Source: Flavobacterium sp. 1355 (lineage in GTDB: Bacteria > Bacteroidota > Bacteroidia > Flavobacteriales > Flavobacteriaceae). From it: 64,000 bases of DNA. The stretch covers positions 62,001 to 126,000 of the forward strand of contig NZ_JAFICC010000001.1 of assembly GCF_017833415.1 (NCBI RefSeq). The letters are read 5' to 3'. Below the pieces are notes generated by a model that saw nothing but the letters and a program-made list of their open reading frames with translations, was not told where the DNA came from and searched no databases. This document shows positions 1 through 64,000 of the stretch, piece after piece. Position 1 is the stretch's first letter; each line of letters begins with the position of its first letter. Both the position numbers and the translations under genes were made by a program.

Positions 1-466
1 CAGAAACACCATATATATCCGACTTTTCATAAATCGTCAGAATGTTTCCGCAAAAATTGATGTCTGGAATCTCTTCTATATCCGAATCCCGGAAACATCC
101 GATAAAAACAAAATTCACATTTGGATTAGCCAGATAAGTCGACACGTATTGTGCGATATAACCACCTTTTGAAGTTCCGATAACAGTTATCTTGTTAGGC
201 GCAATTCCTTTTTTCAACAGTGTTTTGATTTGTTTTACAACCTTTTCTGCATAATCAGATGCATTTGTGTTTTTCTTTCTTTTTTCGCTAAAAACAATAA
301 AATTATCTTTTCTGAATGATTCTAAAATTTTATCGTATTCTGCTTTTCCATATTCAGGATGAGCTGCATTCAGGTCGTTTTCTTCGATAAATTTATTGTG
401 AAGAAAAAAAATATAAGCCTGATCTGTATTTTTTGTCTGACCAAAACTTAAAATAGTAAACAGCAT
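1..466 (-). CDS. Alpha/beta-hydrolase-like secreted protein, partial, probably frameshifted at its start
   Basis: This minus-strand reading frame runs off the left edge of the window, so the C-terminus is missing. It carries a nucleophile-elbow-like GTSKGG motif about 98 residues in from the Met at 466, typical of alpha/beta hydrolases; the substrate is unknown. The in-frame Met (466-464) gives only MLFTILSFGQ before the mature protein. Upstream in the same frame lies KLFKVIIALF, the front half of a signal peptide, but without an ATG. An ATG at 504-502 begins the same stretch one base out of frame, behind a run of five A. Six A would give MKKLFKVIIALFIMLF, a normal signal peptide. Either the gene has a 1-base deletion, or the base was lost in sequencing, or translation starts at 466 or at a rare codon. 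Confidence 0.6.
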   Translation of the reverse strand, partial: MLFTILSFGQTKNTDQAYIFFLHNKFIEENDLNAAHPEYGKAEYDKILESFRKDNFIVFSEKRKKNTNASDYAEKVVKQIKTLLKKGIAPNKITVIGTSKGGYIAQYVSTYLANPNVNFVFIGCFRDSDIEEIPDINFCGNILTIYEKSDIYGVS

Positions 467-537
467 TATGAACAGAGCAATAATAACTTTAAAGAGTTTT
501 TCATCGATTGAGAATGTTGAATTTGTAATCAAATATA

Positions 538-578
538 GATAAAAAAACGCCAATACTCTTAGAGAGAATATTGGCGTT
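538..578 (-). terminator. Intrinsic terminator of the DoxX-like gene
   Basis: Read on the minus strand, an inverted repeat with arms around AACGCCAATA and TATTGGCGTT is followed by a run of T. It lies just downstream of the stop codon at 603. Confidence 0.7.
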
Positions 579-602
579 GATAAAAGTTTTTGCTTAATTC
601 TT

Positions 603-1724
603 TTACAAACTATAAGCAATATCAGATAATTTTAAATCATCAACATCGTTATAATGAAGTTTCTGCACTACAGTTCCTTTATGTAAAACTACAATGCTAG
701 GATTGGCTCTTTCAACTGTTTTTAAAGTGGTTGCGTCGCAGAAATAAAAATCAACGTTTAGACCATATTGTTTTTTTGCTTTTGCAATTTCGTCTGCACC
801 CGAAGCTGTCATGGCAATTACTTTGTATCCTTTTGCTTTTGCTTCCTGATTTACTTTTTCGAGCTTTTGCATTCCTTCCGGAGAAGATAAAGTTAAATCG
901 TAAGTAACGAAAATTACCAGTTTTGGCTCTTTCAATAATTCTTCTTTATAATCAGAATCATCTTTTACCATAGTAAAATCGTGAATTGGCGGTACATAGC
1001 CTTCTGTAATTATTTTATCTTTTCTATCCACGAAAGTGGCACCCTCAGGAATATTCATCAAATCTTTTTCAGTAAATTCTTTATCCACTCCGTTTACTTT
1101 GTAGATAAAAACCATTTCTACAACCGATTTTGGAGCACCATCAGGAATTCTCATTCCGTCTTCAATATTATTGCCCACTTTAAAAGGACGAAAATCTTTT
1201 ATAGGATTATGATTTAAAACCCAAACTGCCATAATTACACATAATACAATGCTTGCCAAAGCAATTATGTTGGTTACTAACTTTGAAAACAGCGGTTTTA
1301 CCAATTTTTTGTTGATGAATAAAATCAAAATAAAGAAAAGCAAAACAACATCTTTTGTAAATGACTGCCAAGGTGTTAAGTGCAGCGCATCCCCAAAACA
1401 GCCACAATCTTTTACAACATCAAAATAAGCCGAGTAGAAGGTAAGGAACGTAAAGAAAACAATTAAAAGCAAAAGAGCCCAAATGGTTGTTTTTGCTTTA
1501 TAACCAACCAATAACATTACGCCTAAAACTACTTCTAAAATCACCAAAAAGATCGCTAATCCTAAAGCTAAAGGTTCTAAAAAAGGCATATTAAAAACCG
1601 GTTCACTAAAATATTCGGCCAGTTTATAAGAGAAACCAACAGGGTCATTTAGTTTAATTAATCCTGAAATGATAAATAATACGCCGACAAACAAGCGTGA
1701 GAATTGAGTAATGATGTTTTTCAT
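603..1724 (-). CDS. DoxX/MauE-like membrane protein with thioredoxin-like C-terminal domain (BT_3928-like)
   Basis: This is a protein of 373 residues. About four hydrophobic segments in the first 140 residues form a DoxX/MauE-type bundle with a CGCFGD motif in a loop. A fifth membrane segment follows near residues 150-170, and then a soluble C-terminal part that reads like a thioredoxin fold (VIFVTYDLT, then a helix and KVIAMTAS). The usual CxxC of thioredoxins is absent at that site. Such Bacteroidota proteins are usually annotated DoxX family or BT_3928; a role in redox or quinone chemistry at the membrane is inference. I chose the Met at 1724. The longer frame to 1754 would begin inside an inverted repeat and adds a charged, non-signal-like tail. 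Confidence 0.75.
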   Translation of the reverse strand: MKNIITQFSRLFVGVLFIISGLIKLNDPVGFSYKLAEYFSEPVFNMPFLEPLALGLAIFLVILEVVLGVMLLVGYKAKTTIWALLLLIVFFTFLTFYSAYFDVVKDCGCFGDALHLTPWQSFTKDVVLLFFILILFINKKLVKPLFSKLVTNIIALASIVLCVIMAVWVLNHNPIKDFRPFKVGNNIEDGMRIPDGAPKSVVEMVFIYKVNGVDKEFTEKDLMNIPEGATFVDRKDKIITEGYVPPIHDFTMVKDDSDYKEELLKEPKLVIFVTYDLTLSSPEGMQKLEKVNQEAKAKGYKVIAMTASGADEIAKAKKQYGLNVDFYFCDATTLKTVERANPSIVVLHKGTVVQKLHYNDVDDLKLSDIAYSL

Positions 1725-1740
1725 ATTTTGTGTTTTTTTT

Positions 1741-1798
1741 GCCACGAATTTCACGAATGAGCACGAATTAATTTGTGTAAATTCGAGAAATTCGTGGC
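1741..1798. repeat. Intergenic inverted repeat
   Basis: The terminal arms GCCACGAATTTC and GAAATTCGTGGC are perfect complements and enclose a partly symmetric loop. It sits between the DoxX-like and DUF1599 genes. Confidence 0.65.
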
Positions 1799-1805
1799 TG
1801 AAATA

Positions 1806-2345
1806 TTATTTTAATGGATCAAGTATGAGAGCAAAAACAGAATAATTAATCATATCCTGATAATTGGCGTCTATACCTTCAGATACTAAAGTTTTTCCTT
1901 TATTATCTTCAATTTGCTTTACTCGAAGTAATTTCTGAAGAATCAAATCGGTCAGTGAACTTACACGCATTTCGCGCCATGCTTCACCATAATCGTGATT
2001 TTTGGCTAACATCAATTCTTTGGTTAATCTAACCTTTTCATCATATAATTCAGTTGCTTTTTCTACATCAAGATCCGGCTGTTCTACAACGCCCAATTCT
2101 AATTGTATTAAAGCCATGATAGAATAATTTATAATTCCGATGAACTCTCCTTTTTCGTCTTCATCTACCTTACGAACTTCGTTTTCCTGTAAACTTCTGA
2201 TTCTTTGTGCTTTTATAAAAATTTGATCTGTCAGCGACGGCAGTCGTAAAATACGCCAGGCGCTCCCGTAATCTTTCATTTTATTGATAAACAAGGTTCG
2301 GCAAACCGTGATTACATTATCAAATTCAAGGGAAGTATTCTTCAT
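1806..2345 (-). CDS. DUF1599 domain protein with internal duplication
   Basis: This 179-residue soluble protein matches the DUF1599 pattern (nucleotide-modification-associated family); the exact reaction is not known to me. The sequence contains two copies of one motif: KMKDYGSAWRILRLPSLTD near residue 22 and KNHDYGEAWREMRVSSLTD near residue 115. Each is followed by a helix rich in Lys/Arg/Gln, so the protein is a tandem duplication of a unit of roughly 90 residues. No signal peptide or membrane segment is seen. It is separated from the neighbours by repeat-rich DNA, so it is probably its own transcription unit. The start ATG at 2345 is the only convincing one. Confidence 0.8.
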   Translation of the reverse strand: MKNTSLEFDNVITVCRTLFINKMKDYGSAWRILRLPSLTDQIFIKAQRIRSLQENEVRKVDEDEKGEFIGIINYSIMALIQLELGVVEQPDLDVEKATELYDEKVRLTKELMLAKNHDYGEAWREMRVSSLTDLILQKLLRVKQIEDNKGKTLVSEGIDANYQDMINYSVFALILDPLK

Positions 2346-2397
2346 TTATTGCTGTATATTTGCTAAAATTTCTTCAAAAATAAGGATAAAATTAAAG

Positions 2398-2590
2398 AGT
2401 TTCAAGTTTCAGGTTTTCTTTGTTTCAAGTTTTTTCTAAACAAAGTGTTAATGCCAAAACTTGAAACTAAAAAAATGTTTCAGGTTTCAGGTTTCAAGTT
2501 GAAGTACATTGCGCAAGCTGAGTAACTTGAAACGTGAAACAAGAAAAACCTGAAACAAAATTCATGAAACTTGAAACGTGAAACAAAAAT
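2398..2590. repeat. Clustered GAAAC/GTTTC short repeats
   Basis: Many copies of TTTCAAGTTTC-like and CTTGAAAC/CCTGAAAC-like words occur in both orientations between DUF1599 and folP, so the stretch can fold into several alternative hairpins. A related cluster lies at 4201-4240. They have no spacer regularity and no associated genes. Confidence 0.7.
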
Positions 2591-2601
2591 AACTACACAT
2601 T

Positions 2602-3441
2602 ATGTTGATTAACTGCAAAGGCGAACTTATAGATTTATCGATTCCTAAAGTAATGGGGATTTTGAATGTGACACCCAATTCTTTTTTTGACGGTGGAAAA
2701 TACAAAAACGAACAAGAAATCATTTTGCAGGTAGAAAAAATGCTTGCCGAAGGTGCCGATTTTATTGATATCGGAGCCTACTCAAGCAAGCCAAGTGCAG
2801 CGTTTGTAACAGAACAAGAAGAAACAGAACGAATTATTCCTGTAATCGAATTGATTTTAAAGCATTTTCCTAAAGCATTATTGTCAATCGATACTTTTAG
2901 GGCAGAAGTTGCAAAAGCTAGTATAGAAAGCGGCTCCGCCATTATAAATGATATTTCGGCAGGAGAACTTGATGATAAAATGTTTGACGTTATTGCCAGA
3001 TATAATGTTCCGTATATCATGATGCACATGCGTGGGAACCCGCAGACTATGCAAAGTTTGACGCAGTACGACGATATTGTAAAAGAAATACTTTTTTATT
3101 TTTCTGAAAAAGTTCAAAAAGCGACAAGCATGGGAATTAATGATTTAATTCTCGATCCTGGTTTTGGTTTTGCCAAAACAACAGATCAAAATTATGAAGT
3201 GATGCAAAAAATGGAACTTTTTAATTTGTTGGAATTGCCTGTTTTAGCAGGTATTTCAAGAAAGTCAATGATTTATAAAACACTTAATAGCACACCGCAG
3301 GAAGCCTTAAACGGAACTACATTTCTAAATGCAATTGCTTTGACAAAAGGGGCTAAAATCCTGCGTGTTCATGATGTTAAAGAAGCTGTGGAATGTGTTA
3401 CTTTGTTTAATAAAATAAATTCTAATAAGAATAACCAATAA
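2602..3441 (+). CDS. folP: Dihydropteroate synthase
   Basis: FolP condenses 4-aminobenzoate with 6-hydroxymethyl-7,8-dihydropterin pyrophosphate to make dihydropteroate in folate synthesis, in the cytoplasm. The 279-residue protein is the usual length. It shows the TIM-barrel signatures VMGILNVTPNSFFDGG (near residue 17), DIGAYSSKPSA in place of the classical GGESTRP loop, LDPGFGFAKT near residue 190, and AGISRKSMIYK with the SRK substrate-binding motif near residue 225. The DIGAYSS form is, from memory, common in Bacteroidota. The ATG at 2602 follows the repeat cluster directly, and an inverted-repeat element follows the stop. Confidence 0.95.
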   Translation: MLINCKGELIDLSIPKVMGILNVTPNSFFDGGKYKNEQEIILQVEKMLAEGADFIDIGAYSSKPSAAFVTEQEETERIIPVIELILKHFPKALLSIDTFRAEVAKASIESGSAIINDISAGELDDKMFDVIARYNVPYIMMHMRGNPQTMQSLTQYDDIVKEILFYFSEKVQKATSMGINDLILDPGFGFAKTTDQNYEVMQKMELFNLLELPVLAGISRKSMIYKTLNSTPQEALNGTTFLNAIALTKGAKILRVHDVKEAVECVTLFNKINSNKNNQ

Positions 3442-3442
3442 A

Positions 3443-3547
3443 TTTGTCATTCCGAGGAACGAAGAAATCACACTGGAAACTCTGCAAACAAAATCGCCAA
3501 TCTTTGTCGATTACTAGTGTGATTCCTTCGTTCCTCGGAATGACAAA
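3443..3547. repeat. Long inverted-repeat element, family A copy 1
   Basis: Arms of about 30 bases (TTTGTCATTCCGAGGAACG... and ...CGTTCCTCGGAATGACAAA) pair with one mismatch around a loop of about 43 bases. The loop and the inner arm ends (ATCACAC, TACTAGTGTGAT) match those of the element at 6917-7015. It lies between folP and the downstream lipoprotein gene and could act as a hairpin terminator for folP. Confidence 0.85.
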
Positions 3548-3567
3548 CTTTGTTTAAAAGAAATAAA

Positions 3568-4200
3568 ATGAAATACTTTAGCCTAATTATCATCTTTGTC
3601 CTTTTCTCCTGCGGAAAAAAAGAAGACGTTTTACTTCCAAAATCAAACGTAACAATTGTAAAAGATGTAGAGGATCTTTCGCCAATTTATATCTTTTTTA
3701 AAACAGAGGGAAAAGATACAATTGCTGAAGTAAACCGAAAGAGCAGCATAATTTCCACCAACTGGATTTTTAATATTGACAAACGCCTGCCTTTAAAATT
3801 GGTAATTCCGGAAGTAATGAAATTGCAGGAAAAAAAGCGTGCCGACAGCGCCCATAAAAAAGAAAAAGCCGAAAATTATTATTCCTATGCAGATTCCATT
3901 GGAAAGAATTTAGCCTTTTTGCCTTTCACGAAAGTGTATTACAAAATGGAAAAACCAAATAAAGAAAATTTTGTATTTTATTTTAGAAAAGGAAAAGAGA
4001 AAGTTTTGGTAGGTAATAAGGAAATAAAAATATCAGAAATATTACAGCATTTTTATAGTATAAAGTTTGAAAGAGTGCCAGATGTGGTATTTTTATTTGA
4101 TAAGAACATGAGCTATGAAGAATATATACAAGATAAAATTTTACTGCAAAAATATGTGTCTTACAATCTTGATAAACTTCCGGTAGAATTCATCTTCTAA
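3568..4200 (+). CDS. Hypothetical lipoprotein
   Basis: I do not recognise this 210-residue protein. It starts with a lipoprotein signal, MKYFSLIIIFVLFSC, whose Cys at about residue 15 would be lipidated, so it is probably anchored in an envelope membrane and faces the periplasm. The body is Lys/Glu-rich with a charged helix around residues 85-115 (KKRADSAHKKEKAE) and no further membrane segments. The ATG at 3568 gives the correct signal peptide; an extension to a TTG at 3550 would run into the inverted repeat. It may be co-transcribed with folP, but the hairpin between them argues for separate units. Confidence 0.65.
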   Translation: MKYFSLIIIFVLFSCGKKEDVLLPKSNVTIVKDVEDLSPIYIFFKTEGKDTIAEVNRKSSIISTNWIFNIDKRLPLKLVIPEVMKLQEKKRADSAHKKEKAENYYSYADSIGKNLAFLPFTKVYYKMEKPNKENFVFYFRKGKEKVLVGNKEIKISEILQHFYSIKFERVPDVVFLFDKNMSYEEYIQDKILLQKYVSYNLDKLPVEFIF

Positions 4201-4248
4201 AAACTTGAAACTTGAAACAAAGAAAACCTGAAACAGAGAAACAAAAAA

Positions 4249-4722
4249 CTACTGGTGATGATAAGGTTCATTTCTTAAAATCGTAAATCCTCGATACAAT
4301 TGTTCGATAAAAAACAAGCGAACCATTTGATGCGAAAATGTCATTAGCGAAAGCGAAATTTTTCCCTGCGCTTTGCTGTAAACCGTGTCTGAGAACCCGT
4401 AAGGCCCGCCAATTACAAAAACTAAAGTTTTGATTCCGGAGTTCATTTTCTTTTGCAATTCTTCAGAAAAACCGACGCTGGAGAAGTTTTTTCCGTTTTC
4501 ATCCAGTAAAATCAATTGATCAGTAGGAGAGAGTTTAGATAAAATCAATTCGCCTTCTTTTTCTTTTTGCTGACTTTCAGATAAATTTTTGACATTTTTG
4601 ATGTCTGGAATAATCTCCAAATCAAATTTGATATAAAACGACAAACGTTTAGTATAATCGTCGATTAAAGTCTGCAGCGATTTGTTGTCGGTTTTGCCAA
4701 TGGCGATAAGTTTGATGTTCAT
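4249..4722 (-). CDS. rlmH: 23S rRNA (pseudouridine-1915-N3)-methyltransferase
   Basis: RlmH is a SPOUT-class enzyme that methylates pseudouridine 1915 in helix 69 of 23S rRNA on assembled ribosomes. The 157-residue length is standard. The sequence begins MNIKLIAIGKT and contains LLDENGKNFSS (near residue 72) and VIGGPYGF (near residue 103), the glycine-rich SAM-binding knot loop. It ends with the conserved tail HQMVRLFFIEQLYRGFTI plus NEPYHH. It is flanked by intergenic repeats and appears monocistronic. Confidence 0.95.
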   Translation of the reverse strand: MNIKLIAIGKTDNKSLQTLIDDYTKRLSFYIKFDLEIIPDIKNVKNLSESQQKEKEGELILSKLSPTDQLILLDENGKNFSSVGFSEELQKKMNSGIKTLVFVIGGPYGFSDTVYSKAQGKISLSLMTFSHQMVRLFFIEQLYRGFTILRNEPYHHQ

Positions 4723-4732
4723 TTTTTTATTT

Positions 4733-4766
4733 TTTCGCTACGACCCGAGCGTTAGCGAACGGGCGA
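4733..4766. repeat. Short inverted repeat upstream of rlmH
   Basis: TTCGC/GCGAA outer arms and CCCG/CGGG inner arms surround AGCGTTAGCGAA. It forms a compact hairpin between rlmH and the ABM gene. Confidence 0.45.
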
Positions 4767-4794
4767 AGTAATTGCACGAATTTTATTTTAGTTT

Positions 4795-4878
4795 TTTGCC
4801 ACAGATTGCACAGATTTTCACAGATTAAAAAAATATTAACAGTTAAATAATCTTTTTAATCCTTTAATCTGTGGCAAA
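4795..4878. repeat. Inverted repeat with CACAGATT words
   Basis: TTTGCCACAGATT at the left and AATCTGTGGCAAA at the right are perfect complements, and internal CACAGATT words are repeated. It lies between rlmH and the ABM-domain gene. Confidence 0.6.
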
Positions 4879-4885
4879 TAAAAGG

Positions 4886-5188
4886 CTATTTTTTGTTCTC
4901 AAAAACAGTTTTAAAATGCTCTACGATAGGGAATGGTTCGTAATAATGATGCAAAATCTTCTTCCATTCTAAATATGCTTCAGAAGTTCTGAAACCTATT
5001 GTATGATCTTCCAATGTATTCCAGTCAACCAATAAGAGATATTTATTTTCGACTTCAAGACATTTCTGTAACGTATGACCCAAATATCCATCAACTGAAG
5101 AAATATATTGACTTGCCTTTGCAAAATCAATTTCGAACTGAGTTAATAAATCTCGTTTTATATAAAGAAAAGCGGCTTCTAGAATCAT
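4886..5188 (-). CDS. Antibiotic biosynthesis monooxygenase (ABM)-fold protein
   Basis: This 100-residue protein fits the small dimeric ferredoxin-like ABM fold. It has an N-terminal strand (LEAAFLYIK), a helix, then HTLQKCLEVENKYLLLVDW, with the Trp and strand typical of the family, and an FRTSEAYLEWKKIL helix. Members include quinol monooxygenases and heme-degrading enzymes, but many have no known reaction, so the substrate cannot be named. The start at 5188 is close to the expected N-terminus. It stands alone between two repeat-rich intergenic regions. Confidence 0.7.
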   Translation of the reverse strand: MILEAAFLYIKRDLLTQFEIDFAKASQYISSVDGYLGHTLQKCLEVENKYLLLVDWNTLEDHTIGFRTSEAYLEWKKILHHYYEPFPIVEHFKTVFENKK

Positions 5189-5215
5189 AGTTTAATAAGA
5201 TTATAAATTCATTTT

Positions 5216-5283
5216 ATCTGCTCGATCTGCTAAATCTGCGAGAAAAAAAATAATCTCTCGCAGATTTAGCAGATCGAGCAGAT
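5216..5283. repeat. Perfect 28-bp inverted repeat
   Basis: The left arm at 5216-5243 (beginning ATCTGCTCGATCTGC) and the right arm at 5256-5283 are perfect reverse complements around a 12-base A-rich loop. It lies between the ABM gene and the adenosine deaminase gene. Degenerate CTGCG/TAATC words continue to about 5350. Confidence 0.85.
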
Positions 5284-5379
5284 TTTATTTTTTAATATTT
5301 AGCGATTAAAAAATCTGCGCTAATCAGCTTTAATCTTGTGTAATCTGCGTGAAATATTTTTACACAAATTTCGACAAGT

Positions 5380-6795
5380 TTAGTTTTTAGAAAATTTTGC
5401 TTCAAAAGCTTTAAATCTTGTATCTAAATCTTTCAGTAATTGTTTTTTTACAGAAGCGTCCTGAATAAAACTGTAATTAATACTATTGTAAACATATTGT
5501 TTTATTGTCGCGTACGAAACATCAGGATATCTTTTGGCTAATAAAACATATTGCTCTGTCATATTGGTTCTTAAAATTCCGGCATCATCTGTACTAATAA
5601 CAATAGGCACATTGAACTCTTTATAAAGCGTAAACGGATGTCTGTTTTCTTTTACTTTCAAAATGAATTCGTTACTTACCAGATTAATTTCAATTGGAAT
5701 ATTGTTTTTTGCCATATAGCGTAATAAATCATACGAATTGGCTTCGTAAGCGATATCAACGCCGTGACCAATTCGGTTTGCTCCTGCAACATAAATTGCA
5801 TCATTAATATGCCAGGTTAAATCTTCCGGCTGAACTAAACCTAAAGTCAGCTCACCTGCGTGAAGTGTATATTTCACGTCAGGAAATTTCGAATGGCAAT
5901 ATTTGAACATCACCATGTGCAGCCAGTAATCTTTCATGGAGTTTTCACCGTGTTCAGGAGAAACAATATTTACTCCTGCAACCAATTTGCTGTCGCTTGC
6001 AGAGATAAAGGCAATAGTAAGGTTTTTAAACAAATCTACCGGATCCATAAAACGAAGCACAAAATTTTGATAACGCATCGTGAATTTTTCGTCATCCATT
6101 TTTAAATCTTTATGCAGTTTTGCAATGAAGTTTGTATTAAAATCTACAGCATATTTTTTGGCATCTTTTTGCTGAATCGCTTTGTATAATTCGTCTAAAA
6201 GTTTCAAAACTGCTTTTTCGTCTTTTTGTACAGCAGCCTGACGCAGTTTTGTATTGAAATCAGTCAAATCTGCGACATTCATATCACACGGAATTGTTGA
6301 TAACTGTGTTTCAATATAACTTACATTTTCTGCAATGGCACGTTTTTTTAATTCAAGCATTCCTTCCGCAAAGTGACCTGGAATTGTGGGTTCGAATTTC
6401 TGAAAAGAGTCAAAAAACAAATCGTCAGATGGTACAGATCCGTTATAATCTTTAGCCGACCAGGTTTGCATAACCTGTTGCTGATAAAAATCCAGTTTTC
6501 CTTGGTTTTTTAGAGAAGAAAAAGTCTGCCAGTTTCCTTGTGCGGGTTTTGCTTTTGAAACTGCCATAGTTTCCAGATTCAAATAAAAATCTTCTGCAAT
6601 GGCTCTTTCCAAAAGAGGTTCTGCATAAACTGATCCCGAAAAATGATGGTGTAAATCGCCCCCTTTTGGCATTTGCTGAAAAAAAGCTGTTAAGAGAGCT
6701 TCATTATTTCTGTTTTTTTCTAAATAACTTTCAGCCGATTGAGAAAAGCCGATTTGTGCTATAAAAATACAGAAAAGCGTAATTATCCTTGTCAT
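5380..6795 (-). CDS. Secreted adenosine deaminase family protein
   Basis: This 471-residue protein is longer than cytosolic adenosine deaminase and resembles the extracellular ADGF-like branch. It begins with a Sec signal peptide (MTRIITLFCIFIAQIGFSQS). The catalytic zinc set is present: MPKGGDLHHHFSGS near residue 43 (HxH), HAGEL near 313, RIGHGVDI near 342 and STDDAGIL near 402. The enzyme probably deaminates adenosine (or a related purine nucleoside) to inosine outside the cytoplasm, which would fit nucleoside scavenging. The longer upstream insert around residues 80-240 is typical of the large forms. No operon partner is evident. Confidence 0.85.
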   Translation of the reverse strand: MTRIITLFCIFIAQIGFSQSAESYLEKNRNNEALLTAFFQQMPKGGDLHHHFSGSVYAEPLLERAIAEDFYLNLETMAVSKAKPAQGNWQTFSSLKNQGKLDFYQQQVMQTWSAKDYNGSVPSDDLFFDSFQKFEPTIPGHFAEGMLELKKRAIAENVSYIETQLSTIPCDMNVADLTDFNTKLRQAAVQKDEKAVLKLLDELYKAIQQKDAKKYAVDFNTNFIAKLHKDLKMDDEKFTMRYQNFVLRFMDPVDLFKNLTIAFISASDSKLVAGVNIVSPEHGENSMKDYWLHMVMFKYCHSKFPDVKYTLHAGELTLGLVQPEDLTWHINDAIYVAGANRIGHGVDIAYEANSYDLLRYMAKNNIPIEINLVSNEFILKVKENRHPFTLYKEFNVPIVISTDDAGILRTNMTEQYVLLAKRYPDVSYATIKQYVYNSINYSFIQDASVKKQLLKDLDTRFKAFEAKFSKN

Positions 6796-6916
6796 ACTCT
6801 AAGTTTAAATTACATGCAAATGTAAGAGTTTTGGAGGAGATTTGAAAATGTGTTTTGGGATTGATGTTTTGGGACGTGAATTTAACCGCAAAGTTAGCAA
6901 AGATTTTACGCAGTTC

Positions 6917-7015
6917 TGTCATCTCGACGAAGGAGAGATCACACAAGAAACTCCGCAATCAAAAGCGTAATCTTTGCCGGGCTACTAGTGTGATCTCTCC
7001 TTCGTCGAGATGACA
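6917..7015. repeat. Long inverted-repeat element, family A copy 2
   Basis: The 28-base arms at 6917-6944 and 6988-7015 (TGTCATCTCGACGAAGGAGA and its complement) are perfect. The 43-base loop is clearly related to that of the element at 3443-3547 (shared GAAACTC, GCAA, CAAAA, AATCTTTG and TACTA). It lies upstream of the adenosine deaminase gene. Confidence 0.85.
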
Positions 7016-7021
7016 ACTAAA

Positions 7022-7051
7022 CGAAAAAAAGACGCACAGTAGTGCGCCTTC
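7022..7051 (-). terminator. Intrinsic terminator after the GNAT gene
   Basis: On the minus strand AGGCGCAC-TACT-GTGCGTCT is followed by a run of T, just downstream of the stop at 7093. It would end the pirin-OsmC-GNAT transcript. Confidence 0.7.
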
Positions 7052-7092
7052 TTAAAAATCTTAGAACCTTAGTAACTTAGAATCTTAGTCAC

Positions 7093-7377
7093 TTAAGAAA
7101 AAAGTACATCATGAATTTCCTCAACCTTATCAAATACGCTTTTTGCAAAAGGGCAAAGCGGAATAATCTTTAGATTATTTTGGCGGGCATATTCTACGGC
7201 AGCCATTACCAGTTTTTTTCCAACACCTTTTCCGTTAAATTCTTCATTTACTTCTGTGTGGTCGATAATAAATTTTGAATCTCCTGCCCAGGTATAAGTC
7301 ATTTTCCCTGCTTGTTTTCCGTCTTCTACAGCTTCAAAATAGCCTCTTCTTGTATCGTTTATTTGTTGTATTTCCAT
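7093..7377 (-). CDS. Small GNAT-type N-acetyltransferase (YjdJ-like)
   Basis: This 94-residue protein matches the minimal GNAT family of COG2388. It has strands with GYFEAVEDGKQAGKMTY, then the acetyl-CoA loop GKGVGKKLV near residue 50, a helix ending VEYARQ, and LKIIPLCPFAKSVF with the characteristic P-x-C-P-F-A segment. The substrate is unknown for this subfamily. It is the last gene of a compact minus-strand group with OsmC (6-base gap) and pirin, followed by a terminator. Confidence 0.85.
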   Translation of the reverse strand: MEIQQINDTRRGYFEAVEDGKQAGKMTYTWAGDSKFIIDHTEVNEEFNGKGVGKKLVMAAVEYARQNNLKIIPLCPFAKSVFDKVEEIHDVLFS

Positions 7378-7383
7378 GATAAA

Positions 7384-7779
7384 TTATATTAATGTAGTTT
7401 TGATTTCTATTGTGTTTGTTAATGTTTTATGAATCGGACAGCTGTTTGCGATTGTTTCTAAACGCTGTCTTTGTATTTGGTCTACCACGCCGGTTACTTC
7501 AATTTTTCTGGTAAATGAAGCTATATTTCGTTCAGAATCTCTTTCAAAATCAATTTTGACATTTATTTCAGAAACATCCCACTGTTTACGATTAATGTAC
7601 ATTCGTAAAGTAATCAGAGTACATGAGGCCAATGATGCGGCCAAAAGCTCTGTGGGATTAAAACCTAAATTTTTGCCTCCAACTTCCTGTGGTTCATCTG
7701 CGATGATAACATTTTCGCTGGCAGTTGTTATCTCGGTGCGGTATAAACGTGTATCTATTTTTGCTGAAACTGTATCCAT
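7384..7779 (-). CDS. OsmC family peroxiredoxin-like protein
   Basis: OsmC/Ohr proteins are small dimeric thiol peroxidases that reduce organic hydroperoxides. The 131-residue protein carries both family cysteines: LAASLASCTLITLRMY near residue 53 and IANSCPIHKTL near residue 113. It begins with the usual N-terminal strand region (DTVSAKID). It lies 2 bases downstream of the pirin gene and 6 bases upstream of the GNAT gene, so the three are almost certainly co-transcribed. A stress-response role for the group is inference. Confidence 0.88.
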   Translation of the reverse strand: MDTVSAKIDTRLYRTEITTASENVIIADEPQEVGGKNLGFNPTELLAASLASCTLITLRMYINRKQWDVSEINVKIDFERDSERNIASFTRKIEVTGVVDQIQRQRLETIANSCPIHKTLTNTIEIKTTLI

Positions 7780-7781
7780 AT

Positions 7782-8663
7782 TTATTTGATTCTTGGTTCT
7801 GGTAATGGTACAAATTCGGTTTCACCCGGAACTTTAGGAAACGTCTGTGCCGTCCAGTCCTGTTTGGCTTTTTCAATCAATTCTTTATCAGAGGAAACGA
7901 AGTTCCAAAAGATAAAATGCTCTTCAGGAAATGGAGTACCGCCAAAAATATATACAGTTGAGTTTGCAGTGATTTCAAATTCACATAAACTGCTGTCGCT
8001 GGTAATAAGGATTTGTTTAGGATCGTAAATGTGTTCGCCGCTTTTGATGCTGCCTTCTAAAATATATAATCCACTTTCTCCAAATAAATCTTTTCCGATA
8101 TTAATTTTTTGAGTGGTTTCACTTTTAATTTCAATAAAATACAGCGGACTGTAAACAGGAACCGGGGATTTTTTTCCGAATGCTTCGCCGGCAATTAATT
8201 TAAATGAAACTCCATTTTCTTCCCAAGCCGGAATATCCTGAGCTTCGACATGTGTAAAATTAGGATCCATTTGTTCCAGTTCTTTTGGCAGTGCCACCCA
8301 AATCTGTAATCCGTGAAGCATTTTGTCAGAATGTCTTAAGTATTCAGGTGTTCTTTCAGAATGTACAATTCCTTTTCCGGCTGTCATCCAGTTTACAGCA
8401 CCTGGTTTTATTTCTAATTCTGTTCCAAGACTATCACGGTGCATAATACTTCCTTCAAACAAAAATGTAAGCGTCGAAAGTCCGATATGAGGATGCGGCG
8501 GAACATCCATATTTTGATATTGGTTTAAATGTGCCGGTCCCATATGATCGATAAATACAAATGGCCCAACGGCTCTTTTTTCGCGGAAAGGCAATAATCG
8601 CCCTACCATAAAATTGCCAATATTGGCGGCGCGTTCTTCGATGATTAAATTGATGTTTGACAT
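7782..8663 (-). CDS. Pirin family protein
   Basis: Pirins are bicupin iron proteins; some bacterial members have quercetinase activity or act as regulators. The 293-residue protein has the N-terminal cupin metal motif HPHIGLSTLTFLFEGSI with HRDS (near residues 57-80) and GKGIVHSERTP near residue 95, giving the three His and one Glu ligand set. The C-terminal cupin ends with a conserved FGGTPFPEEHFIFWNFV block near residue 240. It is the first gene of the pirin-OsmC-GNAT group and has a 352-base upstream region containing an inverted repeat. The true substrate is unknown. Confidence 0.9.
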   Translation of the reverse strand: MSNINLIIEERAANIGNFMVGRLLPFREKRAVGPFVFIDHMGPAHLNQYQNMDVPPHPHIGLSTLTFLFEGSIMHRDSLGTELEIKPGAVNWMTAGKGIVHSERTPEYLRHSDKMLHGLQIWVALPKELEQMDPNFTHVEAQDIPAWEENGVSFKLIAGEAFGKKSPVPVYSPLYFIEIKSETTQKINIGKDLFGESGLYILEGSIKSGEHIYDPKQILITSDSSLCEFEITANSTVYIFGGTPFPEEHFIFWNFVSSDKELIEKAKQDWTAQTFPKVPGETEFVPLPEPRIK

Positions 8664-8852
8664 GTGGTATTGTTTTATTTGAAAGCAAAATTACAGTTGT
8701 TATAGAAATCTGTAACTTAATTTAGATTAAGAAAAGTTGTTTTTGGTATTATTTATAAAAGTAAGAAATACAATTATAAAGATTTCATTGGAATTAAAAA
8801 ATATAACACAATTGCACGAATTAAAACAGATTAATTGTTGAGAATTATTACA

Positions 8853-8929
8853 ATTGTCAGACTGAGCGAAGTCGAAGTCCCGTGTGCTGAATCACTTTGC
8901 AAGACTTCGACTTCGCTCAGTCTGACAAT
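8853..8929. repeat. Long inverted-repeat element, different arm family
   Basis: The 27-base arms at 8853-8879 and 8903-8929 (ATTGTCAGACTGAGCGAAGT and its complement) pair perfectly around a 23-base loop. The architecture resembles the elements at 3443 and 6917, but arm and loop sequences differ. The rest of the gap 8664-9015 is AT-rich and I see no gene in it. Confidence 0.85.
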
Positions 8930-9015
8930 GCGGTGAAAGATTACTCGTTTCTCAGAATTGATAAAAATCTTAAAAATCAATTAGTTGTAAATTAAATGAA
9001 ATTCGTGTTTTAAAT

Positions 9016-10116
9016 CTATTCAATCAATTCAAAATCCAAAACTTCACTTTCAGTTCCATTAATAATAATAGACAATTGATGTGCTCCCGTATGAAAAACT
9101 CTTGTTGTAATTAATTTAAAAGACTGGTTTCTTTCGATTTTTGTTAATTGATTCGGCTGATATATTTTTTCACTGATTTTGAAAACTTTTTTTGCCAAAT
9201 GCCCTTTTGCTTTTTTGTAATGAACAGCGTATTCTAAACGTACTGTTTTTGCCTCTTTATTTTTATTGTTTAAGTAAAAATGAAACTGCAGGTAATCTCC
9301 AATTTTTACAATTGGGGTTTTAATTTCAAAAGACGAAAGCTCAATATTAGCACTTTCTAAACCAAAATGATTTAAAACTTCCGGATGTCCCTGTTTTAAT
9401 AAAGTTCTGCATCCATGCTTTATAATGCCGTCAGTTTCTTTGCTGTGGCCTTTCCATTTTGAGGCAATTTCAAGCACAATTTGTGGATTATCTTTGGCAA
9501 TGTCGTTTAAGTTATTTGCAACACTTCTGCGGACATATTCTGAAGGATCATTTTTTAAATTTTCCAGAATTGGAAGAATAGAAGCCGGGTCTTTCTTAAG
9601 AAAAGGAATTGCCATCGCCCAGGGTAATCGGGGTCTTGAACCTTCGCTGGCCAATCTTCGTACATGATGATTTTCGTGCAAAGACCATTTTATCATTTCA
9701 TCGATCATTTTTTCTTTATATTTTAAAATGAACGGACGGACTGCAAATTCACAACTGATGAATTGTGTTATTGAAACAAAGGCTTTTGCCGAAGTTTTAA
9801 AATCGTCCAAGCCGTATATTTCGATATAATCGGCAAAAAAAATGAAAGCCAGATTGCCCTCAGTAAAACTATTCTTCTTTAAGTTTTGGATGATTTTATC
9901 AATTAAAGAAACGGCTTCAGGAAAATTCTCCGGCATAAACTGATGCAAAACCACTGTGGTATGTTTCATTCGTTCTTTCCATTCTTTTTGAGCAAAATCA
10001 CCCTCATAAATGGTTTCTATAAATTTCTTTTTATCGAACGAAGGATGAACTTCGGCAACAGCCTGACCAAATTTTTCGTAAAAGGAAACCGAATAAATAT
10101 CTTTAATTAAACCCAT
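9016..10116 (-). CDS. DNA alkylation repair protein, AlkD-like HEAT-repeat family
   Basis: This 366-residue protein begins MGLIKDIYSVSFYEKFGQAV and continues with helical repeats typical of the AlkD/AlkC DNA glycosylase superfamily. HENHHVRRLASEGSRPRLPW near residue 155 is the strongest signature; PILENLKNDPSEYVRRSVAN near residue 188 is a HEAT-like repeat. The C-terminal 100 residues are predicted beta-rich and look like an added domain rather than more helices. AlkD-type enzymes excise positively charged alkylated purines such as 3- and 7-methyl adducts. The exact subfamily is not settled by eye. Confidence 0.8.
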   Translation of the reverse strand: MGLIKDIYSVSFYEKFGQAVAEVHPSFDKKKFIETIYEGDFAQKEWKERMKHTTVVLHQFMPENFPEAVSLIDKIIQNLKKNSFTEGNLAFIFFADYIEIYGLDDFKTSAKAFVSITQFISCEFAVRPFILKYKEKMIDEMIKWSLHENHHVRRLASEGSRPRLPWAMAIPFLKKDPASILPILENLKNDPSEYVRRSVANNLNDIAKDNPQIVLEIASKWKGHSKETDGIIKHGCRTLLKQGHPEVLNHFGLESANIELSSFEIKTPIVKIGDYLQFHFYLNNKNKEAKTVRLEYAVHYKKAKGHLAKKVFKISEKIYQPNQLTKIERNQSFKLITTRVFHTGAHQLSIIINGTESEVLDFELIE

Positions 10117-10362
10117 AATTTTGTTTGATTGAAGCTCAAAGATATTTAATGTTTTTAATATTAAAAAGGTAGATTTTAGAATAAATTATTTATGAAAACC
10201 ATTCTTTTAATAAATAAATCAAGAATGTTTCTTTATCATAATTTTACCTACTTTTCTTGTTATATTAAAGTATTTTTTGAATGTCTCTCGATTTTTAGAA
10301 CTTGTTTAACTTTCAATTCCACAAAATAAGTTTTACTTTAGCATCTTATAAAATTTATAAAA

Positions 10363-11220
10363 ATGATTAGCGATATACAATTTCAAGCCGAATTAAAATT
10401 ATTAATAAGCAATGCCATTCGTGAGGATGTGGGCACAGGAGATTACAGTTCATTGGCCTGTATTCCTGATACGGCACATGGTCAGGCTAAATTACTGGTA
10501 AAAGATCAGGGAATAATTGCGGGCGTTGAATTGGCAAAAATGGTTTTTGAACATGTAGATCCTAAGCTAAAAGTAAAAACTTATATAGAAGACGGTACAC
10601 ATGTAGAATATGGAGAAGTAGTGTTTGAGGTTTCGGGAAGCTCACAGTCAATTCTAAAAGCCGAAAGAGTAGTTTTGAACACGATGCAGCGTATGTCTGC
10701 AATTGCTACAAAAACAAATCAGTATGTTGCGCTTTTAAAAGGAACAGGGACTAAAATATTAGACACAAGGAAAACGACCCCAAATTTCAGAGCTGCAGAA
10801 AAATGGGCTGTAAAAATCGGAGGCGGAGAAAATCACCGTTTTGCACTTTATGATATGGTGATGTTAAAAGACAATCACATCGATTTTGCAGGCGGAATTA
10901 CACTTGCAATTAAAAAAACAAAAGCATATCTTAAAGAAAATAACCTGGATTTAAAAATTATTGTTGAAGCCCGAAATTTAGATGAAATCAGAGAAATTTT
11001 ATTGAGTGATGGCGTTCATAGAATTCTTATTGATAACTTTAATTATGAAGATACAAAGACGGCAGTAAAATTAATTGGAAACAAATGCCAGACAGAATCT
11101 TCGGGTAATATAAACGAAAAAACCATTCGTGAATATGCTTTATGCGGTGTGAATTATATTTCATCGGGAGCATTGACACATTCAATTTATAATATGGACC
11201 TGAGCTTGAAAGCTTTTTAA
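10363..11220 (+). CDS. nadC: Nicotinate-nucleotide pyrophosphorylase (carboxylating)
   Basis: NadC converts quinolinate and PRPP to nicotinate mononucleotide in de novo NAD synthesis. The 285-residue protein has the expected length. Motifs seen are REDVGTGDYSS near residue 19, ERVVLNTMQRMSAIAT near 106, the PRPP/quinolinate-binding DTRKTTPNFR near 137, KIGGGENHRFALYDMVMLKDNH near 153-175, and the terminal TSSG-like ISSGALTHS. The ATG at 10363 is preceded by an AT-rich 246-base gap without any other gene. The neighbouring YihY gene is on the same strand 91 bases downstream. Confidence 0.96.
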   Translation: MISDIQFQAELKLLISNAIREDVGTGDYSSLACIPDTAHGQAKLLVKDQGIIAGVELAKMVFEHVDPKLKVKTYIEDGTHVEYGEVVFEVSGSSQSILKAERVVLNTMQRMSAIATKTNQYVALLKGTGTKILDTRKTTPNFRAAEKWAVKIGGGENHRFALYDMVMLKDNHIDFAGGITLAIKKTKAYLKENNLDLKIIVEARNLDEIREILLSDGVHRILIDNFNYEDTKTAVKLIGNKCQTESSGNINEKTIREYALCGVNYISSGALTHSIYNMDLSLKAF

Positions 11221-11311
11221 GTGATTGGTTTTGAGTTATAAATTATGAGTTAGGTTTGTAATCTAAAATCTGGCCTCAATCCCGGGGCTTCGGGACTAAA
11301 ATCAAAAAAAT

Positions 11312-12241
11312 ATGTCGAAAGAGATAGAAGATCGGATTGAAAGAATTCCGCTGTTGCGCTCTGTGGTGCGGGGCTTAAAAAGAATAAAGCTTCCATGGCT
11401 GGAAGGTTTTTCGCTATACGATTTACTGGAGTTGTACGTTTTAGGAATTCTTGAAGGAGCGTTTTCCTATCATGCCAGTGCGGTTTCTTTTAGCTTTTTT
11501 ATGGCTTTGTTTCCGTTTACCTTATTCATTCTGAATTTAATTCCTTTTATTCCTATAGAAGGATTTCAGGCCGATTTTCTGCTTTTTGTACAACAGGGAG
11601 TTCCTCCAAATACTTATGATGCAATTAGTAAAATTATTACAGATATCTTAAATAATAGTCACTCGGGTTTACTTTCTTCGGGATTTTTATTGTCTATTTT
11701 TTTAATGGCAAACGGGATCAACGGAATTTTGAGCGGTTTTGAATCGTCAAAACATGTTTTTGATAAAAGAGGTTTTTTTAGCCAGTATCTGGTTGCATTG
11801 GCAATTTCATTGGTTATGACAATAATATTGTTTGTAACGGTGGCAACAATTGTCGTTTTTGAGGTTTTAATTCAGAAAACCATCATTCAGGATGTACTAA
11901 GTGATAACATTCCACTAATCATTTTGGGCCGATATGTGTTTGTAATGTTGATGATTCTTATAACTACTTCAATATTACTTCGTTATGGTACAAAGCAGTA
12001 CAATAAAGTGCCTTTTATTAGTATTGGATCAGTTTTTACAACAGTGTTAATTGTTATATCTTCGTTCTTTTTCGGGATTTGGGTTATAAAATTTTCAAAA
12101 TACAACGAACTTTATGGTTCAATTGGTACATTATTAATTCTAATGTTTTATATTTGGATAAACTGTATGATTCTGCTTTTGGGGTTCGAATTGAACGCTA
12201 CGGTCAGAAAATTAAAACAAAAAAAAATAAATATATTATGA
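11312..12241 (+). CDS. YihY/BrkB family inner-membrane protein
   Basis: This 309-residue protein has six hydrophobic segments and the family hallmark of an early conserved region, SYHASAVSFSFFMALFPF near residue 50. A central amphipathic stretch follows, and later SIGTLLILMFYIWINCMILLLGFELNA near residue 270. The family was once called ribonuclease BN by mistake; its function is unknown, with transport or envelope integrity as suggestions. The stop codon overlaps the start of the next gene as ATGA (12238-12241), which indicates translational coupling. Confidence 0.9.
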   Translation: MSKEIEDRIERIPLLRSVVRGLKRIKLPWLEGFSLYDLLELYVLGILEGAFSYHASAVSFSFFMALFPFTLFILNLIPFIPIEGFQADFLLFVQQGVPPNTYDAISKIITDILNNSHSGLLSSGFLLSIFLMANGINGILSGFESSKHVFDKRGFFSQYLVALAISLVMTIILFVTVATIVVFEVLIQKTIIQDVLSDNIPLIILGRYVFVMLMILITTSILLRYGTKQYNKVPFISIGSVFTTVLIVISSFFFGIWVIKFSKYNELYGSIGTLLILMFYIWINCMILLLGFELNATVRKLKQKKINIL

Positions 12242-12669
12242 AAAATTGGATGTTAACGATCGGTATTTTCTTTTTTGCATTAGGCACAGTTCAGAGCCAA
12301 AGTGTAATTGGAAAATGGAAAACTATCGATGATGAAACGGGAGAAGCAAAATCAATTGTAGAAGTTTACGAGAAATCGGGTAAGGTTTACGGTAAAGTCG
12401 TAGAAATACTTCGCGATAGTCACAAAAAAGATGTGTGTACCAAATGCGAAGGTGCAGAAAAAAATAAACCAATTTTGGGGATGGTTATTATCAACGGTCT
12501 TAAAAAAGACGGTAAGGAATATAACGGAGGAAGTATTCTTGATCCTACAAACGGTAAAAAGTACAAATGCTATATCACATTAGATTCTGCTGATAAATTG
12601 AAACTGCGTGGTTACGTTGGAGTTGCCATTATGGGAAGAACCCAATACTGGACACGAGTTAAAAATTAA
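12238..12669 (+). CDS. DUF2147 secreted protein
   Basis: This 143-residue exported protein has a signal peptide (MKNWMLTIGIFFFALGTVQSQ). The DUF2147 body starts at SVIGKWKTIDDETGEAKSIV and includes GKVYGKVVEIL, a CTKC pair, GMVIINGLKK, GSILDPTNGKKYKC and the terminal GRTQYWTRV. The beta-rich, lipocalin-like fold is known for the family but its function is not. I chose the ATG at 12238, which overlaps the upstream YihY stop, because the longer open frame to 12079 lies inside YihY and lacks a signal sequence at its front. Confidence 0.88.
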   Translation: MKNWMLTIGIFFFALGTVQSQSVIGKWKTIDDETGEAKSIVEVYEKSGKVYGKVVEILRDSHKKDVCTKCEGAEKNKPILGMVIINGLKKDGKEYNGGSILDPTNGKKYKCYITLDSADKLKLRGYVGVAIMGRTQYWTRVKN

Positions 12670-12687
12670 TTATATTTAAAATAAAAT

Positions 12688-13443
12688 ATGCGAAAATTAG
12701 TGTTGATAGTCTTATTTCTGGCCATCTTGCCAAATAGTTTCGGACAATCTAAAAATTCTGCATTACCCATAAGTCATCTAACAGGTGACTTTTATGTTTA
12801 TAAAACATTCCATGATTACAACGGAACGCTGATTTCGGCCAATGCCATGTATCTTGTAACCAACAAAGGCGTTGTGCTCTTTGACGCTCCGTGGGATGAA
12901 ACACAATTTCAGCCGTTATTGGACAGTATAAAAGCAAAACATAATAAGGAAGTCGTTATGTGCTTTGCAACGCATTCTCATGACGACAGGGCAGGAGGTA
13001 TTGCATTTTACAAACAAAAAGGAATTAAAACCTACACAGGAAAACTTACCGATGAAATTTTAAAGAAAGAAAATAAGCCAAGAGCAGAATATATCGTGCC
13101 AAATGATACGCTATTTACCGTTGGGCAATATAAGTTTGAAGTGTTTTATCCCGGAAAAGGACATGCACCAGATAATATTGTGGCCTGGTTTGCTAAAGAA
13201 AAAGTACTTTATGGAGGTTGTTTTATAAAAAGTGCTGCTGCAAAAGATTTGGGTTACCTGGGTGATTCTGATGTAAAGCAGTGGGAAAAATCGATTAAAA
13301 AAGTAAAATCGAAATGCAAAGCACCACAATATATTATTCCTGGGCATGAAGACTGGACTGATACGCAATCTCTGGATCATACTTTAAAATTAGTTCAGGA
13401 ATATAATAATGAAAAAGCGTCTGGTAAATTAAATAAAAAGTAA
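12688..13443 (+). CDS. Subclass B1 metallo-beta-lactamase
   Basis: The 251-residue exported protein has a signal peptide (about residues 1-20) and the full B1 zinc ligand set. H96, H98 and D100 lie in THSHDD, H159 in GKGHAPDNIV, C178 in GGCFIKS and H220 in PGHEDW. K181 matches the substrate-carboxylate-binding Lys of B1 enzymes. The position usually filled by Asn233 (standard numbering) is Tyr190 here, in DLGYLGD. B1 enzymes hydrolyse penicillins, cephalosporins and carbapenems in the periplasm. Flavobacteriaceae carry chromosomal members such as JOHN-1 of F. johnsoniae, and this gene sits among housekeeping genes with no mobile element nearby. The exact allele and substrate range cannot be read here. 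Confidence 0.92.
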   Translation: MRKLVLIVLFLAILPNSFGQSKNSALPISHLTGDFYVYKTFHDYNGTLISANAMYLVTNKGVVLFDAPWDETQFQPLLDSIKAKHNKEVVMCFATHSHDDRAGGIAFYKQKGIKTYTGKLTDEILKKENKPRAEYIVPNDTLFTVGQYKFEVFYPGKGHAPDNIVAWFAKEKVLYGGCFIKSAAAKDLGYLGDSDVKQWEKSIKKVKSKCKAPQYIIPGHEDWTDTQSLDHTLKLVQEYNNEKASGKLNKK

Positions 13444-13467
13444 TTTTACAGACCATAAAATCTTTAC

Positions 13468-15918
13468 ATGTATTTCGTCGAAGTTATTTTACCGCTTTCT
13501 TTAGCCAAAACATTTACTTACAGGGTTTCTGAAACTGAATTCCATTTTATAAAAAAAGGAATGCGGGTTGCAGTGCCTTTTGGAAAAAGTAAAATGTACA
13601 CAGGTCTGGTTATGGATATTCATGAAAATGCTCCAAACTTATATGAAGCTAAGGAAATCCATCAGATTTTGGACGAAATACCCATTGGTACAGAAATTCA
13701 GCTTAAGCACTGGCTTTGGATTGCCAATTATTATATGTGTGGCATTGGAGACGTGTATCGTGGTGCGTTCCCTACAGGGTTATTGTTGGAGAGCGAAACA
13801 ATTATTTCGCACAAACCAAATGTTACAGTAAATGACAGTGAGCTTTCTGATGATGAGTTTTTAATTTATGAAGCTTTACATCATCAAAGTTCTCTTAAAG
13901 TTCAGGATATCGTTTCGATTCTGAATAAGAAAAATATACTTCCGGTCCTGCAAAAAATGATTTTAAAAGATATCATTGTTTTAGAAGAGGAAATAAAAGA
14001 AAGCTACAAACCTAAACTGATTCGTTATGTGAAATTGCACAGCCAATATGAAACAGACGAAGGTTTGGAGCAGTTATTACAAGTGCTTAAAAGTGCTCAT
14101 AAGCAAAAAGAAATTGTTTTATCCTATTTTCAGTTAAGAGCTTTAGAAAAGAGTCCCGTTACAGTTAAAAAACTAACAGAGGTTTCAGGCTCAACTTCTA
14201 CCGTTATAAAAGCTTTAATCGAAAAAGAAATTCTGGAGGAATATTTTATACAGCATGACAGGGTTTCTTACGAAGGCAAAGCGTCTGAAAAACAATTGCT
14301 GCTAAGTGAAGCGCAGGAAGCAGCTTTTGATTCTATAAAAAAGAATTTAAGCGAAAAGGAAGTTTGCCTGCTTCATGGCGTAACCTCAAGCGGTAAAACA
14401 GAGATTTATATAAAACTTATTGAAGAGTATTTAAGCTCGGGAAAACAAATTCTGTATTTACTTCCGGAAATAGCGCTTACGACCCAATTAGTTTCCAGAT
14501 TACGACTTCATTTTGGAGACAAAGTAGCCGTTTTTCATTCCAAATATAGCAATAATGAAAGGGTAGAGGTTTGGAAACAAACGCTTGAAAACTCAGAAAA
14601 GGCTCAAATTGTCATTGGCGCGAGGTCGGCTTTGTTTTTGCCTTTCGCCGATTTAGGGTTGTTAATTGTGGATGAAGAGCACGAACAGACTTTTAAGCAA
14701 GTTGATCCTGCACCCCGATATCATGCGCGTGATTCTGCAATAGTTTTAGCTAACCTGCATAAAGCCAAAGTGCTTTTAGGATCTGCAACACCAAGTATAG
14801 AAACCTATTTTAATACACAAACTGACAAATATGGTTTGGTATCGCTTTCAGAACGTTATAATAATGTACGAATGCCTGAAATTGTTTTAGTCGATTTGAA
14901 GGATAAGCACTTCAGAAAAAGGATGACAGGGCATTTTAGTGATGTGTTAATAGAAGAAATTGCTGAAGCCTTAACTTTGGGCGAGCAGATAATTTTATTT
15001 CAAAACAGACGAGGATATTCTCCTATTATAGAATGTTTGACTTGCGGACACGTGCCACATTGCCAGCAGTGTGACGTGAGCCTGACTTTTCATAAGCATA
15101 AAAATCAATTACGCTGTCATTATTGTGGTTATTCCATTTCAAAACCAACACATTGTCATAGCTGCTCTAGTGTAGATATGACTACAAAAGGATTTGGTAC
15201 AGAACAAATTGAGCAGGAATTAATGTCTCTTTTTCCTAAAGCTAAAACATGGCGAATGGATCAGGATACGACGCGTGGTAAATTTGGTTTTGAAAAAATT
15301 ATAGATTCTTTTAAAAACCGTGAAATAGATATTTTAGTCGGAACACAAATGCTGGCCAAAGGTTTAGATTTTGATAATGTAAGTCTTGTCGGTATTATGA
15401 ATGCTGATAATATGCTGCATCATCCTGATTTCAGAGCGTTTGAAAGAAGTTATCAAATGATGACACAGGTTGCCGGAAGAGCGGGGAGAGCTGATAAACA
15501 AGGGAAAGTAATAATTCAAACCTATAACCCAAATCATAATACAATACAACAGGTTACAAACCATAATTATTTGGGGATGTACAAAGAGCAATTGTATGAC
15601 AGGCAGATTTATAAATATCCGCCTTATTTCAGGATTATAAAACTGACGTTGAAAAACAAGGATTATGATAAGTTAAAAGAAGGTGCTATGTGGTTGTATC
15701 AGGTTTTGAGCCAGAATCTTGATATGCCTGTTTTAGGCCCGGAAGAACCGGCAATTAATAGAATCAGAAATGAATATATCCGTACAATCCTAATTAAAAT
15801 TCCTCAGAACCTGCCATTGGGAGGTACAAAAAAAACTATTCAGAAAATGTTGAATAGTTTTGAGGCCGTTGCTCAGTACAGAGCTATAAAAGTGACTATA
15901 AACGTCGATTTTTATTAA
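13468..15918 (+). CDS. priA: Primosomal protein N', replication-restart helicase PriA
   Basis: PriA recognises stalled or repaired replication forks and reloads the replisome. The 816-residue protein shows the N-terminal DNA-binding domain (FVEVILPLSLAKTFTYRV), a Walker A motif GVTSSGKTEIY near residue 304, and DEEHE near residue 402. It also has helicase motifs GSATPS and QNRRGYSP, and eight zinc-binding cysteines between about 525 and 565 (CLTCGHVPHCQQC, CHYCGY, CHSC). VAGRAGR follows near residue 670. The start at 13468 matches the family start. The stop overlaps, in antisense, the stop of the LytTR regulator by four bases. Confidence 0.97.
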   Translation: MYFVEVILPLSLAKTFTYRVSETEFHFIKKGMRVAVPFGKSKMYTGLVMDIHENAPNLYEAKEIHQILDEIPIGTEIQLKHWLWIANYYMCGIGDVYRGAFPTGLLLESETIISHKPNVTVNDSELSDDEFLIYEALHHQSSLKVQDIVSILNKKNILPVLQKMILKDIIVLEEEIKESYKPKLIRYVKLHSQYETDEGLEQLLQVLKSAHKQKEIVLSYFQLRALEKSPVTVKKLTEVSGSTSTVIKALIEKEILEEYFIQHDRVSYEGKASEKQLLLSEAQEAAFDSIKKNLSEKEVCLLHGVTSSGKTEIYIKLIEEYLSSGKQILYLLPEIALTTQLVSRLRLHFGDKVAVFHSKYSNNERVEVWKQTLENSEKAQIVIGARSALFLPFADLGLLIVDEEHEQTFKQVDPAPRYHARDSAIVLANLHKAKVLLGSATPSIETYFNTQTDKYGLVSLSERYNNVRMPEIVLVDLKDKHFRKRMTGHFSDVLIEEIAEALTLGEQIILFQNRRGYSPIIECLTCGHVPHCQQCDVSLTFHKHKNQLRCHYCGYSISKPTHCHSCSSVDMTTKGFGTEQIEQELMSLFPKAKTWRMDQDTTRGKFGFEKIIDSFKNREIDILVGTQMLAKGLDFDNVSLVGIMNADNMLHHPDFRAFERSYQMMTQVAGRAGRADKQGKVIIQTYNPNHNTIQQVTNHNYLGMYKEQLYDRQIYKYPPYFRIIKLTLKNKDYDKLKEGAMWLYQVLSQNLDMPVLGPEEPAINRIRNEYIRTILIKIPQNLPLGGTKKTIQKMLNSFEAVAQYRAIKVTINVDFY

Positions 15919-16613
15919 GATGAGGTAGAAAGCGCTCTTACCAAATCTTCTTTCTTATTTCTGCTTAAGGGGATTTTGGTAATACCAATTTCTGCAAATT
16001 TACTATTAAAACGTTCAACCTTATCTATGTTAATGATATAGGATTTGTGTACGCGGATAAATTTGTCCTTTGACAGATCATTTTCAAAAGACTTCATGGT
16101 AGATAGAACGAGATTGCTGTCGTCTTCGGTAACTACTCTTACATAGTCTCCAAAAGCTTCAATCCATTTAATTTTTGAAGTGAAAATTTTCAGTTTTTTA
16201 AGATTGCTTTTTATAAAAATATGTTCGCCCTCTTCTTCCTTTACTTCTTTTTTAAGTAAATGCATGTCGATTGCTCTTTTTACAGAAGCATTAAAACGAT
16301 CTACTGCTATTGGTTTTTGTAAATAATCGGTAGCATCATAATCAAAAGCTTTCAAAGCATATTCTGCTTTTGAAGTAATAAATATAATCTGGGGTTTAGA
16401 TTTTAATCCGTCAAGGAAGTCAAAGCCATTGATAACAGGCATTTCAATATCTAAAAAAATTAAGTCAATATTATTTAAAGAGATACAGCTTTTGGCTTCT
16501 ATTGCATTAGAAAAATCCCCAACTAAGTGCAAACCTGGGTGATTATTAACTAATTTTGCAATAATTGTCCTTTGTATAGAACTATCATCAACAACAACAC
16601 AGTTTAGTTTCAT
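15915..16613 (-). CDS. LytTR-family response regulator, orphan
   Basis: The 232-residue protein has a CheY-like receiver domain (residues 1-120). The acidic pocket is VVDD, the phospho-acceptor is D55 in FLDIEMP, and there are a switch Thr/Ser in ITSK and Lys in YLQKPI. A LytTR DNA-binding domain follows (about 128-230; FIKSNLKKLKIFTSKIKWIEAFGDYVRV and RVHKSYIINIDKVERF). No sensor kinase gene adjoins it; in Bacteroidota the partner is often a LytS/YehU-like kinase elsewhere. It converges on priA, with overlapping stop codons. Its target genes are unknown. Confidence 0.92.
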   Translation of the reverse strand: MKLNCVVVDDSSIQRTIIAKLVNNHPGLHLVGDFSNAIEAKSCISLNNIDLIFLDIEMPVINGFDFLDGLKSKPQIIFITSKAEYALKAFDYDATDYLQKPIAVDRFNASVKRAIDMHLLKKEVKEEEGEHIFIKSNLKKLKIFTSKIKWIEAFGDYVRVVTEDDSNLVLSTMKSFENDLSKDKFIRVHKSYIINIDKVERFNSKFAEIGITKIPLSRNKKEDLVRALSTSS

Positions 16614-16729
16614 AACATTTAAATTTAGAATAAATTCAGGATAGCAATAGTAAATGTATTATTTATTTGGTAAAAAAACTAAATTCAGCGGTTATTTTTT
16701 GCATTATAACGAATAAATGCAAAAAAGTG

Positions 16730-16759
16730 TTGTGTATATAAATTTAATGCTTACTTTTG
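16730..16759 (+). promoter_or_regulatory. Bacteroidota-type promoter of the rpsF operon
   Basis: TTG at 16730-16732, 19 bases, then TACTTTTG at 16752-16759 match the TTG / TAnnTTTG consensus of Flavobacterium sigma-A promoters. The rpsF start is 31 bases further on. Confidence 0.75.
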
Positions 16760-16790
16760 CACCCAATTTTAACAAATAAATATTGTATTT

Positions 16791-17132
16791 ATGAATCATT
16801 ATGAAACTGTTTTCATTTTAAATCCCGTTTTATCTGAAGTTCAGGTGAAGGAAACAGTAACGAAATTTGAAGAATTTCTTACTAGTAGAGGAGCTGAAAT
16901 GGTATCGAAAGAGGATTGGGGTCTGAAAAAAATGGCTTACGAAATCCAAAACAAAAAAAGTGGTTTTTATCACTTATTCGAATTCAAAGTAGCTGGAGAA
17001 GTTCTTGTAGCTTTTGAAACTGAATTTAGACGTGACGAAAGAGTTATGCGTTTCTTAACTGTAAGTTTAGACAAACATGCTATCTCATGGGCTGAAAGAA
17101 GAAGAGCCAAATTAAAATCTACTAAAGCTTAA
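16791..17132 (+). CDS. rpsF: 30S ribosomal protein bS6
   Basis: bS6 binds the central domain of 16S rRNA as a heterodimer with bS18. The 113-residue sequence begins [16 protein letters not shown], continues with the conserved [13 protein letters not shown] block near residue 43 and ends in a basic tail ([12 protein letters not shown]). It is first in the rpsF-rpsR-rplI operon; rpsR follows 5 bases later. A consensus promoter lies just upstream. Confidence 0.97.
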
Positions 17133-17137
17133 TTATT

Positions 17138-17434
17138 ATGTCTACAATAGAGCAATCTGCAAAAGGAAAAAAAGACGGAGATATCAGATATTTAACGCCT
17201 TTAAACATTGAAACTAACAAAACTAAAAAGTATTGTCGTTTCAAAAAATCAGGAATCAAATATATCGATTATAAAGATGCTGATTTCTTATTGAAATTCG
17301 TTAACGAGCAAGGAAAAATTCTTCCACGTCGTTTAACAGGAACTTCATTAAAATACCAAAGAAAAGTTTCTGTAGCTGTAAAAAGAGCTCGTCACTTAGC
17401 TTTAATGCCATACGTGGCCGATTTATTAAAATAG
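17138..17434 (+). CDS. rpsR: 30S ribosomal protein bS18
   Basis: The 98-residue bS18 pairs with bS6 on the platform of the 30S subunit. The core reads [20 protein letters not shown] and then [32 protein letters not shown], the standard C-terminal half. The N-terminal 20 residues are an extension compared with E. coli. Spacing to rpsF is 5 bases, so the genes are co-transcribed. A short hairpin-like stretch separates it from rplI. Confidence 0.97.
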
Positions 17435-17503
17435 TAAAAAAAAACAAAGTTGTTGGTTTCCCGTTAGACGGAACCTAACTTCTAAAATTATAAGGACAAC
17501 AAC

Positions 17504-17944
17504 ATGGAAATTATTTTAAAACAAGACGTACAAAACCTAGGGTTTAAAGATGATGTAGTATCTGTAAAACCAGGTTACGGTCGTAACTTTTTGATTCCTC
17601 AGGGATTTGCTGCTTTAGCAACTCCTTCTGCAAAAAAAGTATTAGCTGAAAACTTAAAACAAAGAGCTCACAAAGAAGCTAAAATTGTTGCAGATGCAAA
17701 AGCAACTGCTGAAACTTTAAAAGCTCTTGAAATTAAAATCACAGCTAAAGCTGGTGGAGAAAAACTTTTTGGTTCTGTTACTAACATTGATATTGCTGAG
17801 GCATTAGAGAAATCAGGTAACGCTATCGATAGAAAATTCATCACAAGCGGAATCGTTAAACGTACAGGAAAATACAATGCAAGCATCCGTTTACACAGAG
17901 ATGTTATCGTTGAATTGCCATACGAGATTATCGCAGAAAAATAA
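17504..17944 (+). CDS. rplI: 50S ribosomal protein bL9
   Basis: bL9 binds domain V of 23S rRNA and projects from the L1 stalk side. The 146-residue protein has the N-terminal signature MEIILKQDVQNLGFKDDVVSVKPGYGRNFLIP and a long connecting helix rich in Ala/Lys. The C-terminal domain has AGGEKLFGSVTNIDIAEAL. It is the last gene of the rpsF operon and is followed by a clear intrinsic terminator. Confidence 0.97.
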   Translation: MEIILKQDVQNLGFKDDVVSVKPGYGRNFLIPQGFAALATPSAKKVLAENLKQRAHKEAKIVADAKATAETLKALEIKITAKAGGEKLFGSVTNIDIAEALEKSGNAIDRKFITSGIVKRTGKYNASIRLHRDVIVELPYEIIAEK

Positions 17945-17975
17945 CAACTTGTTAACTTATTGTTAATAAAATATA

Positions 17976-18004
17976 AAAATCACTCTTCGGAGTGATTTTT
18001 TTTT
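17976..18004 (+). terminator. Intrinsic terminator of the rpsF-rpsR-rplI operon
   Basis: AAAATCACTC-TTCG-GAGTGATTTT followed by T residues forms a strong tetraloop hairpin 31 bases after the rplI stop. Confidence 0.9.
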
Positions 18005-18007
18005 GAC

Positions 18008-18015
18008 TAATTTTG
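18008..18015 (+). promoter_or_regulatory. Possible -7 promoter element of the TonB receptor gene
   Basis: TAATTTTG matches TAnnTTTG directly after the rplI terminator and 30 bases before the start codon. The expected -33 TTG would fall in the terminator and is not evident. Confidence 0.4.
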
Positions 18016-18045
18016 AGGGAAATAACTCACTCAAAATCAGAAAAA

Positions 18046-21000
18046 ATGAAAAAAATCTTTGTATTGTTGTTGTGTATTTTCGGTTTTACCGTCAGTGTAG
18101 CGCAGACTACAACATCGAGTATTAAAGGGATTGTAAAGGGTTCGGCAAACGAACTTTTGCCGGGAGCTACTGTTTTGGCAGTCCATACTCCGTCGGGTAC
18201 TAAATATTCTTCCCTGTCTAATGAAGACGGAAGATTTAATATTTTGAATATGAGAATTGGAGGGCCATACAAAATTACTGTCAGTTTTGTTGGTTACCAA
18301 AATCAGGAGTATAATGATGTTTATCTCGATTTAGGAAAAGTATTTAGCTTAGATGTAGACTTAACAAGTGAAAGCCAGGCTCTGGAAGAAGTAAAAGTGG
18401 TCTCTAAGAATAAAGTTTTCCAAAGCGGAAGAACAGGTGCAGAAACAACAATTGGCAGAAGAGAATTAACAGCTTTACCTACGATTTCAAGATCAGCAGA
18501 AGATTTCACCAGACTGGAACCAACAGCAAGCGGTGGTTCATTCGGGGGAAGAAATGATCAGTATAATAACTATTCTCTGAATGGAGCTATTTTTAATAAC
18601 CCGTTCGGACTCGATGCAGCAACCCCTGGCGGGCAGACTAACGCTCAGCCAATCTCATTAGATGCAATCGATCAGATTCAGGTAGCAACTGCTCCTTATG
18701 ATGTTACTTTGTCAGGATTTACAGGAGCTTCTGTTAATGCTGTTACAAAATCAGGAACTAACGAGTTTCATGGTACTGCCTATGCATTTTACAGAAATCA
18801 GGATTTAACCGGAAGTAAAATCAAAGGACAGAAAATATTTGTACCTTCTTTAGAGCAAACTCAGGCAGGATTTAGTTTGGGAGCACCAATTATAAAAGAT
18901 AAATTATTCATTTTTGGAAATTTTGAAATTGATAAAAGGACTGACTTAGGCTCTAATTTTATCGCCAATAACAATGATGGTATTACCGGAATTAATGAAT
19001 CCAGAGTTTTACAATCAGATTTAGATGCCGTTTCAAGTGCTTTGATGGGGTTAAAAGATGCACAGGGTAATAATTTTAATTATAATCCGGGAGCTTATCA
19101 GGGTTTTATCCATGAATCGAATTCTACTAAAGGGATTATAAAACTGGATTGGAATATTAATGATAACAATAAACTGGCTGTTATTTATAATTTCCTTGAT
19201 GCTTCAAAAGATAAGCCTGCACACCCAACCGCTTTAGGATTTAGAGGGCCAAATGCTTCAATACTTCAGTTTCAGAATGCAGGATATCAGATTAATAATA
19301 AATTAGATTCATTTTTATTAGAGTTAAACTCAAAATTTAGTGAGTCTGTTTCTAATAAACTTCAGGCTGGTTATACTTATTTTAATGATTTTAGAGATCC
19401 GTTTTCGTCTCCGGCTCCTGTAATTAATATTCAGGATGGATCAGGGGCAAATTATATTATTGCAGGTCATGAACCATTTTCTATCAATAATACGCTTAAG
19501 CAAAAAGTAATTCAGATTACCGATAATCTTACTTACACCAGCGGAAACCATGCCTTTACTTTTGGTTCTTCTTTTGAGAAATTTAATTTTGAGAATTCAT
19601 TCAATCTGGCAGGATATGACAATTTTGGAAATCCAAATGGTTATGCGGGAACTTTTTTTACTCCTTACTCAAACGTACAGGCATTTTTAGATGACGCGGC
19701 TAGGCCTTATGCTACTAGTATTGTTGCTCAAAACTTTCAGTATGCACAAGATATGGCAGAATCTAAAAGCAATTTTGCTGTTGGATCAGATGGCGGATGG
19801 AAACTGGCAGAACTTAATGTAGGTCAATGGGCATTTTATGCTCAGGATGACTGGAGTGTTGCTGATAATTTTAAACTGACAATTGGTTTAAGAGCAGATA
19901 AACCTTTGTATTTCAATACTGATGAGTTGATTCAGAAATATATTGACACTGATAATGGTGGAGCCGGACGAGATAATAATATAGATTATTATGATCCGGA
20001 AACTGGTAAGGCGGTTAAATTGATTTCAACAGATTTACCAAGCGATAAGATTTTATGGTCGCCAAGGCTTGGTTTTAATTGGGATATTAAAAATGATGCA
20101 ACCTCACAACTTCGAGGCGGATCAGGAATTTTTACCGGAAGAATTCCTTTTGTTTGGTTAGGAAACCAGGTTAGTGGTGCAGATGACAGCTTTTTCCAGA
20201 TTATGGATCCAAATTATAAATGGCCGCAGGTTTGGAGAACAAGTGTAGGTTTTGATCATAAATTTGAAAGTAATTATGTTTTGACAGTTGATGTATCTTA
20301 TAATAAAGATATTAATGGTGTTCATGTGCAAAACTGGGGCTTAAAAGATCCGACAGGAACTTTGGGCGGTGTAGATAACAGATTGATTTATACTGCTGCG
20401 GATAAAGGAGCTAATAATGCTTATGTAATGACAAATTCAGATAAAGGATTTGCTTTTAATAGTTCTATTAAGCTTCAAAAAACTTTTGAGAACGGATTTT
20501 ATGCAAGTTTGGCTTATAATTATTTGATTTCTAAAGATGTAAATTCTATTGAGGCTGAAATTACAGGTGATGCTTTTGCATTTAACCCTGCACTAGGAAA
20601 TGTAAATAAAGATGTGCTTTCTAATTCTAAATATGGAGATACGTATCGTTTTATTGGGGTAGCTTCAAAAAAATGGAGATATGGGAATGATAAATGGGCA
20701 ACAACGCTGTCTACTTTTTTTGAATATGCTCAGGGTGGACGTTTTAGTTATACTTATGGAGGAGATATAAATAATGATGGTTCTGCGGTGAATGATTTAA
20801 TTTATGTTCCTACCTCTGCTGAAATTGCACAAATGACATTTTCAGGAGCAGGACAAGGTGAGGCTTTTGATAAATTTATTGAGCAGGATGAATACTTAAG
20901 AGACAGAAGGGGTGAGTATGCAGAGCGTTACGGAGCAATTTCTCCATGGAGAGGAAAATGGGATCTGAAATTTTTGCAGGACTATAATTTCAGGGTTTCA

Positions 21001-21240
21001 TCCGCCTCAGAAAAAAAGAACACCATTCAGTTTAGTGTTGATATTTTGAATGTTGGGAACTTAATTAATTCGGATTGGGGAGTAGTTCAGGTGCCTACGA
21101 GTGTACAGCCGATTGGCGTGACTGTTGCAGGAAACACACCAACTTATACTTTTACTAATACTCAGACCAAAACGTTTAACTATGATGCTAGTTTAACATC
21201 AAGATGGCAAATGCAATTTGGTATTAGATATATTTTCTAA
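18046..21240 (+). CDS. TonB-dependent receptor, Oar-like, with carboxypeptidase-regulatory N-domain
   Basis: This 1064-residue outer-membrane protein has a signal peptide (MKKIFVLLLCIFGFTVSVAQ). A carboxypeptidase-regulatory-like domain follows (about 22-110; GIVKGSANELLPGATVLA and FVGYQ), then a plug-like region (GAETTIGRRELTALPTIS, FGGRNDQYNNYSLNGA, GASVNAVTKSGTNEFHG). The long beta-barrel ends in a C-terminal aromatic strand, WQMQFGIRYIF. The pattern is that of Oar/OmpW-type TonB receptors of Bacteroidota; the ligand is unknown, and no SusD-like partner is next to it, which argues against a standard glycan-uptake pair. The ATG at 18046 gives the signal peptide. A TAATTTTG -7 element lies at 18008-18015. 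Confidence 0.9.
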   Translation: MKKIFVLLLCIFGFTVSVAQTTTSSIKGIVKGSANELLPGATVLAVHTPSGTKYSSLSNEDGRFNILNMRIGGPYKITVSFVGYQNQEYNDVYLDLGKVFSLDVDLTSESQALEEVKVVSKNKVFQSGRTGAETTIGRRELTALPTISRSAEDFTRLEPTASGGSFGGRNDQYNNYSLNGAIFNNPFGLDAATPGGQTNAQPISLDAIDQIQVATAPYDVTLSGFTGASVNAVTKSGTNEFHGTAYAFYRNQDLTGSKIKGQKIFVPSLEQTQAGFSLGAPIIKDKLFIFGNFEIDKRTDLGSNFIANNNDGITGINESRVLQSDLDAVSSALMGLKDAQGNNFNYNPGAYQGFIHESNSTKGIIKLDWNINDNNKLAVIYNFLDASKDKPAHPTALGFRGPNASILQFQNAGYQINNKLDSFLLELNSKFSESVSNKLQAGYTYFNDFRDPFSSPAPVINIQDGSGANYIIAGHEPFSINNTLKQKVIQITDNLTYTSGNHAFTFGSSFEKFNFENSFNLAGYDNFGNPNGYAGTFFTPYSNVQAFLDDAARPYATSIVAQNFQYAQDMAESKSNFAVGSDGGWKLAELNVGQWAFYAQDDWSVADNFKLTIGLRADKPLYFNTDELIQKYIDTDNGGAGRDNNIDYYDPETGKAVKLISTDLPSDKILWSPRLGFNWDIKNDATSQLRGGSGIFTGRIPFVWLGNQVSGADDSFFQIMDPNYKWPQVWRTSVGFDHKFESNYVLTVDVSYNKDINGVHVQNWGLKDPTGTLGGVDNRLIYTAADKGANNAYVMTNSDKGFAFNSSIKLQKTFENGFYASLAYNYLISKDVNSIEAEITGDAFAFNPALGNVNKDVLSNSKYGDTYRFIGVASKKWRYGNDKWATTLSTFFEYAQGGRFSYTYGGDINNDGSAVNDLIYVPTSAEIAQMTFSGAGQGEAFDKFIEQDEYLRDRRGEYAERYGAISPWRGKWDLKFLQDYNFRVSSASEKKNTIQFSVDILNVGNLINSDWGVVQVPTSVQPIGVTVAGNTPTYTFTNTQTKTFNYDASLTSRWQMQFGIRYIF

Positions 21241-21262
21241 TAGATAAAGATGTTGTAAATTT

Positions 21263-21290
21263 GCCCCCTCATTTGAGGGGGCTTTTTTTT
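21263..21290 (+). terminator. Intrinsic terminator after the TonB receptor
   Basis: GCCCCCTC-ATTT-GAGGGGGC followed by eight T, 22 bases after the stop. Confidence 0.92.
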
Positions 21291-21332
21291 ATATAAATAA
21301 GCCATTTAACATTATAATTTTGAAAAGCAATA

Positions 21333-21806
21333 ATGAAATACGCAAGACTGACAAAAGAACAATTTGATGAATTACATGCAGAATTTTCAAGTTTCCTTGC
21401 AACGCAGGCAATTGATAAGGCAGAGTGGGATTCGATAAAAGAAAATAGACCAGTAGTAGCAGAACAGGAATTGGATGTTTTTTCTGATTTGATTTGGGAA
21501 GGTGTTTTATCAAGAGCAGAGTTTTTGGAACATTTTTCTAAAAATCATATTTTTCTGTTTCAATGTTTTGAAACTTATGTTCAGTCAATTGTTTTAAAAT
21601 CATTGGTTCCGGAAACTGACTTTCTTACTAAAGATGGTTTACAATGGCTAAGTGATAATATGTTTACTGAAAACATAGAAATGAAAGTAGGAAAAAAAGT
21701 ATTTACTGAAGATCGTAACTCTTCTATCTTTGATTTAATTCAACAGGGAGCGTTTTTAAGTGATGGGCAACTGTTCAAACAGATTAATACGATTATTGAA
21801 TCGTAA
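21333..21806 (+). CDS. Conserved hypothetical protein, possibly DUF6495
   Basis: I recognise this 157-residue protein only as a small conserved flavobacterial protein, perhaps DUF6495 (from memory). It is soluble and acidic, with no signal peptide or membrane segment. It begins MKYARLTKEQFDELHAEFSSFLATQAID and includes a WDSIKENRP segment and FSDLIWEGVLSRAEFLEHFS. A TAATTTTG -7 element is at 21315-21322, and terminators lie on both sides, so it is its own unit. No function can be assigned. Confidence 0.75.
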   Translation: MKYARLTKEQFDELHAEFSSFLATQAIDKAEWDSIKENRPVVAEQELDVFSDLIWEGVLSRAEFLEHFSKNHIFLFQCFETYVQSIVLKSLVPETDFLTKDGLQWLSDNMFTENIEMKVGKKVFTEDRNSSIFDLIQQGAFLSDGQLFKQINTIIES

Positions 21807-21828
21807 ATTGTACGATTATTTTTTAATT

Positions 21829-21877
21829 AAATAGGTAAATGATTGGTGTTAAATTATTTACCTATTTTTATTTTTTT
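21829..21877 (+). terminator. Intrinsic terminator after the hypothetical gene
   Basis: AAATAGGTAAAT at 21829-21840 pairs with ATTTACCTATTT at 21856-21867, followed by a T-rich run. Confidence 0.75.
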
Positions 21878-23033
21878 AACTTTTGTTTAATCTTTTTTAT
21901 TTTTCTATACCCGTATTTTTACGTGTTTTTTGTTAATATTGAAGGAATTAATTAATTTAATTAGATTATGTAAGTTTTACTTTTCAAATATATTTTTTTT
22001 CTTAAAAAAAGCATAAAAAAATTTCTTAAAAGTAATATTAAACTTACATATTTATTTTATTATGAAAAATACTTGATTTTTTTGAGATATCAATAATCGA
22101 TTACTTTTCTGTGAAAAACACTGTATTTATTAGGTTTCCAAGCGTTTGTGTAATTAGTACGGTTCTCGCTTTTTAAAAAAAATAAGAATTTTATGTTTGT
22201 TTTGTATTTTAATTTTTATTATTTTTAATCAAAGAAAGTTAAACAAACAACGTTTTTTGATTTGCCTAATAATATATCAAATTCATAATGATGATATATT
22301 TTTTAAACAATAATCATAACCCAGTTTACTTCTTGTTTTACAACGGTAATTTTAGAATTTAATTTATTTTGCCTATGGAATTGACAAATACTCTTTTACT
22401 CAAGTTTGCGTTAGTAACTCAAATTATTTTAGCTTTATATTTTTTGATTTCGTACACTTTAAAGTTTATTGTTAAAATAAATTTTGGTGTATTGGCAGAC
22501 TTGTTTTCTAAATTTAAATATTTCGTCAGTTTAAAATTTTTATTATTAAACCCATTCAATGGTTTTGTAATAAAAATTTGTTGTGACCTGATGACTTCAG
22601 GATGCAATAAATACCCCCGCTTTCATGATTCAATTTAATATTAAGTTATTCTAAAAACTTAATTTATTAATGGACAGCCTAATCAACTTCTGTTAATATT
22701 GTTTCATACATTATATTATAGAATTCCCCCCAATTCTAGAAATCTAAATTTTATCGATAAAATTTAGTACAAGCAACAAATCACTCCATCAGGAAAGCTG
22801 ATAGAATCAGTATGTCCTGTAAGTTCAAAAAAAGAATTATTTAGAAGAATTTATTAATGTATGCGCAATGCGTACGGAATTGTTATGTGATTTATGCAGA
22901 AATCTAATTTGAAGCCCTTAGCTAAGGTTTTAAGTTTATTCTAATCAATTTATTATTAGTGTTTTTTTAATTGCCTAGGCATCGTGCCTATTGCAACAGG
23001 TATTTTATTGTCCATTTTCTAATCTTCCAAATT
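21878..23033 (+). other. Long AT-rich non-coding leader before the giant surface-protein gene
   Basis: About 1.15 kb separates the terminator from the giant gene. It has no convincing gene. It holds an imperfect inverted repeat at 21968-22049 (ATGTAAGTTT / AAACTTACAT plus ACTTTT / AAAAGT), a TAGAATT-C6-AATTCTA repeat at 22719-22738, and a perfect 24-base palindrome at 22744-22767 centred on TATCGATA. A small AGGCA/TGCCT hairpin lies at 22977-22989. The size is unusual beside the short gaps elsewhere in this window. Confidence 0.5.
22744..22767. promoter_or_regulatory. Perfect 24-base palindrome
   Basis: Two 12-base halves (CTAAATTTTATC and its complement) meet without a loop, 266 bases upstream of the giant gene. 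It could be a regulator binding site or the tip of a cruciform or RNA hairpin. Confidence 0.5.
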
Positions 23034-26000
23034 ATGAAAAAAATCTTTACTTTTTGTAATCTCATTCATGAGAAGAGATTATTCGGACTATTATTTTTAT
23101 TCTTATTATGTAATAATGCGTTTTCGCAATCGGTTTGCAGACCAACATCGCAAACTAATAGCCAGGGCGGATTATTATGTGTAGGATTAGATGTAGATAG
23201 TCCCGCTAATGCCTATGATAATGACGCAGGCTTAGCAACGTATGCGACACTAACCAATGCCGTCGGGCTTGGCTGCTTTGTCGAAGAAACATTGACTTTT
23301 AACCAAACGGCAAGAGCCGGAGATGAGGTGTTGATTTATTTTGGGACCGGTAATGGTTTATTAGATGTTTCATTACTATCTAATGCCTCAATTCAGGCAA
23401 AATTATCCGGAACAAATGTTGGCGCAAGGACTTCACTAAACAGTCCTCTTTTGAATTTGAATTTATTGAATGGCAATGGTGTTGGGGTAGCACGTTATAC
23501 TCTGACCGGCGACGCCAATCAAATTCAGATTCAGGTCGGAGGGTTACTTAGTTTATTAGTGAGTCTGAGGATTTATGATGTTCGTCTGGATTTTGCAAAA
23601 CCTACAGTAACAGGTGGTTTGAACCAAACAATTTGCTCGGGCACTTCAGCTAACCTTACAGCAACACCTGTAGCAGGAACAACTTTAGCGTGGTATAGTT
23701 CTGCAACGTCTACAACGGCTTTAGCTACTGGAAATACTTTTACCACACCGAATTTAACAGCTAATACAACTTATTATATAGGTGTTACAAGAGCAGGTGG
23801 CTGTGAAGGAAGCGATCGTTTGCCGGTTGTAATTAATGTTTCGAATCCGATTGCACCTGTAATCAATACTTCTGGAACTTCTTTATGTTCAGCAGGGGCC
23901 ACACAACAGACAACATTATCGGTTTTAAATCCTATTCCCGGAACTACTTATTCCTGGTTTTCTTCTTCAAGCGGGGGAGTAGCTTTAGCCTCGGGAACCA
24001 CATATTCGCCAACAGTTCCTGTTGGTACAACCAATTTTTATGTAGAAGCTTCGATAGGGTCTTGTTTGAGTCCCGCAAGGGCTCCGGTAACTGTTGTATC
24101 TACTGCTATTCCGGCGGAACCAACTATCTTAACACAAAGTGTAACTATACAATCTGGGCAAAACGCCACCTTAATTGCGACAACATCTGAACCGGGAGTT
24201 CTTTTAAATTGGTATGACGTTCCGACAGGAGGAACTGCAGAGGCGCTTAATTCGCCAACATTTACCACTCCTATACTAACTGCCACAAAAACGTATTATG
24301 TTGAGGCACAAAACGGTTCAGGAAATTGTGTAAGTATGGCAAGAGTTCCTGCAATGGTAACAGTTATTCCGTCTGCTTTAGGAGGATGTTTAGAAGCAAA
24401 TAGCCAGCAGACTACAGTAAATGGTTTGTGTTTATTATGTACATCATCAAATCCTAATAATTCAGTTGACGGAAACCCAGCTACCGCGGCACGATTAACA
24501 CTTCCTGTTGGATTACTAAACGGATGGATTCAACAGACACTTCAGTTTAATAATCCTGGAAAAGCAGGAGATATTGTTGATGTAGAACTTGAACTGCCTG
24601 GTGGTTTGGCAGATCTTGCATTATTAGGCGGAGTAAGTTTAGCTACTTATAATGGAGCTACTTATAACAATGACAGGGTTTTTATTAATGATCCTTTGGT
24701 AAGTTTACAATTATTAACAGGAGACCGTTTTAGAGCGAGCGTAGTGGCAGGAGCTAATTTTGATCGTGTAGAAATTCGCTTTGGCGCTGTTGTAACAGTA
24801 CTAACAAGCTTAGATATTTATCAGGCTACTTATAGATATAAAGCACCCGCTATTACCGGAAATACAACTATTTGTACCGGACAAACTACGACATTAACAG
24901 CTGCACTTGCAGTTGGTGAAACAGTAAATTGGTATAGTGCTGCTACAGGCGGAAGTTCATTAGCTGCTACTGCTGCATTCACAACTCCGGCTTTAACAAC
25001 AGCAACAACGTATTATGTTGAAATAACCAGAAATGGTTGTGTAAACAGTGAACGTTCTGCCGTTTTAGTTTCAGTTAATAATCCTGTTGCACCATCTTTG
25101 GTTGCTGTTCCGGCAAGTTTATGTTCTGGTCAGGCTTCTACAATTACAGTTCAGTCACCGGTTGTGGGGACCACTTACAATTGGTATGATGCGGCTTCAG
25201 CAGGAAACTTATTATTTACAGGAACTTCATTTACAACTCCCGCTTTAACAACAAATACCAGTTATTATGTTGAAGCTGTTATTGGGGATTGTATATCTCC
25301 CACCAGAACTGCGATACCGGTTACTGTAACCCCATTACCTGCAGCTCCAACTGCAGCATCTACTACAGTAATTATTCAGACGGGTCAAAATGTAGCACTA
25401 CAGGTAAATCCGGTAGCGGGTATTGATAATGATTGGTATGATGTACCAACCGGCGGAACCGCAATAGCTGTTGATACCGACACATTTACTCCTTCTCCGG
25501 CTTTGACTGCGAATAAAACGTATTATGTTGAGGCAAGAAGTAACGGTTCAAATTGTTCGAGTACTACGAGAACTGCTATAAATGTTGTGGTTATCAATAC
25601 TGTGAGCAGTTGTTTACAGCCTAATTTGCAAAATGTAACAAGAGATCCTGGCTTATTATGTGTTGCCTGTACTTCGGCAAATGATTCTTTTTCTGTAGAC
25701 GGAAACATTAATACTGCTACAACTCTTTCAATACCTGTAGGAGTAGCAGGAAGTTATATACAACAAGAATTGATTTTTCCTACTGCTGGAGAAGCAGGTG
25801 ATATTATAGATGTAGAATTAGAGATTCCGGCTGGACTTCTTGATATAAGTGCGTTATCTTATATTAGTTTAGCAACCTATAATGGAGGGACTTATAATAA
25901 TGACAGAATAAATATCAATAACAATTTATTATCTATACAATTATTATCAGGAAATAGGTTTAAAGCGAGTTTTACTACAGCAGCTACATTTGACAGAATT

Positions 26001-29000
26001 GAAGTTAGATTAGGTGGAATAGCTACTTTATTAACGAGCTTAAATATTTATGGAGCTTCTTACAGGTTTCCAGATGCAGTTATAACAGGAAATGCTGCTC
26101 CAATTTGTTCAGGACAACAAGCAACATTAACAGCAACGGCTCCGGGAACACAAACTCAAACATTTACCTGGTATGATGCACCAACAGGTGGTGCGATTGC
26201 GGCTGTTAATCCTACAATTCCATTAACTGCTACAACAACCTATTATCTGGAAGCTGCACGAGCAGGTTGTGTTAATAGTGTTCGTCAGCTTGTTACTGTG
26301 AATGTAAATCCATATTCTACTGCTGCGGATGTTGTAGTTACAAGTCCAATTGAAGCAACTTGTGCAGGAGAAGCAGTGATTGCTCCAACAACTGCTTTAG
26401 CTGGTGCCGAGTTCAGATATTACACAGATCAGACTAAAGCACAAGAAATAATAACCGGAAGTGTTATTGGAGGGGTTACATTTACTAAAAATCCCGTTAC
26501 CGATGCGCTTTCGCTGAGCGGACTTACAGCTGCAGGAGTGCCTTATAACTATTTTATATCTGTTTCAAGCCCAACTACCTGCGAAAATGACATTAATACT
26601 CTACAGCCAGTAAATGTAACTATTCCAACGCAAACGCCTTTAGTGGTTACATCGCCATTAATTGCCTGTGGTAGTGCAGATCTTACAACTGCTATCACAC
26701 CGTTTGATACAACAGGAAATACAATATATACTTTTTATGACGCATCCAATAATGTAATAAATCAGGCTGCGGCAACAAATATAACTACAAGTGGTGTTTA
26801 CTCCATTCAAGCTCAGGGTAACGGAGTTACTTGTCCATCTGTTATACTACCAGTAACAGTTACAATTAATCCGTTGCCAAGTTTGAGTGTTATTCCTTCG
26901 ATTTCTATAAATGCCGGAAATGCTGTTGCCTTAAATGCAACATCTGATGGTACTCTTGCCTGGTTTGATCCACAAGGAAATGCCATAACAGGACCTCCAT
27001 TTTCAACAGGAATTTTAAATACACCTGGAATATATACCTATACAGTAGTAGCAAGCAATGCTAACTGCTCAAGAGCAGGGACTGTTTCTATAAATGTTAT
27101 TGATCCAACTAGTTGTCAGGATTTAACGCAAAGAGTGTATGCAAATGCACAAACATCAGGTTCGATTGTGACAGGAACTGTGTCTGATGGCGGAAACGCA
27201 GTTGATGGAAACCCTCAGACTTTTTCTACTATTACCACAGGAGTAGGATTATTAGGAGTGGGAACAACGTGGCAAAATTTAACATGGCCAGCGAATATCG
27301 TGAAAGGAACTCCTGTTACTATTAAACTAGGTTCCGAATATAGTGCAGTGGCATTAGGACAAAATTTATCAGTAATTGGAACCAAAGCCGGAGTTGATAT
27401 CGGAACAATGCAGCCTGTTTCAAATTCATTATTGAATTTATTATCAGGAGATAATGCATTTGAATTTAGTTTTGTTCCATCAGATGCTACAGGGCCGCAG
27501 GATTATGACGGAATCAGAATTCAGTCAGCATCAATTTTAAGTGTGGCTCAAAACACAAAAGTTTTTGATGCTTATTATACAAGATCAGTACCAACTGTTG
27601 CCTGTACTCCTGGTGATATTGAGGATATATATTATGGCGCAACAGATCTTGGAATAGGAGTGCTAACAGCAACAGTTGGTGTTACCGATCCATGGAATGT
27701 AGCTGATAATGACGTTACAACATTTGCTACTATGTATAGTGGTGCAGGAGTACTTGCATCTGCAGATTTGACAGTTGCATTTAAAACACCTTCGATTGCA
27801 AGTGATACATTAAGAATTGTGGTTTCGAAACCAGCAGTTCTTCTGGATGTTAATGCCCTTACTGGTTTTAGTATTCAGCGTTATTTAGGAAATGTTGCCG
27901 TTGGAGCTCCAATTCAAAATACAAGTTCATTACTTAGTATACGATTATTGCCAGGAAATACAATGTCAATGGTACTTGTAAATTCTCAGCCTGAACCTTA
28001 TGACCGAGTTAGAATCCGTTTTGGAGGAGTTGCAGGTGTGCTAGAATCTTTAAGAGTTCATACTGTTGAACGTGTAGCCAACACAGAAGTTATAGGAGCA
28101 GACCCTAATAATAAAGTGATTGTTTGTCCGGGCGCAGAGGTTACGCTGCAAATACCTGAAGAAGATTGTTCTAAATACGTTTGGTATGATGCACCTACAG
28201 GAGGAAATGTAGTAGCAAACGGAATAACATACACAGTTCCGTCAACGTTAGCTTCTGGAATCTACAGATATTATGTACAGCCAGTACGATATGGATGTGA
28301 ATCTTTTGCCAGAGGAGAAGTAGTCGTTGAGGTTAGAACGTCAAGCCCGGTAAATGCTTTGACAAATATAACGCTAAACGGAGCAGCTACAACCTCAATC
28401 TGTTCTCCAACCGGAACAGTAACATTAGCAACAGGTCTGACTGGAACTCCAGTATTAACAAGTCCAATCTACTATTGGTACAGTTTTGATGGAACAACCA
28501 GTCAGTTAATTTCAGGAGAAACAACGGCTCAATTAGTTGTTAATGGTTTAACTCCGGGGACTTATACCTATTATGTTGGAGTTAGTTCAAATGAATTTTG
28601 TGAAACTGCAGCAGCAGACAGAAAACAAATTACATTTACAATATTATCTCCTTCTGTCGCTACCGATATTTCTGTTGATGATACAGCAGTATGTCATGAT
28701 GTGCCAGCTTCTTTAACACCAACTGCAAGCACATTGACAAATCCAATATTTACTTGGTATCTGGATCCTAATAAAGCTCAACCTATAACAAACGGAGCAG
28801 TTATTAGTGGTGTAACTTATGCTATAAGCAGTACAGGTGTATTAACAACCACAGGTTTAACCCGCGCCTTGAGCCCGGTAACATATTATGTGGCAGTTTC
28901 CAGTAACACTACATGCGAAAATATTGCTGGTACGCTTCAATCTGCGACTATAATTATAAATGATCCTAATACGCCAACAACAACAGACGCCACTCAGGAT

Positions 29001-32000
29001 TTCTGTTTAGTGGATGCACCAACCTTTGCGAGTATTCAGGTAAATGAAACTAATGTAATTTGGTACAGTGCCGTAACAGGCGGAACCGCTTTTGCTTCAA
29101 CAGCTGCTTTAACGAGCGGAACCTATTATGGTGGTATTTTAGACCCTATAACTAGCTGTGAAAGTTCAGTTCGTTTGCAAGTAACGATCAGCGTTACTGA
29201 TCCGGGAACACCGACAACAACAGACACGACACAGGATTTCTGTTTAGTGAGTGCACCGACATTTGCAAGCATTCAGGTAAACGAGGCTAATGTGGTTTGG
29301 TACAGTGCTGCCACGGGAGGAACAGCTTTTGCTTCCACAGTCGCTTTGACCAGCGGAACCTATTATGGTGCAATTATAGATCCGGTAACCAATTGTTCAA
29401 GTAATACAAGACTGGCGGTAACGATCAGCGTTACCGATCCGGGAACACCGACTACAACAGATACCACACAGGATTTCTGTTTAGTGATTGCACCGACATT
29501 TGCAAGCATTCAGGTAAACGAAGCCAATGTAGTTTGGTATAGTGCTTCAACAGGCGGAACAGCCTTTGCTTCAACAGCCGCATTAACAAGCGGAACCTAT
29601 TATGGGGCAATCGTAGATCCGGTAACCAATTGTGCAAGCAATACAAGACTTGCGGTAACAATTAGCGTTACTGATCCAGGCACACCGACTACAACAGATG
29701 CTACTCAGGATTTCTGTTTAGTGGATGCACCAACATTTGCAAGCATTCAGGTAAACGAAGCCAATGTAATTTGGTACAGCGCTGCAACAGGCGGAACCGC
29801 TTTTGCTTCAACAGCCGCATTAACAAGCGGAACATATTACGGAGCAATCGTAGATCCTGTAACCAATTGTGCAAGCAATACAAGACTTGCGGTAACAATT
29901 AGCGTTACCGATCCGGGAACACCGACAACAACCGATGCTACTCAGGATTTTTGTTTAGTAAGTGCACCGACATTTGCAAGCATTCAGGTAAACGAAGCCA
30001 ATGTAGTTTGGTACAGCGCTGCAACAGGCGGGACAGCTTTTGCTTCTACAGCGGCTTTAACCAGCGGAACTTATTATGGTGCCATTTTAGATCCTACAAC
30101 TAGCTGTGAAAGTTCAGTTCGTTTGCAAGTAACAATTAGCGTTACCGATCCGGGCACACCGACAACGACAGACACGACACAGAATTTCTGTTTAGTAGAT
30201 GCACCAACCTTTGCGAGTATTCAGGTAAATGAAACTAATGTAGTTTGGTACAGCGCTGCAACAGGCGGAACCGCTTTTGCTTCTACAGCGGCTTTAACCA
30301 GCGGAACTTATTATGGTGCTATTTTAGACCCTATAACTAGTTGTGAAAGTTCAGTTCGTTTGCAAGTAACAATTAGCGTTACCGATCCGGCAACGCCGAC
30401 AACAACAGACACCACACAGGATTTCTGTTTAGTGAATGCACCAACATTTGCAAGCATTCAGGTAAATGAAACTAATGTAATTTGGTACAGTGCATCAGCG
30501 GGCGGAACGGCTTTTGCTTCAACAGCCCCTTTAACAAGTGGAAGCTATTACGGGGCAATTATAGATCCGGTAACCAATTGTGCAAGCAATACAAGACTGG
30601 CAGTAACAATTAGCGTTACCGATCCGGGCACCCCGACAACAACAGACACTACTCAGGATTTATGTTTAGTAAGTGCACCGACATTTGCAAGCATTCAGGT
30701 AAACGAAGCCAATGTGGTTTGGTACAGTGCTGCAACGGGAGGAACTGCTTTTGCTTCTACAGCGGCTTTAACCAGCGGAACTTATTATGGTACTATTTTA
30801 GATCCTACAACTAGCTGTGAAAGTTCAGTTCGTTTGCAAGTAACAATTAGTGTTACTGATCCGGGAACACCGACAACGACAGACACGACACAGGATTTCT
30901 GTTTAGTTAGTGCACCGACATTTGCAAGTATTCAGGTAAATGAAACTAATGTAATTTGGTACAGTGCCGCAACGGGCGGAACAGCTTTTGCTTCAACAGC
31001 CGCTTTGACCAGTGGAACCTATTATGGGGCAATTATAGATCCGGTAACCAATTGTGCAAGCAATACGAGACTTGCGGTAACGATCAGTGTTACCGATCCG
31101 GGAACACCGACTACAACAGATGCTACTCAGGATTTTTGTTTAGTTAGTGCACCGACATTTGCAAGTATTCAGGTAAATGAAACTAATGTAATTTGGTACA
31201 GTGCTGCAACAGGTGGAACCGCTTTTGCTTCAACAACTGCTTTAACCAGCGGAACCTATTATGGGGCAATTATAGATCCGGTAACCAATTGTGCAAGCAA
31301 TACAAGACTGTCAGTAACCATCAGTGTTACTGACCCGGGTATACCGACAACAACAGATACTACACAGGATTTCTGTTTAGAAAGTGCACCGACATTTGCA
31401 AGCATTCAGGTAAACGAAGCCAATGTGGTTTGGTACAGTGCTGCAACGGGCGGAACAGCCTTTGCTTCAACAACTGCTTTAACCAGCGGAACCTATTATG
31501 GTACTATTTTAGACCCTACAACTAGCTGTGAAAGTTCAGTTCGTTTGCAAGTAACGATCAGCGTTACCGATCCAGGCACACCGACAACGACAGACACGAC
31601 ACAGGATTTCTGTTTAGTTAGTGCACCGACATTTGCAAGTATTCAGGTAAATGAAGCCAATGTAATTTGGTACAGTGCCGCAACGGGCGGAACAGCTTTT
31701 GCTTCAACAGCCGCTTTAACAAGTGGAACGTATTATGGAGCAATTATAGATCCGGTAACCAATTGTGCAAGCAATATAAGACTGGCAGTAACCATCAGTG
31801 TTACTGACCCGGGTACACCGACAACAACAGACACGACGCAGGATTTCTGTTCAGTAAATGCACCAACATTTGCGAGCATTCAGGTAAACGAGGCTAATGT
31901 GGTTTGGTACAGTGCCGCAACAGGGGGAACCGCCTTTGCTTCAACAGCGATGCTAACAGACGGAACGTATTACGGAGCAATTGTAAATCCTTCCGGTAAC

Positions 32001-33416
32001 TGTGAAAGTGTAACAAGACTGCAAGTTACTGTTACAATCGGAAATCCGGCAGCAACGCCTACAACAACAGATGCTACGCAAAATTTCTGTTCTTTAAATT
32101 CACCAACAGTTGCTAATATTCAAGTAAATGAAGCAAATGTGATTTGGTATAGTACTGCAACAGGCGGAACTGCAATTCCTGCTACAACTGCTTTAACAAC
32201 AGATACTTATTATGGAGCAGTAACAAGCGTTACAGGTTGTGAAAACCCAGTTAGATTAGCGGTTCAGGTAAATGTAAATACACCAGGTATAGTTACAACG
32301 CCTAATACGACTCAAACATTTTGTTTGTCTGCAAATCCAACAATTGCAAATATATTAGTAAATGAACCAAATGTAATTTGGTACTCTTCTGCAACAGGCG
32401 GGACACCATTGGCGGCAAATGCAGCTCTTACGGCGACTACTTATTATGCAGTAGCATTGAGTAACAACTCAAATGGATGTATTAACGTTACTCGTTTGGC
32501 AATAGCTATAGAATTTGAAAATGATGCTCTTGTACAGCTTACGACAAGTGATAATACACCATGTGTTTTCCAAAATGTAACCTATTCAATTGCAAACGGA
32601 AAATCAGATTATGTGTGGTCAGTTTCTAATGGAACAATAACTTCCGGCGGAGGAAATACAGATGGCTCTGCAACAGTATCGTGGTCAGATGTTGGCCCGG
32701 GAACAGTAACGGTTACGTATACTAATAACTGTGACGAGACAACTACAAAAACATTAAATGTTACAGTAGCATCATGTTCAGACTTAACGATAACAAATAC
32801 AGTTAGTAATCCAACACCAAACTTTGGAGAAGAAATTGTCTTTACTATAAAAGTTAATAATGTTGGAGAAGGACTAATTAACAATGTACTTGTTAGTGAA
32901 TTAATTCCAAGTGGATATACTCTTGTGTCATCTTCTGCATCAAGCGGAGTGTATGATACGGCAACACAAGTATGGACAATTCCTAGTTTACCAGCAGGAA
33001 CAAGTGAAACTCTTGAAGTGAGAGTTCTGGTATTACCTAGTGGAAATTACAATAATGTTGCAACAATAGAAATCTCAACTCCTTTAGATGTTGATCCGAC
33101 AAATAATTCAGCTACAGCCTTAGTAGATCCAATTTGTTTGACAGTGTATAATGAGTTTACTCCAAATAATGACGGAGCAAATGATCTTTTCAGAATTGAT
33201 TGTATCGAAACGCATCCAAATAATGAACTTAAAGTTTTCAACAGATACGGTGCGTTAGTATACAGCAAAAAGAATTATGAAAATGATTGGGACGGCACTG
33301 CCAATGTATCGGGAGTTATAAATAGAGGAGATATGTTGCCAACAGGTACTTATTTTTATTTGATAGACACTGGAGACGGGACGATTAAAAAAGGATGGTT
33401 ATCTATAATGAGATAA
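23034..33416 (+). CDS. Giant T9SS type B surface protein (SprB-like adhesin), Ig-like and tandem repeats
   Basis: This 3460-residue protein is exported to the cell surface. It has a Sec signal peptide (about 1-31) and five Cys-led modules of about 155 residues near 33, 450, 856, 1359 and 1522. Ig-like units of the type with WYDAPTGG and TTYYVEA motifs lie between them and up to about 1978. Thirteen near-identical 79-residue repeats run from 1980 to 3007, and two diverged repeats reach about 3160. A PKD/Ig-like unit, a DUF11 domain (about 3250-3360, NTVSNPTPNFGEEI and LIPSGYTLVSSSAS) and a C-terminal gliding-type sorting domain (about 3363-3460, FTPNNDGANDLF, VFNRYGALVY, GTYFYLID) complete it. 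SprB of F. johnsoniae is a moving adhesin with similar logic but is larger. I chose the Met at 23034, which gives the signal peptide. PorP/SprF and OmpA genes follow directly, so they probably form one operon. Confidence 0.93.
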   Translation: MKKIFTFCNLIHEKRLFGLLFLFLLCNNAFSQSVCRPTSQTNSQGGLLCVGLDVDSPANAYDNDAGLATYATLTNAVGLGCFVEETLTFNQTARAGDEVLIYFGTGNGLLDVSLLSNASIQAKLSGTNVGARTSLNSPLLNLNLLNGNGVGVARYTLTGDANQIQIQVGGLLSLLVSLRIYDVRLDFAKPTVTGGLNQTICSGTSANLTATPVAGTTLAWYSSATSTTALATGNTFTTPNLTANTTYYIGVTRAGGCEGSDRLPVVINVSNPIAPVINTSGTSLCSAGATQQTTLSVLNPIPGTTYSWFSSSSGGVALASGTTYSPTVPVGTTNFYVEASIGSCLSPARAPVTVVSTAIPAEPTILTQSVTIQSGQNATLIATTSEPGVLLNWYDVPTGGTAEALNSPTFTTPILTATKTYYVEAQNGSGNCVSMARVPAMVTVIPSALGGCLEANSQQTTVNGLCLLCTSSNPNNSVDGNPATAARLTLPVGLLNGWIQQTLQFNNPGKAGDIVDVELELPGGLADLALLGGVSLATYNGATYNNDRVFINDPLVSLQLLTGDRFRASVVAGANFDRVEIRFGAVVTVLTSLDIYQATYRYKAPAITGNTTICTGQTTTLTAALAVGETVNWYSAATGGSSLAATAAFTTPALTTATTYYVEITRNGCVNSERSAVLVSVNNPVAPSLVAVPASLCSGQASTITVQSPVVGTTYNWYDAASAGNLLFTGTSFTTPALTTNTSYYVEAVIGDCISPTRTAIPVTVTPLPAAPTAASTTVIIQTGQNVALQVNPVAGIDNDWYDVPTGGTAIAVDTDTFTPSPALTANKTYYVEARSNGSNCSSTTRTAINVVVINTVSSCLQPNLQNVTRDPGLLCVACTSANDSFSVDGNINTATTLSIPVGVAGSYIQQELIFPTAGEAGDIIDVELEIPAGLLDISALSYISLATYNGGTYNNDRININNNLLSIQLLSGNRFKASFTTAATFDRIEVRLGGIATLLTSLNIYGASYRFPDAVITGNAAPICSGQQATLTATAPGTQTQTFTWYDAPTGGAIAAVNPTIPLTATTTYYLEAARAGCVNSVRQLVTVNVNPYSTAADVVVTSPIEATCAGEAVIAPTTALAGAEFRYYTDQTKAQEIITGSVIGGVTFTKNPVTDALSLSGLTAAGVPYNYFISVSSPTTCENDINTLQPVNVTIPTQTPLVVTSPLIACGSADLTTAITPFDTTGNTIYTFYDASNNVINQAAATNITTSGVYSIQAQGNGVTCPSVILPVTVTINPLPSLSVIPSISINAGNAVALNATSDGTLAWFDPQGNAITGPPFSTGILNTPGIYTYTVVASNANCSRAGTVSINVIDPTSCQDLTQRVYANAQTSGSIVTGTVSDGGNAVDGNPQTFSTITTGVGLLGVGTTWQNLTWPANIVKGTPVTIKLGSEYSAVALGQNLSVIGTKAGVDIGTMQPVSNSLLNLLSGDNAFEFSFVPSDATGPQDYDGIRIQSASILSVAQNTKVFDAYYTRSVPTVACTPGDIEDIYYGATDLGIGVLTATVGVTDPWNVADNDVTTFATMYSGAGVLASADLTVAFKTPSIASDTLRIVVSKPAVLLDVNALTGFSIQRYLGNVAVGAPIQNTSSLLSIRLLPGNTMSMVLVNSQPEPYDRVRIRFGGVAGVLESLRVHTVERVANTEVIGADPNNKVIVCPGAEVTLQIPEEDCSKYVWYDAPTGGNVVANGITYTVPSTLASGIYRYYVQPVRYGCESFARGEVVVEVRTSSPVNALTNITLNGAATTSICSPTGTVTLATGLTGTPVLTSPIYYWYSFDGTTSQLISGETTAQLVVNGLTPGTYTYYVGVSSNEFCETAAADRKQITFTILSPSVATDISVDDTAVCHDVPASLTPTASTLTNPIFTWYLDPNKAQPITNGAVISGVTYAISSTGVLTTTGLTRALSPVTYYVAVSSNTTCENIAGTLQSATIIINDPNTPTTTDATQDFCLVDAPTFASIQVNETNVIWYSAVTGGTAFASTAALTSGTYYGGILDPITSCESSVRLQVTISVTDPGTPTTTDTTQDFCLVSAPTFASIQVNEANVVWYSAATGGTAFASTVALTSGTYYGAIIDPVTNCSSNTRLAVTISVTDPGTPTTTDTTQDFCLVIAPTFASIQVNEANVVWYSASTGGTAFASTAALTSGTYYGAIVDPVTNCASNTRLAVTISVTDPGTPTTTDATQDFCLVDAPTFASIQVNEANVIWYSAATGGTAFASTAALTSGTYYGAIVDPVTNCASNTRLAVTISVTDPGTPTTTDATQDFCLVSAPTFASIQVNEANVVWYSAATGGTAFASTAALTSGTYYGAILDPTTSCESSVRLQVTISVTDPGTPTTTDTTQNFCLVDAPTFASIQVNETNVVWYSAATGGTAFASTAALTSGTYYGAILDPITSCESSVRLQVTISVTDPATPTTTDTTQDFCLVNAPTFASIQVNETNVIWYSASAGGTAFASTAPLTSGSYYGAIIDPVTNCASNTRLAVTISVTDPGTPTTTDTTQDLCLVSAPTFASIQVNEANVVWYSAATGGTAFASTAALTSGTYYGTILDPTTSCESSVRLQVTISVTDPGTPTTTDTTQDFCLVSAPTFASIQVNETNVIWYSAATGGTAFASTAALTSGTYYGAIIDPVTNCASNTRLAVTISVTDPGTPTTTDATQDFCLVSAPTFASIQVNETNVIWYSAATGGTAFASTTALTSGTYYGAIIDPVTNCASNTRLSVTISVTDPGIPTTTDTTQDFCLESAPTFASIQVNEANVVWYSAATGGTAFASTTALTSGTYYGTILDPTTSCESSVRLQVTISVTDPGTPTTTDTTQDFCLVSAPTFASIQVNEANVIWYSAATGGTAFASTAALTSGTYYGAIIDPVTNCASNIRLAVTISVTDPGTPTTTDTTQDFCSVNAPTFASIQVNEANVVWYSAATGGTAFASTAMLTDGTYYGAIVNPSGNCESVTRLQVTVTIGNPAATPTTTDATQNFCSLNSPTVANIQVNEANVIWYSTATGGTAIPATTALTTDTYYGAVTSVTGCENPVRLAVQVNVNTPGIVTTPNTTQTFCLSANPTIANILVNEPNVIWYSSATGGTPLAANAALTATTYYAVALSNNSNGCINVTRLAIAIEFENDALVQLTTSDNTPCVFQNVTYSIANGKSDYVWSVSNGTITSGGGNTDGSATVSWSDVGPGTVTVTYTNNCDETTTKTLNVTVASCSDLTITNTVSNPTPNFGEEIVFTIKVNNVGEGLINNVLVSELIPSGYTLVSSSASSGVYDTATQVWTIPSLPAGTSETLEVRVLVLPSGNYNNVATIEISTPLDVDPTNNSATALVDPICLTVYNEFTPNNDGANDLFRIDCIETHPNNELKVFNRYGALVYSKKNYENDWDGTANVSGVINRGDMLPTGTYFYLIDTGDGTIKKGWLSIMR
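28971..32054 (+). repeat. Thirteen tandem 237-bp coding repeats
   Basis: Thirteen units of 79 codons each begin ACxCCxACxACxACxGA (TPTTTD) and contain DFCLV, FASIQVNE, WYSAATGGTAF and TSGTYYG. All keep exactly 237 bp; only the last has one extra codon. Two diverged units follow (32055-32288 and 32289 to about 32515). The units differ by scattered silent and missense changes and by two alternating 3' halves (DPVTNCASNTRLAV or DPTTSCESSVRLQV). Confidence 0.95.
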
Positions 33417-33461
33417 CACTATTTAATCACATCTAATTAATTTAACTAAATAAGTATCGTT

Positions 33462-34394
33462 ATGAAACTATATATAAAATCATTAGAAACATATTTCATT
33501 TTAATATGTTCTTTTATCACGTTTTGTGTCAGTGCGCAACAAGATCCGCAATATACACAATATATGTACAATACTATGGCCGTAAATCCTGCTTATGCAG
33601 GGTCTACGGGTAGTTTAGAAGCAACGCTTTTACATCGTTCCCAATGGGTAGGAATATCAGGAGCACCTGAAACACAATCATTCTCAATTCACGGACCACT
33701 TGCAAATGAAAAAATTGGTCTTGGATTAAGTGTTGTCAATGATAAAATTGGACCTTCGAACGAGTTGTACCTGGATGGAAATTTATCTTATTCAATACCT
33801 CTTGGATATGAAAAGCGATTGGCTTTTGGATTAAAAGCCGGTATGCGTATGCTAAATATAGACTGGTCAAAAGGACGATATTATAACAACAACGATGTCC
33901 TGTTAAATCAAAATATTGAAAATCAGGCAAAGTTGGCTGTCGGAGCTGGTGTTTATTACTACACTGACAAATGGTATTTAGGACTTTCGGTTCCTTCTTT
34001 TATTCAAAGTAATTATTACGATGATGTGCAGGAATCTATAGATTATGATCGAATGCATTATTTTTTAATGGGAGGTTACGTGTTTGATTTGAATCCAAAT
34101 TTAAAATTCAAACCGGCATTTTTAGTAAAAGCGGTGAGTGGGGCTCCAATTACGGCCGATGTTTCAGCAAACTTCATGATAGCCGAAAAATTTGTCATAG
34201 GTAGTGCTTACAGAACAGATGATTCTGTTAGTATACTGGCAGGTTTTCAAATATCGAGAAGCTTTTTCATCGGGTATTCTTTCGACTACACTATAAGTGA
34301 ACTCAACAAGTATAACGATGGTTCACATGAAATCATTCTGCGCTATTCGTTTAATAAAGGTGAAAGCAAAATCAAATCTCCTCGATTCTTCTAA
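33462..34394 (+). CDS. PorP/SprF family T9SS membrane protein
   Basis: The 310-residue outer-membrane protein has a signal peptide ending FCVSAQ, then the family hallmark QDPQYTQYMYNTMAVNPAYAGS. LHRSQWVGISGAPETQSFSI and many beta strands follow (GLGLSVVNDKIGPS and FFIGYSFDYTISEL near the end). In F. johnsoniae, SprF is encoded next to SprB and is needed for SprB to reach the surface. Related paralogues pair with other type B cargo. The gene begins 45 bases after the giant gene and ends 11 bases before the OmpA gene, so it is most likely the dedicated partner of that cargo protein. Confidence 0.93.
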   Translation: MKLYIKSLETYFILICSFITFCVSAQQDPQYTQYMYNTMAVNPAYAGSTGSLEATLLHRSQWVGISGAPETQSFSIHGPLANEKIGLGLSVVNDKIGPSNELYLDGNLSYSIPLGYEKRLAFGLKAGMRMLNIDWSKGRYYNNNDVLLNQNIENQAKLAVGAGVYYYTDKWYLGLSVPSFIQSNYYDDVQESIDYDRMHYFLMGGYVFDLNPNLKFKPAFLVKAVSGAPITADVSANFMIAEKFVIGSAYRTDDSVSILAGFQISRSFFIGYSFDYTISELNKYNDGSHEIILRYSFNKGESKIKSPRFF

Positions 34395-34405
34395 AAACAA
34401 AGTCT

Positions 34406-36340
34406 ATGAAAAATATATATATCCTAAGTTTAGTACTGAGTTTTACGGTTAGTTTCGCTCAGACTAATTTAAAGAAAGCGGATGCCCTGTTTAGAAATTA
34501 TTCATACGTAGATGCTTCAAAAGCCTACGAAGAAATTTTGCAAAACATAAAAAAGCCGTCAGCACAAACGTTAAAGAATACAGCAGATTCGTATTACTTT
34601 ATTTCAGATGCAAGAAATGCACTTAAATATTACAAAAAGTTATATGAAGTTCAGGGAAATAATTTGACAGACATTTATTATTTGCGTTACATACAGTCTT
34701 TAAAAGGAGTAATGGATTATGATGAAGCAAATAAAGTGATAAAAGAGTATCTGGAAAAAAAGGGAGATAAAAACGAAATCAACAGATATACTGCCCAAAA
34801 GAAACAACTGGACAGTTTGTCTAAAACTAAATCTCTTTATAATGTAAAAAATCTCGATATCAATACCAGTAAATCTGATTTTGGGGCTACTAATTTTCAG
34901 GATAAAATTGTGTTCACATCCGCAAGGGATACCACAAAATTTAGTGAAAAATTATACACATGGAATAATCAGCCTTTCTTAAATCTTTATGTTGCAGAAA
35001 GAAATCCCGCAGACGGAAGTTTGTTTAATGAAAAATTGTTCTTAGCAAACGTTATGAGCAAGTATCATGAAGCAACAGCAACTTTTGACAGCAGTGGAAA
35101 GACTATTTATTATTCGACAAATATTGTCAAAAAAAATAAACTGGTTGTAGATGAAAATAAGATTAATAATTTTCAAATCATCAAAGGCCAGATAGTCGAT
35201 AATAAATTAGAAAATTCCGAATCTGTGTTTTTTGACAGCAATGACTATTCAGTCGGACACCCTTCATTGAGTGAAGACGGAGAATGGCTTTTCTTTGCAT
35301 CAGATATGCCTGGTGGTTATGGTGAAACAGATTTGTATTACGTAAAAATTGCGGCTGACGGTACTATGAGTTCTCCTGTAAATTTGGGGCCAAAAATAAA
35401 TACACTTGGTAATGAAGTTTTTCCATTCTTTAGAAACGGAACTCTTTATTTTTCTTCAGACGGACATTACGGAATCGGAGATTTAGATGTATATGAAAGC
35501 ATTTTTTTAGCCGATGGAACATTTTCTGTTCCTCGCAATTTAGGAGCCCCAATAAACAGTAATAAGGATGATTTTTCTTTTATTATTGATAAAACGGATA
35601 GTTTTGGTTACGTCTCTTCTAATAGAGAAGGAGGGAAAGGCGACGACGATATTTATTCTTTCACCAAAGGAAAACCGGTCTGCAACCAGAATATTTCAGG
35701 TATTGCTGTTGACAGAAAAACAAAACTACCTCTTACTGATGTTGTAATTATGGCATATAACTCTTATAGCGATGTTCTTGCAGAAACAAAGACAAATTAT
35801 GAAGGCAAATATGCAGTTGTGGTTCCATGCGGTAAATCAGTCAAAATGATTGCTGCAAAACCCAACTATAGCAGTGACGATAAAACAGTAGAAACAGGAA
35901 CCGAAAACGAAGGCGAAATTAAAAATATCAATTTTGAACTGAGCAACTACGACGATCTTGTTGTAAAGAAAAAAGGAGTAGAAAAAGTAGATGTTAACCC
36001 AATTTATTTTGATTATGATAAGTATGATATTACTCCGCCGGCAATAGAAGAATTGTCAAAAGTCGTTTTTATCATGCGTAAATTTCCTAACATCCGAATT
36101 AAAATTGAATCACATACAGATTCTCGCGGAAAAGATGCTTACAACCTCAAACTTTCTGACAACAGAGCTAAATCAACAAGAGATTATATTGTCTCTCAGG
36201 ATATTGATGCCTCACGAATAGAAAGCGCAATAGGGTATGGTGAAAGTAAATTAGTCAATAAATGTAAAAATGGAGTTAAATGTACAGAAGAAGAACACTT
36301 GTTAAATAGACGTTCCGATTTTATTATTATTCAAAAATAA
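34406..36340 (+). CDS. OmpA family protein with TPR-like, PD40 and carboxypeptidase-regulatory domains
   Basis: This 644-residue protein has a signal peptide (MKNIYILSLVLSFTVSFAQ). A TPR-like helical region (about 20-135) follows, then WD40/PD40-type beta repeats (about 150-430, with GHPSLSEDGEWLFFASDMPGG and FPFFRNGTLYFSSDG). A carboxypeptidase-regulatory-like domain (about 433-520) precedes a C-terminal OmpA domain (about 530-644) with the peptidoglycan-binding pattern YFDYDKYDI, SHTDSRGKDAYNLKLSDNRA and GYGES. It should be periplasmic, tying the envelope partner of the adhesin to peptidoglycan. It is the third gene after the giant adhesin and PorP/SprF, an arrangement seen repeatedly at T9SS type B loci. 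Confidence 0.92.
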   Translation: MKNIYILSLVLSFTVSFAQTNLKKADALFRNYSYVDASKAYEEILQNIKKPSAQTLKNTADSYYFISDARNALKYYKKLYEVQGNNLTDIYYLRYIQSLKGVMDYDEANKVIKEYLEKKGDKNEINRYTAQKKQLDSLSKTKSLYNVKNLDINTSKSDFGATNFQDKIVFTSARDTTKFSEKLYTWNNQPFLNLYVAERNPADGSLFNEKLFLANVMSKYHEATATFDSSGKTIYYSTNIVKKNKLVVDENKINNFQIIKGQIVDNKLENSESVFFDSNDYSVGHPSLSEDGEWLFFASDMPGGYGETDLYYVKIAADGTMSSPVNLGPKINTLGNEVFPFFRNGTLYFSSDGHYGIGDLDVYESIFLADGTFSVPRNLGAPINSNKDDFSFIIDKTDSFGYVSSNREGGKGDDDIYSFTKGKPVCNQNISGIAVDRKTKLPLTDVVIMAYNSYSDVLAETKTNYEGKYAVVVPCGKSVKMIAAKPNYSSDDKTVETGTENEGEIKNINFELSNYDDLVVKKKGVEKVDVNPIYFDYDKYDITPPAIEELSKVVFIMRKFPNIRIKIESHTDSRGKDAYNLKLSDNRAKSTRDYIVSQDIDASRIESAIGYGESKLVNKCKNGVKCTEEEHLLNRRSDFIIIQK

Positions 36341-36446
36341 TTCTATATTATGTCCTAATTGATTGATAATCATTGAGAATATAGAATATAAAAACCATTT
36401 GGAAGTTGGTTTTGATTCATTCTTTTAAGAATAATGGACAAGAAGA

Positions 36447-36484
36447 AAATCAAGTTGCATTTATTTGCAGCTTGATTTTTGATT
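36447..36484 (+). terminator. Intrinsic terminator of the adhesin-SprF-OmpA operon
   Basis: AAATCAAG at 36447-36454 pairs with CTTGATTT at 36471-36478 with an inner TGCA/TGCA match, followed by a T-rich run. It lies about 105 bases after the OmpA stop. Confidence 0.65.
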
Positions 36485-36527
36485 TTTAAAACTTTTTGTT
36501 TTTGATGTTTTTCAACGAAAATAATCC

Positions 36528-36535
36528 TAATTTTG
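36528..36535 (+). promoter_or_regulatory. Possible -7 promoter element of ligA
   Basis: TAATTTTG matches TAnnTTTG, 45 bases before the ligA start. A TTTG lies 23 bases upstream, a longer spacer than usual. Confidence 0.35.
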
Positions 36536-36574
36536 ATTTAAAGTTATTCTAAAATACAATCCGCATCATTTTAA

Positions 36575-38587
<2,013 letters not shown>

Positions 38588-38605
38588 ATGAAAGTGAATA
38601 AAGAT

Positions 38606-38656
38606 AAAATCCTGTTCTGTACAATTAAACATATTGTGCAGAACAGGATTTTTTTA
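38606..38656. terminator. Bidirectional intrinsic terminator between ligA and the metallophosphatase
   Basis: AATCCTGTTCTG pairs with CAGAACAGGATT, extended by partly paired ACAAT/ATTGT, and is flanked by T on the plus strand and an A-rich side that serves the minus strand. It sits between two converging genes. Confidence 0.88.
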
Positions 38657-38699
38657 TTATTTATGTTGAATATTTTCCTAGAAAACTAAAACAAAAAAA

Positions 38700-39611
38700 C
38701 TATACAATAATTGATTTTCCCTGATTAGTGTGCGCTTTATCCTTATCAAAATAAAAATCTATCCTTCCTAAATTGATTCCATAGCAGCCAACCTGATTAA
38801 CTAAAACATTTTCACCTGCTTTATTTTTTACAATTGTAGGTTTATCTAAAAATGTATGTGTGTGTCCGCCAATAATCAGATCAATATCCTGTGTTAATTC
38901 AGCTAATTTTAAATCACAGATTTTATCTTCCCCATTTCCATACTTATAACCTAAGTGAGAAAGACAGATCACCAAATCACACTTCTCTGTTTTCTTCAGT
39001 AATTGTGTCATATCCTGGGCAATTTCAACAGGATCATTATAAACAGTTTCCTTGTACATTTTTTTGTCAACAAGTCCTGCAAGTTCAATTCCAAGACCAA
39101 AAACGCCAACTTTTATTCCATTTTTATGAAAGATTTTATACGGTTTTACAAGTCCGTTCATGACCGTATTTTTAAAATCATAATTAGAGTTGATAAATTC
39201 AAAAGTAGCATGAGGCATTTGTGCATACAAACCATCAAGACCATTGTCAAAGTCATGGTTTCCTATTGTAGATGCATCATATTTCATCATACTCATTAAC
39301 TTAAACTCAAGTTCACCACCATAATAATTAAAGTAAGGAGTGCCCTGAAAAATATCTCCTGCATCTAATAAGAGTACATTTGGATTTTCTTTTCGAATAG
39401 TCTCAATAAGAGCCGCTCTGCGAGAAACACCGCCTTTATTTGCATTACGCGGATCATCCGCCGGAAAAGGGTCGATATGACTGTGTACATCATTAGTATG
39501 CAAAACAGTTAAGTGTTTTATATCGTTAGTTTCAAAACTGCTCAAAGACAAACCTAAGCTTAATAAAGCAGTACTTGCAGCCGTTTTTTCGATAAATTCT
39601 CTTCTCTTCAT
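38700..39611 (-). CDS. Metallophosphatase domain of a split 5'-nucleotidase (UshA N-terminal type)
   Basis: This 303-residue protein carries the complete calcineurin-like metal site of UshA-type nucleotidases: HTNDVHSHIDPF near residue 37, LDAGDIFQGTP near 81, GNHDFDNG near 117, SHLGYKYG near 218 and GGHTHTF near 247. It begins MKRREFIEKTAASTALLSLG, a twin-arginine-like signal, so it may be exported folded with its metals. The C-terminal substrate domain of UshA is missing; a separate gene 48 bases upstream in the same orientation encodes it. The pair probably hydrolyses periplasmic nucleotides or sugar nucleotides; specificity is unknown. Confidence 0.9.
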   Translation of the reverse strand: MKRREFIEKTAASTALLSLGLSLSSFETNDIKHLTVLHTNDVHSHIDPFPADDPRNANKGGVSRRAALIETIRKENPNVLLLDAGDIFQGTPYFNYYGGELEFKLMSMMKYDASTIGNHDFDNGLDGLYAQMPHATFEFINSNYDFKNTVMNGLVKPYKIFHKNGIKVGVFGLGIELAGLVDKKMYKETVYNDPVEIAQDMTQLLKKTEKCDLVICLSHLGYKYGNGEDKICDLKLAELTQDIDLIIGGHTHTFLDKPTIVKNKAGENVLVNQVGCYGINLGRIDFYFDKDKAHTNQGKSIIV

Positions 39612-39659
39612 TGGATATGTTTTTTTGCGTAAACGCGGGTAATTTATTTCTAGAAAATG

Positions 39660-40439
39660 TTATTCTTCAGTAATTCTGATATCTCTTGGCACCGGAATCG
39701 TATCGACTTCTTTAAAATAATCAATCAACACATCACGAAGTTTGTAGTTTAAATCAAATTTTTGAACATTCTTGGCAAAGAAACTCATATTGTCCCCGCC
39801 ATTTGCCAGATAATCGTTTGTTGCAACATAATAAACCTTGTTGATGTCAAGAGACTTTCCCTGAACCTGAATATTTTTTGCCGTATTATCTTTAGCAATC
39901 GTAAAAGTCATTCCGGATAATGGCTGCGGTTTTTTCTCCTTAATTATATAGGCAGCAATATCTGCAATCTGCTCTCCTTTCATAGCCAGCACTACCAAAT
40001 TGTTTTCAAAAGGCATGATTTCAAAAGCGGTTCTGCTCGTCACATTACCTTTTGGAAGAATGGCTCGGATTCCGCCATGATTTAAAAGGCATAAATCGAT
40101 AGTTTTATTCTCACGTTTTTTGAAAACTAAATTTCCTCTTTTTACGCAAACATCAGCCATTAGGCAACCTATTGTTGTCTGCCATTTGCCAGTGCTTTTG
40201 TCTAATGTTTCTGGACAAAACGCCAAAACGCTGTCCAAATCTTTGTTGATATGATTACGATAAGGAGCAATAAAATTTTCAATTGCAGGAGTTTCTGCTC
40301 CTTTTTCATCGACAGGAAGCTGTTTTCCTTCTATCTTCGTTAAGTTGTAGTTTTTCTGACTGCAGGAAGTAATAAAAAAAACTGTTAAGAATATAACAAA
40401 AAGTTTTAAAAATCCGTTATACTTTTTTAGTTTTACCAT
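39660..40439 (-). CDS. 5'-nucleotidase C-terminal (substrate-binding) domain lipoprotein
   Basis: This 259-residue protein has a lipoprotein signal (LKLFVIFLTVFFITSC, lipidated Cys near residue 26) and then only the UshA C-terminal domain. Motifs are LLNHGGIRAILPKGNV near residue 130, EIMPFENNLVVLAMKG and YYVATNDYLANGGDNM near residue 213. The DF-like aromatic clamp that stacks the nucleobase in UshA would lie in this domain. It is the first gene of the minus-strand pair and is followed after 48 bases by the matching metallophosphatase. The two would have to assemble to form one active enzyme. Confidence 0.9.
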   Translation of the reverse strand: MVKLKKYNGFLKLFVIFLTVFFITSCSQKNYNLTKIEGKQLPVDEKGAETPAIENFIAPYRNHINKDLDSVLAFCPETLDKSTGKWQTTIGCLMADVCVKRGNLVFKKRENKTIDLCLLNHGGIRAILPKGNVTSRTAFEIMPFENNLVVLAMKGEQIADIAAYIIKEKKPQPLSGMTFTIAKDNTAKNIQVQGKSLDINKVYYVATNDYLANGGDNMSFFAKNVQKFDLNYKLRDVLIDYFKEVDTIPVPRDIRITEE

Positions 40440-40460
40440 CTTAAATGCGACTTAAATAAT

Positions 40461-40468
40461 TAATTTTG
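40461..40468 (+). promoter_or_regulatory. Possible -7 promoter element of the DUF6913-like gene
   Basis: TAATTTTG matches TAnnTTTG, 17 bases before the start codon, in the divergent gap to the 5'-nucleotidase pair. No good -33 TTG is seen. Confidence 0.35.
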
Positions 40469-40485
40469 TAATTCGTAAAAGTACT

Positions 40486-40998
40486 ATGTTTTTAAATTAT
40501 ATAAAGGAATTTTTTGTAAAAAAATCATTAAAAAATAACTTACATAATGTAAAAAACGAAGTCTTTACAAGTAATGTGCAAACAATTGGTTTGCTGGTTG
40601 ATGAAAGTGAATTTAGACATTCGGAAGAATTAATAAAAGAATTAATTTCCAATGGAATCAACCCTGACAGCATAAAAATTGTTGTGTACAGAAGTAAATT
40701 CGATAAGAAAGAAACCTATTTAAGACCAACTTTTGGTAAAAAACATATCAATTGGCGGGGAGAAGTGACCGTAGATTTTCTGACTGAATTTATTGACACA
40801 GAATTTGACCTTTTGATAAGTTATTATGATACCGAACAATCAATCCTGATGATGGTAACAAATAAATCAAAAGCGAAATTTAAAGTTGGTTTTGCATCAG
40901 TCGACAACAATTTAAACCGATGGATGATAGAAACCGCTATAGAAAATTATAAACTTTTCGTTTCAGAATTGTTCAAGTATTTAAAGAACATTAAATAA
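40486..40998 (+). CDS. Conserved hypothetical protein, possibly DUF6913
   Basis: This 170-residue soluble protein is known to me only as a small conserved Bacteroidota protein (possibly DUF6913, from memory). It has a basic N-terminus (FFVKKSLKNNL), then VQTIGLLVDESEFRHSEEL, YRPTFGKKHINWRGEV-like aromatic positions near residue 85 and FDLLISYYDTEQSILMMVTNKSKAKFKVGF. The alternating strands and helices suggest a Rossmann-like fold. It precedes dapA by 16 bases, so it is probably co-transcribed with the dapA gene cluster. Confidence 0.75.
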   Translation: MFLNYIKEFFVKKSLKNNLHNVKNEVFTSNVQTIGLLVDESEFRHSEELIKELISNGINPDSIKIVVYRSKFDKKETYLRPTFGKKHINWRGEVTVDFLTEFIDTEFDLLISYYDTEQSILMMVTNKSKAKFKVGFASVDNNLNRWMIETAIENYKLFVSELFKYLKNIK

Positions 40999-41014
40999 AA
41001 ATATAAACTAGAAT

Positions 41015-41908
41015 ATGCAATCATTAATAGGAACTGGTGTTGCTCTTGTAACCCCATTTAAAAAAGATTTCTCAATTGATTTTGAAGCATTACAGCGAAT
41101 TGTTAATTTTTCGATCGATGGAGGAGTTGAATATCTTGTAGTAATGGGTACAACAGGAGAAAATGCTACCCTGACACAAGCCGAAAAAGAATTGGTTATT
41201 AATGCAGTAATCGATTTTAATAAAGGAAGGTTGCCACTTGTACTTGGAGTGGGAGGTAATAATACAATGCAGGTTGTTGAAGAGTTAAAGACAAGGGATT
41301 TTTCTGCATTTGAAGCAATCCTGTCTGTTTCTCCTTATTATAATAAACCAACACAGGAAGGAATTTACCAGCATTATAAAGCAATTGCCGAAGCTTCTCC
41401 TGTTCCTGTAATTTTATATAATGTTCCGGGGAGAACCTCTAGTAATATGTTGCCATCAACAGTAATTCGTCTGGCAAATGATTTTGATAATATTGTAGCA
41501 ATAAAAGAAGCAGCGGGAGATATGGCCCAGGCCTTACAACTGATTAAAAATGCACCAAAAGATTTTCTTGTGATTTCAGGCGATGATATGATTGCACTGC
41601 CTATTGTTTTGGCCGGAGGAGCAGGTGTTATTTCTGTAATTGGACAAGGATTTCCTAAAGAATTTTCAGAAATGATACGCTTAGGACTTAACAGAAAAGT
41701 AAATGAAGCTTTTAAAACACAATACTTTTTATCAGATTGTATCGATATGATTTTTGAACAGGGAAATCCAGCCGGAATCAAACAAGTCTTTAAATCGCTT
41801 AGTATTGCTGAGAACACCGTACGTTTACCATTGGTTTCAGTTGATGAATCATTAGCGGACAGACTAAATGATTTTGTAAAAAAAAGCATCAAAGTAGAGC
41901 AGGATTAA
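41015..41908 (+). CDS. dapA: 4-Hydroxy-tetrahydrodipicolinate synthase
   Basis: DapA condenses aspartate semialdehyde and pyruvate in the first committed step to lysine and diaminopimelate. The 297-residue TIM barrel shows [10 protein letters not shown] near residue 5, the GTTGEN motif near 45, [14 protein letters not shown] near 108, the catalytic Tyr in [12 protein letters not shown] near 135 and the Schiff-base Lys in [10 protein letters not shown] near 163. The spacing and order with bamD, rpoZ and coaBC are conserved in many Bacteroidota. Confidence 0.97.
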
Positions 41909-41919
41909 GGGTATTTTAT

Positions 41920-42004
41920 TGTGCCAAAAAAATATTTTGTAGTAGCTAAATTAATAACTAAATTTGCCACCGGAACTTCGGTGTGATTTTGCTTTGGCAC
42001 AATG
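41920..42004 (+). promoter_or_regulatory. Promoter of the bamD operon inside an inverted repeat
   Basis: TTG at 41937-41939, 19 bases, then TAAATTTG at 41959-41966 match the Flavobacterium promoter consensus. ATTGTGCCAAA at the left and TTTGGCACAAT at the right end are nearly perfect complements, and CACCGGAACTTCGGTG forms a small hairpin just after the -7 element. The bamD start is 67 bases after the -7 element. Confidence 0.6.
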
Positions 42005-42032
42005 CCTGAGTAATCATAATAAAAGTAATAAA

Positions 42033-42827
42033 ATGAAAAAAATAGTATCCCTATTAATTGTTGTTGTCCTTTTTTGTTCTTGTAGTGATTACCAAAAAGC
42101 TTTAAAAAATGAAGATGTTGCGGCTAAGTTTGAGATAGCAACTAAAATGTATGAGGCAGGAAAGTATAATAAAGCGATTCGTCTTTTTGAACAATTAGCG
42201 TCTACTTACAGGGGTAAGCCTCAGGCAGAAAAATTGTTTTATATGTATTCTCAGTCTTATTACAAAACAAAACAATATTATTTGGCAGGTTATCAGTTCG
42301 AAAGCTTTGTTTCTGGATATCCACGAAGTGAAAAAGTACAAGAAGCTGCTTTTCTGGGTGCTTACAGTTATTCAAAGTTGTCACCTGTATATAGTTTAGA
42401 TCAGACAGATACAGTAAAAGCTTTAGAAAAATTACAGGCATTCATTGATAATTATCCAAATTCAGAATATGTGCCTCAGGCAAATGAGGTTGTAAAAGAC
42501 CTGAATGGCAAACTAGAGAAAAAGGCATACGAAAATGCAAAAGGATACAATACAATTTCAGACTATAAATCGGCTCTGATTGCTTTTGATAACTTTATTG
42601 CAGATTTTCCAGGAACACCTTTCAAAGAAGATGCATTATTCTACAAATATGATTCTGCATACCAATTAGCAATAAACAGTATTCCGTCAAAAATGCAGGA
42701 ACGTTTAAATATAGCTAAAGTATCTTATAACAACTTAATTAAGTTTAAAAGCGATACAAAATATAAAAAACAGGCAGAAGAAATGAATGCCAGAGTTGAA
42801 ACAGATTTACAAAAATTTACTAAATAA
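42033..42827 (+). CDS. bamD: Outer membrane protein assembly lipoprotein BamD
   Basis: BamD is a TPR lipoprotein of the outer-membrane beta-barrel assembly complex. The 264-residue protein has a lipoprotein signal ending VVLFCSC, with Cys about residue 16, and TPR-like helices (AAKFEIATKMYEAGKYNKAIRLFEQLA, YYLAGYQFESFVSGYPRSEKV, YDSAYQLAIN). I chose the ATG at 42033, since the longer open frame to 41964 begins within the inverted repeat and places the signal sequence in the middle. It is followed 8 bases later by rpoZ. Confidence 0.93.
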   Translation: MKKIVSLLIVVVLFCSCSDYQKALKNEDVAAKFEIATKMYEAGKYNKAIRLFEQLASTYRGKPQAEKLFYMYSQSYYKTKQYYLAGYQFESFVSGYPRSEKVQEAAFLGAYSYSKLSPVYSLDQTDTVKALEKLQAFIDNYPNSEYVPQANEVVKDLNGKLEKKAYENAKGYNTISDYKSALIAFDNFIADFPGTPFKEDALFYKYDSAYQLAINSIPSKMQERLNIAKVSYNNLIKFKSDTKYKKQAEEMNARVETDLQKFTK

Positions 42828-42835
42828 ATAAAGTC

Positions 42836-43153
42836 ATGGATTTAAAAAAGACGAATGCTCCTGTTAATACAGTAACTTATAATAAAACAGTTATTGAAGA
42901 GCCAACAGGAAATGTGTATGAGGCAATTACCATTATGGCTAAAAGAGCAAACCAAATTAATTCAGAAATAAAAAAAGAATTAACTGAGAAATTAGAAGAG
43001 TTTGCTACTTATAATGACAGTCTTGAAGAAGTTTTTGAAAATAAAGAACAAATCGAAGTTTCTAAATTTTACGAAAAATTACCTAAACCTCACGCTTTGG
43101 CAGTTCAGGAATGGTTAGACGGTAAAACATACCACAGAGGTTCAAACAAATAA
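42836..43153 (+). CDS. rpoZ: RNA polymerase omega subunit, Bacteroidota type
   Basis: This 105-residue protein corresponds to the omega/Rpb6-like subunit annotated between bamD and coaBC in Bacteroidota. The signature is NVYEAITIMAKRANQINSEIKKEL near residues 29-52, which matches the omega pattern of an aromatic-rich start and a helix binding the beta' subunit. A C-terminal extension includes KFYEKLPKPHALAVQEWLDGKTYHR. It follows bamD after 8 bases and precedes coaBC by 7 bases. Confidence 0.88.
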   Translation: MDLKKTNAPVNTVTYNKTVIEEPTGNVYEAITIMAKRANQINSEIKKELTEKLEEFATYNDSLEEVFENKEQIEVSKFYEKLPKPHALAVQEWLDGKTYHRGSNK

Positions 43154-43160
43154 TAGTATA

Positions 43161-44369
43161 ATGTCAGTTTTAAACGGGAAGAAAATTTTACTGGGAGTTT
43201 CCGGTGGAATTGCAGCGTATAAAACAGCATCATTAGTACGACTTTTTATAAAAGCAGGTGCACATGTCCAAGTGATAATGACACCTGCTTCTAAGGATTT
43301 TGTAACTCCACTTACGTTATCTACGTTATCAAAAAATCCTGTACACTCCAGTTTCTTTAATCAGGATGATGAAGATGCAGTATGGAATAATCATGTCGAA
43401 TTGGGACTTTGGGCTGATTTGATGTTAATTGCTCCCGCTACTGCCAACACATTGTCTAAGATGGCAACAGGAAACTGTGATAATCTTTTAATTGCAACTT
43501 ATTTATCGGCCAAATGTCCAGTCTATTTTGCTCCGGCAATGGATCTGGATATGTATAAACATCCCTCTACAGTCTCAAGTTTTACTGCTTTGAGACAATT
43601 TGGAAATGTTATAATCCCGGCAGAAAGTGGCGAATTAGCGAGTGGATTGTCTGGAGAAGGAAGGATGGCAGAACCTGAAAATATAATCGCATTTCTTGAA
43701 GCTGATTTAGAAAGTAAATTACCCTTAAAAGGAAAAAAAATATTAATTACTGCCGGACCAACATACGAAGCAATAGATCCTGTACGTTTTATAGGAAATC
43801 ATTCTTCAGGAAAAATGGGTTTTGATATTGCAAATACAGCCGCAAATTTGGGTGCCAGTGTGATTTTGATTTCAGGACCAACTCATTACAAGGCAAAAAA
43901 TGCAGCTATAGAGGTTATAAATGTTGTGTCGGCACAAGAAATGTATGATGCATGCCATATTTATTATAACGATGTTGATGTTGCCATCGCAGCAGCAGCA
44001 GTAGCCGATTATAAACCTAAGACAATTGCCTTGCAGAAAATAAAAAAATCTCCTGATGAGTTTGCAATTGAGCTTGAAAAAACGAAAGATATTTTATTAT
44101 CCCTTGGTGCTATCAAACAAAATCAGTTTTTGATTGGATTTGCATTAGAAACTGAAAATGAAATTGAGAATGCTAAGTTGAAAATTCAGAAAAAAAACTT
44201 AGATTTGATAGTTCTAAATTCCTTGCAGGATGAAGGGGCCGGTTTTAAAAAAGAAACCAATAAAGTAACATTTATTGATAAGAATTTTAAAATCGAACCA
44301 ATGGAATTAAAATCAAAAGAATCTGTTGCAGCTGATATTTTGAATAAAGTAATTTTGCATTTTTCGTAA
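43161..44369 (+). CDS. coaBC: Bifunctional phosphopantothenoylcysteine decarboxylase / phosphopantothenate-cysteine ligase
   Basis: CoaBC makes 4'-phosphopantetheine from phosphopantothenate and cysteine in coenzyme A synthesis. The 402-residue protein has an N-terminal flavin decarboxylase half (GVSGGIAAYKTASLVR near 9, IAPATANTLSKMATGNCDNLL near 92, APAMDLDMYKHP near 124). The C-terminal ligase half has ILITAGPTYEAIDPVRFIGNHSSGKMG near 193 and AAAVADYKP near 276. In decarboxylases the catalytic His and Cys lie in these motifs. Gene order rpoZ-coaBC-DUF4835-recN is conserved in Bacteroidota. Confidence 0.97.
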   Translation: MSVLNGKKILLGVSGGIAAYKTASLVRLFIKAGAHVQVIMTPASKDFVTPLTLSTLSKNPVHSSFFNQDDEDAVWNNHVELGLWADLMLIAPATANTLSKMATGNCDNLLIATYLSAKCPVYFAPAMDLDMYKHPSTVSSFTALRQFGNVIIPAESGELASGLSGEGRMAEPENIIAFLEADLESKLPLKGKKILITAGPTYEAIDPVRFIGNHSSGKMGFDIANTAANLGASVILISGPTHYKAKNAAIEVINVVSAQEMYDACHIYYNDVDVAIAAAAVADYKPKTIALQKIKKSPDEFAIELEKTKDILLSLGAIKQNQFLIGFALETENEIENAKLKIQKKNLDLIVLNSLQDEGAGFKKETNKVTFIDKNFKIEPMELKSKESVAADILNKVILHFS

Positions 44370-44445
44370 CAGCAATGATTTTAAAATCAAAAAAACTGAA
44401 TTTAATAGCGAAATTTTAGTCGCTAAAAGCAAATAGTATCTTGGT

Positions 44446-45333
44446 ATGAATAATAAAGTCGTTATTTTTTTAGTATTTTTTATTTTTGGTGTTACGCAGG
44501 CGCAACAGTTAAACTGTACCGTAACTTTAAATACTGAAAGGCTTCAAACTCCAAATCAGCAGGTTTTTAAAACGCTTCAGAGTTCTTTGTCTGAATTTGT
44601 GAATAAAACAGATTGGACGGGATCTGTTTTAAAACAAAACGAAAGAATCAACTGTTCGATGTATATCACTTTATCCTCATACAGCTCAAATCAGTTTTCT
44701 GGTACAATTCAAATCCAGGCATCAAGACTTATTTACAATTCAACTTATTCATCACCTATTTTCAATTTTAATGACAAGGATTTTAATTTCAGTTATACTG
44801 AATATGAGCCTTTGTTGTTTAATCCTACGGTTTTTGAATCTAATTTAATTTCTGTAGTTTCATTTTACAGCTATATGATTTTAGGTATAGATGCCGATAC
44901 ATTTCAGATGGGAGGAGGAACTTCTTATCTGGAAACTGCACAAAATATAGCAAACGTTGCACAGCAGGGAGGTTTTAAGGGCTGGAGCCAGACTGACGGA
45001 CTTCAGAGCCGTTATTTTCTGATTAATGACATGATGTCTCCAACCTATAGTGATTTAAGACAGACAATGTTCTTATATCACTCTGGCCTGGATAATATGA
45101 GCCAGGATTTAAAAGCTTCAAAAGAAAAAATAAAATCATCGCTATTACTTATAGGAAAGGTAAATGCTGTTAAACCAAATGCTTTTTTGACCCGGGTCTT
45201 TTTTGATGCCAAATCAGATGAAATTGTTTCTGTTTTTTCGGGTGGGCCAAGCATTCCTATTACAGATTTAACAGATGTTTTGAATAAAGTTTCGCCATTG
45301 AATACCACTAAATGGTCGCAAATCAAATTTTAA
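44446..45333 (+). CDS. DUF4835 secreted protein (PorD in some annotations)
   Basis: This 295-residue exported protein has a signal peptide (MNNKVVIFLVFFIFGVTQAQ). Motifs seen include LNCTVTLNTERLQTPNQQVF, INCSMYITLSSYSSNQFSGTIQIQ, FNFSYTEYEPLLFNP, FYSYMILGIDADTF, GWSQTDGLQSRY and FFDAKSDEIV near the end. The family is widespread in Bacteroidota between coaBC and recN, and NCBI-style annotation sometimes calls it a T9SS protein PorD (from memory). Its role in secretion is not evident from the sequence. The spacing to recN is 53 bases, so both may be co-transcribed. Confidence 0.85.
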   Translation: MNNKVVIFLVFFIFGVTQAQQLNCTVTLNTERLQTPNQQVFKTLQSSLSEFVNKTDWTGSVLKQNERINCSMYITLSSYSSNQFSGTIQIQASRLIYNSTYSSPIFNFNDKDFNFSYTEYEPLLFNPTVFESNLISVVSFYSYMILGIDADTFQMGGGTSYLETAQNIANVAQQGGFKGWSQTDGLQSRYFLINDMMSPTYSDLRQTMFLYHSGLDNMSQDLKASKEKIKSSLLLIGKVNAVKPNAFLTRVFFDAKSDEIVSVFSGGPSIPITDLTDVLNKVSPLNTTKWSQIKF

Positions 45334-45386
45334 TTTGATTTTTGATTTTTACAAGCTTTCTTAACTTATATTTTATTATTTTTCAT

Positions 45387-47039
45387 ATGATCACTTCACT
45401 GTCTATTAAAAATTATGCTCTGATTGAGAAACTTTCTATTGATTTTTCAAAAGGTTTTTCTATAATTACGGGTGAAACTGGGGCAGGTAAATCAATTATT
45501 TTAGGAGCTTTAGGTTTGGTTTTAGGAAAAAGGGCCGATTTAACTTCCTTAAAAAATAAAGAGGAAAAATGTGTAATTGAGGCGCAGTTTGAAATCTCCA
45601 AATACAATTTGGCAGCTTTTTTTGAAGCAAATGATCTCGATTATGAAGAAGAAACTATCATAAGACGTGAAATTTTACCTTCGGGAAAATCACGTGCTTT
45701 TATTAATGACAGTCCGGTTAATCTTCAGGAATTACAGGATTTAAGTTTGTTTTTGATAGACATTCATTCGCAGCAGCAAACTCAGGAGTTGTCTGATGAA
45801 AATGTTCAATTTAAAATAATTGATGCCATTGCAAATAATTCCGAAACGATCAATTCGTATCAGAAACTTCTAAAAGAGTACAAAACAGATAAATCAAAAC
45901 TAAATGCTTTGTTGAAAAAACAAAGCGATTCTGGCAAGGAACAAGAGTATAATACTTTTTTATTGAATGAATTAGTTACCGCCAAACTCAAATCTGGAGA
46001 GCAGAAAGAATTGGAAGCTGATTTTGAAAAACTAAATAATGTTGAAATTATAAAAGAATCAATAGAAAAATCTCTGTCTATTGCCAATGAAGAGCAATTT
46101 GGCGTTTTTCATAATCTTAATGAAATCAAAAATGCGCTTCATAAAATAGTTTCTTTTTCTCCTGATTATCAGAATGTTTTTGAAAGAATTTCAAGCCTAA
46201 CAATCGAATTTGATGATATTTCAAAAGAATTAGAAAATGTTTCAGAAAAATTATTAAATGATCCTGAAAAGTTAGAGCTGACGAATCAGAAACTGCAATT
46301 AATTTATAATCTCCAGAAGAAGCATCAGGTTTCTTCTGTAGAAGAGTTGCTTCAGATTCAGGCAGATTTAGAAACAGCTGTTATCGAATTAGGTAATATT
46401 GAAGAAGAAATAGCTGCGTTATCAAAATCAATTGAACAAAAAGTTCAGGAATTAGATGCTTTTTCACATACAATACATCAAAACAGACAAAATGCAATTC
46501 CGGTTCTGTCAAATCAGTTAATTTCGATTTTAGAAACTTTAGGAATGCCAAATGTTCGTTTTAAAATAGAACTTATACCTTCTGAAACTTATTTTCAAAA
46601 TGGAAAAGACGAATTGCAATTCCTTTTTTCAGCAAATAAAGGAACTGATTTCGGGTTATTGAAAAAAGTTGCTTCCGGCGGAGAAATGTCACGTATTATG
46701 CTGGCCGTTAAGGCAGTTTTGGCAAAATACTCCAAATTACCAACTTTAATTTTTGACGAAATTGATACTGGTGTTTCAGGAGAAATTGCAATCAGGATGG
46801 GCGAGATTATGAAAGAAATGAGTACTGCCATGCAAATATTTGCCATTACGCACCTTCCGCAAATAGCTGCAAAAGGTGATTCGCATTTTAAAGTTTTCAA
46901 ATCAACCGTTGATAATGATACGCAATCTGAACTAAAATTGCTGTCTCAGGAAGAAAGAATTGTAGAAATTGCCCAGATGCTTTCGGGGGCCAACATCTCA
47001 AATTCAGCATTAAACCACGCAAAAGAATTATTAAATTAA
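45387..47039 (+). CDS. recN: DNA repair protein RecN
   Basis: RecN is an SMC-like ATPase that gathers broken DNA ends. The 550-residue protein has the Walker A GETGAGKSIILGALGLVLGKRAD near residue 30, long coiled-coil arms, and the ABC signature VASGGEMSRIMLAVKAV near 428. Walker B is TLIFDEIDTGVSG near 454 and a His switch lies in ITHLPQIAAKGD. I chose the Met at 45387, because the longer frame to 45342 adds a hydrophobic stretch not seen in RecN. It overlaps no neighbour and is followed 12 bases later by a TPR gene. Confidence 0.96.
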   Translation: MITSLSIKNYALIEKLSIDFSKGFSIITGETGAGKSIILGALGLVLGKRADLTSLKNKEEKCVIEAQFEISKYNLAAFFEANDLDYEEETIIRREILPSGKSRAFINDSPVNLQELQDLSLFLIDIHSQQQTQELSDENVQFKIIDAIANNSETINSYQKLLKEYKTDKSKLNALLKKQSDSGKEQEYNTFLLNELVTAKLKSGEQKELEADFEKLNNVEIIKESIEKSLSIANEEQFGVFHNLNEIKNALHKIVSFSPDYQNVFERISSLTIEFDDISKELENVSEKLLNDPEKLELTNQKLQLIYNLQKKHQVSSVEELLQIQADLETAVIELGNIEEEIAALSKSIEQKVQELDAFSHTIHQNRQNAIPVLSNQLISILETLGMPNVRFKIELIPSETYFQNGKDELQFLFSANKGTDFGLLKKVASGGEMSRIMLAVKAVLAKYSKLPTLIFDEIDTGVSGEIAIRMGEIMKEMSTAMQIFAITHLPQIAAKGDSHFKVFKSTVDNDTQSELKLLSQEERIVEIAQMLSGANISNSALNHAKELLN

Positions 47040-47051
47040 GAATACTGAAAT

Positions 47052-47573
47052 ATGGAAAGTTTGAGTCATTATGAAAACCAATTTATAAAAGCCGATTCAT
47101 TAATATCTGAAGGTAATATCGCTGATGGAAAAGAATTATTAGAAGAAATATTAGCACAGTATCCTGACTTTGGAAAAGCTCATAATCATTTAGGCTGGAT
47201 TTATTATAATAAATTAAGTAATTATGATAAAGGAATTTATCATTATAAACTAGCCATGAAATTCGAACCAAAATATCCCGCACCTTATCTGAATTTTACT
47301 TATTTGCTTATTGATATAGGACGATATGCAGAAGCTAAAGAGCACATTAGCTTTACGATGAAAAATTTAGAAAACGTAGATCATTCTTCTTTTAACAGCG
47401 AATTAGGAAGAATGGCAGAATATGAAAGCGAATATATTTCGGCTTATAATTATTATAAACTGGCCAAAAAAAATGCTCTGAATCCAAATTTTATAGACAA
47501 TATGAATGCTAACATGAAAAGGGTTAAGGATAAAATGTCTATTTTTGAAAAATTAAAACTAAAACTCAATTAA
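47052..47573 (+). CDS. Tetratricopeptide-repeat protein
   Basis: This 173-residue soluble protein consists mostly of TPR-like helices. ENQFIKADSLISEGNIADGKELLEEIL, then AHNHLGWIYYNKLSNYDKGIYHYKLAMKF, PAPYLNFTYLLIDIGRYAEAKEHI and YKLAKKNAL form about four repeats. There is no signal peptide. TPRs bind proteins, but no partner can be named. It lies between recN and fabV with short gaps, so co-transcription with recN is likely. Confidence 0.8.
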   Translation: MESLSHYENQFIKADSLISEGNIADGKELLEEILAQYPDFGKAHNHLGWIYYNKLSNYDKGIYHYKLAMKFEPKYPAPYLNFTYLLIDIGRYAEAKEHISFTMKNLENVDHSSFNSELGRMAEYESEYISAYNYYKLAKKNALNPNFIDNMNANMKRVKDKMSIFEKLKLKLN

Positions 47574-47592
47574 TACAATAAATAATTACAAG

Positions 47593-48783
47593 ATGATTAT
47601 AGAACCTAGAATGAGAGGATTTATTTGTTTGACTGCCCATCCTGAGGGAGCTGAACAAAATGTTAAAAATCAAATCAAATATGTCAAATCAAAAGGAGAA
47701 ATCAATGGAGCTAAAAAAGTTTTAGTGATTGGTGCTTCTACAGGTTTCGGGCTAGCTTCAAGAATTACTAGTGCTTTTGGTTCTGGTGCAGCAACAATTG
47801 GAGTGTTTTTCGAAAAACCACCGGTTGAAGGAAAAACAGCTTCTCCGGGATGGTATAATTCTGCAGCATTTGAAAAAGAAGCTCATAAAGCGGGTTTATA
47901 TGCAAAAAGTATCAATGGTGATGCATTTTCAAACGAAATAAAAAGAGAAACTCTTGATTTAATAAAAGCAGATTTAGGACAAGTAGATCTTATAATTTAT
48001 AGTTTGGCTTCTCCTGTGCGTACAAATCCTAATACAGGAGTTATGCACCGTTCAGTTTTAAAACCAATTGGACAAACCTTTACAAATAAAACTGTTGATT
48101 TCCATACAGGAAAAGTGTCTGAGGTTTCTATTGCTCCGGCAGTTGAAGAAGATATTGAAAACACAGTTGCTGTAATGGGAGGTGAAGACTGGGCTATGTG
48201 GATTGATGCTTTAAAAAGTGAAAATTTATTAGCAGAAGGCGCTACTACAGTAGCATATTCATATATTGGACCATCATTGACAGAGGCGGTTTACCGTAAA
48301 GGAACTATTGGCCGTGCAAAAGATCATTTGGAGGCTACAGCATTTTCTATCACTGACAGTTTAAAATCTGTTGGAGGAAAAGCGTATGTGTCAGTAAATA
48401 AAGCTTTGGTTACTCAGGCGAGTTCAGCAATTCCGGTAATTCCTTTATATATTTCCCTTTTGTATAAAATTATGAAAGAAGAAGGAATTCATGAAGGTTG
48501 TATCGAGCAGATTCAACGTTTGTTTCAGGATAGATTATACAACGGATCAGAAGTTCCAACAGACGACAAAGGAAGAATCAGAATCGATGATTGGGAAATG
48601 CGTGATGATGTTCAGGCTAAAGTAGCTAAACTTTGGTTAGAAGCAACTACAGAAACTTTACCGGAGATAGGAGATTTAGCAGGATACAGAAATGATTTTC
48701 TAAACTTATTCGGATTTGAATTTGAAGGAGTTGACTACAAAGCAGAAGCAAATGAGGTAGTTGAGATAGAAAGTATCAAATAA
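47593..48783 (+). CDS. fabV: NADH-dependent trans-2-enoyl-ACP/CoA reductase
   Basis: FabV is the triclosan-tolerant enoyl reductase of bacterial fatty acid synthesis, analogous to FabI. The 396-residue protein starts with MIIEPRMRGFICLTAHPEGA. The NAD-binding motif VIGASTGFGLASRI lies near residue 46. FGSGAATIGVFFEKP, IYSLASPVR and the active-site Tyr-x8-Lys in YRKGTIGRAKDHLE near 235 follow. It stands alone between recN-TPR and a terminator; whether another enoyl reductase exists cannot be judged from this window. Confidence 0.95.
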   Translation: MIIEPRMRGFICLTAHPEGAEQNVKNQIKYVKSKGEINGAKKVLVIGASTGFGLASRITSAFGSGAATIGVFFEKPPVEGKTASPGWYNSAAFEKEAHKAGLYAKSINGDAFSNEIKRETLDLIKADLGQVDLIIYSLASPVRTNPNTGVMHRSVLKPIGQTFTNKTVDFHTGKVSEVSIAPAVEEDIENTVAVMGGEDWAMWIDALKSENLLAEGATTVAYSYIGPSLTEAVYRKGTIGRAKDHLEATAFSITDSLKSVGGKAYVSVNKALVTQASSAIPVIPLYISLLYKIMKEEGIHEGCIEQIQRLFQDRLYNGSEVPTDDKGRIRIDDWEMRDDVQAKVAKLWLEATTETLPEIGDLAGYRNDFLNLFGFEFEGVDYKAEANEVVEIESIK

Positions 48784-48801
48784 ATACAGATTACGATAAA
48801 T

Positions 48802-48836
48802 GAAAAACCATCAACCAAAAGTTGATGGTTTTTTTG
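48802..48836 (+). terminator. Intrinsic terminator of fabV
   Basis: AAAAACCATCAAC-CAAAA-GTTGATGGTTTTT plus further T residues, 19 bases after the fabV stop. Confidence 0.92.
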
Positions 48837-48907
48837 TGAATATACCATATCTTTGTTAAAATTTTTAGATTAACAATAATTACTACTTTAATACCTCATA
48901 TTCCATT

Positions 48908-49906
48908 ATGATTTTTTCTTTAATTATACCCGTGTATAATCGCCCGGATGAAGTTGATGAACTTTTAGAAAGCCTGACTAAATCTGATTATAATGAAGCA
49001 TTTGAAATTGTTCTGGTCGAAGACGGTTCATCAATACCATGCAAAGATGTTGTAATGAACTATCAGGGAAAACTCAATATTTCCTATTACTTTAAAGAGA
49101 ATTCAGGGCCTGGAGATTCAAGAAATTTTGGAATGCAAAAGGCGAGAGGTGATTATTTTATCATTTTTGATTCAGATTGTATTATTCCGCCCAATTATCT
49201 GACTGAAGTTAGAAAAGAATTAAATACACAATATGTAGATTGTTTTGGAGGGCCGGATAAAGCGCTTGCCAGTTTTTCGAATATTCAGAAAGCGATTAAC
49301 TTTGCTATGACCTCATTTCTTACAACCGGCGGAATTCGTGGGGGCTCAGAGAAGATAACTAAATTTCAGCCCCGAAGTTTTAATATGGGGATTTCAAAAA
49401 AAGCGTTTGAGGCTTCAAAAGGCTTTGGTAATATACATCCGGGAGAAGATCCTGATCTTTCGATTCGTTTATGGAATTTAGGTTTTGAAACCAGATTGTT
49501 TCCCGATGCTTTTGTTTATCATAAACGTAGGATAGACTGGGAAAAATTCTCTGTTCAGGTACATAAATTTGGGATTGCAAGACCTATATTAAATAGCTGG
49601 TACCCAGAACATAATAAGCTGACATTCTTCTTTCCGACAGTATTTATTGTAGGATTGTTAATAGCTTTTTTACTATTAATATTCAATTTTGATATTTTTT
49701 TACAATTATATTTTGTATATTTCGTTATAATTTTTCTTACAGCAAGTATTCAGAATAAAAGTATTAAAATTGGATATCTGTCTGTAATAGCAGTTTGGAA
49801 ACAATTCTATGGTTATGGAACAGGATTTTTAGAATCATTCGTTAAAATTATTCTTTTAAAGAAAAAACCACAAGAAGCTTTTCCTCGTATGTTTTTTAAA
49901 GTATAG
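48908..49906 (+). CDS. Family 2 glycosyltransferase with C-terminal membrane segments
   Basis: This 332-residue protein begins with the GT2 fold: FSLIIPVYNRPDEVDELLESL, VLVEDGSS near residue 37, the donor-binding NFGMQKARGDY and the metal-binding FDSDC near residue 92. An acceptor-side GEDPDLSIRL follows near 178. After about residue 240 two or three hydrophobic segments follow (FFPTVFIVGLLIAFLLLIF, LYFVYFVIIFLTASI), so it is anchored in the inner membrane. The sugar and acceptor are unknown. coaE begins 1 base after its stop. Confidence 0.87.
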   Translation: MIFSLIIPVYNRPDEVDELLESLTKSDYNEAFEIVLVEDGSSIPCKDVVMNYQGKLNISYYFKENSGPGDSRNFGMQKARGDYFIIFDSDCIIPPNYLTEVRKELNTQYVDCFGGPDKALASFSNIQKAINFAMTSFLTTGGIRGGSEKITKFQPRSFNMGISKKAFEASKGFGNIHPGEDPDLSIRLWNLGFETRLFPDAFVYHKRRIDWEKFSVQVHKFGIARPILNSWYPEHNKLTFFFPTVFIVGLLIAFLLLIFNFDIFLQLYFVYFVIIFLTASIQNKSIKIGYLSVIAVWKQFYGYGTGFLESFVKIILLKKKPQEAFPRMFFKV

Positions 49907-49907
49907 T

Positions 49908-50504
49908 ATGACAAAAGTTATTGGCTTAACGGGCGGAATTGGCAGTGGTAAAACAACTATTGCTAATTATTTTAAAGAATTAGGAGTTCCTGTTTATATA
50001 GCTGATGACGGAGCCAAAAATGTAATGCAGTCTCAAAGTATAATTGATAGTATAAAAGAAACTTTTGGGAATGCCATTTTTGACGATACTATTTTAAACA
50101 GGGCAAAATTAGCAGAGATTGTATTTAATGATAAGGATAAACTAAATCAGTTAAATAGTATAGTGCATCCGGCCGTTAAAAGAGATTTTGAGGCATGGTT
50201 ATTGGAACATCAAAATTATGAATACGTTATTTACGAAGCTGCAATATTATTTGAAAGCGGCCGATATAAAGAATGTGATTTAATTATAACAGTTACTGCT
50301 CCCGAAGAAGTGAGGATAGACAGGGTCTTAAAGCGAGACAATACCACAAAAGCTCAGGTTTTAAGCCGCATGAAAATGCAATGGAATGATGAAAAAAGAA
50401 TTTCCGGAAGCAATTTTGTAATTAATAACGATAATCTTAAAAATGCTAAACAAGAAGTTGTTAAAATTCTTAAAATTTTGAATATTAAACAAAATCAGTC
50501 TTAA
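49908..50504 (+). CDS. coaE: Dephospho-CoA kinase
   Basis: CoaE phosphorylates dephospho-CoA in the last step of coenzyme A synthesis. The 198-residue protein has the P-loop GLTGGIGSGKTTIANYF at the N-terminus, the ADDGAK substrate loop near residue 35, NSIVHPAVKRDF near 85, YEAAILFESG near 109 and RDNTTKAQVLSRMKMQW near 145. It directly follows the glycosyltransferase gene (1-base gap), so they are likely co-transcribed. The next unit is the two-component pair. Confidence 0.96.
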   Translation: MTKVIGLTGGIGSGKTTIANYFKELGVPVYIADDGAKNVMQSQSIIDSIKETFGNAIFDDTILNRAKLAEIVFNDKDKLNQLNSIVHPAVKRDFEAWLLEHQNYEYVIYEAAILFESGRYKECDLIITVTAPEEVRIDRVLKRDNTTKAQVLSRMKMQWNDEKRISGSNFVINNDNLKNAKQEVVKILKILNIKQNQS

Positions 50505-50563
50505 ATGTTAATATTTGGTTAATGTATTATTTAGTATATTGTTAAAATATTAATTTTGTTTCG

Positions 50564-52150
50564 ATGAATAAATTATTTTTTAGAATACTTGTTTTGCTAA
50601 TGAGCTTGTCCTTAATAGGGATAATTCTGGTTCAGGTATATTGGTTTAACTCGTCTTTTAAGAATAATGACGAACAGTTTAAATATCATGTAACCCAAGT
50701 AATTGGTAATGTTGCTGATAAGCTTGAAAAGCAAGAATTGTACAGTTTTGCCGATCAGGTAAACAAAATAAAAGACAGTACAGGTAAAATTCCAAAAAAA
50801 GAAGATTTACTTCAGGTTTTATTTGTTCAGAGAAATAAAAAGACAAATAAAACTATTGTATACACTAACACGTTAAGTGCTGAGGATTATGATATGAATG
50901 GATCACTGTTTAATAAAAAATTCAGCAGTGAAAGATTTAGGAATTTCAGTTCAAAAAGAGTTACTGAAATCTATAACAATAATAATGGTATTGATAATAA
51001 TGTTCTAGGACAAAGTATTATACCGGATATTAAAATTGAAAAAACAGGCAGCCTTGATATTTTAAATAAGGTACAGCAGGAGATATCAATAAAAGATGCT
51101 GCAGATGCTTTACCTCTTGAAGAAAGAATCTCCAAAGAGAAATTGCACGGACTTCTTAAAAAAGAACTTGAAGAATACGGTGTCAAAACTAAATTTGAAT
51201 TCGGGGTTCTAAATAGCGGTCTCGCAACTAAAGTCAGATCAGATGCCTTTCATTATGATAAAGATGCAAGTTACCACGTGCCCATCTTTACTAATAACGA
51301 AGGAAGTAGTAAATATGAATTGTATATTACATTCCCTCACAAAAAGAAGTTTTTATTATCTGAGCTATTAAGCATTACCATACTATCAATAATTTTTACA
51401 CTAATTATTATAGTAGCTTATACAAGTGCATTGAATCAATTATTACGTCAAAAACATATTTCTGAAATCAAAACAGATTTTATAAATAATATGACGCATG
51501 AGTTTAAAACTCCAATTGCGACAATTAATTTGGCTCTGGATGCAATTAGAAATCCTAAGATTATTGAAGATAAAGAGAAAGTCTTTCGATATCTGCAAAT
51601 GATCAGGGACGAAAACAAAAGGATGCATGCTCAGGTAGAGAATGTACTTCGAATTTCGAAATTAGAAAAAAGAGAATTAGATATCACTAAAGAACCAACT
51701 GTAATTCATGATATAATTGATGATGCAATTGAACACGTAAATCTAATTTTAGAAGATAGAAAAGGAACTGTTGTTAAGCATTTTAATGCGGCCAGAACAA
51801 CTTGTTTGATAAATGAAGTCCATTTTACAAATGTCCTTGTAAATATTTTAGAAAATGCAATAAAATATTCTCCTAATACTCCTGAAATTGAAATTTTTAC
51901 AGAAAATGTCAAGGACGTAATACTGATAAAAGTCAGAGATCATGGTTTGGGTATGAGTAAAATAGCTCAAAAGAGAGTTTTTGAGAAATTCTACAGAGAG
52001 CACACGGGAGATTTGCATAATGTAAAAGGACACGGTTTGGGTCTTGCGTATGTAAAAAGAATAGTTGAGGATCACAATGGTCAAGTATATGTTGAAAGCG
52101 AAAAAGGAAAAGGTAGCACCTTTATAATAAAAATACCATTAATAAATTAA
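50564..52150 (+). CDS. Sensor histidine kinase (RprX-like)
   Basis: This 528-residue kinase has an N-terminal membrane segment (LVLLMSLSLIGIILVQVYWF), a periplasmic sensor region of about 240 residues, and a second membrane segment near 268-287 (SITILSIIFTLIIIVAY). The H-box HEFKTPIATINLAL has its phospho-acceptor His near 311, and the ATPase region has NILENAIKYSPN near 430, GLGMS and GHGLGLAYVKRI. It resembles RprX of Bacteroides fragilis. Its cognate regulator follows 3 bases downstream. A TAATTTTG element at 50551-50558 lies close to the start codon. The signal sensed is unknown. Confidence 0.93.
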   Translation: MNKLFFRILVLLMSLSLIGIILVQVYWFNSSFKNNDEQFKYHVTQVIGNVADKLEKQELYSFADQVNKIKDSTGKIPKKEDLLQVLFVQRNKKTNKTIVYTNTLSAEDYDMNGSLFNKKFSSERFRNFSSKRVTEIYNNNNGIDNNVLGQSIIPDIKIEKTGSLDILNKVQQEISIKDAADALPLEERISKEKLHGLLKKELEEYGVKTKFEFGVLNSGLATKVRSDAFHYDKDASYHVPIFTNNEGSSKYELYITFPHKKKFLLSELLSITILSIIFTLIIIVAYTSALNQLLRQKHISEIKTDFINNMTHEFKTPIATINLALDAIRNPKIIEDKEKVFRYLQMIRDENKRMHAQVENVLRISKLEKRELDITKEPTVIHDIIDDAIEHVNLILEDRKGTVVKHFNAARTTCLINEVHFTNVLVNILENAIKYSPNTPEIEIFTENVKDVILIKVRDHGLGMSKIAQKRVFEKFYREHTGDLHNVKGHGLGLAYVKRIVEDHNGQVYVESEKGKGSTFIIKIPLIN

Positions 52151-52153
52151 AAT

Positions 52154-52870
52154 ATGGAAAATAATAACAAAAGAATACTTTTAGTAGAAGATGACCTAAA
52201 TTTTGGCGCTGTTCTTAAAGATTATCTAATGTTAAATGACTTTGAAGTTACTTTAGCTAAAAACGGTATGGAAGGGTTCGAAAAATTCAAAAAAGATGTA
52301 TATGATTTATGCATTCTGGATGTAATGATGCCTTATAAAGATGGTTACACTTTAGCGAAAGAAATTAGAGAAAAAAACAGCGAAGTGCCTATTATTTTTT
52401 TAACAGCAAAATCTATGAAAGAAGATGTGTTAAAAGGATATAAAGCTGGTGCTGATGATTATTTAAATAAACCTTTTGATTCAGAAGTTTTATTAATGAA
52501 AATTAAAGCAATTATTCAAAGAAAATCTGCTGACACAAAAGCTGAGCAAGTTCAGTTTGAATTTAATATTGGTAAATTTCACTTAAATTCAAAATTAAGA
52601 TTCCTGACTTTTCAGGATGAAGAGCCAATCAAATTGTCACCAAAAGAAAATGAATTGCTTAAAATGTTAATTCTTCATGAAAACGATTTGATGCCAAGAG
52701 AATTAGCATTGACTAAAATCTGGAGAGATGATAACTACTTTACTTCAAGAAGTATGGACGTTTACATCGCTAAACTTAGAAAATATCTAAAATCTGATGA
52801 GGATGTAGAAATTTTAAATATTCATGGTGAAGGTTTCAGACTAGTTGTTAAAAGCAAAGTAACTGAATAA
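52154..52870 (+). CDS. OmpR-family response regulator (RprY-like)
   Basis: This 238-residue protein has a receiver domain with acidic pocket VEDD, phospho-acceptor D56 in ILDVMMPYKDG, FLTAK and the Lys in YLNKPFD, near 106. A winged-helix OmpR-type DNA-binding domain follows (about 140-235; IKLSPKENELLKML and SRSMDVYIAKLRKYLK, with GEGFRL). It follows its kinase after 3 bases. The pair matches the RprX/RprY arrangement of Bacteroidota. Confidence 0.95.
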   Translation: MENNNKRILLVEDDLNFGAVLKDYLMLNDFEVTLAKNGMEGFEKFKKDVYDLCILDVMMPYKDGYTLAKEIREKNSEVPIIFLTAKSMKEDVLKGYKAGADDYLNKPFDSEVLLMKIKAIIQRKSADTKAEQVQFEFNIGKFHLNSKLRFLTFQDEEPIKLSPKENELLKMLILHENDLMPRELALTKIWRDDNYFTSRSMDVYIAKLRKYLKSDEDVEILNIHGEGFRLVVKSKVTE

Positions 52871-52899
52871 ATTAATTCGACTTCACTTAATAAAAATAT

Positions 52900-52927
52900 A
52901 AAGCTCTGAGAAATCAGAGCTTTTTTA
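52900..52927 (+). terminator. Intrinsic terminator of the two-component operon
   Basis: AAGCTCTGA-GAAA-TCAGAGCTT followed by T residues, 29 bases after the regulator stop. Confidence 0.92.
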
Positions 52928-52944
52928 TTGTTCAAAACAGAATC

Positions 52945-53685
52945 TTATTTCCAGTTTAGCTGCAAGGCAAAACATGTTTTGTCTTCCTTCGTAATGCTGA
53001 AAGTTGTGTCAGCTTCTGTTTCACTTTCATGAATTACGACATTGTCATTTAGTGATAGTTCTTTCATAAAATTCATTTCGAAGCTTTTAATCTGTTGTTT
53101 TAAGATTTTTTCAGGTTCAACATGATCTAGACACCACTCCAGGTATTTTACATTATTTGCATGATTTACAATATCCAGATCTGATAAATACACCGTTTTT
53201 TCAAATACAGATTCTTTTTCAGGATTTACATTTATTTTAGAGAACCCTTCCAGTGTTGCTCTTTTTTCAGGAAAAAGTTCAAAGTGTTCATATGGCAAAG
53301 CCAATCCCTCAGGACGGCGTGTTCTAGTGTTAAATACAGCCCAAAATGTTTCGCTTCCCACTATTTTTTCTCCATTTACATACATTTCGAGTGCGCGGAC
53401 AGAACGGGAATTTTCCAGACTGTTAATCCACGTCTTCACAGTTACAACATCCTGCCATTTTGGTAAGGCTGTAATTTCTACGCGCATCCTGCTTAAAACC
53501 CATGCCTGATCAAATTTCTGCATGTCTGTAAAGCTGATTCCTCCAACTTCTGAATGTGCAGCAGCAGTTAATTGAAGCAAATTGCATAAATCTGTATATT
53601 TTAAATATCCATTTGGGGTACATTGTGTGAAATTTATTTCCCAGTCTTTGCTTAATACTGAAGTGAAATTTGGAGATATTGGCAT
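52945..53685 (-). CDS. Acyl-ACP thioesterase (FatA/FatB-type hot-dog protein)
   Basis: This 246-residue protein is a tandem hot-dog fold thioesterase that releases fatty acids from acyl carrier protein. It has the N-terminal half with NFTQCTPNGYLKYTDLCNLLQLTAAAHSE and the WVLSRMRVEI strand, a central TFWAVFNTRTRRPEGLA motif and the second half with YLSDLDIVNHANNVKYLEW near 165. DLDIVNHANNVKYLEW carries the Asn/His pair typical of the family. In free-living bacteria the enzyme may supply free fatty acids for turnover. It is 59 bases from miaA and may share a transcript. Confidence 0.9.
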   Translation of the reverse strand: MPISPNFTSVLSKDWEINFTQCTPNGYLKYTDLCNLLQLTAAAHSEVGGISFTDMQKFDQAWVLSRMRVEITALPKWQDVVTVKTWINSLENSRSVRALEMYVNGEKIVGSETFWAVFNTRTRRPEGLALPYEHFELFPEKRATLEGFSKINVNPEKESVFEKTVYLSDLDIVNHANNVKYLEWCLDHVEPEKILKQQIKSFEMNFMKELSLNDNVVIHESETEADTTFSITKEDKTCFALQLNWK

Positions 53686-53744
53686 TTTGAATTTTAGATT
53701 TATTTTTAGAGAATAGAGTGAAGAGTATAGAAAAAGTTTTGTTT

Positions 53745-54665
53745 TTACTTTAGATTTTCTTCGATGTATTTTATTATTTCTTTTCTATCTGTTGCATAAT
53801 CAAACCATCTTGTGTTTTCGTTTCTTTTGAACCAGGTTAATTGTCTTTTAGAGAATCTTCTTGTATTTTTTTTGATTTCTTCGATTGCGAACGGCAATGA
53901 GAATTCTCCATCAAAATAACTAAATAATTCTCTATAACCGACCGTTTGAAGTGCATTTAACGCTTTATTAGGATACAACTCTTTTACTTCTTCCAGTAAT
54001 CCCTGATTCATCATAATATCTACCCGCTGGTTGATTCTGTTGTAAATAACTTCTCTGTCAGCATCTAATCCAATAAGGATAGGGGTAAAGGTCCTGTTGT
54101 TCTTTTTTTGGTTTAAAAATGAGGAATAAGGCTTTCCTGATCCAATACAGACTTCTACAAAGCGCATCATTCGTTGTGGATTTTGTAATGTTTGCGGATT
54201 TTCGAGAGTTATTTTTTGATAATAATCAGGATCCAGTTTCTTTAATTGCTGTTGAAGGTATTCAATTCCTAGTTTTTCATAGTTGGAATTTACTTCAGAT
54301 CGTATTGCAGGATCAATTTCGGGAAATTCGTCAAAGCCCTTTAAAATGGCGTCTACATATAAACCAGACCCACCAATTAAGATGGCAAAATCGTTGGTTT
54401 TATATAATTCGTCGAGTTTTTGTAATGCTTCTTTTTCGTAATCTCCAACTGTGTAATTTTCGAATATTGATTTGTTTTGTATAAAATGATGTTTCGCAGC
54501 TGCCAGTTCTTCCTGACTGGGAACGGCCGTGCCAATTGTCATTTCTTTGAAAAACTGACGGCTGTCGCAGGATATAATTTCGCAATTAAAGTGTTGCGCC
54601 AAAGTAATGCTTAAGGCTGTTTTTCCTATAGCTGTTGGTCCGACAATGGTTATTAGATATTTCAT
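53745..54665 (-). CDS. miaA: tRNA dimethylallyltransferase
   Basis: MiaA adds a dimethylallyl group to A37 of tRNAs that read codons starting with U. The 306-residue protein has the P-loop IVGPTAIGKTALSI near residue 7, SCDSRQFFKEMTIGTAVPS near 32, GGSGLYVDAIL near 98, NPQRMMRFVEV near 160, and GYRELFSYFDG near 240, followed by the basic KKNTRRFSKRQLTWFKRN segment. The start at 54665 matches the family. Confidence 0.97.
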   Translation of the reverse strand: MKYLITIVGPTAIGKTALSITLAQHFNCEIISCDSRQFFKEMTIGTAVPSQEELAAAKHHFIQNKSIFENYTVGDYEKEALQKLDELYKTNDFAILIGGSGLYVDAILKGFDEFPEIDPAIRSEVNSNYEKLGIEYLQQQLKKLDPDYYQKITLENPQTLQNPQRMMRFVEVCIGSGKPYSSFLNQKKNNRTFTPILIGLDADREVIYNRINQRVDIMMNQGLLEEVKELYPNKALNALQTVGYRELFSYFDGEFSLPFAIEEIKKNTRRFSKRQLTWFKRNENTRWFDYATDRKEIIKYIEENLK

Positions 54666-54721
54666 ATTTTTTAGCCCGGATGGAAATGGAAACCCCGGAA
54701 TTATAGTTGTTAGTTTTTTCT

Positions 54722-54759
54722 GGTATAAAAGAGCGACCAGCGGAAGCTCCTTTTATGCC
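54722..54759. other. Structured intergenic hairpin of unknown type
   Basis: GGTATAAAAGAGC pairs with AGCTCCTTTTATGCC (one G-T pair and one bulged C) around GACCAGCGGA. Just before it lies AGCCCGGATGGAAATGGAAACCCCGG. The combination resembles a repeat-like element that I recall from Bacteroidota intergenic DNA, but I cannot name an RNA family. Confidence 0.35.
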
Positions 54760-54818
54760 TTGAAAAAATAACAATTATAATGAGGAGTTGTAATGTACAG
54801 CTGGATTGGCTTCATAAA

Positions 54819-55658
54819 TTAATTATTGGGTAATTCTGTACCACATTCGTAGCAATATTTTGCACTGTCAAAGTGGACTTGAGAGTTGCATTTTTTGCAT
54901 GTTTTTTTTGTACTGACGGAGTTGTTCCTTAAACTGCTTTTGGCAAATTCTGCAGTAACAATACCGGTTGGTACAGCTATTATTCCGTAACCCATTATCA
55001 TTACTAAAGAGGCCAAAAATTGTCCTAACGGAGTTGCAGGAGATATATCGCCGTAACCTACTGTTGTTAAGGTTACTATTGCCCAATAGATGCCTACTGG
55101 AATGCTTGTAAAACCGCTTTCTTTGCCTTCTACCACATACATCATGGCGCCAATGATTACGGCACTTATACTAACAAAATAGATAAAAACAAGGATTTTT
55201 TCTTTACTGGCTTCAAGTGCTTCTTTTAATTGAAATGATTGATGTGAAATCTGAGGAATATGCAGAATTTTGAACAATCTGAGAAAACGAAGTACACGTA
55301 TCATTGTGAGCACACTTGTTGCTGGGAAGAATATGGAAAGATACATAGGCAATATTGCCAAAAGGTCTATAATGCCATAGAAACTAAAGATATATTTGAT
55401 GGGTTTTTGAATGGAAATTACACGCAAAAGATATTCGATTGTAAAGAAAATAGTGATAATCCATTCACAAATAAGTAGATATGAATGATATTTATAACTG
55501 ATACTTTCGACTGTATCGAGCATGACCAAAAGAACACTTAATAAAATTAATCCAAGAAGAACCAAATCGAACATACGTCCTAAAACTGTATTGGTTCCGT
55601 AAAGAATTATTTTAACTCTTTCTCTAAAAATCTCGTATTTTGATTTGTTTTTTGTCAT
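54819..55658 (-). CDS. Voltage-gated-type potassium channel with C-terminal zinc ribbon
   Basis: This 279-residue protein has six membrane segments. S4 carries regularly spaced Arg (R121, R124, R127 in IRVLRFLRLFKIL). The pore helix and selectivity filter TVGYGDISPATP are at residues 199-210, a K+ filter, and S6 follows. The C-terminal 30 residues form two CxxC pairs (CKKCNSQVHFDSAKYCYECG), a zinc ribbon. Such ribbon tails on bacterial ion-transport family proteins are uncommon in my experience; a role in gating is inference. The gene is monocistronic in the minus strand. Confidence 0.9.
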   Translation of the reverse strand: MTKNKSKYEIFRERVKIILYGTNTVLGRMFDLVLLGLILLSVLLVMLDTVESISYKYHSYLLICEWIITIFFTIEYLLRVISIQKPIKYIFSFYGIIDLLAILPMYLSIFFPATSVLTMIRVLRFLRLFKILHIPQISHQSFQLKEALEASKEKILVFIYFVSISAVIIGAMMYVVEGKESGFTSIPVGIYWAIVTLTTVGYGDISPATPLGQFLASLVMIMGYGIIAVPTGIVTAEFAKSSLRNNSVSTKKTCKKCNSQVHFDSAKYCYECGTELPNN

Positions 55659-55688
55659 TCCTACGAAGATACGTAATGTTTGTAAGTA

Positions 55689-57050
55689 TTAAAAGTGAAG
55701 AATTTTAAGGTTTTTGCTTTTTCGGATGTAATTGTGAATTATGTTTTTGACATCCCGGTTATTTTGCATCGGAATGAGGATATTTTTGAGGATGTCAATA
55801 TTTGTAATTTGATAATTCAAATCATAATAGGCATATCCTTTATATATACCATTTTCTATTAAAACAGCACTTCTTTCATTTACATTTCTTCCTCTGTCTA
55901 TCAGAATCATGCTTTTGTTTTCGAAACTATTTTCAGCCAGCAATTCTTTAACTCTTGCGTTGTATATTTCTGGAGTAATTTCTCCTATACAAGCACCATC
56001 ACATTCTTTGATTTTGTATTGAAAACATTCTTTATTGGTTTGATATAATCCGGTTAATTTTTGACAGAGTGTATATTTTGCTGTTAACCTGAAAAGGGCG
56101 TTTTTGCCTTCCTGGATATTGGCGTAAGATGTGATTTCTTTTTTTCTGCCATCTGCTTTTTCAAGCTTTAAATTAAGATATCCGTTGCTGTCTTTTTCGG
56201 CGTATAAGGCGTATGGAAAAAATGTTTTTCGTTGTGAACGGTTGTATCTGGGACGATTTATTTTTACTTCTTCACTTTCTTTTAAAAGTGCGATCAGCTC
56301 ACTGCCGGTTTCATCATAGGTAATGGTAAAAACTTCTGCCTGAATTCTTTTGCTTTTGGTTGTGATTCCTGTAAAATGCTGGTTGATCCGCTTTTTTATA
56401 TTTTGGCTTTTGCCGATATAAATAAGTGTACCTGCTTCATTATAAATATAATAAATACCGGTTTTGGCTGGCATTTGATTTACCAGATCCAATAGTTTTG
56501 GAGCGATACCTTTTTCTACTTCGAGTTTTATAAAATCTTTTACGATTGTTTTTTCCAGGTCTTTTTCCAAAAGCATTTTAAACAGCTTTACAGTTGCCAT
56601 TGCGTCTCCGCTGGCACGGTGCCTGTCTGCCATCGGGATGCCGAGTGCGCGGACCAATTTTCCTAAACTATATGATGTTTGCTCAGGAATAAGCTTTTTG
56701 GCAAGTTCTACTGTGCAAAGTGTTTTGGCTTCAAAATCGTAGCCCAGACGGCGAAACTCTGTGCGAAGGATACGGTAATCAAAAGAAGCATTGTGTGCTA
56801 CTATAATACAATCGGAAGTAATTTCGATTATTCTTTTTGCTACTTCAAAAAATTTGGGAGCAGAACGCAACATAGCGTTATTAATTCCGGTTAATTTAAC
56901 CACAAAGGGCTGAATCGGAATTTCGGGATTGACAAGGCTAATAAATTGGTCAACTACTTCATGTCCATCAAATTTATAGATGGCGATTTCGGTAATTCCT
57001 TCTTCATTAAACTGGCCTCCGGTTGTTTCTATGTCTAGTATTGCGTACAA
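55689..57050 (-). CDS. DnaQ-type exonuclease fused to a GIY-YIG nuclease
   Basis: This 453-residue protein joins a DEDDh 3'-5' exonuclease (residues 1-170; AILDIETTGG, HNASFDYRILRTEF near 85, HRASGDAMATVKLF near 145) to a GIY-YIG endonuclease domain (about 200-280; GIYYIYNEAGTLIYIGKSQNIKKRINQHF). A C-terminal part resembling UvrC/Cho follows (RSQRKTFFPYALY, CDGACIGEI). The reading is a Cho-like incision protein with an epsilon-like exonuclease, a known Bacteroidota arrangement annotated as an exonuclease domain protein. Its repair pathway is inference. It lies alone between the ion channel and yggS. Confidence 0.9.
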   Translation of the reverse strand: MYAILDIETTGGQFNEEGITEIAIYKFDGHEVVDQFISLVNPEIPIQPFVVKLTGINNAMLRSAPKFFEVAKRIIEITSDCIIVAHNASFDYRILRTEFRRLGYDFEAKTLCTVELAKKLIPEQTSYSLGKLVRALGIPMADRHRASGDAMATVKLFKMLLEKDLEKTIVKDFIKLEVEKGIAPKLLDLVNQMPAKTGIYYIYNEAGTLIYIGKSQNIKKRINQHFTGITTKSKRIQAEVFTITYDETGSELIALLKESEEVKINRPRYNRSQRKTFFPYALYAEKDSNGYLNLKLEKADGRKKEITSYANIQEGKNALFRLTAKYTLCQKLTGLYQTNKECFQYKIKECDGACIGEITPEIYNARVKELLAENSFENKSMILIDRGRNVNERSAVLIENGIYKGYAYYDLNYQITNIDILKNILIPMQNNRDVKNIIHNYIRKSKNLKILHF

Positions 57051-57109
57051 ATTCTGTATTCTGTCAGGGTTCTTAGTAATTGGTTAAAATCTATAATTTG
57101 TAATTGGCG

Positions 57110-57769
57110 TTATCGGCCTCCAAAAATGCTGCTTCCGATACGAACCATTGTGCTGCCGCACTCAATTGCTAATTGATAATCGCCGGACATCCCCATTGAA
57201 ATTGTACTTAATTGACAATTTGAAGTTTTATTTGTTTTAATGGAGTCAAAAATAGATTTTAAATGTGTAAATTCTTTTTTTATTTGGTTTTGGTCTTCTG
57301 TGAAAGTTGCCATTCCCATTAAACCTAAGATACGAATATTTTTTAACTCTTTGAACGCTACATCAGTTAAAAGTTCTTTTAATTCGCTTTCGTCTAAACC
57401 AAATTTTGATTCTTCTTCGGCAATGTAAACCTGAAGAAGACAATCTATAATGCGGTTATTTTTTAAAGCTTGTTTGTTAATTTCCTGTAATAATTTCAGA
57501 CTGTCAACACCATGGATCAAACTCACAAATGGTGCCATAAATTTGACTTTATTCGACTGAACGTGACCAATCATATGCCATTGAATGTCTTTTGGCATTT
57601 GTTCCCATTTATCGGTCATTTCCTGGATTTTATTTTCTCCGAAAATGCGTTGACCGGCTTCATAGGCCTGCATTAAGTCTGAAACAGGTTTTGTTTTAGA
57701 AACAGCAACTAAAGTTACGTGTTCAGGCAAACTTTCCCTGATTGTATTTAAATTCGATTGAATCGACAT
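57110..57769 (-). CDS. YggS/PLPBP family pyridoxal phosphate homeostasis protein
   Basis: This 219-residue TIM-barrel protein binds pyridoxal phosphate through the Lys in VAVSKTKPVSDL near residue 24. Other motifs are AGQRIFGENKIQEM near 37, WHMIGHVQSNKVKFM near 64, GLDESELKELL near 123 and LSTISMGMSGDYQLAIECGSTMVRIGSSIFGGR at the C-terminus. It keeps free PLP low; no catalytic activity is known. It lies 11 bases downstream of the hydroxyacyl-CoA dehydrogenase stop-to-start order on the minus strand, so the two may be co-transcribed. Confidence 0.93.
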   Translation of the reverse strand: MSIQSNLNTIRESLPEHVTLVAVSKTKPVSDLMQAYEAGQRIFGENKIQEMTDKWEQMPKDIQWHMIGHVQSNKVKFMAPFVSLIHGVDSLKLLQEINKQALKNNRIIDCLLQVYIAEEESKFGLDESELKELLTDVAFKELKNIRILGLMGMATFTEDQNQIKKEFTHLKSIFDSIKTNKTSNCQLSTISMGMSGDYQLAIECGSTMVRIGSSIFGGR

Positions 57770-57780
57770 GATATTTCTTT

Positions 57781-58674
57781 TTATGAAAGAATAAATTGCT
57801 TAGAGATTTTCTCTGCTTTTTTGCTTTCGCTGTAATCATAAAAACCTTCACCGGATTTTACACCCAATTTTCCTGCACGAACCATATTTACCAATAATGG
57901 GCAAGGAGCATATTTTGGATTTTTAAATCCGTCGTACATTACATTTAGAATGGCGAGACAAACATCCAGACCAATAAAATCAGCTAGTTGAAGCGGTCCC
58001 ATTGGGTGTCCCATTCCTAATTTCATTACGGTATCAATTTCATAAACTCCGGCAACTTTATTATATAACGTTTCAATTGCCTCGTTTAGCATAGGCATTA
58101 AAATTCTGTTTGCCACAAAACCGGGATAATCGTTTACTTCAACCGGAACTTTACCTAACTTTTCAGATAAATCCATGACGATTTTAGTTATTTCATCGCT
58201 GGTATTATATCCGCGGATGATTTCAACTAATTTCATAATAGGCACGGGATTCATAAAGTGCATTCCAATAACACGTTCAGGATGTGAAACAACGGCTCCA
58301 ATTTGTGTTATAGAAATAGATGAAGTATTTGTTGCCAGAATAGTATTATGAGAACAGGCTTCGTTTAATTGTTTGAAAATATTCAATTTTAACTCTACAT
58401 TTTCTGTAGCCGCCTCAACTACTAAATCAACACCAACAACGCCGTCTTTAATATCTGTATAAGTAATAATATTGGTTATTGTTTTGGCGACTTCTTCCTG
58501 AGTAATCGTTCCTTTAGATAACATTCTGTCCAGGTTTGCAGCAATAGTTGCCATTCCTTTGTCTAATGATTTCTCTGAAACGTCAATTAGTTTTACGGTA
58601 AAACCACTTTGTGCAAAAGTGTGTGCAATTCCGTTACCCATTGTTCCTGCTCCAATTACAGCGATAGTTTTCAT
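57781..58674 (-). CDS. 3-Hydroxyacyl-CoA (3-hydroxybutyryl-CoA) dehydrogenase
   Basis: This 297-residue enzyme oxidises 3-hydroxyacyl-CoA with NAD(P). The NAD fold has VIGAGTMGNGIAHTFAQSGF at residues 5-24, ILATNTSSISITQIG near 116, the catalytic His in GMHFMNPVPIMKLVEII near 140, YPGFVANRILMPMLNEAI near 183 and GMGHPMGPLQLADFIGLD near 223. The C-terminal dimerisation domain is present. Length and motifs fit the Hbd/PaaH group; the pathway (fatty acid, butyrate or phenylacetate) cannot be told from the context. Confidence 0.95.
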   Translation of the reverse strand: MKTIAVIGAGTMGNGIAHTFAQSGFTVKLIDVSEKSLDKGMATIAANLDRMLSKGTITQEEVAKTITNIITYTDIKDGVVGVDLVVEAATENVELKLNIFKQLNEACSHNTILATNTSSISITQIGAVVSHPERVIGMHFMNPVPIMKLVEIIRGYNTSDEITKIVMDLSEKLGKVPVEVNDYPGFVANRILMPMLNEAIETLYNKVAGVYEIDTVMKLGMGHPMGPLQLADFIGLDVCLAILNVMYDGFKNPKYAPCPLLVNMVRAGKLGVKSGEGFYDYSESKKAEKISKQFILS

Positions 58675-58702
58675 TTAATTTTAGGTATTTTGTTTTTAAA
58701 AG

Positions 58703-58743
58703 TTAAGGTCTAAAGAGGCTTTTTTGCCAGCTTTAAACCTTAA
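58703..58743 (-). terminator. Possible terminator after the Gfo/Idh/MocA gene
   Basis: TTAAGGTCTAAAG pairs imperfectly with CTTTAAACCTTAA around a loop with GCCAG. The T run on the minus strand is short, so the call is weak. Confidence 0.35.
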
Positions 58744-58766
58744 AAAAATATAAGTTATGTTTGATT

Positions 58767-59732
58767 TTACTTTTTGAAACAATCAATGATTTGATAAGCC
58801 ACACGTAATGCATCTGTAGCTTGTTCCAATGTAACGACCGGAGTTGTATCTGTTTTGATTGCATTTGCAAACGATTCCAATTCATCAAGAATTGCATTGT
58901 TTTGCTCTACATCCGGATTTGTAAAGTAGATTTGTTTTTTGACACCTTCGGCATTTTGAAGAATCATATCAAAATCTCCCGGTACTTCCGGTGCATCTTT
59001 CATACGCACTACTTCGCATTTTTTCTCCAGAAAGTCAACAGAAATATATGCATCTTTCTGAAAGAAACGAGTTTTACGCATGTTTTTCATCGAAATTCTG
59101 CTGGCCGTTAAATTCGCAACACATCCATTTTCGAATTCAATTCTCGCATTTGCAATGTCTGGAGTATCACTAATTACAGAAACTCCGCTTGCGTTAATCT
59201 TTTTTACCTCTGAATTTACAACACTCAAAATAGCATCAATGTCATGGATCATTAAATCTAACACTACAGGAACGTCTGTTCCGCGCGGATTAAATTCGGC
59301 CAAGCGATGTGTTTCTATAAACATCGGATTTTCGATCATGTTTTTTGTAGCGATAAAGGCAGGGTTAAAACGCTCAACGTGACCAACCTGGCCTTTTACA
59401 TTGTATTCTTTTGCCAAAGCAATAATTTCTTCAGCTTCTTCAACCGTGTTAGAGATCGGCTTTTCTATAAAGATATGTTTTCCTGATTTTATGGCTACTT
59501 TAGCACATTTATAATGCGAAAGTGTGGGTGTGACAATGTCAATAACATCGACAGCGTGAATTAATTTTGCAATGGTGCTGAAGTTTTTATAGCCAAACTC
59601 TTTTGAAATTCTTTCGGCATTTTCCTGATTTTCGTCGTAAAATCCAACTAATTCGTATTTGTCAGATTGTTGTAATAAACGTAAATGTATTTTACCAAGA
59701 TGACCAGCACCTAAAACTCCTACTTTTAACAT
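58767..59732 (-). CDS. Gfo/Idh/MocA family oxidoreductase
   Basis: This 321-residue protein is an NAD(P)-dependent dehydrogenase of the Gfo/Idh/MocA type. It has the dinucleotide motif GVLGAGHLGKIHLRLL, the EKPISNTVEEAEEII motif with its conserved Lys near residue 93, VGHVERFNPAF near 124, and DLMIHDIDAILSVV with the catalytic-type His near 166. The substrate is unknown; many members act on sugars. I chose the Met at 59732 because the longer frame to 59792 adds a hydrophobic non-family start. Confidence 0.9.
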   Translation of the reverse strand: MLKVGVLGAGHLGKIHLRLLQQSDKYELVGFYDENQENAERISKEFGYKNFSTIAKLIHAVDVIDIVTPTLSHYKCAKVAIKSGKHIFIEKPISNTVEEAEEIIALAKEYNVKGQVGHVERFNPAFIATKNMIENPMFIETHRLAEFNPRGTDVPVVLDLMIHDIDAILSVVNSEVKKINASGVSVISDTPDIANARIEFENGCVANLTASRISMKNMRKTRFFQKDAYISVDFLEKKCEVVRMKDAPEVPGDFDMILQNAEGVKKQIYFTNPDVEQNNAILDELESFANAIKTDTTPVVTLEQATDALRVAYQIIDCFKK

Positions 59733-59825
59733 GAGAATGTATTTTAAACAAAAATATAATTTATTTGTCGAAAGTGAAAATGAATGGAACAAAGATTTAG
59801 CGATTTAATAATTAAAAATCAATAT

Positions 59826-59854
59826 TTGATTTACTTTTTAGTTTCTTATTTTTG
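59826..59854 (+). promoter_or_regulatory. Bacteroidota-type promoter of pcm
   Basis: TTG at 59826-59828, 18 bases, then TATTTTTG at 59847-59854 match the TTG / TAnnTTTG consensus. The start codon is 21 bases downstream, giving a very short leader. Confidence 0.7.
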
Positions 59855-59875
59855 CAACAATAAAACCTACCCATT

Positions 59876-60517
59876 TTGAAAGATACTGCAAAACATCAAG
59901 GACTTCGTAATCAATTAGTAAGCACTTTAGAACAAAAAGGGATTACCGATAGAGCTGTTTTGGAGGCAATAAAAAAAATACCGAGACATCTTTTTCTGAA
60001 TTCGAGTTTTGAAGACTATGCTTATCAGGACAAAGCATTTCCGATAGGAGCAGGGCAGACAATTTCGCAACCTTACACTGTTGCATTTCAATCACAATTA
60101 TTAGAAGTTAAGAAAGACCATAAAGTATTGGAAATTGGTACAGGCTCCGGTTACCAGACAGCCGTTTTGTTTATGCTTGGCGCTAAAGTATATAGCGTAG
60201 AGCGTCAAAATGAATTGTTTAAGGCAACTTCCAATTTATTTCCAAAACTAAATATTCGTCCCAAGCACCTTTCTTTTGGAGATGGTTATAAAGGATTACC
60301 CAATCACGCACCGTTTGACAGTATTATAGTTACGGCAGGTGCACCTTTTATTCCGAAGCCATTAATGGCGCAGTTAAAAATAGGAGGAAGACTTGTTATC
60401 CCGCTTGGTGAAGATGTACAGATAATGACACTGTTAATTCGTAAAAACGAAACGCAATTTGAGAAACATGAGTTTGGAGAATTTAGATTCGTTCCTTTAT
60501 TAGAAGATAAAAATTAG
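59876..60517 (+). CDS. pcm: Protein-L-isoaspartate O-methyltransferase
   Basis: Pcm methylates L-isoaspartyl residues in aged proteins with S-adenosylmethionine, allowing their repair. The 213-residue protein has PRHLFLNSSFEDYAYQD near residue 36, PIGAGQTISQPYTVAFQSQLLE near 56, the SAM-binding VLEIGTGSGYQTAVL near 84, and DSIIVTAGAPFIPKPL near 143. The start codon is probably TTG at 59876: no in-frame ATG lies upstream between the promoter and the conserved KDTAKHQGLR. A long AT-rich gap of 399 bases follows. Confidence 0.94.
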   Translation: MKDTAKHQGLRNQLVSTLEQKGITDRAVLEAIKKIPRHLFLNSSFEDYAYQDKAFPIGAGQTISQPYTVAFQSQLLEVKKDHKVLEIGTGSGYQTAVLFMLGAKVYSVERQNELFKATSNLFPKLNIRPKHLSFGDGYKGLPNHAPFDSIIVTAGAPFIPKPLMAQLKIGGRLVIPLGEDVQIMTLLIRKNETQFEKHEFGEFRFVPLLEDKN

Positions 60518-60699
60518 AATGAAGAGAAGATTCTTAAATACTATGAGATTACCTCTTGCTCTTTATCTTTAAACAGAAAATCATTATAAATTATACTTTT
60601 TTAGACTCTAAAATTGCTTTTAAAGCCAATTTGTTTGAAGAGTAATTAGTTGAATTTCCTTTTTAGTTCTGAGACAGCCTCTTTTTATTTTTGTTACTT

Positions 60700-60730
60700 A
60701 TGAAATTTAGCCACTTTGGCTAAAATTCAT
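60700..60730. repeat. Short inverted repeat in the pcm to protease gap
   Basis: ATGAAATTTAGCC pairs with GGCTAAAATTCAT (one mismatch) around ACTTT. Otherwise the gap 60518-60916 is AT-rich and I see no gene in it. A TATATTTG -7 element is present at 60887-60894. Confidence 0.6.
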
Positions 60731-60916
60731 ATTACCTTGTGTGTTTTTTCGGACTGAAATCGCGACAAATAATTATAGAGATAAAGTAATTAAAAATGAT
60801 TTGTGGTGATGTTGTTTTTATTTTTAAATATATAAGAAAATACACTGTAAAATTATTAATAAAAATATTTAATGTAGTTTTTTTACTATATTTGATTGAT
60901 AACTAATTAGTATAAT

Positions 60917-62104
60917 ATGAAAAAAACAAAAAAAATGAGAAAAATTTGGGGAATAATTACTCTATGCTTTTCGCCTATATTTATTCAATGTTCCAACGAT
61001 GACAATAAAGTTGTAGAGCAAAAAGTGATGACAGAACAAGAAATAAATGAAATTATTCATTTAAGAAATTTTCTTTCAAAATCTTTAGAAATGGATTTCA
61101 AAAAAATTATTTGCGATTCAAACAAAAATGCTTTTATAATTGATGGAGACATAAAAATGTCTTTTGAAGATGCTAGGGATCATTTTAACTATTCTAAGTC
61201 AAAAATGACAAGTAAAATTAATCAAAGGGCTGATCTGTTTCAAATGACTACAGAAATAGCAGGGAATGTAAAAATTTATATAGCTCCAGAAGTTACGGCA
61301 GAATGGCGAACCGCAATAAATCAGGCAATTATTCATTGGAATAACATAAATTCAAGTATACATGTATCTATTATAGATTCTCCAACTTCTTCAAGTATTA
61401 ATATTACTGTTATTAAAGAAGGAGCAGGTAATCTGGCTTATGCTACTTTACCACAATATAATCGTTTGCCAGGAAGAAGTATACAAATAAATTCTTACTA
61501 CAATAATTCAGAGGCATATAAAAAACTTTGTACAATGACCCATGAATTGGGACATACTTTTGGTTTCAGACATACAAATGAAAATATTGGTCCTCAAATT
61601 CCATGTACTCCTCTTTATGATGAGGGTTCTGTAATGCAAATTCCAGTACATGAATGGAATAAGTTTAATTATTATGATAATATTGCAATTAGTTCATTAT
61701 ATCCAGTTGCTGCAGGGACAAAAAAGCTATATAGATTTAGACAATATCATAATGGACTATATTTTTATTCAACGGATGCTTGTGAGATCACTCCTGACAA
61801 AGGGGGGTATGTTTTTGATGGTGAAGCGGGATATTTATTTTCGACGCAGGTTCCCGGAACGGTGCCTCTATATAGATCAAATCTCGGAATCGGAGTTGCT
61901 ACTCTGGGACATAAATTAAGTACATCTCGGATATCATCAAAAGATATTCTTTTAGGGTATTTGTATTCTGCTAAACAATCAGGAACAACTGCTTTATATT
62001 GCATTAAAAATTTTGGAAAACAAGATATGTATTCAACTCAAAAAGAAGGTTCAAATCCATTAATTTATGGATATGTTTTACATAATTTATTGAGCAATGA
62101 ATAA
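60917..62104 (+). CDS. Secreted metalloprotease-like lipoprotein (M57/matrixin type) with DUF5648-like tail
   Basis: This 395-residue protein has a lipoprotein signal (WGIITLCFSPIFIQC, lipidated Cys near residue 25). The middle part has the zinc site HELGHTFGFRH at residues 209-219 (H209, E210, H213, H219) and a downstream Met in SVMQIP that fits a Met-turn, as in M57/matrixin-like metzincins. The C-terminal 130 residues (KLYRFRQYHNGLYFYSTD, GYLFSTQVPGTVPLYR) resemble the DUF5648 repeat. It is probably anchored outside the cytoplasm; substrate unknown. Confidence 0.82.
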   Translation: MKKTKKMRKIWGIITLCFSPIFIQCSNDDNKVVEQKVMTEQEINEIIHLRNFLSKSLEMDFKKIICDSNKNAFIIDGDIKMSFEDARDHFNYSKSKMTSKINQRADLFQMTTEIAGNVKIYIAPEVTAEWRTAINQAIIHWNNINSSIHVSIIDSPTSSSINITVIKEGAGNLAYATLPQYNRLPGRSIQINSYYNNSEAYKKLCTMTHELGHTFGFRHTNENIGPQIPCTPLYDEGSVMQIPVHEWNKFNYYDNIAISSLYPVAAGTKKLYRFRQYHNGLYFYSTDACEITPDKGGYVFDGEAGYLFSTQVPGTVPLYRSNLGIGVATLGHKLSTSRISSKDILLGYLYSAKQSGTTALYCIKNFGKQDMYSTQKEGSNPLIYGYVLHNLLSNE

Positions 62105-62188
62105 GATGATATTATTTTAGATTACTATCAAGGTATTATGAATGATAATTTCAGATTTTAAGAAAATCATATGGTTATATAATTTAGT

Positions 62189-62215
62189 AAAGCCCAATTT
62201 AGTTGGGCTTTTTTA
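62189..62215 (+). terminator. Intrinsic terminator of the metalloprotease gene
   Basis: AAAGCCCAA-TTTAG-TTGGGCTTT plus T residues. It overlaps the last codons of the converging Fic gene by three bases. Confidence 0.88.
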
Positions 62216-63262
62216 TTCGGTGAGTATTTTAATATATCTTTCGAGACTTTCTTTTTGGATTTGAGCAATAAAAAGGAAAAAATCCTCTTTGTCATTTTTG
62301 ATATGTGCTGTTTCTAAAGATTTATAATACTGAATTCGGTTTTCGTAATCTCCTTTTATATTTGCAATCGGATACCCTTTTTGCATTAGAATTAAATTCA
62401 TAATTAATCGGGATGTTCTGCCGTTTCCATCAATAAAAGGATGTATTGCGATCAGTCTTTCGTGCATTTCTGCGGCTAAAATGACAGGATGTAATTTGTT
62501 TTTGTTGATTTCATACCAAATAAAATATTTTTCCATCTCTTGTTGAACCATCAAAGGCTGAGGAGGGGTACGAGCACTTTCCTGAATCATAACGGGAACT
62601 TTTCTGTAACGACCCGCATCTTCAGGAATTATTCCCCGAAGAATTAAGTTATGAATAGATAAGAGATCACGTTCATTTAACGAAGTGCTTTTACTGATTA
62701 AGTCTTTTATGAAACCAATAGCTTCCTGATGATTAATGGTTTCCAGATGTTCCCGCATGCTTTTTCCTGAAATCGTTAATCCTTCATTGATGACCATGTC
62801 AGTTTCGCGAAGGGTCATTGTATTTCCTTCAATTCTATTACTCTCAAATGTGTATTCTAATTCAAGTGCCTGTTTAATTTTATAACTGTCATATTTGCGA
62901 TAAGAATCTAATTTTTCCTTTAGTGAATCTATCTCTTTTAGAATTTTTTCTAATGAAGTTGATAACTTAAAATTTGTAACAGTTTTATTGTAAATAATTT
63001 CGTGTTCTGCAAGTTTTAAAGCTTTCAATGCAAATTCGTCGTTGCCAATTTCATAAAGAATCTTCTCTTTGAGCCATGCAATCATAAGTGTTTCATAATC
63101 AATTTCTAAAAGCTGTGCGAGTTTAGAAATTTGCTCTTTGGTTGGCTTCCTTGTTCCGGATTCAAATTTGCTTATTAAAGCTTGGTCAATATCAGCGAGC
63201 TGCGCCAATTCTCTTGTTTTAAATCCTTTTGCTTCCCTGGCATTTTTTAAAAGAGATTTCAT
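62213..63262 (-). CDS. Fic family protein with N-terminal XRE helix-turn-helix
   Basis: This 349-residue protein joins an XRE-type DNA-binding domain (residues 1-58; TRELAQLADIDQALISKFESGTRKPTKEQ) to a Fic domain. The inhibitory motif S141-x3-E145-G (SNRIEGN) lies in the N-terminal helix of the Fic part, so it is a class II, self-inhibited Fic protein. The active site HPFIDGNGRTSR is complete, with H274 and the ATP-binding GNGR. Such proteins usually transfer AMP to a target. The HTH hints at control of its own expression. No antitoxin gene or second toxin partner adjoins it. Confidence 0.93.
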   Translation of the reverse strand: MKSLLKNAREAKGFKTRELAQLADIDQALISKFESGTRKPTKEQISKLAQLLEIDYETLMIAWLKEKILYEIGNDEFALKALKLAEHEIIYNKTVTNFKLSTSLEKILKEIDSLKEKLDSYRKYDSYKIKQALELEYTFESNRIEGNTMTLRETDMVINEGLTISGKSMREHLETINHQEAIGFIKDLISKSTSLNERDLLSIHNLILRGIIPEDAGRYRKVPVMIQESARTPPQPLMVQQEMEKYFIWYEINKNKLHPVILAAEMHERLIAIHPFIDGNGRTSRLIMNLILMQKGYPIANIKGDYENRIQYYKSLETAHIKNDKEDFFLFIAQIQKESLERYIKILTE

Positions 63263-63284
63263 TTGATGAAAATTTTAGTCTTGA

Positions 63285-63292
63285 CAAATTTA
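63285..63292 (-). promoter_or_regulatory. Possible -7 promoter element of the HTH-Fic gene
   Basis: On the minus strand TAAATTTG (63292-63285) matches TAnnTTTG, 22 bases before the start codon. No TTG lies at the expected distance. Confidence 0.4.
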
Positions 63293-63307
63293 GTCATTAC
63301 CTTATAA

Positions 63308-63339
63308 ATAAAAAAAGCAATAATTGAATTACTGCTTTT
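63308..63339 (-). terminator. Intrinsic terminator of the Tyr/Gly/Met-rich lipoprotein gene
   Basis: Read on the minus strand, AAAAGCAGTAATT and AATTATTGCTTTT form an inverted repeat followed by T residues, between the lipoprotein stop and the Fic start. Confidence 0.7.
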
Positions 63340-63347
63340 AGAAATTA

Positions 63348-63986
63348 TTATTTTGGAGGAAGTGAGCCATCTTTTCTCATTTCTTTTACCACAGCCTGCA
63401 TAATAGCATCAACAGTTTGTCCGACATCAGTCACATACTCAGATTTGGTGGTTCCTGTCCAGATTAATTTATTTTGTTTTAATGAAAAAATATTCGTTTC
63501 TACCATGTATGAAGTAGTTTCCTGATAATAACCCGGATCATAAAAATTTGGAGAATACATTCCATACCAATTTCCAAAACCATATCCATACATTCCCGTA
63601 TACATTCCATCAAAACCTCCATAGTACATTCCCGTATAAGTTCCCGGGACATAAGTAGTTTCCTTTTCTTTACTAACGAGACGCATAGTAACCACGCCGT
63701 CAAAATTTTCGTCCTGTAGAATTTTTAGCTGTTGTTCTTTAGTTAAATGCAAAGTAGTTCCATTCATATACTGATAGGAAGTTTTGAAGATGGGATTGCT
63801 GGCCGCTATGCGGTTCTCTGCAGTTCTTCTGGTAGCTTCATCTTTGACTAATGCAACAACCAAAACCTTTTTGAATTGTTCCTGTGCTACAGTGATATCA
63901 GGATCTCGCCAACTACTTACAATTGAGGTATTGCTGCTGCAGCTTATAAGAAAAAGAGTGATTAACAAAATGGTATATTTCTTCAT
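63348..63986 (-). CDS. Hypothetical lipoprotein, Tyr/Gly/Met-rich insert
   Basis: This 212-residue protein has a lipoprotein signal (MKKYTILLITLFLISC, lipidated Cys near residue 16). The body has VSSWRDPDITVAQEQFKKVLVVALVKDEATRRTAENRI and DENFDGVVTMRLVS, with strands like those of DUF4136-type lipoproteins. At residues 120-150 a low-complexity insert repeats GMY/GGF units (TGMYYGGFDGMYTGMYGYGFGNWYGMYSP). The insert gives flexible, aromatic-rich surface character; function is unknown. The C-terminus returns to WTGTTKSEYV and an Asp-rich helix. Confidence 0.75.
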   Translation of the reverse strand: MKKYTILLITLFLISCSSNTSIVSSWRDPDITVAQEQFKKVLVVALVKDEATRRTAENRIAASNPIFKTSYQYMNGTTLHLTKEQQLKILQDENFDGVVTMRLVSKEKETTYVPGTYTGMYYGGFDGMYTGMYGYGFGNWYGMYSPNFYDPGYYQETTSYMVETNIFSLKQNKLIWTGTTKSEYVTDVGQTVDAIMQAVVKEMRKDGSLPPK

Positions 63987-64000
63987 GGTTTTATACTTTA

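Follow-up and report, generated by a model that had tools for sequence, protein, structure and literature searches.

A Flavobacterium locus encoding a giant type B cargo, a PorP/SprF carrier and a PorE-like protein: a probable static, wall-anchored adhesin set

Organization of the three-gene locus

We analyzed a 64,000-nucleotide stretch of an environmental Flavobacterium genome (hereafter, the window). Three neighbouring genes on its + strand encode, in order, a giant type B T9SS cargo that is a putative adhesin (23034..33416), a PorP/SprF-family outer-membrane carrier (33462..34394) and a PorE-like protein (34406..36340). The coordinates agree with the gaps of 45 and 11 bases given in the original prediction: the cargo and carrier genes are separated by 45 nt (33417-33461), and the carrier and PorE-like genes by 11 nt (34395-34405). 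It had also been claimed that one terminator ends the set. One terminator-like hairpin of 15 pairs, then T-rich, does lie 3' of the three genes (36445..36480, + strand), but it is a consensus match only, and such matches are frequent in the region (18, compared with 10.4 +/- 3.5 in shuffles). A promoter scan of the region was uninformative, with 50 sites against 53.7 expected. Many Flavobacterium have orthologous three-gene sets.

The giant type B cargo

The cargo ORF spans 22971..33416 with an ATG at 23034, and its product of 3460 aa (~358 kDa) starts with MKKIFTFCNLIHEKRLFGLLFLFLLCNNAFSQ, which resembles a signal peptide when judged by eye. The 10.4-kb gene had been predicted to carry a type B sorting domain, and the C-terminal domain (33141..33413, + strand; residues 3370-3460) indeed scored 60.3 bits against TIGR04131 (cut-off, 35), which identifies it as type B, and also matched PF13585 CHU_C at 8.9e-27. 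The expected DUF11 domain was likewise found (32781..33122, + strand; residues 3250-3363; PF01345, 1e-29).

Thirteen consecutive Ig_7 repeats, each exactly 79 residues long, occupy 28965..32045 on the + strand (residues 1978-3004), with a mean pairwise identity of 86.5% in amino acids and identities of 73-94% in nucleotides, and diverged units lie after this array. TRF detected it with a score of 3678, a period of 237 and 12.7 copies. The 79-residue repeats had been listed apart from the ‘Ig units’ of the same protein; the array is real, but this distinction does not hold, given that both are Ig_7 (PF19081). This domain matched 23 stretches across the cargo protein, and a lone 79-residue unit scanned by itself reached 34.0 bits (cut-off, 27.3). 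The array is likely to be a length-variable stalk.

The five modules recognized earlier in the cargo are, on sequence grounds, homologous to one another, but they are not contiguous: modules 1/2, 2/3 and 3/4 are separated by Ig_7 domains, and only modules 4 and 5 are adjacent. All on the + strand, they are located at 23130..23594 (module 1, residues 33-187), 24384..24839 (module 2, residues 451-602), 25608..26069 (module 3, residues 859-1012), 27111..27584 (module 4, residues 1360-1517) and 27603..28070 (module 5, residues 1524-1679), and the aligned identities of modules 1, 3, 4 and 5 to module 2 are 31%, 55%, 24% and 27%, respectively. In a Pfam scan at E 0.1, none of the five had a match reaching the cut-off. 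The scores of these modules against an HMM built from their own sequences carry no weight here. Module 2, the sole module folded, gave an AF2 model with a mean pLDDT of 90.3 and a pTM of 0.87, and is predicted to be a CBM/lectin-like jelly roll; by homology, module 1 would also be CBM/lectin-like. The predicted fold of module 2 resembles those of the CBM32/fucose-binding lectin-like jelly rolls 2j1t and 3lei (Z ~11; for the fucose-binding module 2j1t, Z 11.0 and rmsd 3.2 A over 123 residues), whereas the sequences are unlike, with 11% identity and no Pfam match for the modules. The jelly-roll fold is common to many families, some of which do not bind sugars, and possession of so common a fold does not show that module 2 binds sugar. 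IFT25, by its title a non-sugar-binder, was among the top fold matches of module 2 (first by Foldseek E-value; Z 10.5), and indole-alkaloid cyclases, also non-sugar-binders by title, were among the best matches.

The PorP/SprF carrier and its tail

An HMM search bore out the PorP/SprF identity of the 310-aa carrier, which scored 297.9 bits against TIGR03519 (cut-off, 90.55) over positions 7-292 of 292, placing it in this family, and matched PF11751 at 2.6e-94. A search of solved structures with the carrier returned only SAKe-named chains and one mannanase as short or weak matches, with no PorP or SprF chain among the matches listed. The only cysteines of the carrier are residues 16 and 22, and the protein ends in KSPRFF, so that its C-terminal motif S-P-R-F-F (34377..34391, + strand) lies in a tail without cysteine. 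SprF-type gliding carriers are marked by Cys-X-Cys in the periplasmic C-tail and by a gene standing without an adjacent PorE-like gene; the window's carrier lacks the former, and a PorE-like gene begins 11 nt downstream.

Outer-membrane barrels classically carry a C-terminal aromatic residue as a signal, and SPRFF might then be a barrel-assembly (BAM) or folding signal instead of an anchor signal, an alternative that concerns the tail only and is compatible with the overall reading that we favour. We consider it rather doubtful. In the structural model of an orthologue (L239), the last strand stops ~13 residues short of the carrier C-terminus, and the stretch between is poorly conserved: the alignment majority is 0.17-0.37 over eight columns and then 0.80, 1.00, 1.00, 0.79 and 0.95 (mean over all 304 columns, 0.555). 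The SPRFF-type end is also often missing in family carriers without PorE.

The PorE-like protein

The third gene, on the + strand, encodes a 644-aa PorE-like protein. It was originally described as an OmpA family protein, and rightly so: an OmpA peptidoglycan-binding-type domain lies at 36005..36277 (+ strand; residues 534-624; PF00691, 1.8e-18), and the best solved-chain match, 6top (61.9 bits), falls across it. PorE-like protein is a better name than the earlier label ‘OmpA/PD40 anchor’. Pfam gave weak PD40 and CarboxypepD_reg matches and no match for the TPR, and the orthologue model has helical, strand-rich and OmpA regions; taken together, they give the order of TPR-like region, beta-propeller, CRD and OmpA that characterizes PorE. 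Whereas PorE of P. gingivalis is a lipoprotein according to PMC7192894, the window's protein has no lipobox cysteine, its first cysteine being residue 426.

It is conceivable that the PorE-like gene is a mere neighbour with a general role in envelope integrity, and that PorP alone retains the adhesin. The third protein scored 306.9 bits against the PorE model NF052230, under the curated cut-off of 600, and its top-scoring model, that of the CHU_0125 outer-membrane-integrity family, likewise stayed under its cut-off (381.7 against 620). We also attempted to dock the SPRFF tail on PorE. AF2 was run on a read-through PorP-PorE single chain in which the PorE signal peptide served as linker, with an alignment of 55 rows, only 11 of which had both proteins in one chain. 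Docking was not supported because the tail and linker were disordered (residues 275-295, pLDDT <50; pTM 0.56), as the mere-neighbour reading would allow. The gene neighbourhoods described below point the other way.

Carrier tails among relatives

Among 80 named loci, picked by similarity to the window's carrier, a PorE-like gene lies directly downstream in 74 of 78 distinct carriers. This set overlaps with a survey of 31 genomes of the family, which is the best-scoring part of 215 matches; only the listed matches were taken and low-scoring carriers are therefore under-sampled. From 151 distinct ORFs, including those of the source genome, seven were left out (six fusions or cut ORFs and one without room downstream), and 86 of the remaining 144 best-scoring carriers have a PorE-like gene directly downstream. 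All of these 86 PorE-linked carriers end in P-R-(F/Y/L)-(F/Y), 47 of them exactly in SPRFF, and none has a cysteine in the last 15 residues. Of the 58 best-scoring family carriers that lack a neighbouring PorE, tail cysteines occur in 32 and the PR-aromatic end in 12, with neither in the other 14. Those 12 would suit a PorE-like gene that is a mere neighbour. However, the frequency with which this gene directly follows the carrier in both sets, together with the isolation of a PorE-PorP-cargo complex from P. gingivalis reported in PMC9143113, argues against that possibility, which we regard as unlikely.

We also examined a wider set of 89 ORFs, from 28 search-returned and 60 hand-picked regions with some Flavobacterium included, which was reduced to 85 by omitting two fusions and two ORFs without room downstream. 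Outside the family, a tail cysteine was present in three of 34 PorE-linked carriers. In a tree test with 12 independent pairs differing in PorE, the tail was concordant in 4.2, opposed in 0.1 and unchanged in 7.7. As independent changes, the PorE/PRFF and PorE/Cys links were non-significant (median p 0.125 and 0.25, respectively), and the bulk of the PorE/tail signal is carried by one large clade. Fisher values for these links, which take no account of relatedness, carry no weight here.

In the source genome, four of six PorP matches above cut-off lie directly 3' of a type B gene, and three PorE matches spanning most of the model (one in two pieces) adjoin three such carriers. Among ORFs of >33 aa, the PRFF end occurs in these three PorE-linked carriers only.

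Comparison with known systems

Sets of type B, PorP and PorE genes in F. johnsoniae are described by Gorasia 2022 and Paillat 2025, where they are proposed to be static wall-anchored adhesins. According to PMC9143113, six porP-like genes adjoin porE-like genes in this species, and non-mobile type B proteins are postulated to be anchored via PorP-PorE; PMC12618676 counts five type B/PorP/PorE operons, and shows that the Fjoh_3952 cargo is static and that its export requires the cognate carrier. Fjoh_3952/Fjoh_3951/Fjoh_3950 resemble the window's set in the order of type B cargo, PorP/SprF carrier and PorE-like gene. In genome G269, which we take to be that of F. johnsoniae UW101 or of a very close relative, six porE-adjacent carriers end in PRFF. 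The inferred Fjoh_3951 (L356) ends in TSPRFF with a PorE-like gene downstream; its set is a paralogue, with a carrier identity of 48% to the window's carrier, compared with 87% for another G269 set (L380). In G269, pairs of cysteines occur in the tails of SprF, inferred Fjoh_1677 and inferred Fjoh_4749, none of which has a porE next to it, and these tail types fit the reported mobility of their cargoes. Against this pattern, PMC12618676 reports that the foci of Fjoh_1123, which is handled by the cysteine-tailed inferred Fjoh_1677, were static for the most part, with movement in 3% of cells.

The P. gingivalis PorP-PorE-PG1035 system is similar in combining a carrier, an OmpA-domain protein and a type B cargo, there in one complex, but unlike the source genome, P. 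gingivalis is described as having only one PorP and one type B protein (PMC9143113).

The original prediction drew on SprB/SprF of F. johnsoniae, which likewise pairs a giant type B cargo with a following SprF-family carrier. This analogy misleads, because sprF is described as having no adjacent porE (PMC9143113), and the Cys-X-Cys of the SprF C-tail is reported to be disulfide-bonded to GldK, a moving track protein (PMC12635249), and the SprB cargo moves, whereas the window's carrier ends in SPRFF. A mobile SprB-like gliding adhesin, transported on the GldJKN track via its carrier, would be consistent with the giant repetitive cargo and adjacent SprF-family carrier, and with the presence of SprA and GldK in the source genome. 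However, the carrier has no tail Cys-X-Cys, which SprF is reported to need (PMC12635249), and the PorE-like gene belongs to the set. Moreover, another type B frame in the genome, of 7001 aa, has an SprF-like carrier that ends in NCPCTQSPVHD with no PorE alongside. We therefore rejected a gliding role, because of the cysteine-free tail and the adjacent PorE-like gene, as very improbable.

Proposed mechanism and implications

We consider it highly probable that the set encodes a static adhesin together with a dedicated PorP/SprF carrier and a PorE-like wall anchor. A dedicated carrier and OmpA-domain anchor, as first proposed, remains the interpretation we prefer, and the named loci show the set to be conserved; the SprB/SprF analogy does not stand. 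By analogy with other loci in the papers cited above, for which carrier-dependent export, a PorE-PorP-cargo complex, peptidoglycan binding by PorE and static cargo are reported, the cargo would leave via Sec and next via the SprA translocon. The source genome encodes SprA, and also GldK with cysteines at 286 and 344, near Cys285 and Cys343 of F. johnsoniae (PMC12635249). The adjacent carrier would pick up the type B domain and, by remaining bound, retain the adhesin at the outer membrane. The OmpA domain of the PorE-like protein would link this carrier to peptidoglycan, and the adhesin would therefore be fixed and not ride the gliding track. The CBM/lectin-like N-terminal modules may form a glycan-binding tip, carried on the Ig_7 array as a length-adjustable stalk.

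The kind of three-gene set and its wall-anchor interpretation are largely published already; what is new is the pattern of carrier tails, in which SPRFF may mark or make the connection to PorE. We tentatively propose, at somewhat less than even confidence, that the PorP/SprF tail is a two-state address, with a cysteine tail linking its adhesin to the moving GldK track and S-P-R-F-F linking it to a PorE-like wall anchor. The choice to move or stay has been assigned to the cargo C-terminal domain and its carrier (PMC12618676), and the track bond to the cysteine pair of the carrier tail (PMC12635249); as these sources present them, the tail pattern joins the two views in a testable difference of five residues. 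If this speculation is true, then a tail swap would convert a fixed adhesin to a gliding one and back, and sequence would predict mobility for carriers. The cargo itself is a conserved, predicted surface protein of Flavobacterium that may bind glycans.

Organization and conservation of the gene set

The three-gene set is real and conserved. The giant type B T9SS cargo gene (23034-33416), the PorP/SprF carrier gene (33462-34394) and the PorE-like OmpA-family gene (34406-36340) are separated by gaps measured at 45 and 11 nt, in agreement with the original prediction, and the set is flanked by a DUF6495 gene and an NAD-dependent DNA ligase gene. The type B sorting domain anticipated in the giant gene scores above its curated cut-off, and the PorP/SprF identity proposed for the second protein is borne out by model matches spanning nearly its full length. 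The third protein has an OmpA match, plus weaker PD40 and CarboxypepD_reg matches. Its top models are the CHU_0125-type OmpA (381.7 bits; cut-off, 620) and PorE (306.9 bits; cut-off, 600), so that by the curated rule it is PorE-like and not PorE. The model of its orthologue at L239, a carrier locus of a related genome, comprises helical (TPR-like), strand-rich propeller-like, small strand and OmpA-like parts; the nearest solved chain to the PorE-like protein is 6top, an OmpA-family domain, and its sequence contains no lipobox cysteine.

The window carrier is 95% identical to one of Flavobacterium sp. HTF and 91% identical to one of F. reichenbachii, and these closest relatives place the genome in Flavobacterium. 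The best 80 loci of the carrier similarity search hold 78 distinct carriers, 74 of which have a PorE-like gene directly downstream (PorE-linked carriers), and 72 of these 74 end in SPRFF. In the organism's own genome, four of the six above-cut-off PorP matches come right after a type B gene, three of them with a PorE-like gene downstream.

Upstream of the set, positions 18013-21240 encode an outer-membrane beta-barrel protein of 1075 aa (OMP_b-brl_4 with CarboxypepD_reg). Between it and the giant gene stand the DUF6495 gene and an A+T-rich intergenic stretch of about 1.2 kb (21807-23033), in which TAnnTTTG, the sequence of the Bacteroidota -7 element, occurs once, at 22192. Elsewhere, a PorP-domain match occurs in a protein of 1569 aa (L019:5652-10361; G000:C2, about 299.7 kb), encoded just upstream of a large frame running off the locus; by position, if the gene order sprC-sprD-sprB-sprF is assumed, it looks like SprD of that cluster. 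A 68-aa open frame (G000:C3:367193-367348, locus L007) matching PorP model positions 2-55 alone, at 44.6 bits, is possibly a carrier remnant.

Domains of the cargo

The profile search identified 23 Ig_7 stretches and one DUF11 in the cargo. Ig units and 79-residue repeats had originally been listed separately; the repeats are real, but they are themselves Ig_7 domains. Thirteen units stand in a row, with a mean identity of 86.5% at the amino acid level and identities of 73-94% at the DNA level. Strong repeat matches number 5 to 23 per relative among 22 relatives (many of the counts coming from ORFs truncated where the locus ends), and thus stalk length varies. In 11 relatives (L200, L202, L207, L209, L210, L211, L213, L215, L217, L219 and L225), the contig extends only 1.9 to 3 kb upstream from the carrier orthologue, ending where the repeat array is expected, as assembly breaks at such arrays would give; the window's own copy number may be open to the same effect.

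The five cargo modules, each of about 155 residues, are mutually homologous, with identities to module 2 of 31% (module 1), 55% (module 3), 24% (module 4) and 27% (module 5). Scanned singly against Pfam, none reaches a cut-off, and with E values up to 0.1 allowed the sole match listed is Peptidase_C25_C in module 4, itself below cut-off. Module 2 is predicted to be a jelly roll (mean pLDDT 90.3, pTM 0.87, with 57 other alignment rows). Structure comparison gives it best Z values of 10 to 11.5, for the most part with modules that bind sugars, lectin domains and glycosidases, including 2okx, 2j1t, 3lei, CBM4 and CBM32; IFT25 and alkaloid cyclases also occur among the matches, and a predicted fold in common with sugar binders is no proof that module 2 binds sugar. 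The cargo probably carries a lectin-like tip, which would add to the published picture.

Published static and mobile systems

The central idea of the original prediction is already in print. A PorE-PorP-PG1035 complex was isolated by Gorasia et al. (2022; PMC9143113), who also pointed out six porP-like genes of F. johnsoniae with a porE-like neighbour. They proposed that PorP alone serves mobile type B proteins, whereas non-mobile ones have PorP-PorE as a further anchor. In the count of Paillat et al. (2025; PMC12618676), there are 12 type B substrates, of which nine are encoded next to a carrier gene, and a PorE homologue is part of five operons; dependence on the cognate carrier was demonstrated for two substrates, and Fjoh_3952 was static whereas SprB and Fjoh_4750 moved. 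According to Liu et al. (2025; PMC12635249), GldK is disulfide-bonded to the tail Cys-X-Cys of SprF, which is required for continuous movement. The window set belongs with the published static, PorE-anchored type B adhesins, and a static mechanism, rather than a mobile one, would be the most likely for it.

Carrier tails and PorE

We asked whether tails differ in carriers beside a PorE-like gene, using the best-scoring matches of 31 genomes from 31 genera of the family (144 carriers judged). All 86 PorE-linked carriers end in P-R-(F/Y/L)-(F/Y), hereafter PR-aromatic. The residue before this end is S in 69 of them, T in 12 and N in 5; the exact ending SPRFF is present in 47, and none has a cysteine within the last 15 residues. 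The 58 carriers without PorE comprise 32 with a tail cysteine, 12 with a PR-aromatic end and 14 with neither. In the PorE-linked alignment, P and R are invariant, and conservation is low in the eight residues ahead of the five-residue motif (majority 0.17-0.37; the mean of all columns is 0.555). A PR(F/Y)(F/Y) end occurs in 95 of 144 carrier ORFs, but in none of 408 other ORFs of at least 150 aa in loci L024-L167. In the window genome, an exact search of all codings found that the only PRFF-ending ORFs longer than 33 aa are the three PorE-linked carriers. Neither of its two cysteine-tailed carriers has PorE beside it: one (NCPCTQSPVHD) follows a 7001-aa frame, and the other (DCNCPAIN) has no adjacent type B gene.

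Five loci (L024, L040, L045, L066 and L103) contain a type B gene and a PRFF carrier without adjacent PorE, and all have a similar small gene downstream of the carrier, with a start like EE-VILVNE-...-GTMPKMEAH. These carriers may share the PorE of another set.

In a wider, partly hand-picked set of 85 carriers, 28 of 34 PorE-linked carriers end PR-aromatic, the others ending in SPR, SPRL, CPRL, GPRFFN, NQRWF and SLRHF, compared with 2 of 51 carriers without PorE; a tail cysteine is found in 3/34 and 35/51, respectively. Given the variant ends and tail cysteines among the 34, the rule is not strict. F. johnsoniae CI04 has six carriers with PRFF and PorE, and two with Cys-X-Cys and no PorE. Genome G269, which we infer comes from F. 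johnsoniae UW101 or an almost identical strain, has 12 type B matches. Six of its carriers combine PRFF with PorE; three lack PorE and carry a pair of tail cysteines, and one has neither feature. Going by their positions and strands, the PRFF/PorE carriers would include the static Fjoh_3951, and the three cysteine-tailed carriers would be SprF, Fjoh_1677 and Fjoh_4749, whose cargoes move, Fjoh_1123 in just 3% of cells (PMC12618676). At L190, L191, L193, L194, L296, L297, L304 and L310, which belong to other families of the class, the carriers have Cys-Pro tails (e.g. SCPRNVW, PCPKF) and no adjacent PorE; this is perhaps a local form of the track-linking cysteine.

The tail-PorE association comes mostly from one clade. 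The tree contains 15 changes of PorE state, and among 12 independent pairs the tail went with PorE in 4.2 and against it in 0.1, with no difference in 7.7 (median p 0.125). The tail motif could also serve barrel assembly; in an AF2 model of the read-through PorP-PorE chain, the carrier tail was not docked.

No report of the SPRFF motif was found among the papers listed by searches of a literature collection with few subscription papers and no bioRxiv preprints; the word 'tail' is absent from PMC12618676, as are 'static', 'paralog' and 'SprF-like' from PMC12635249. The carrier-tail pattern, as read from sequence, appears to be an addition to published work, and it makes the question of whether such adhesins are static or mobile testable.
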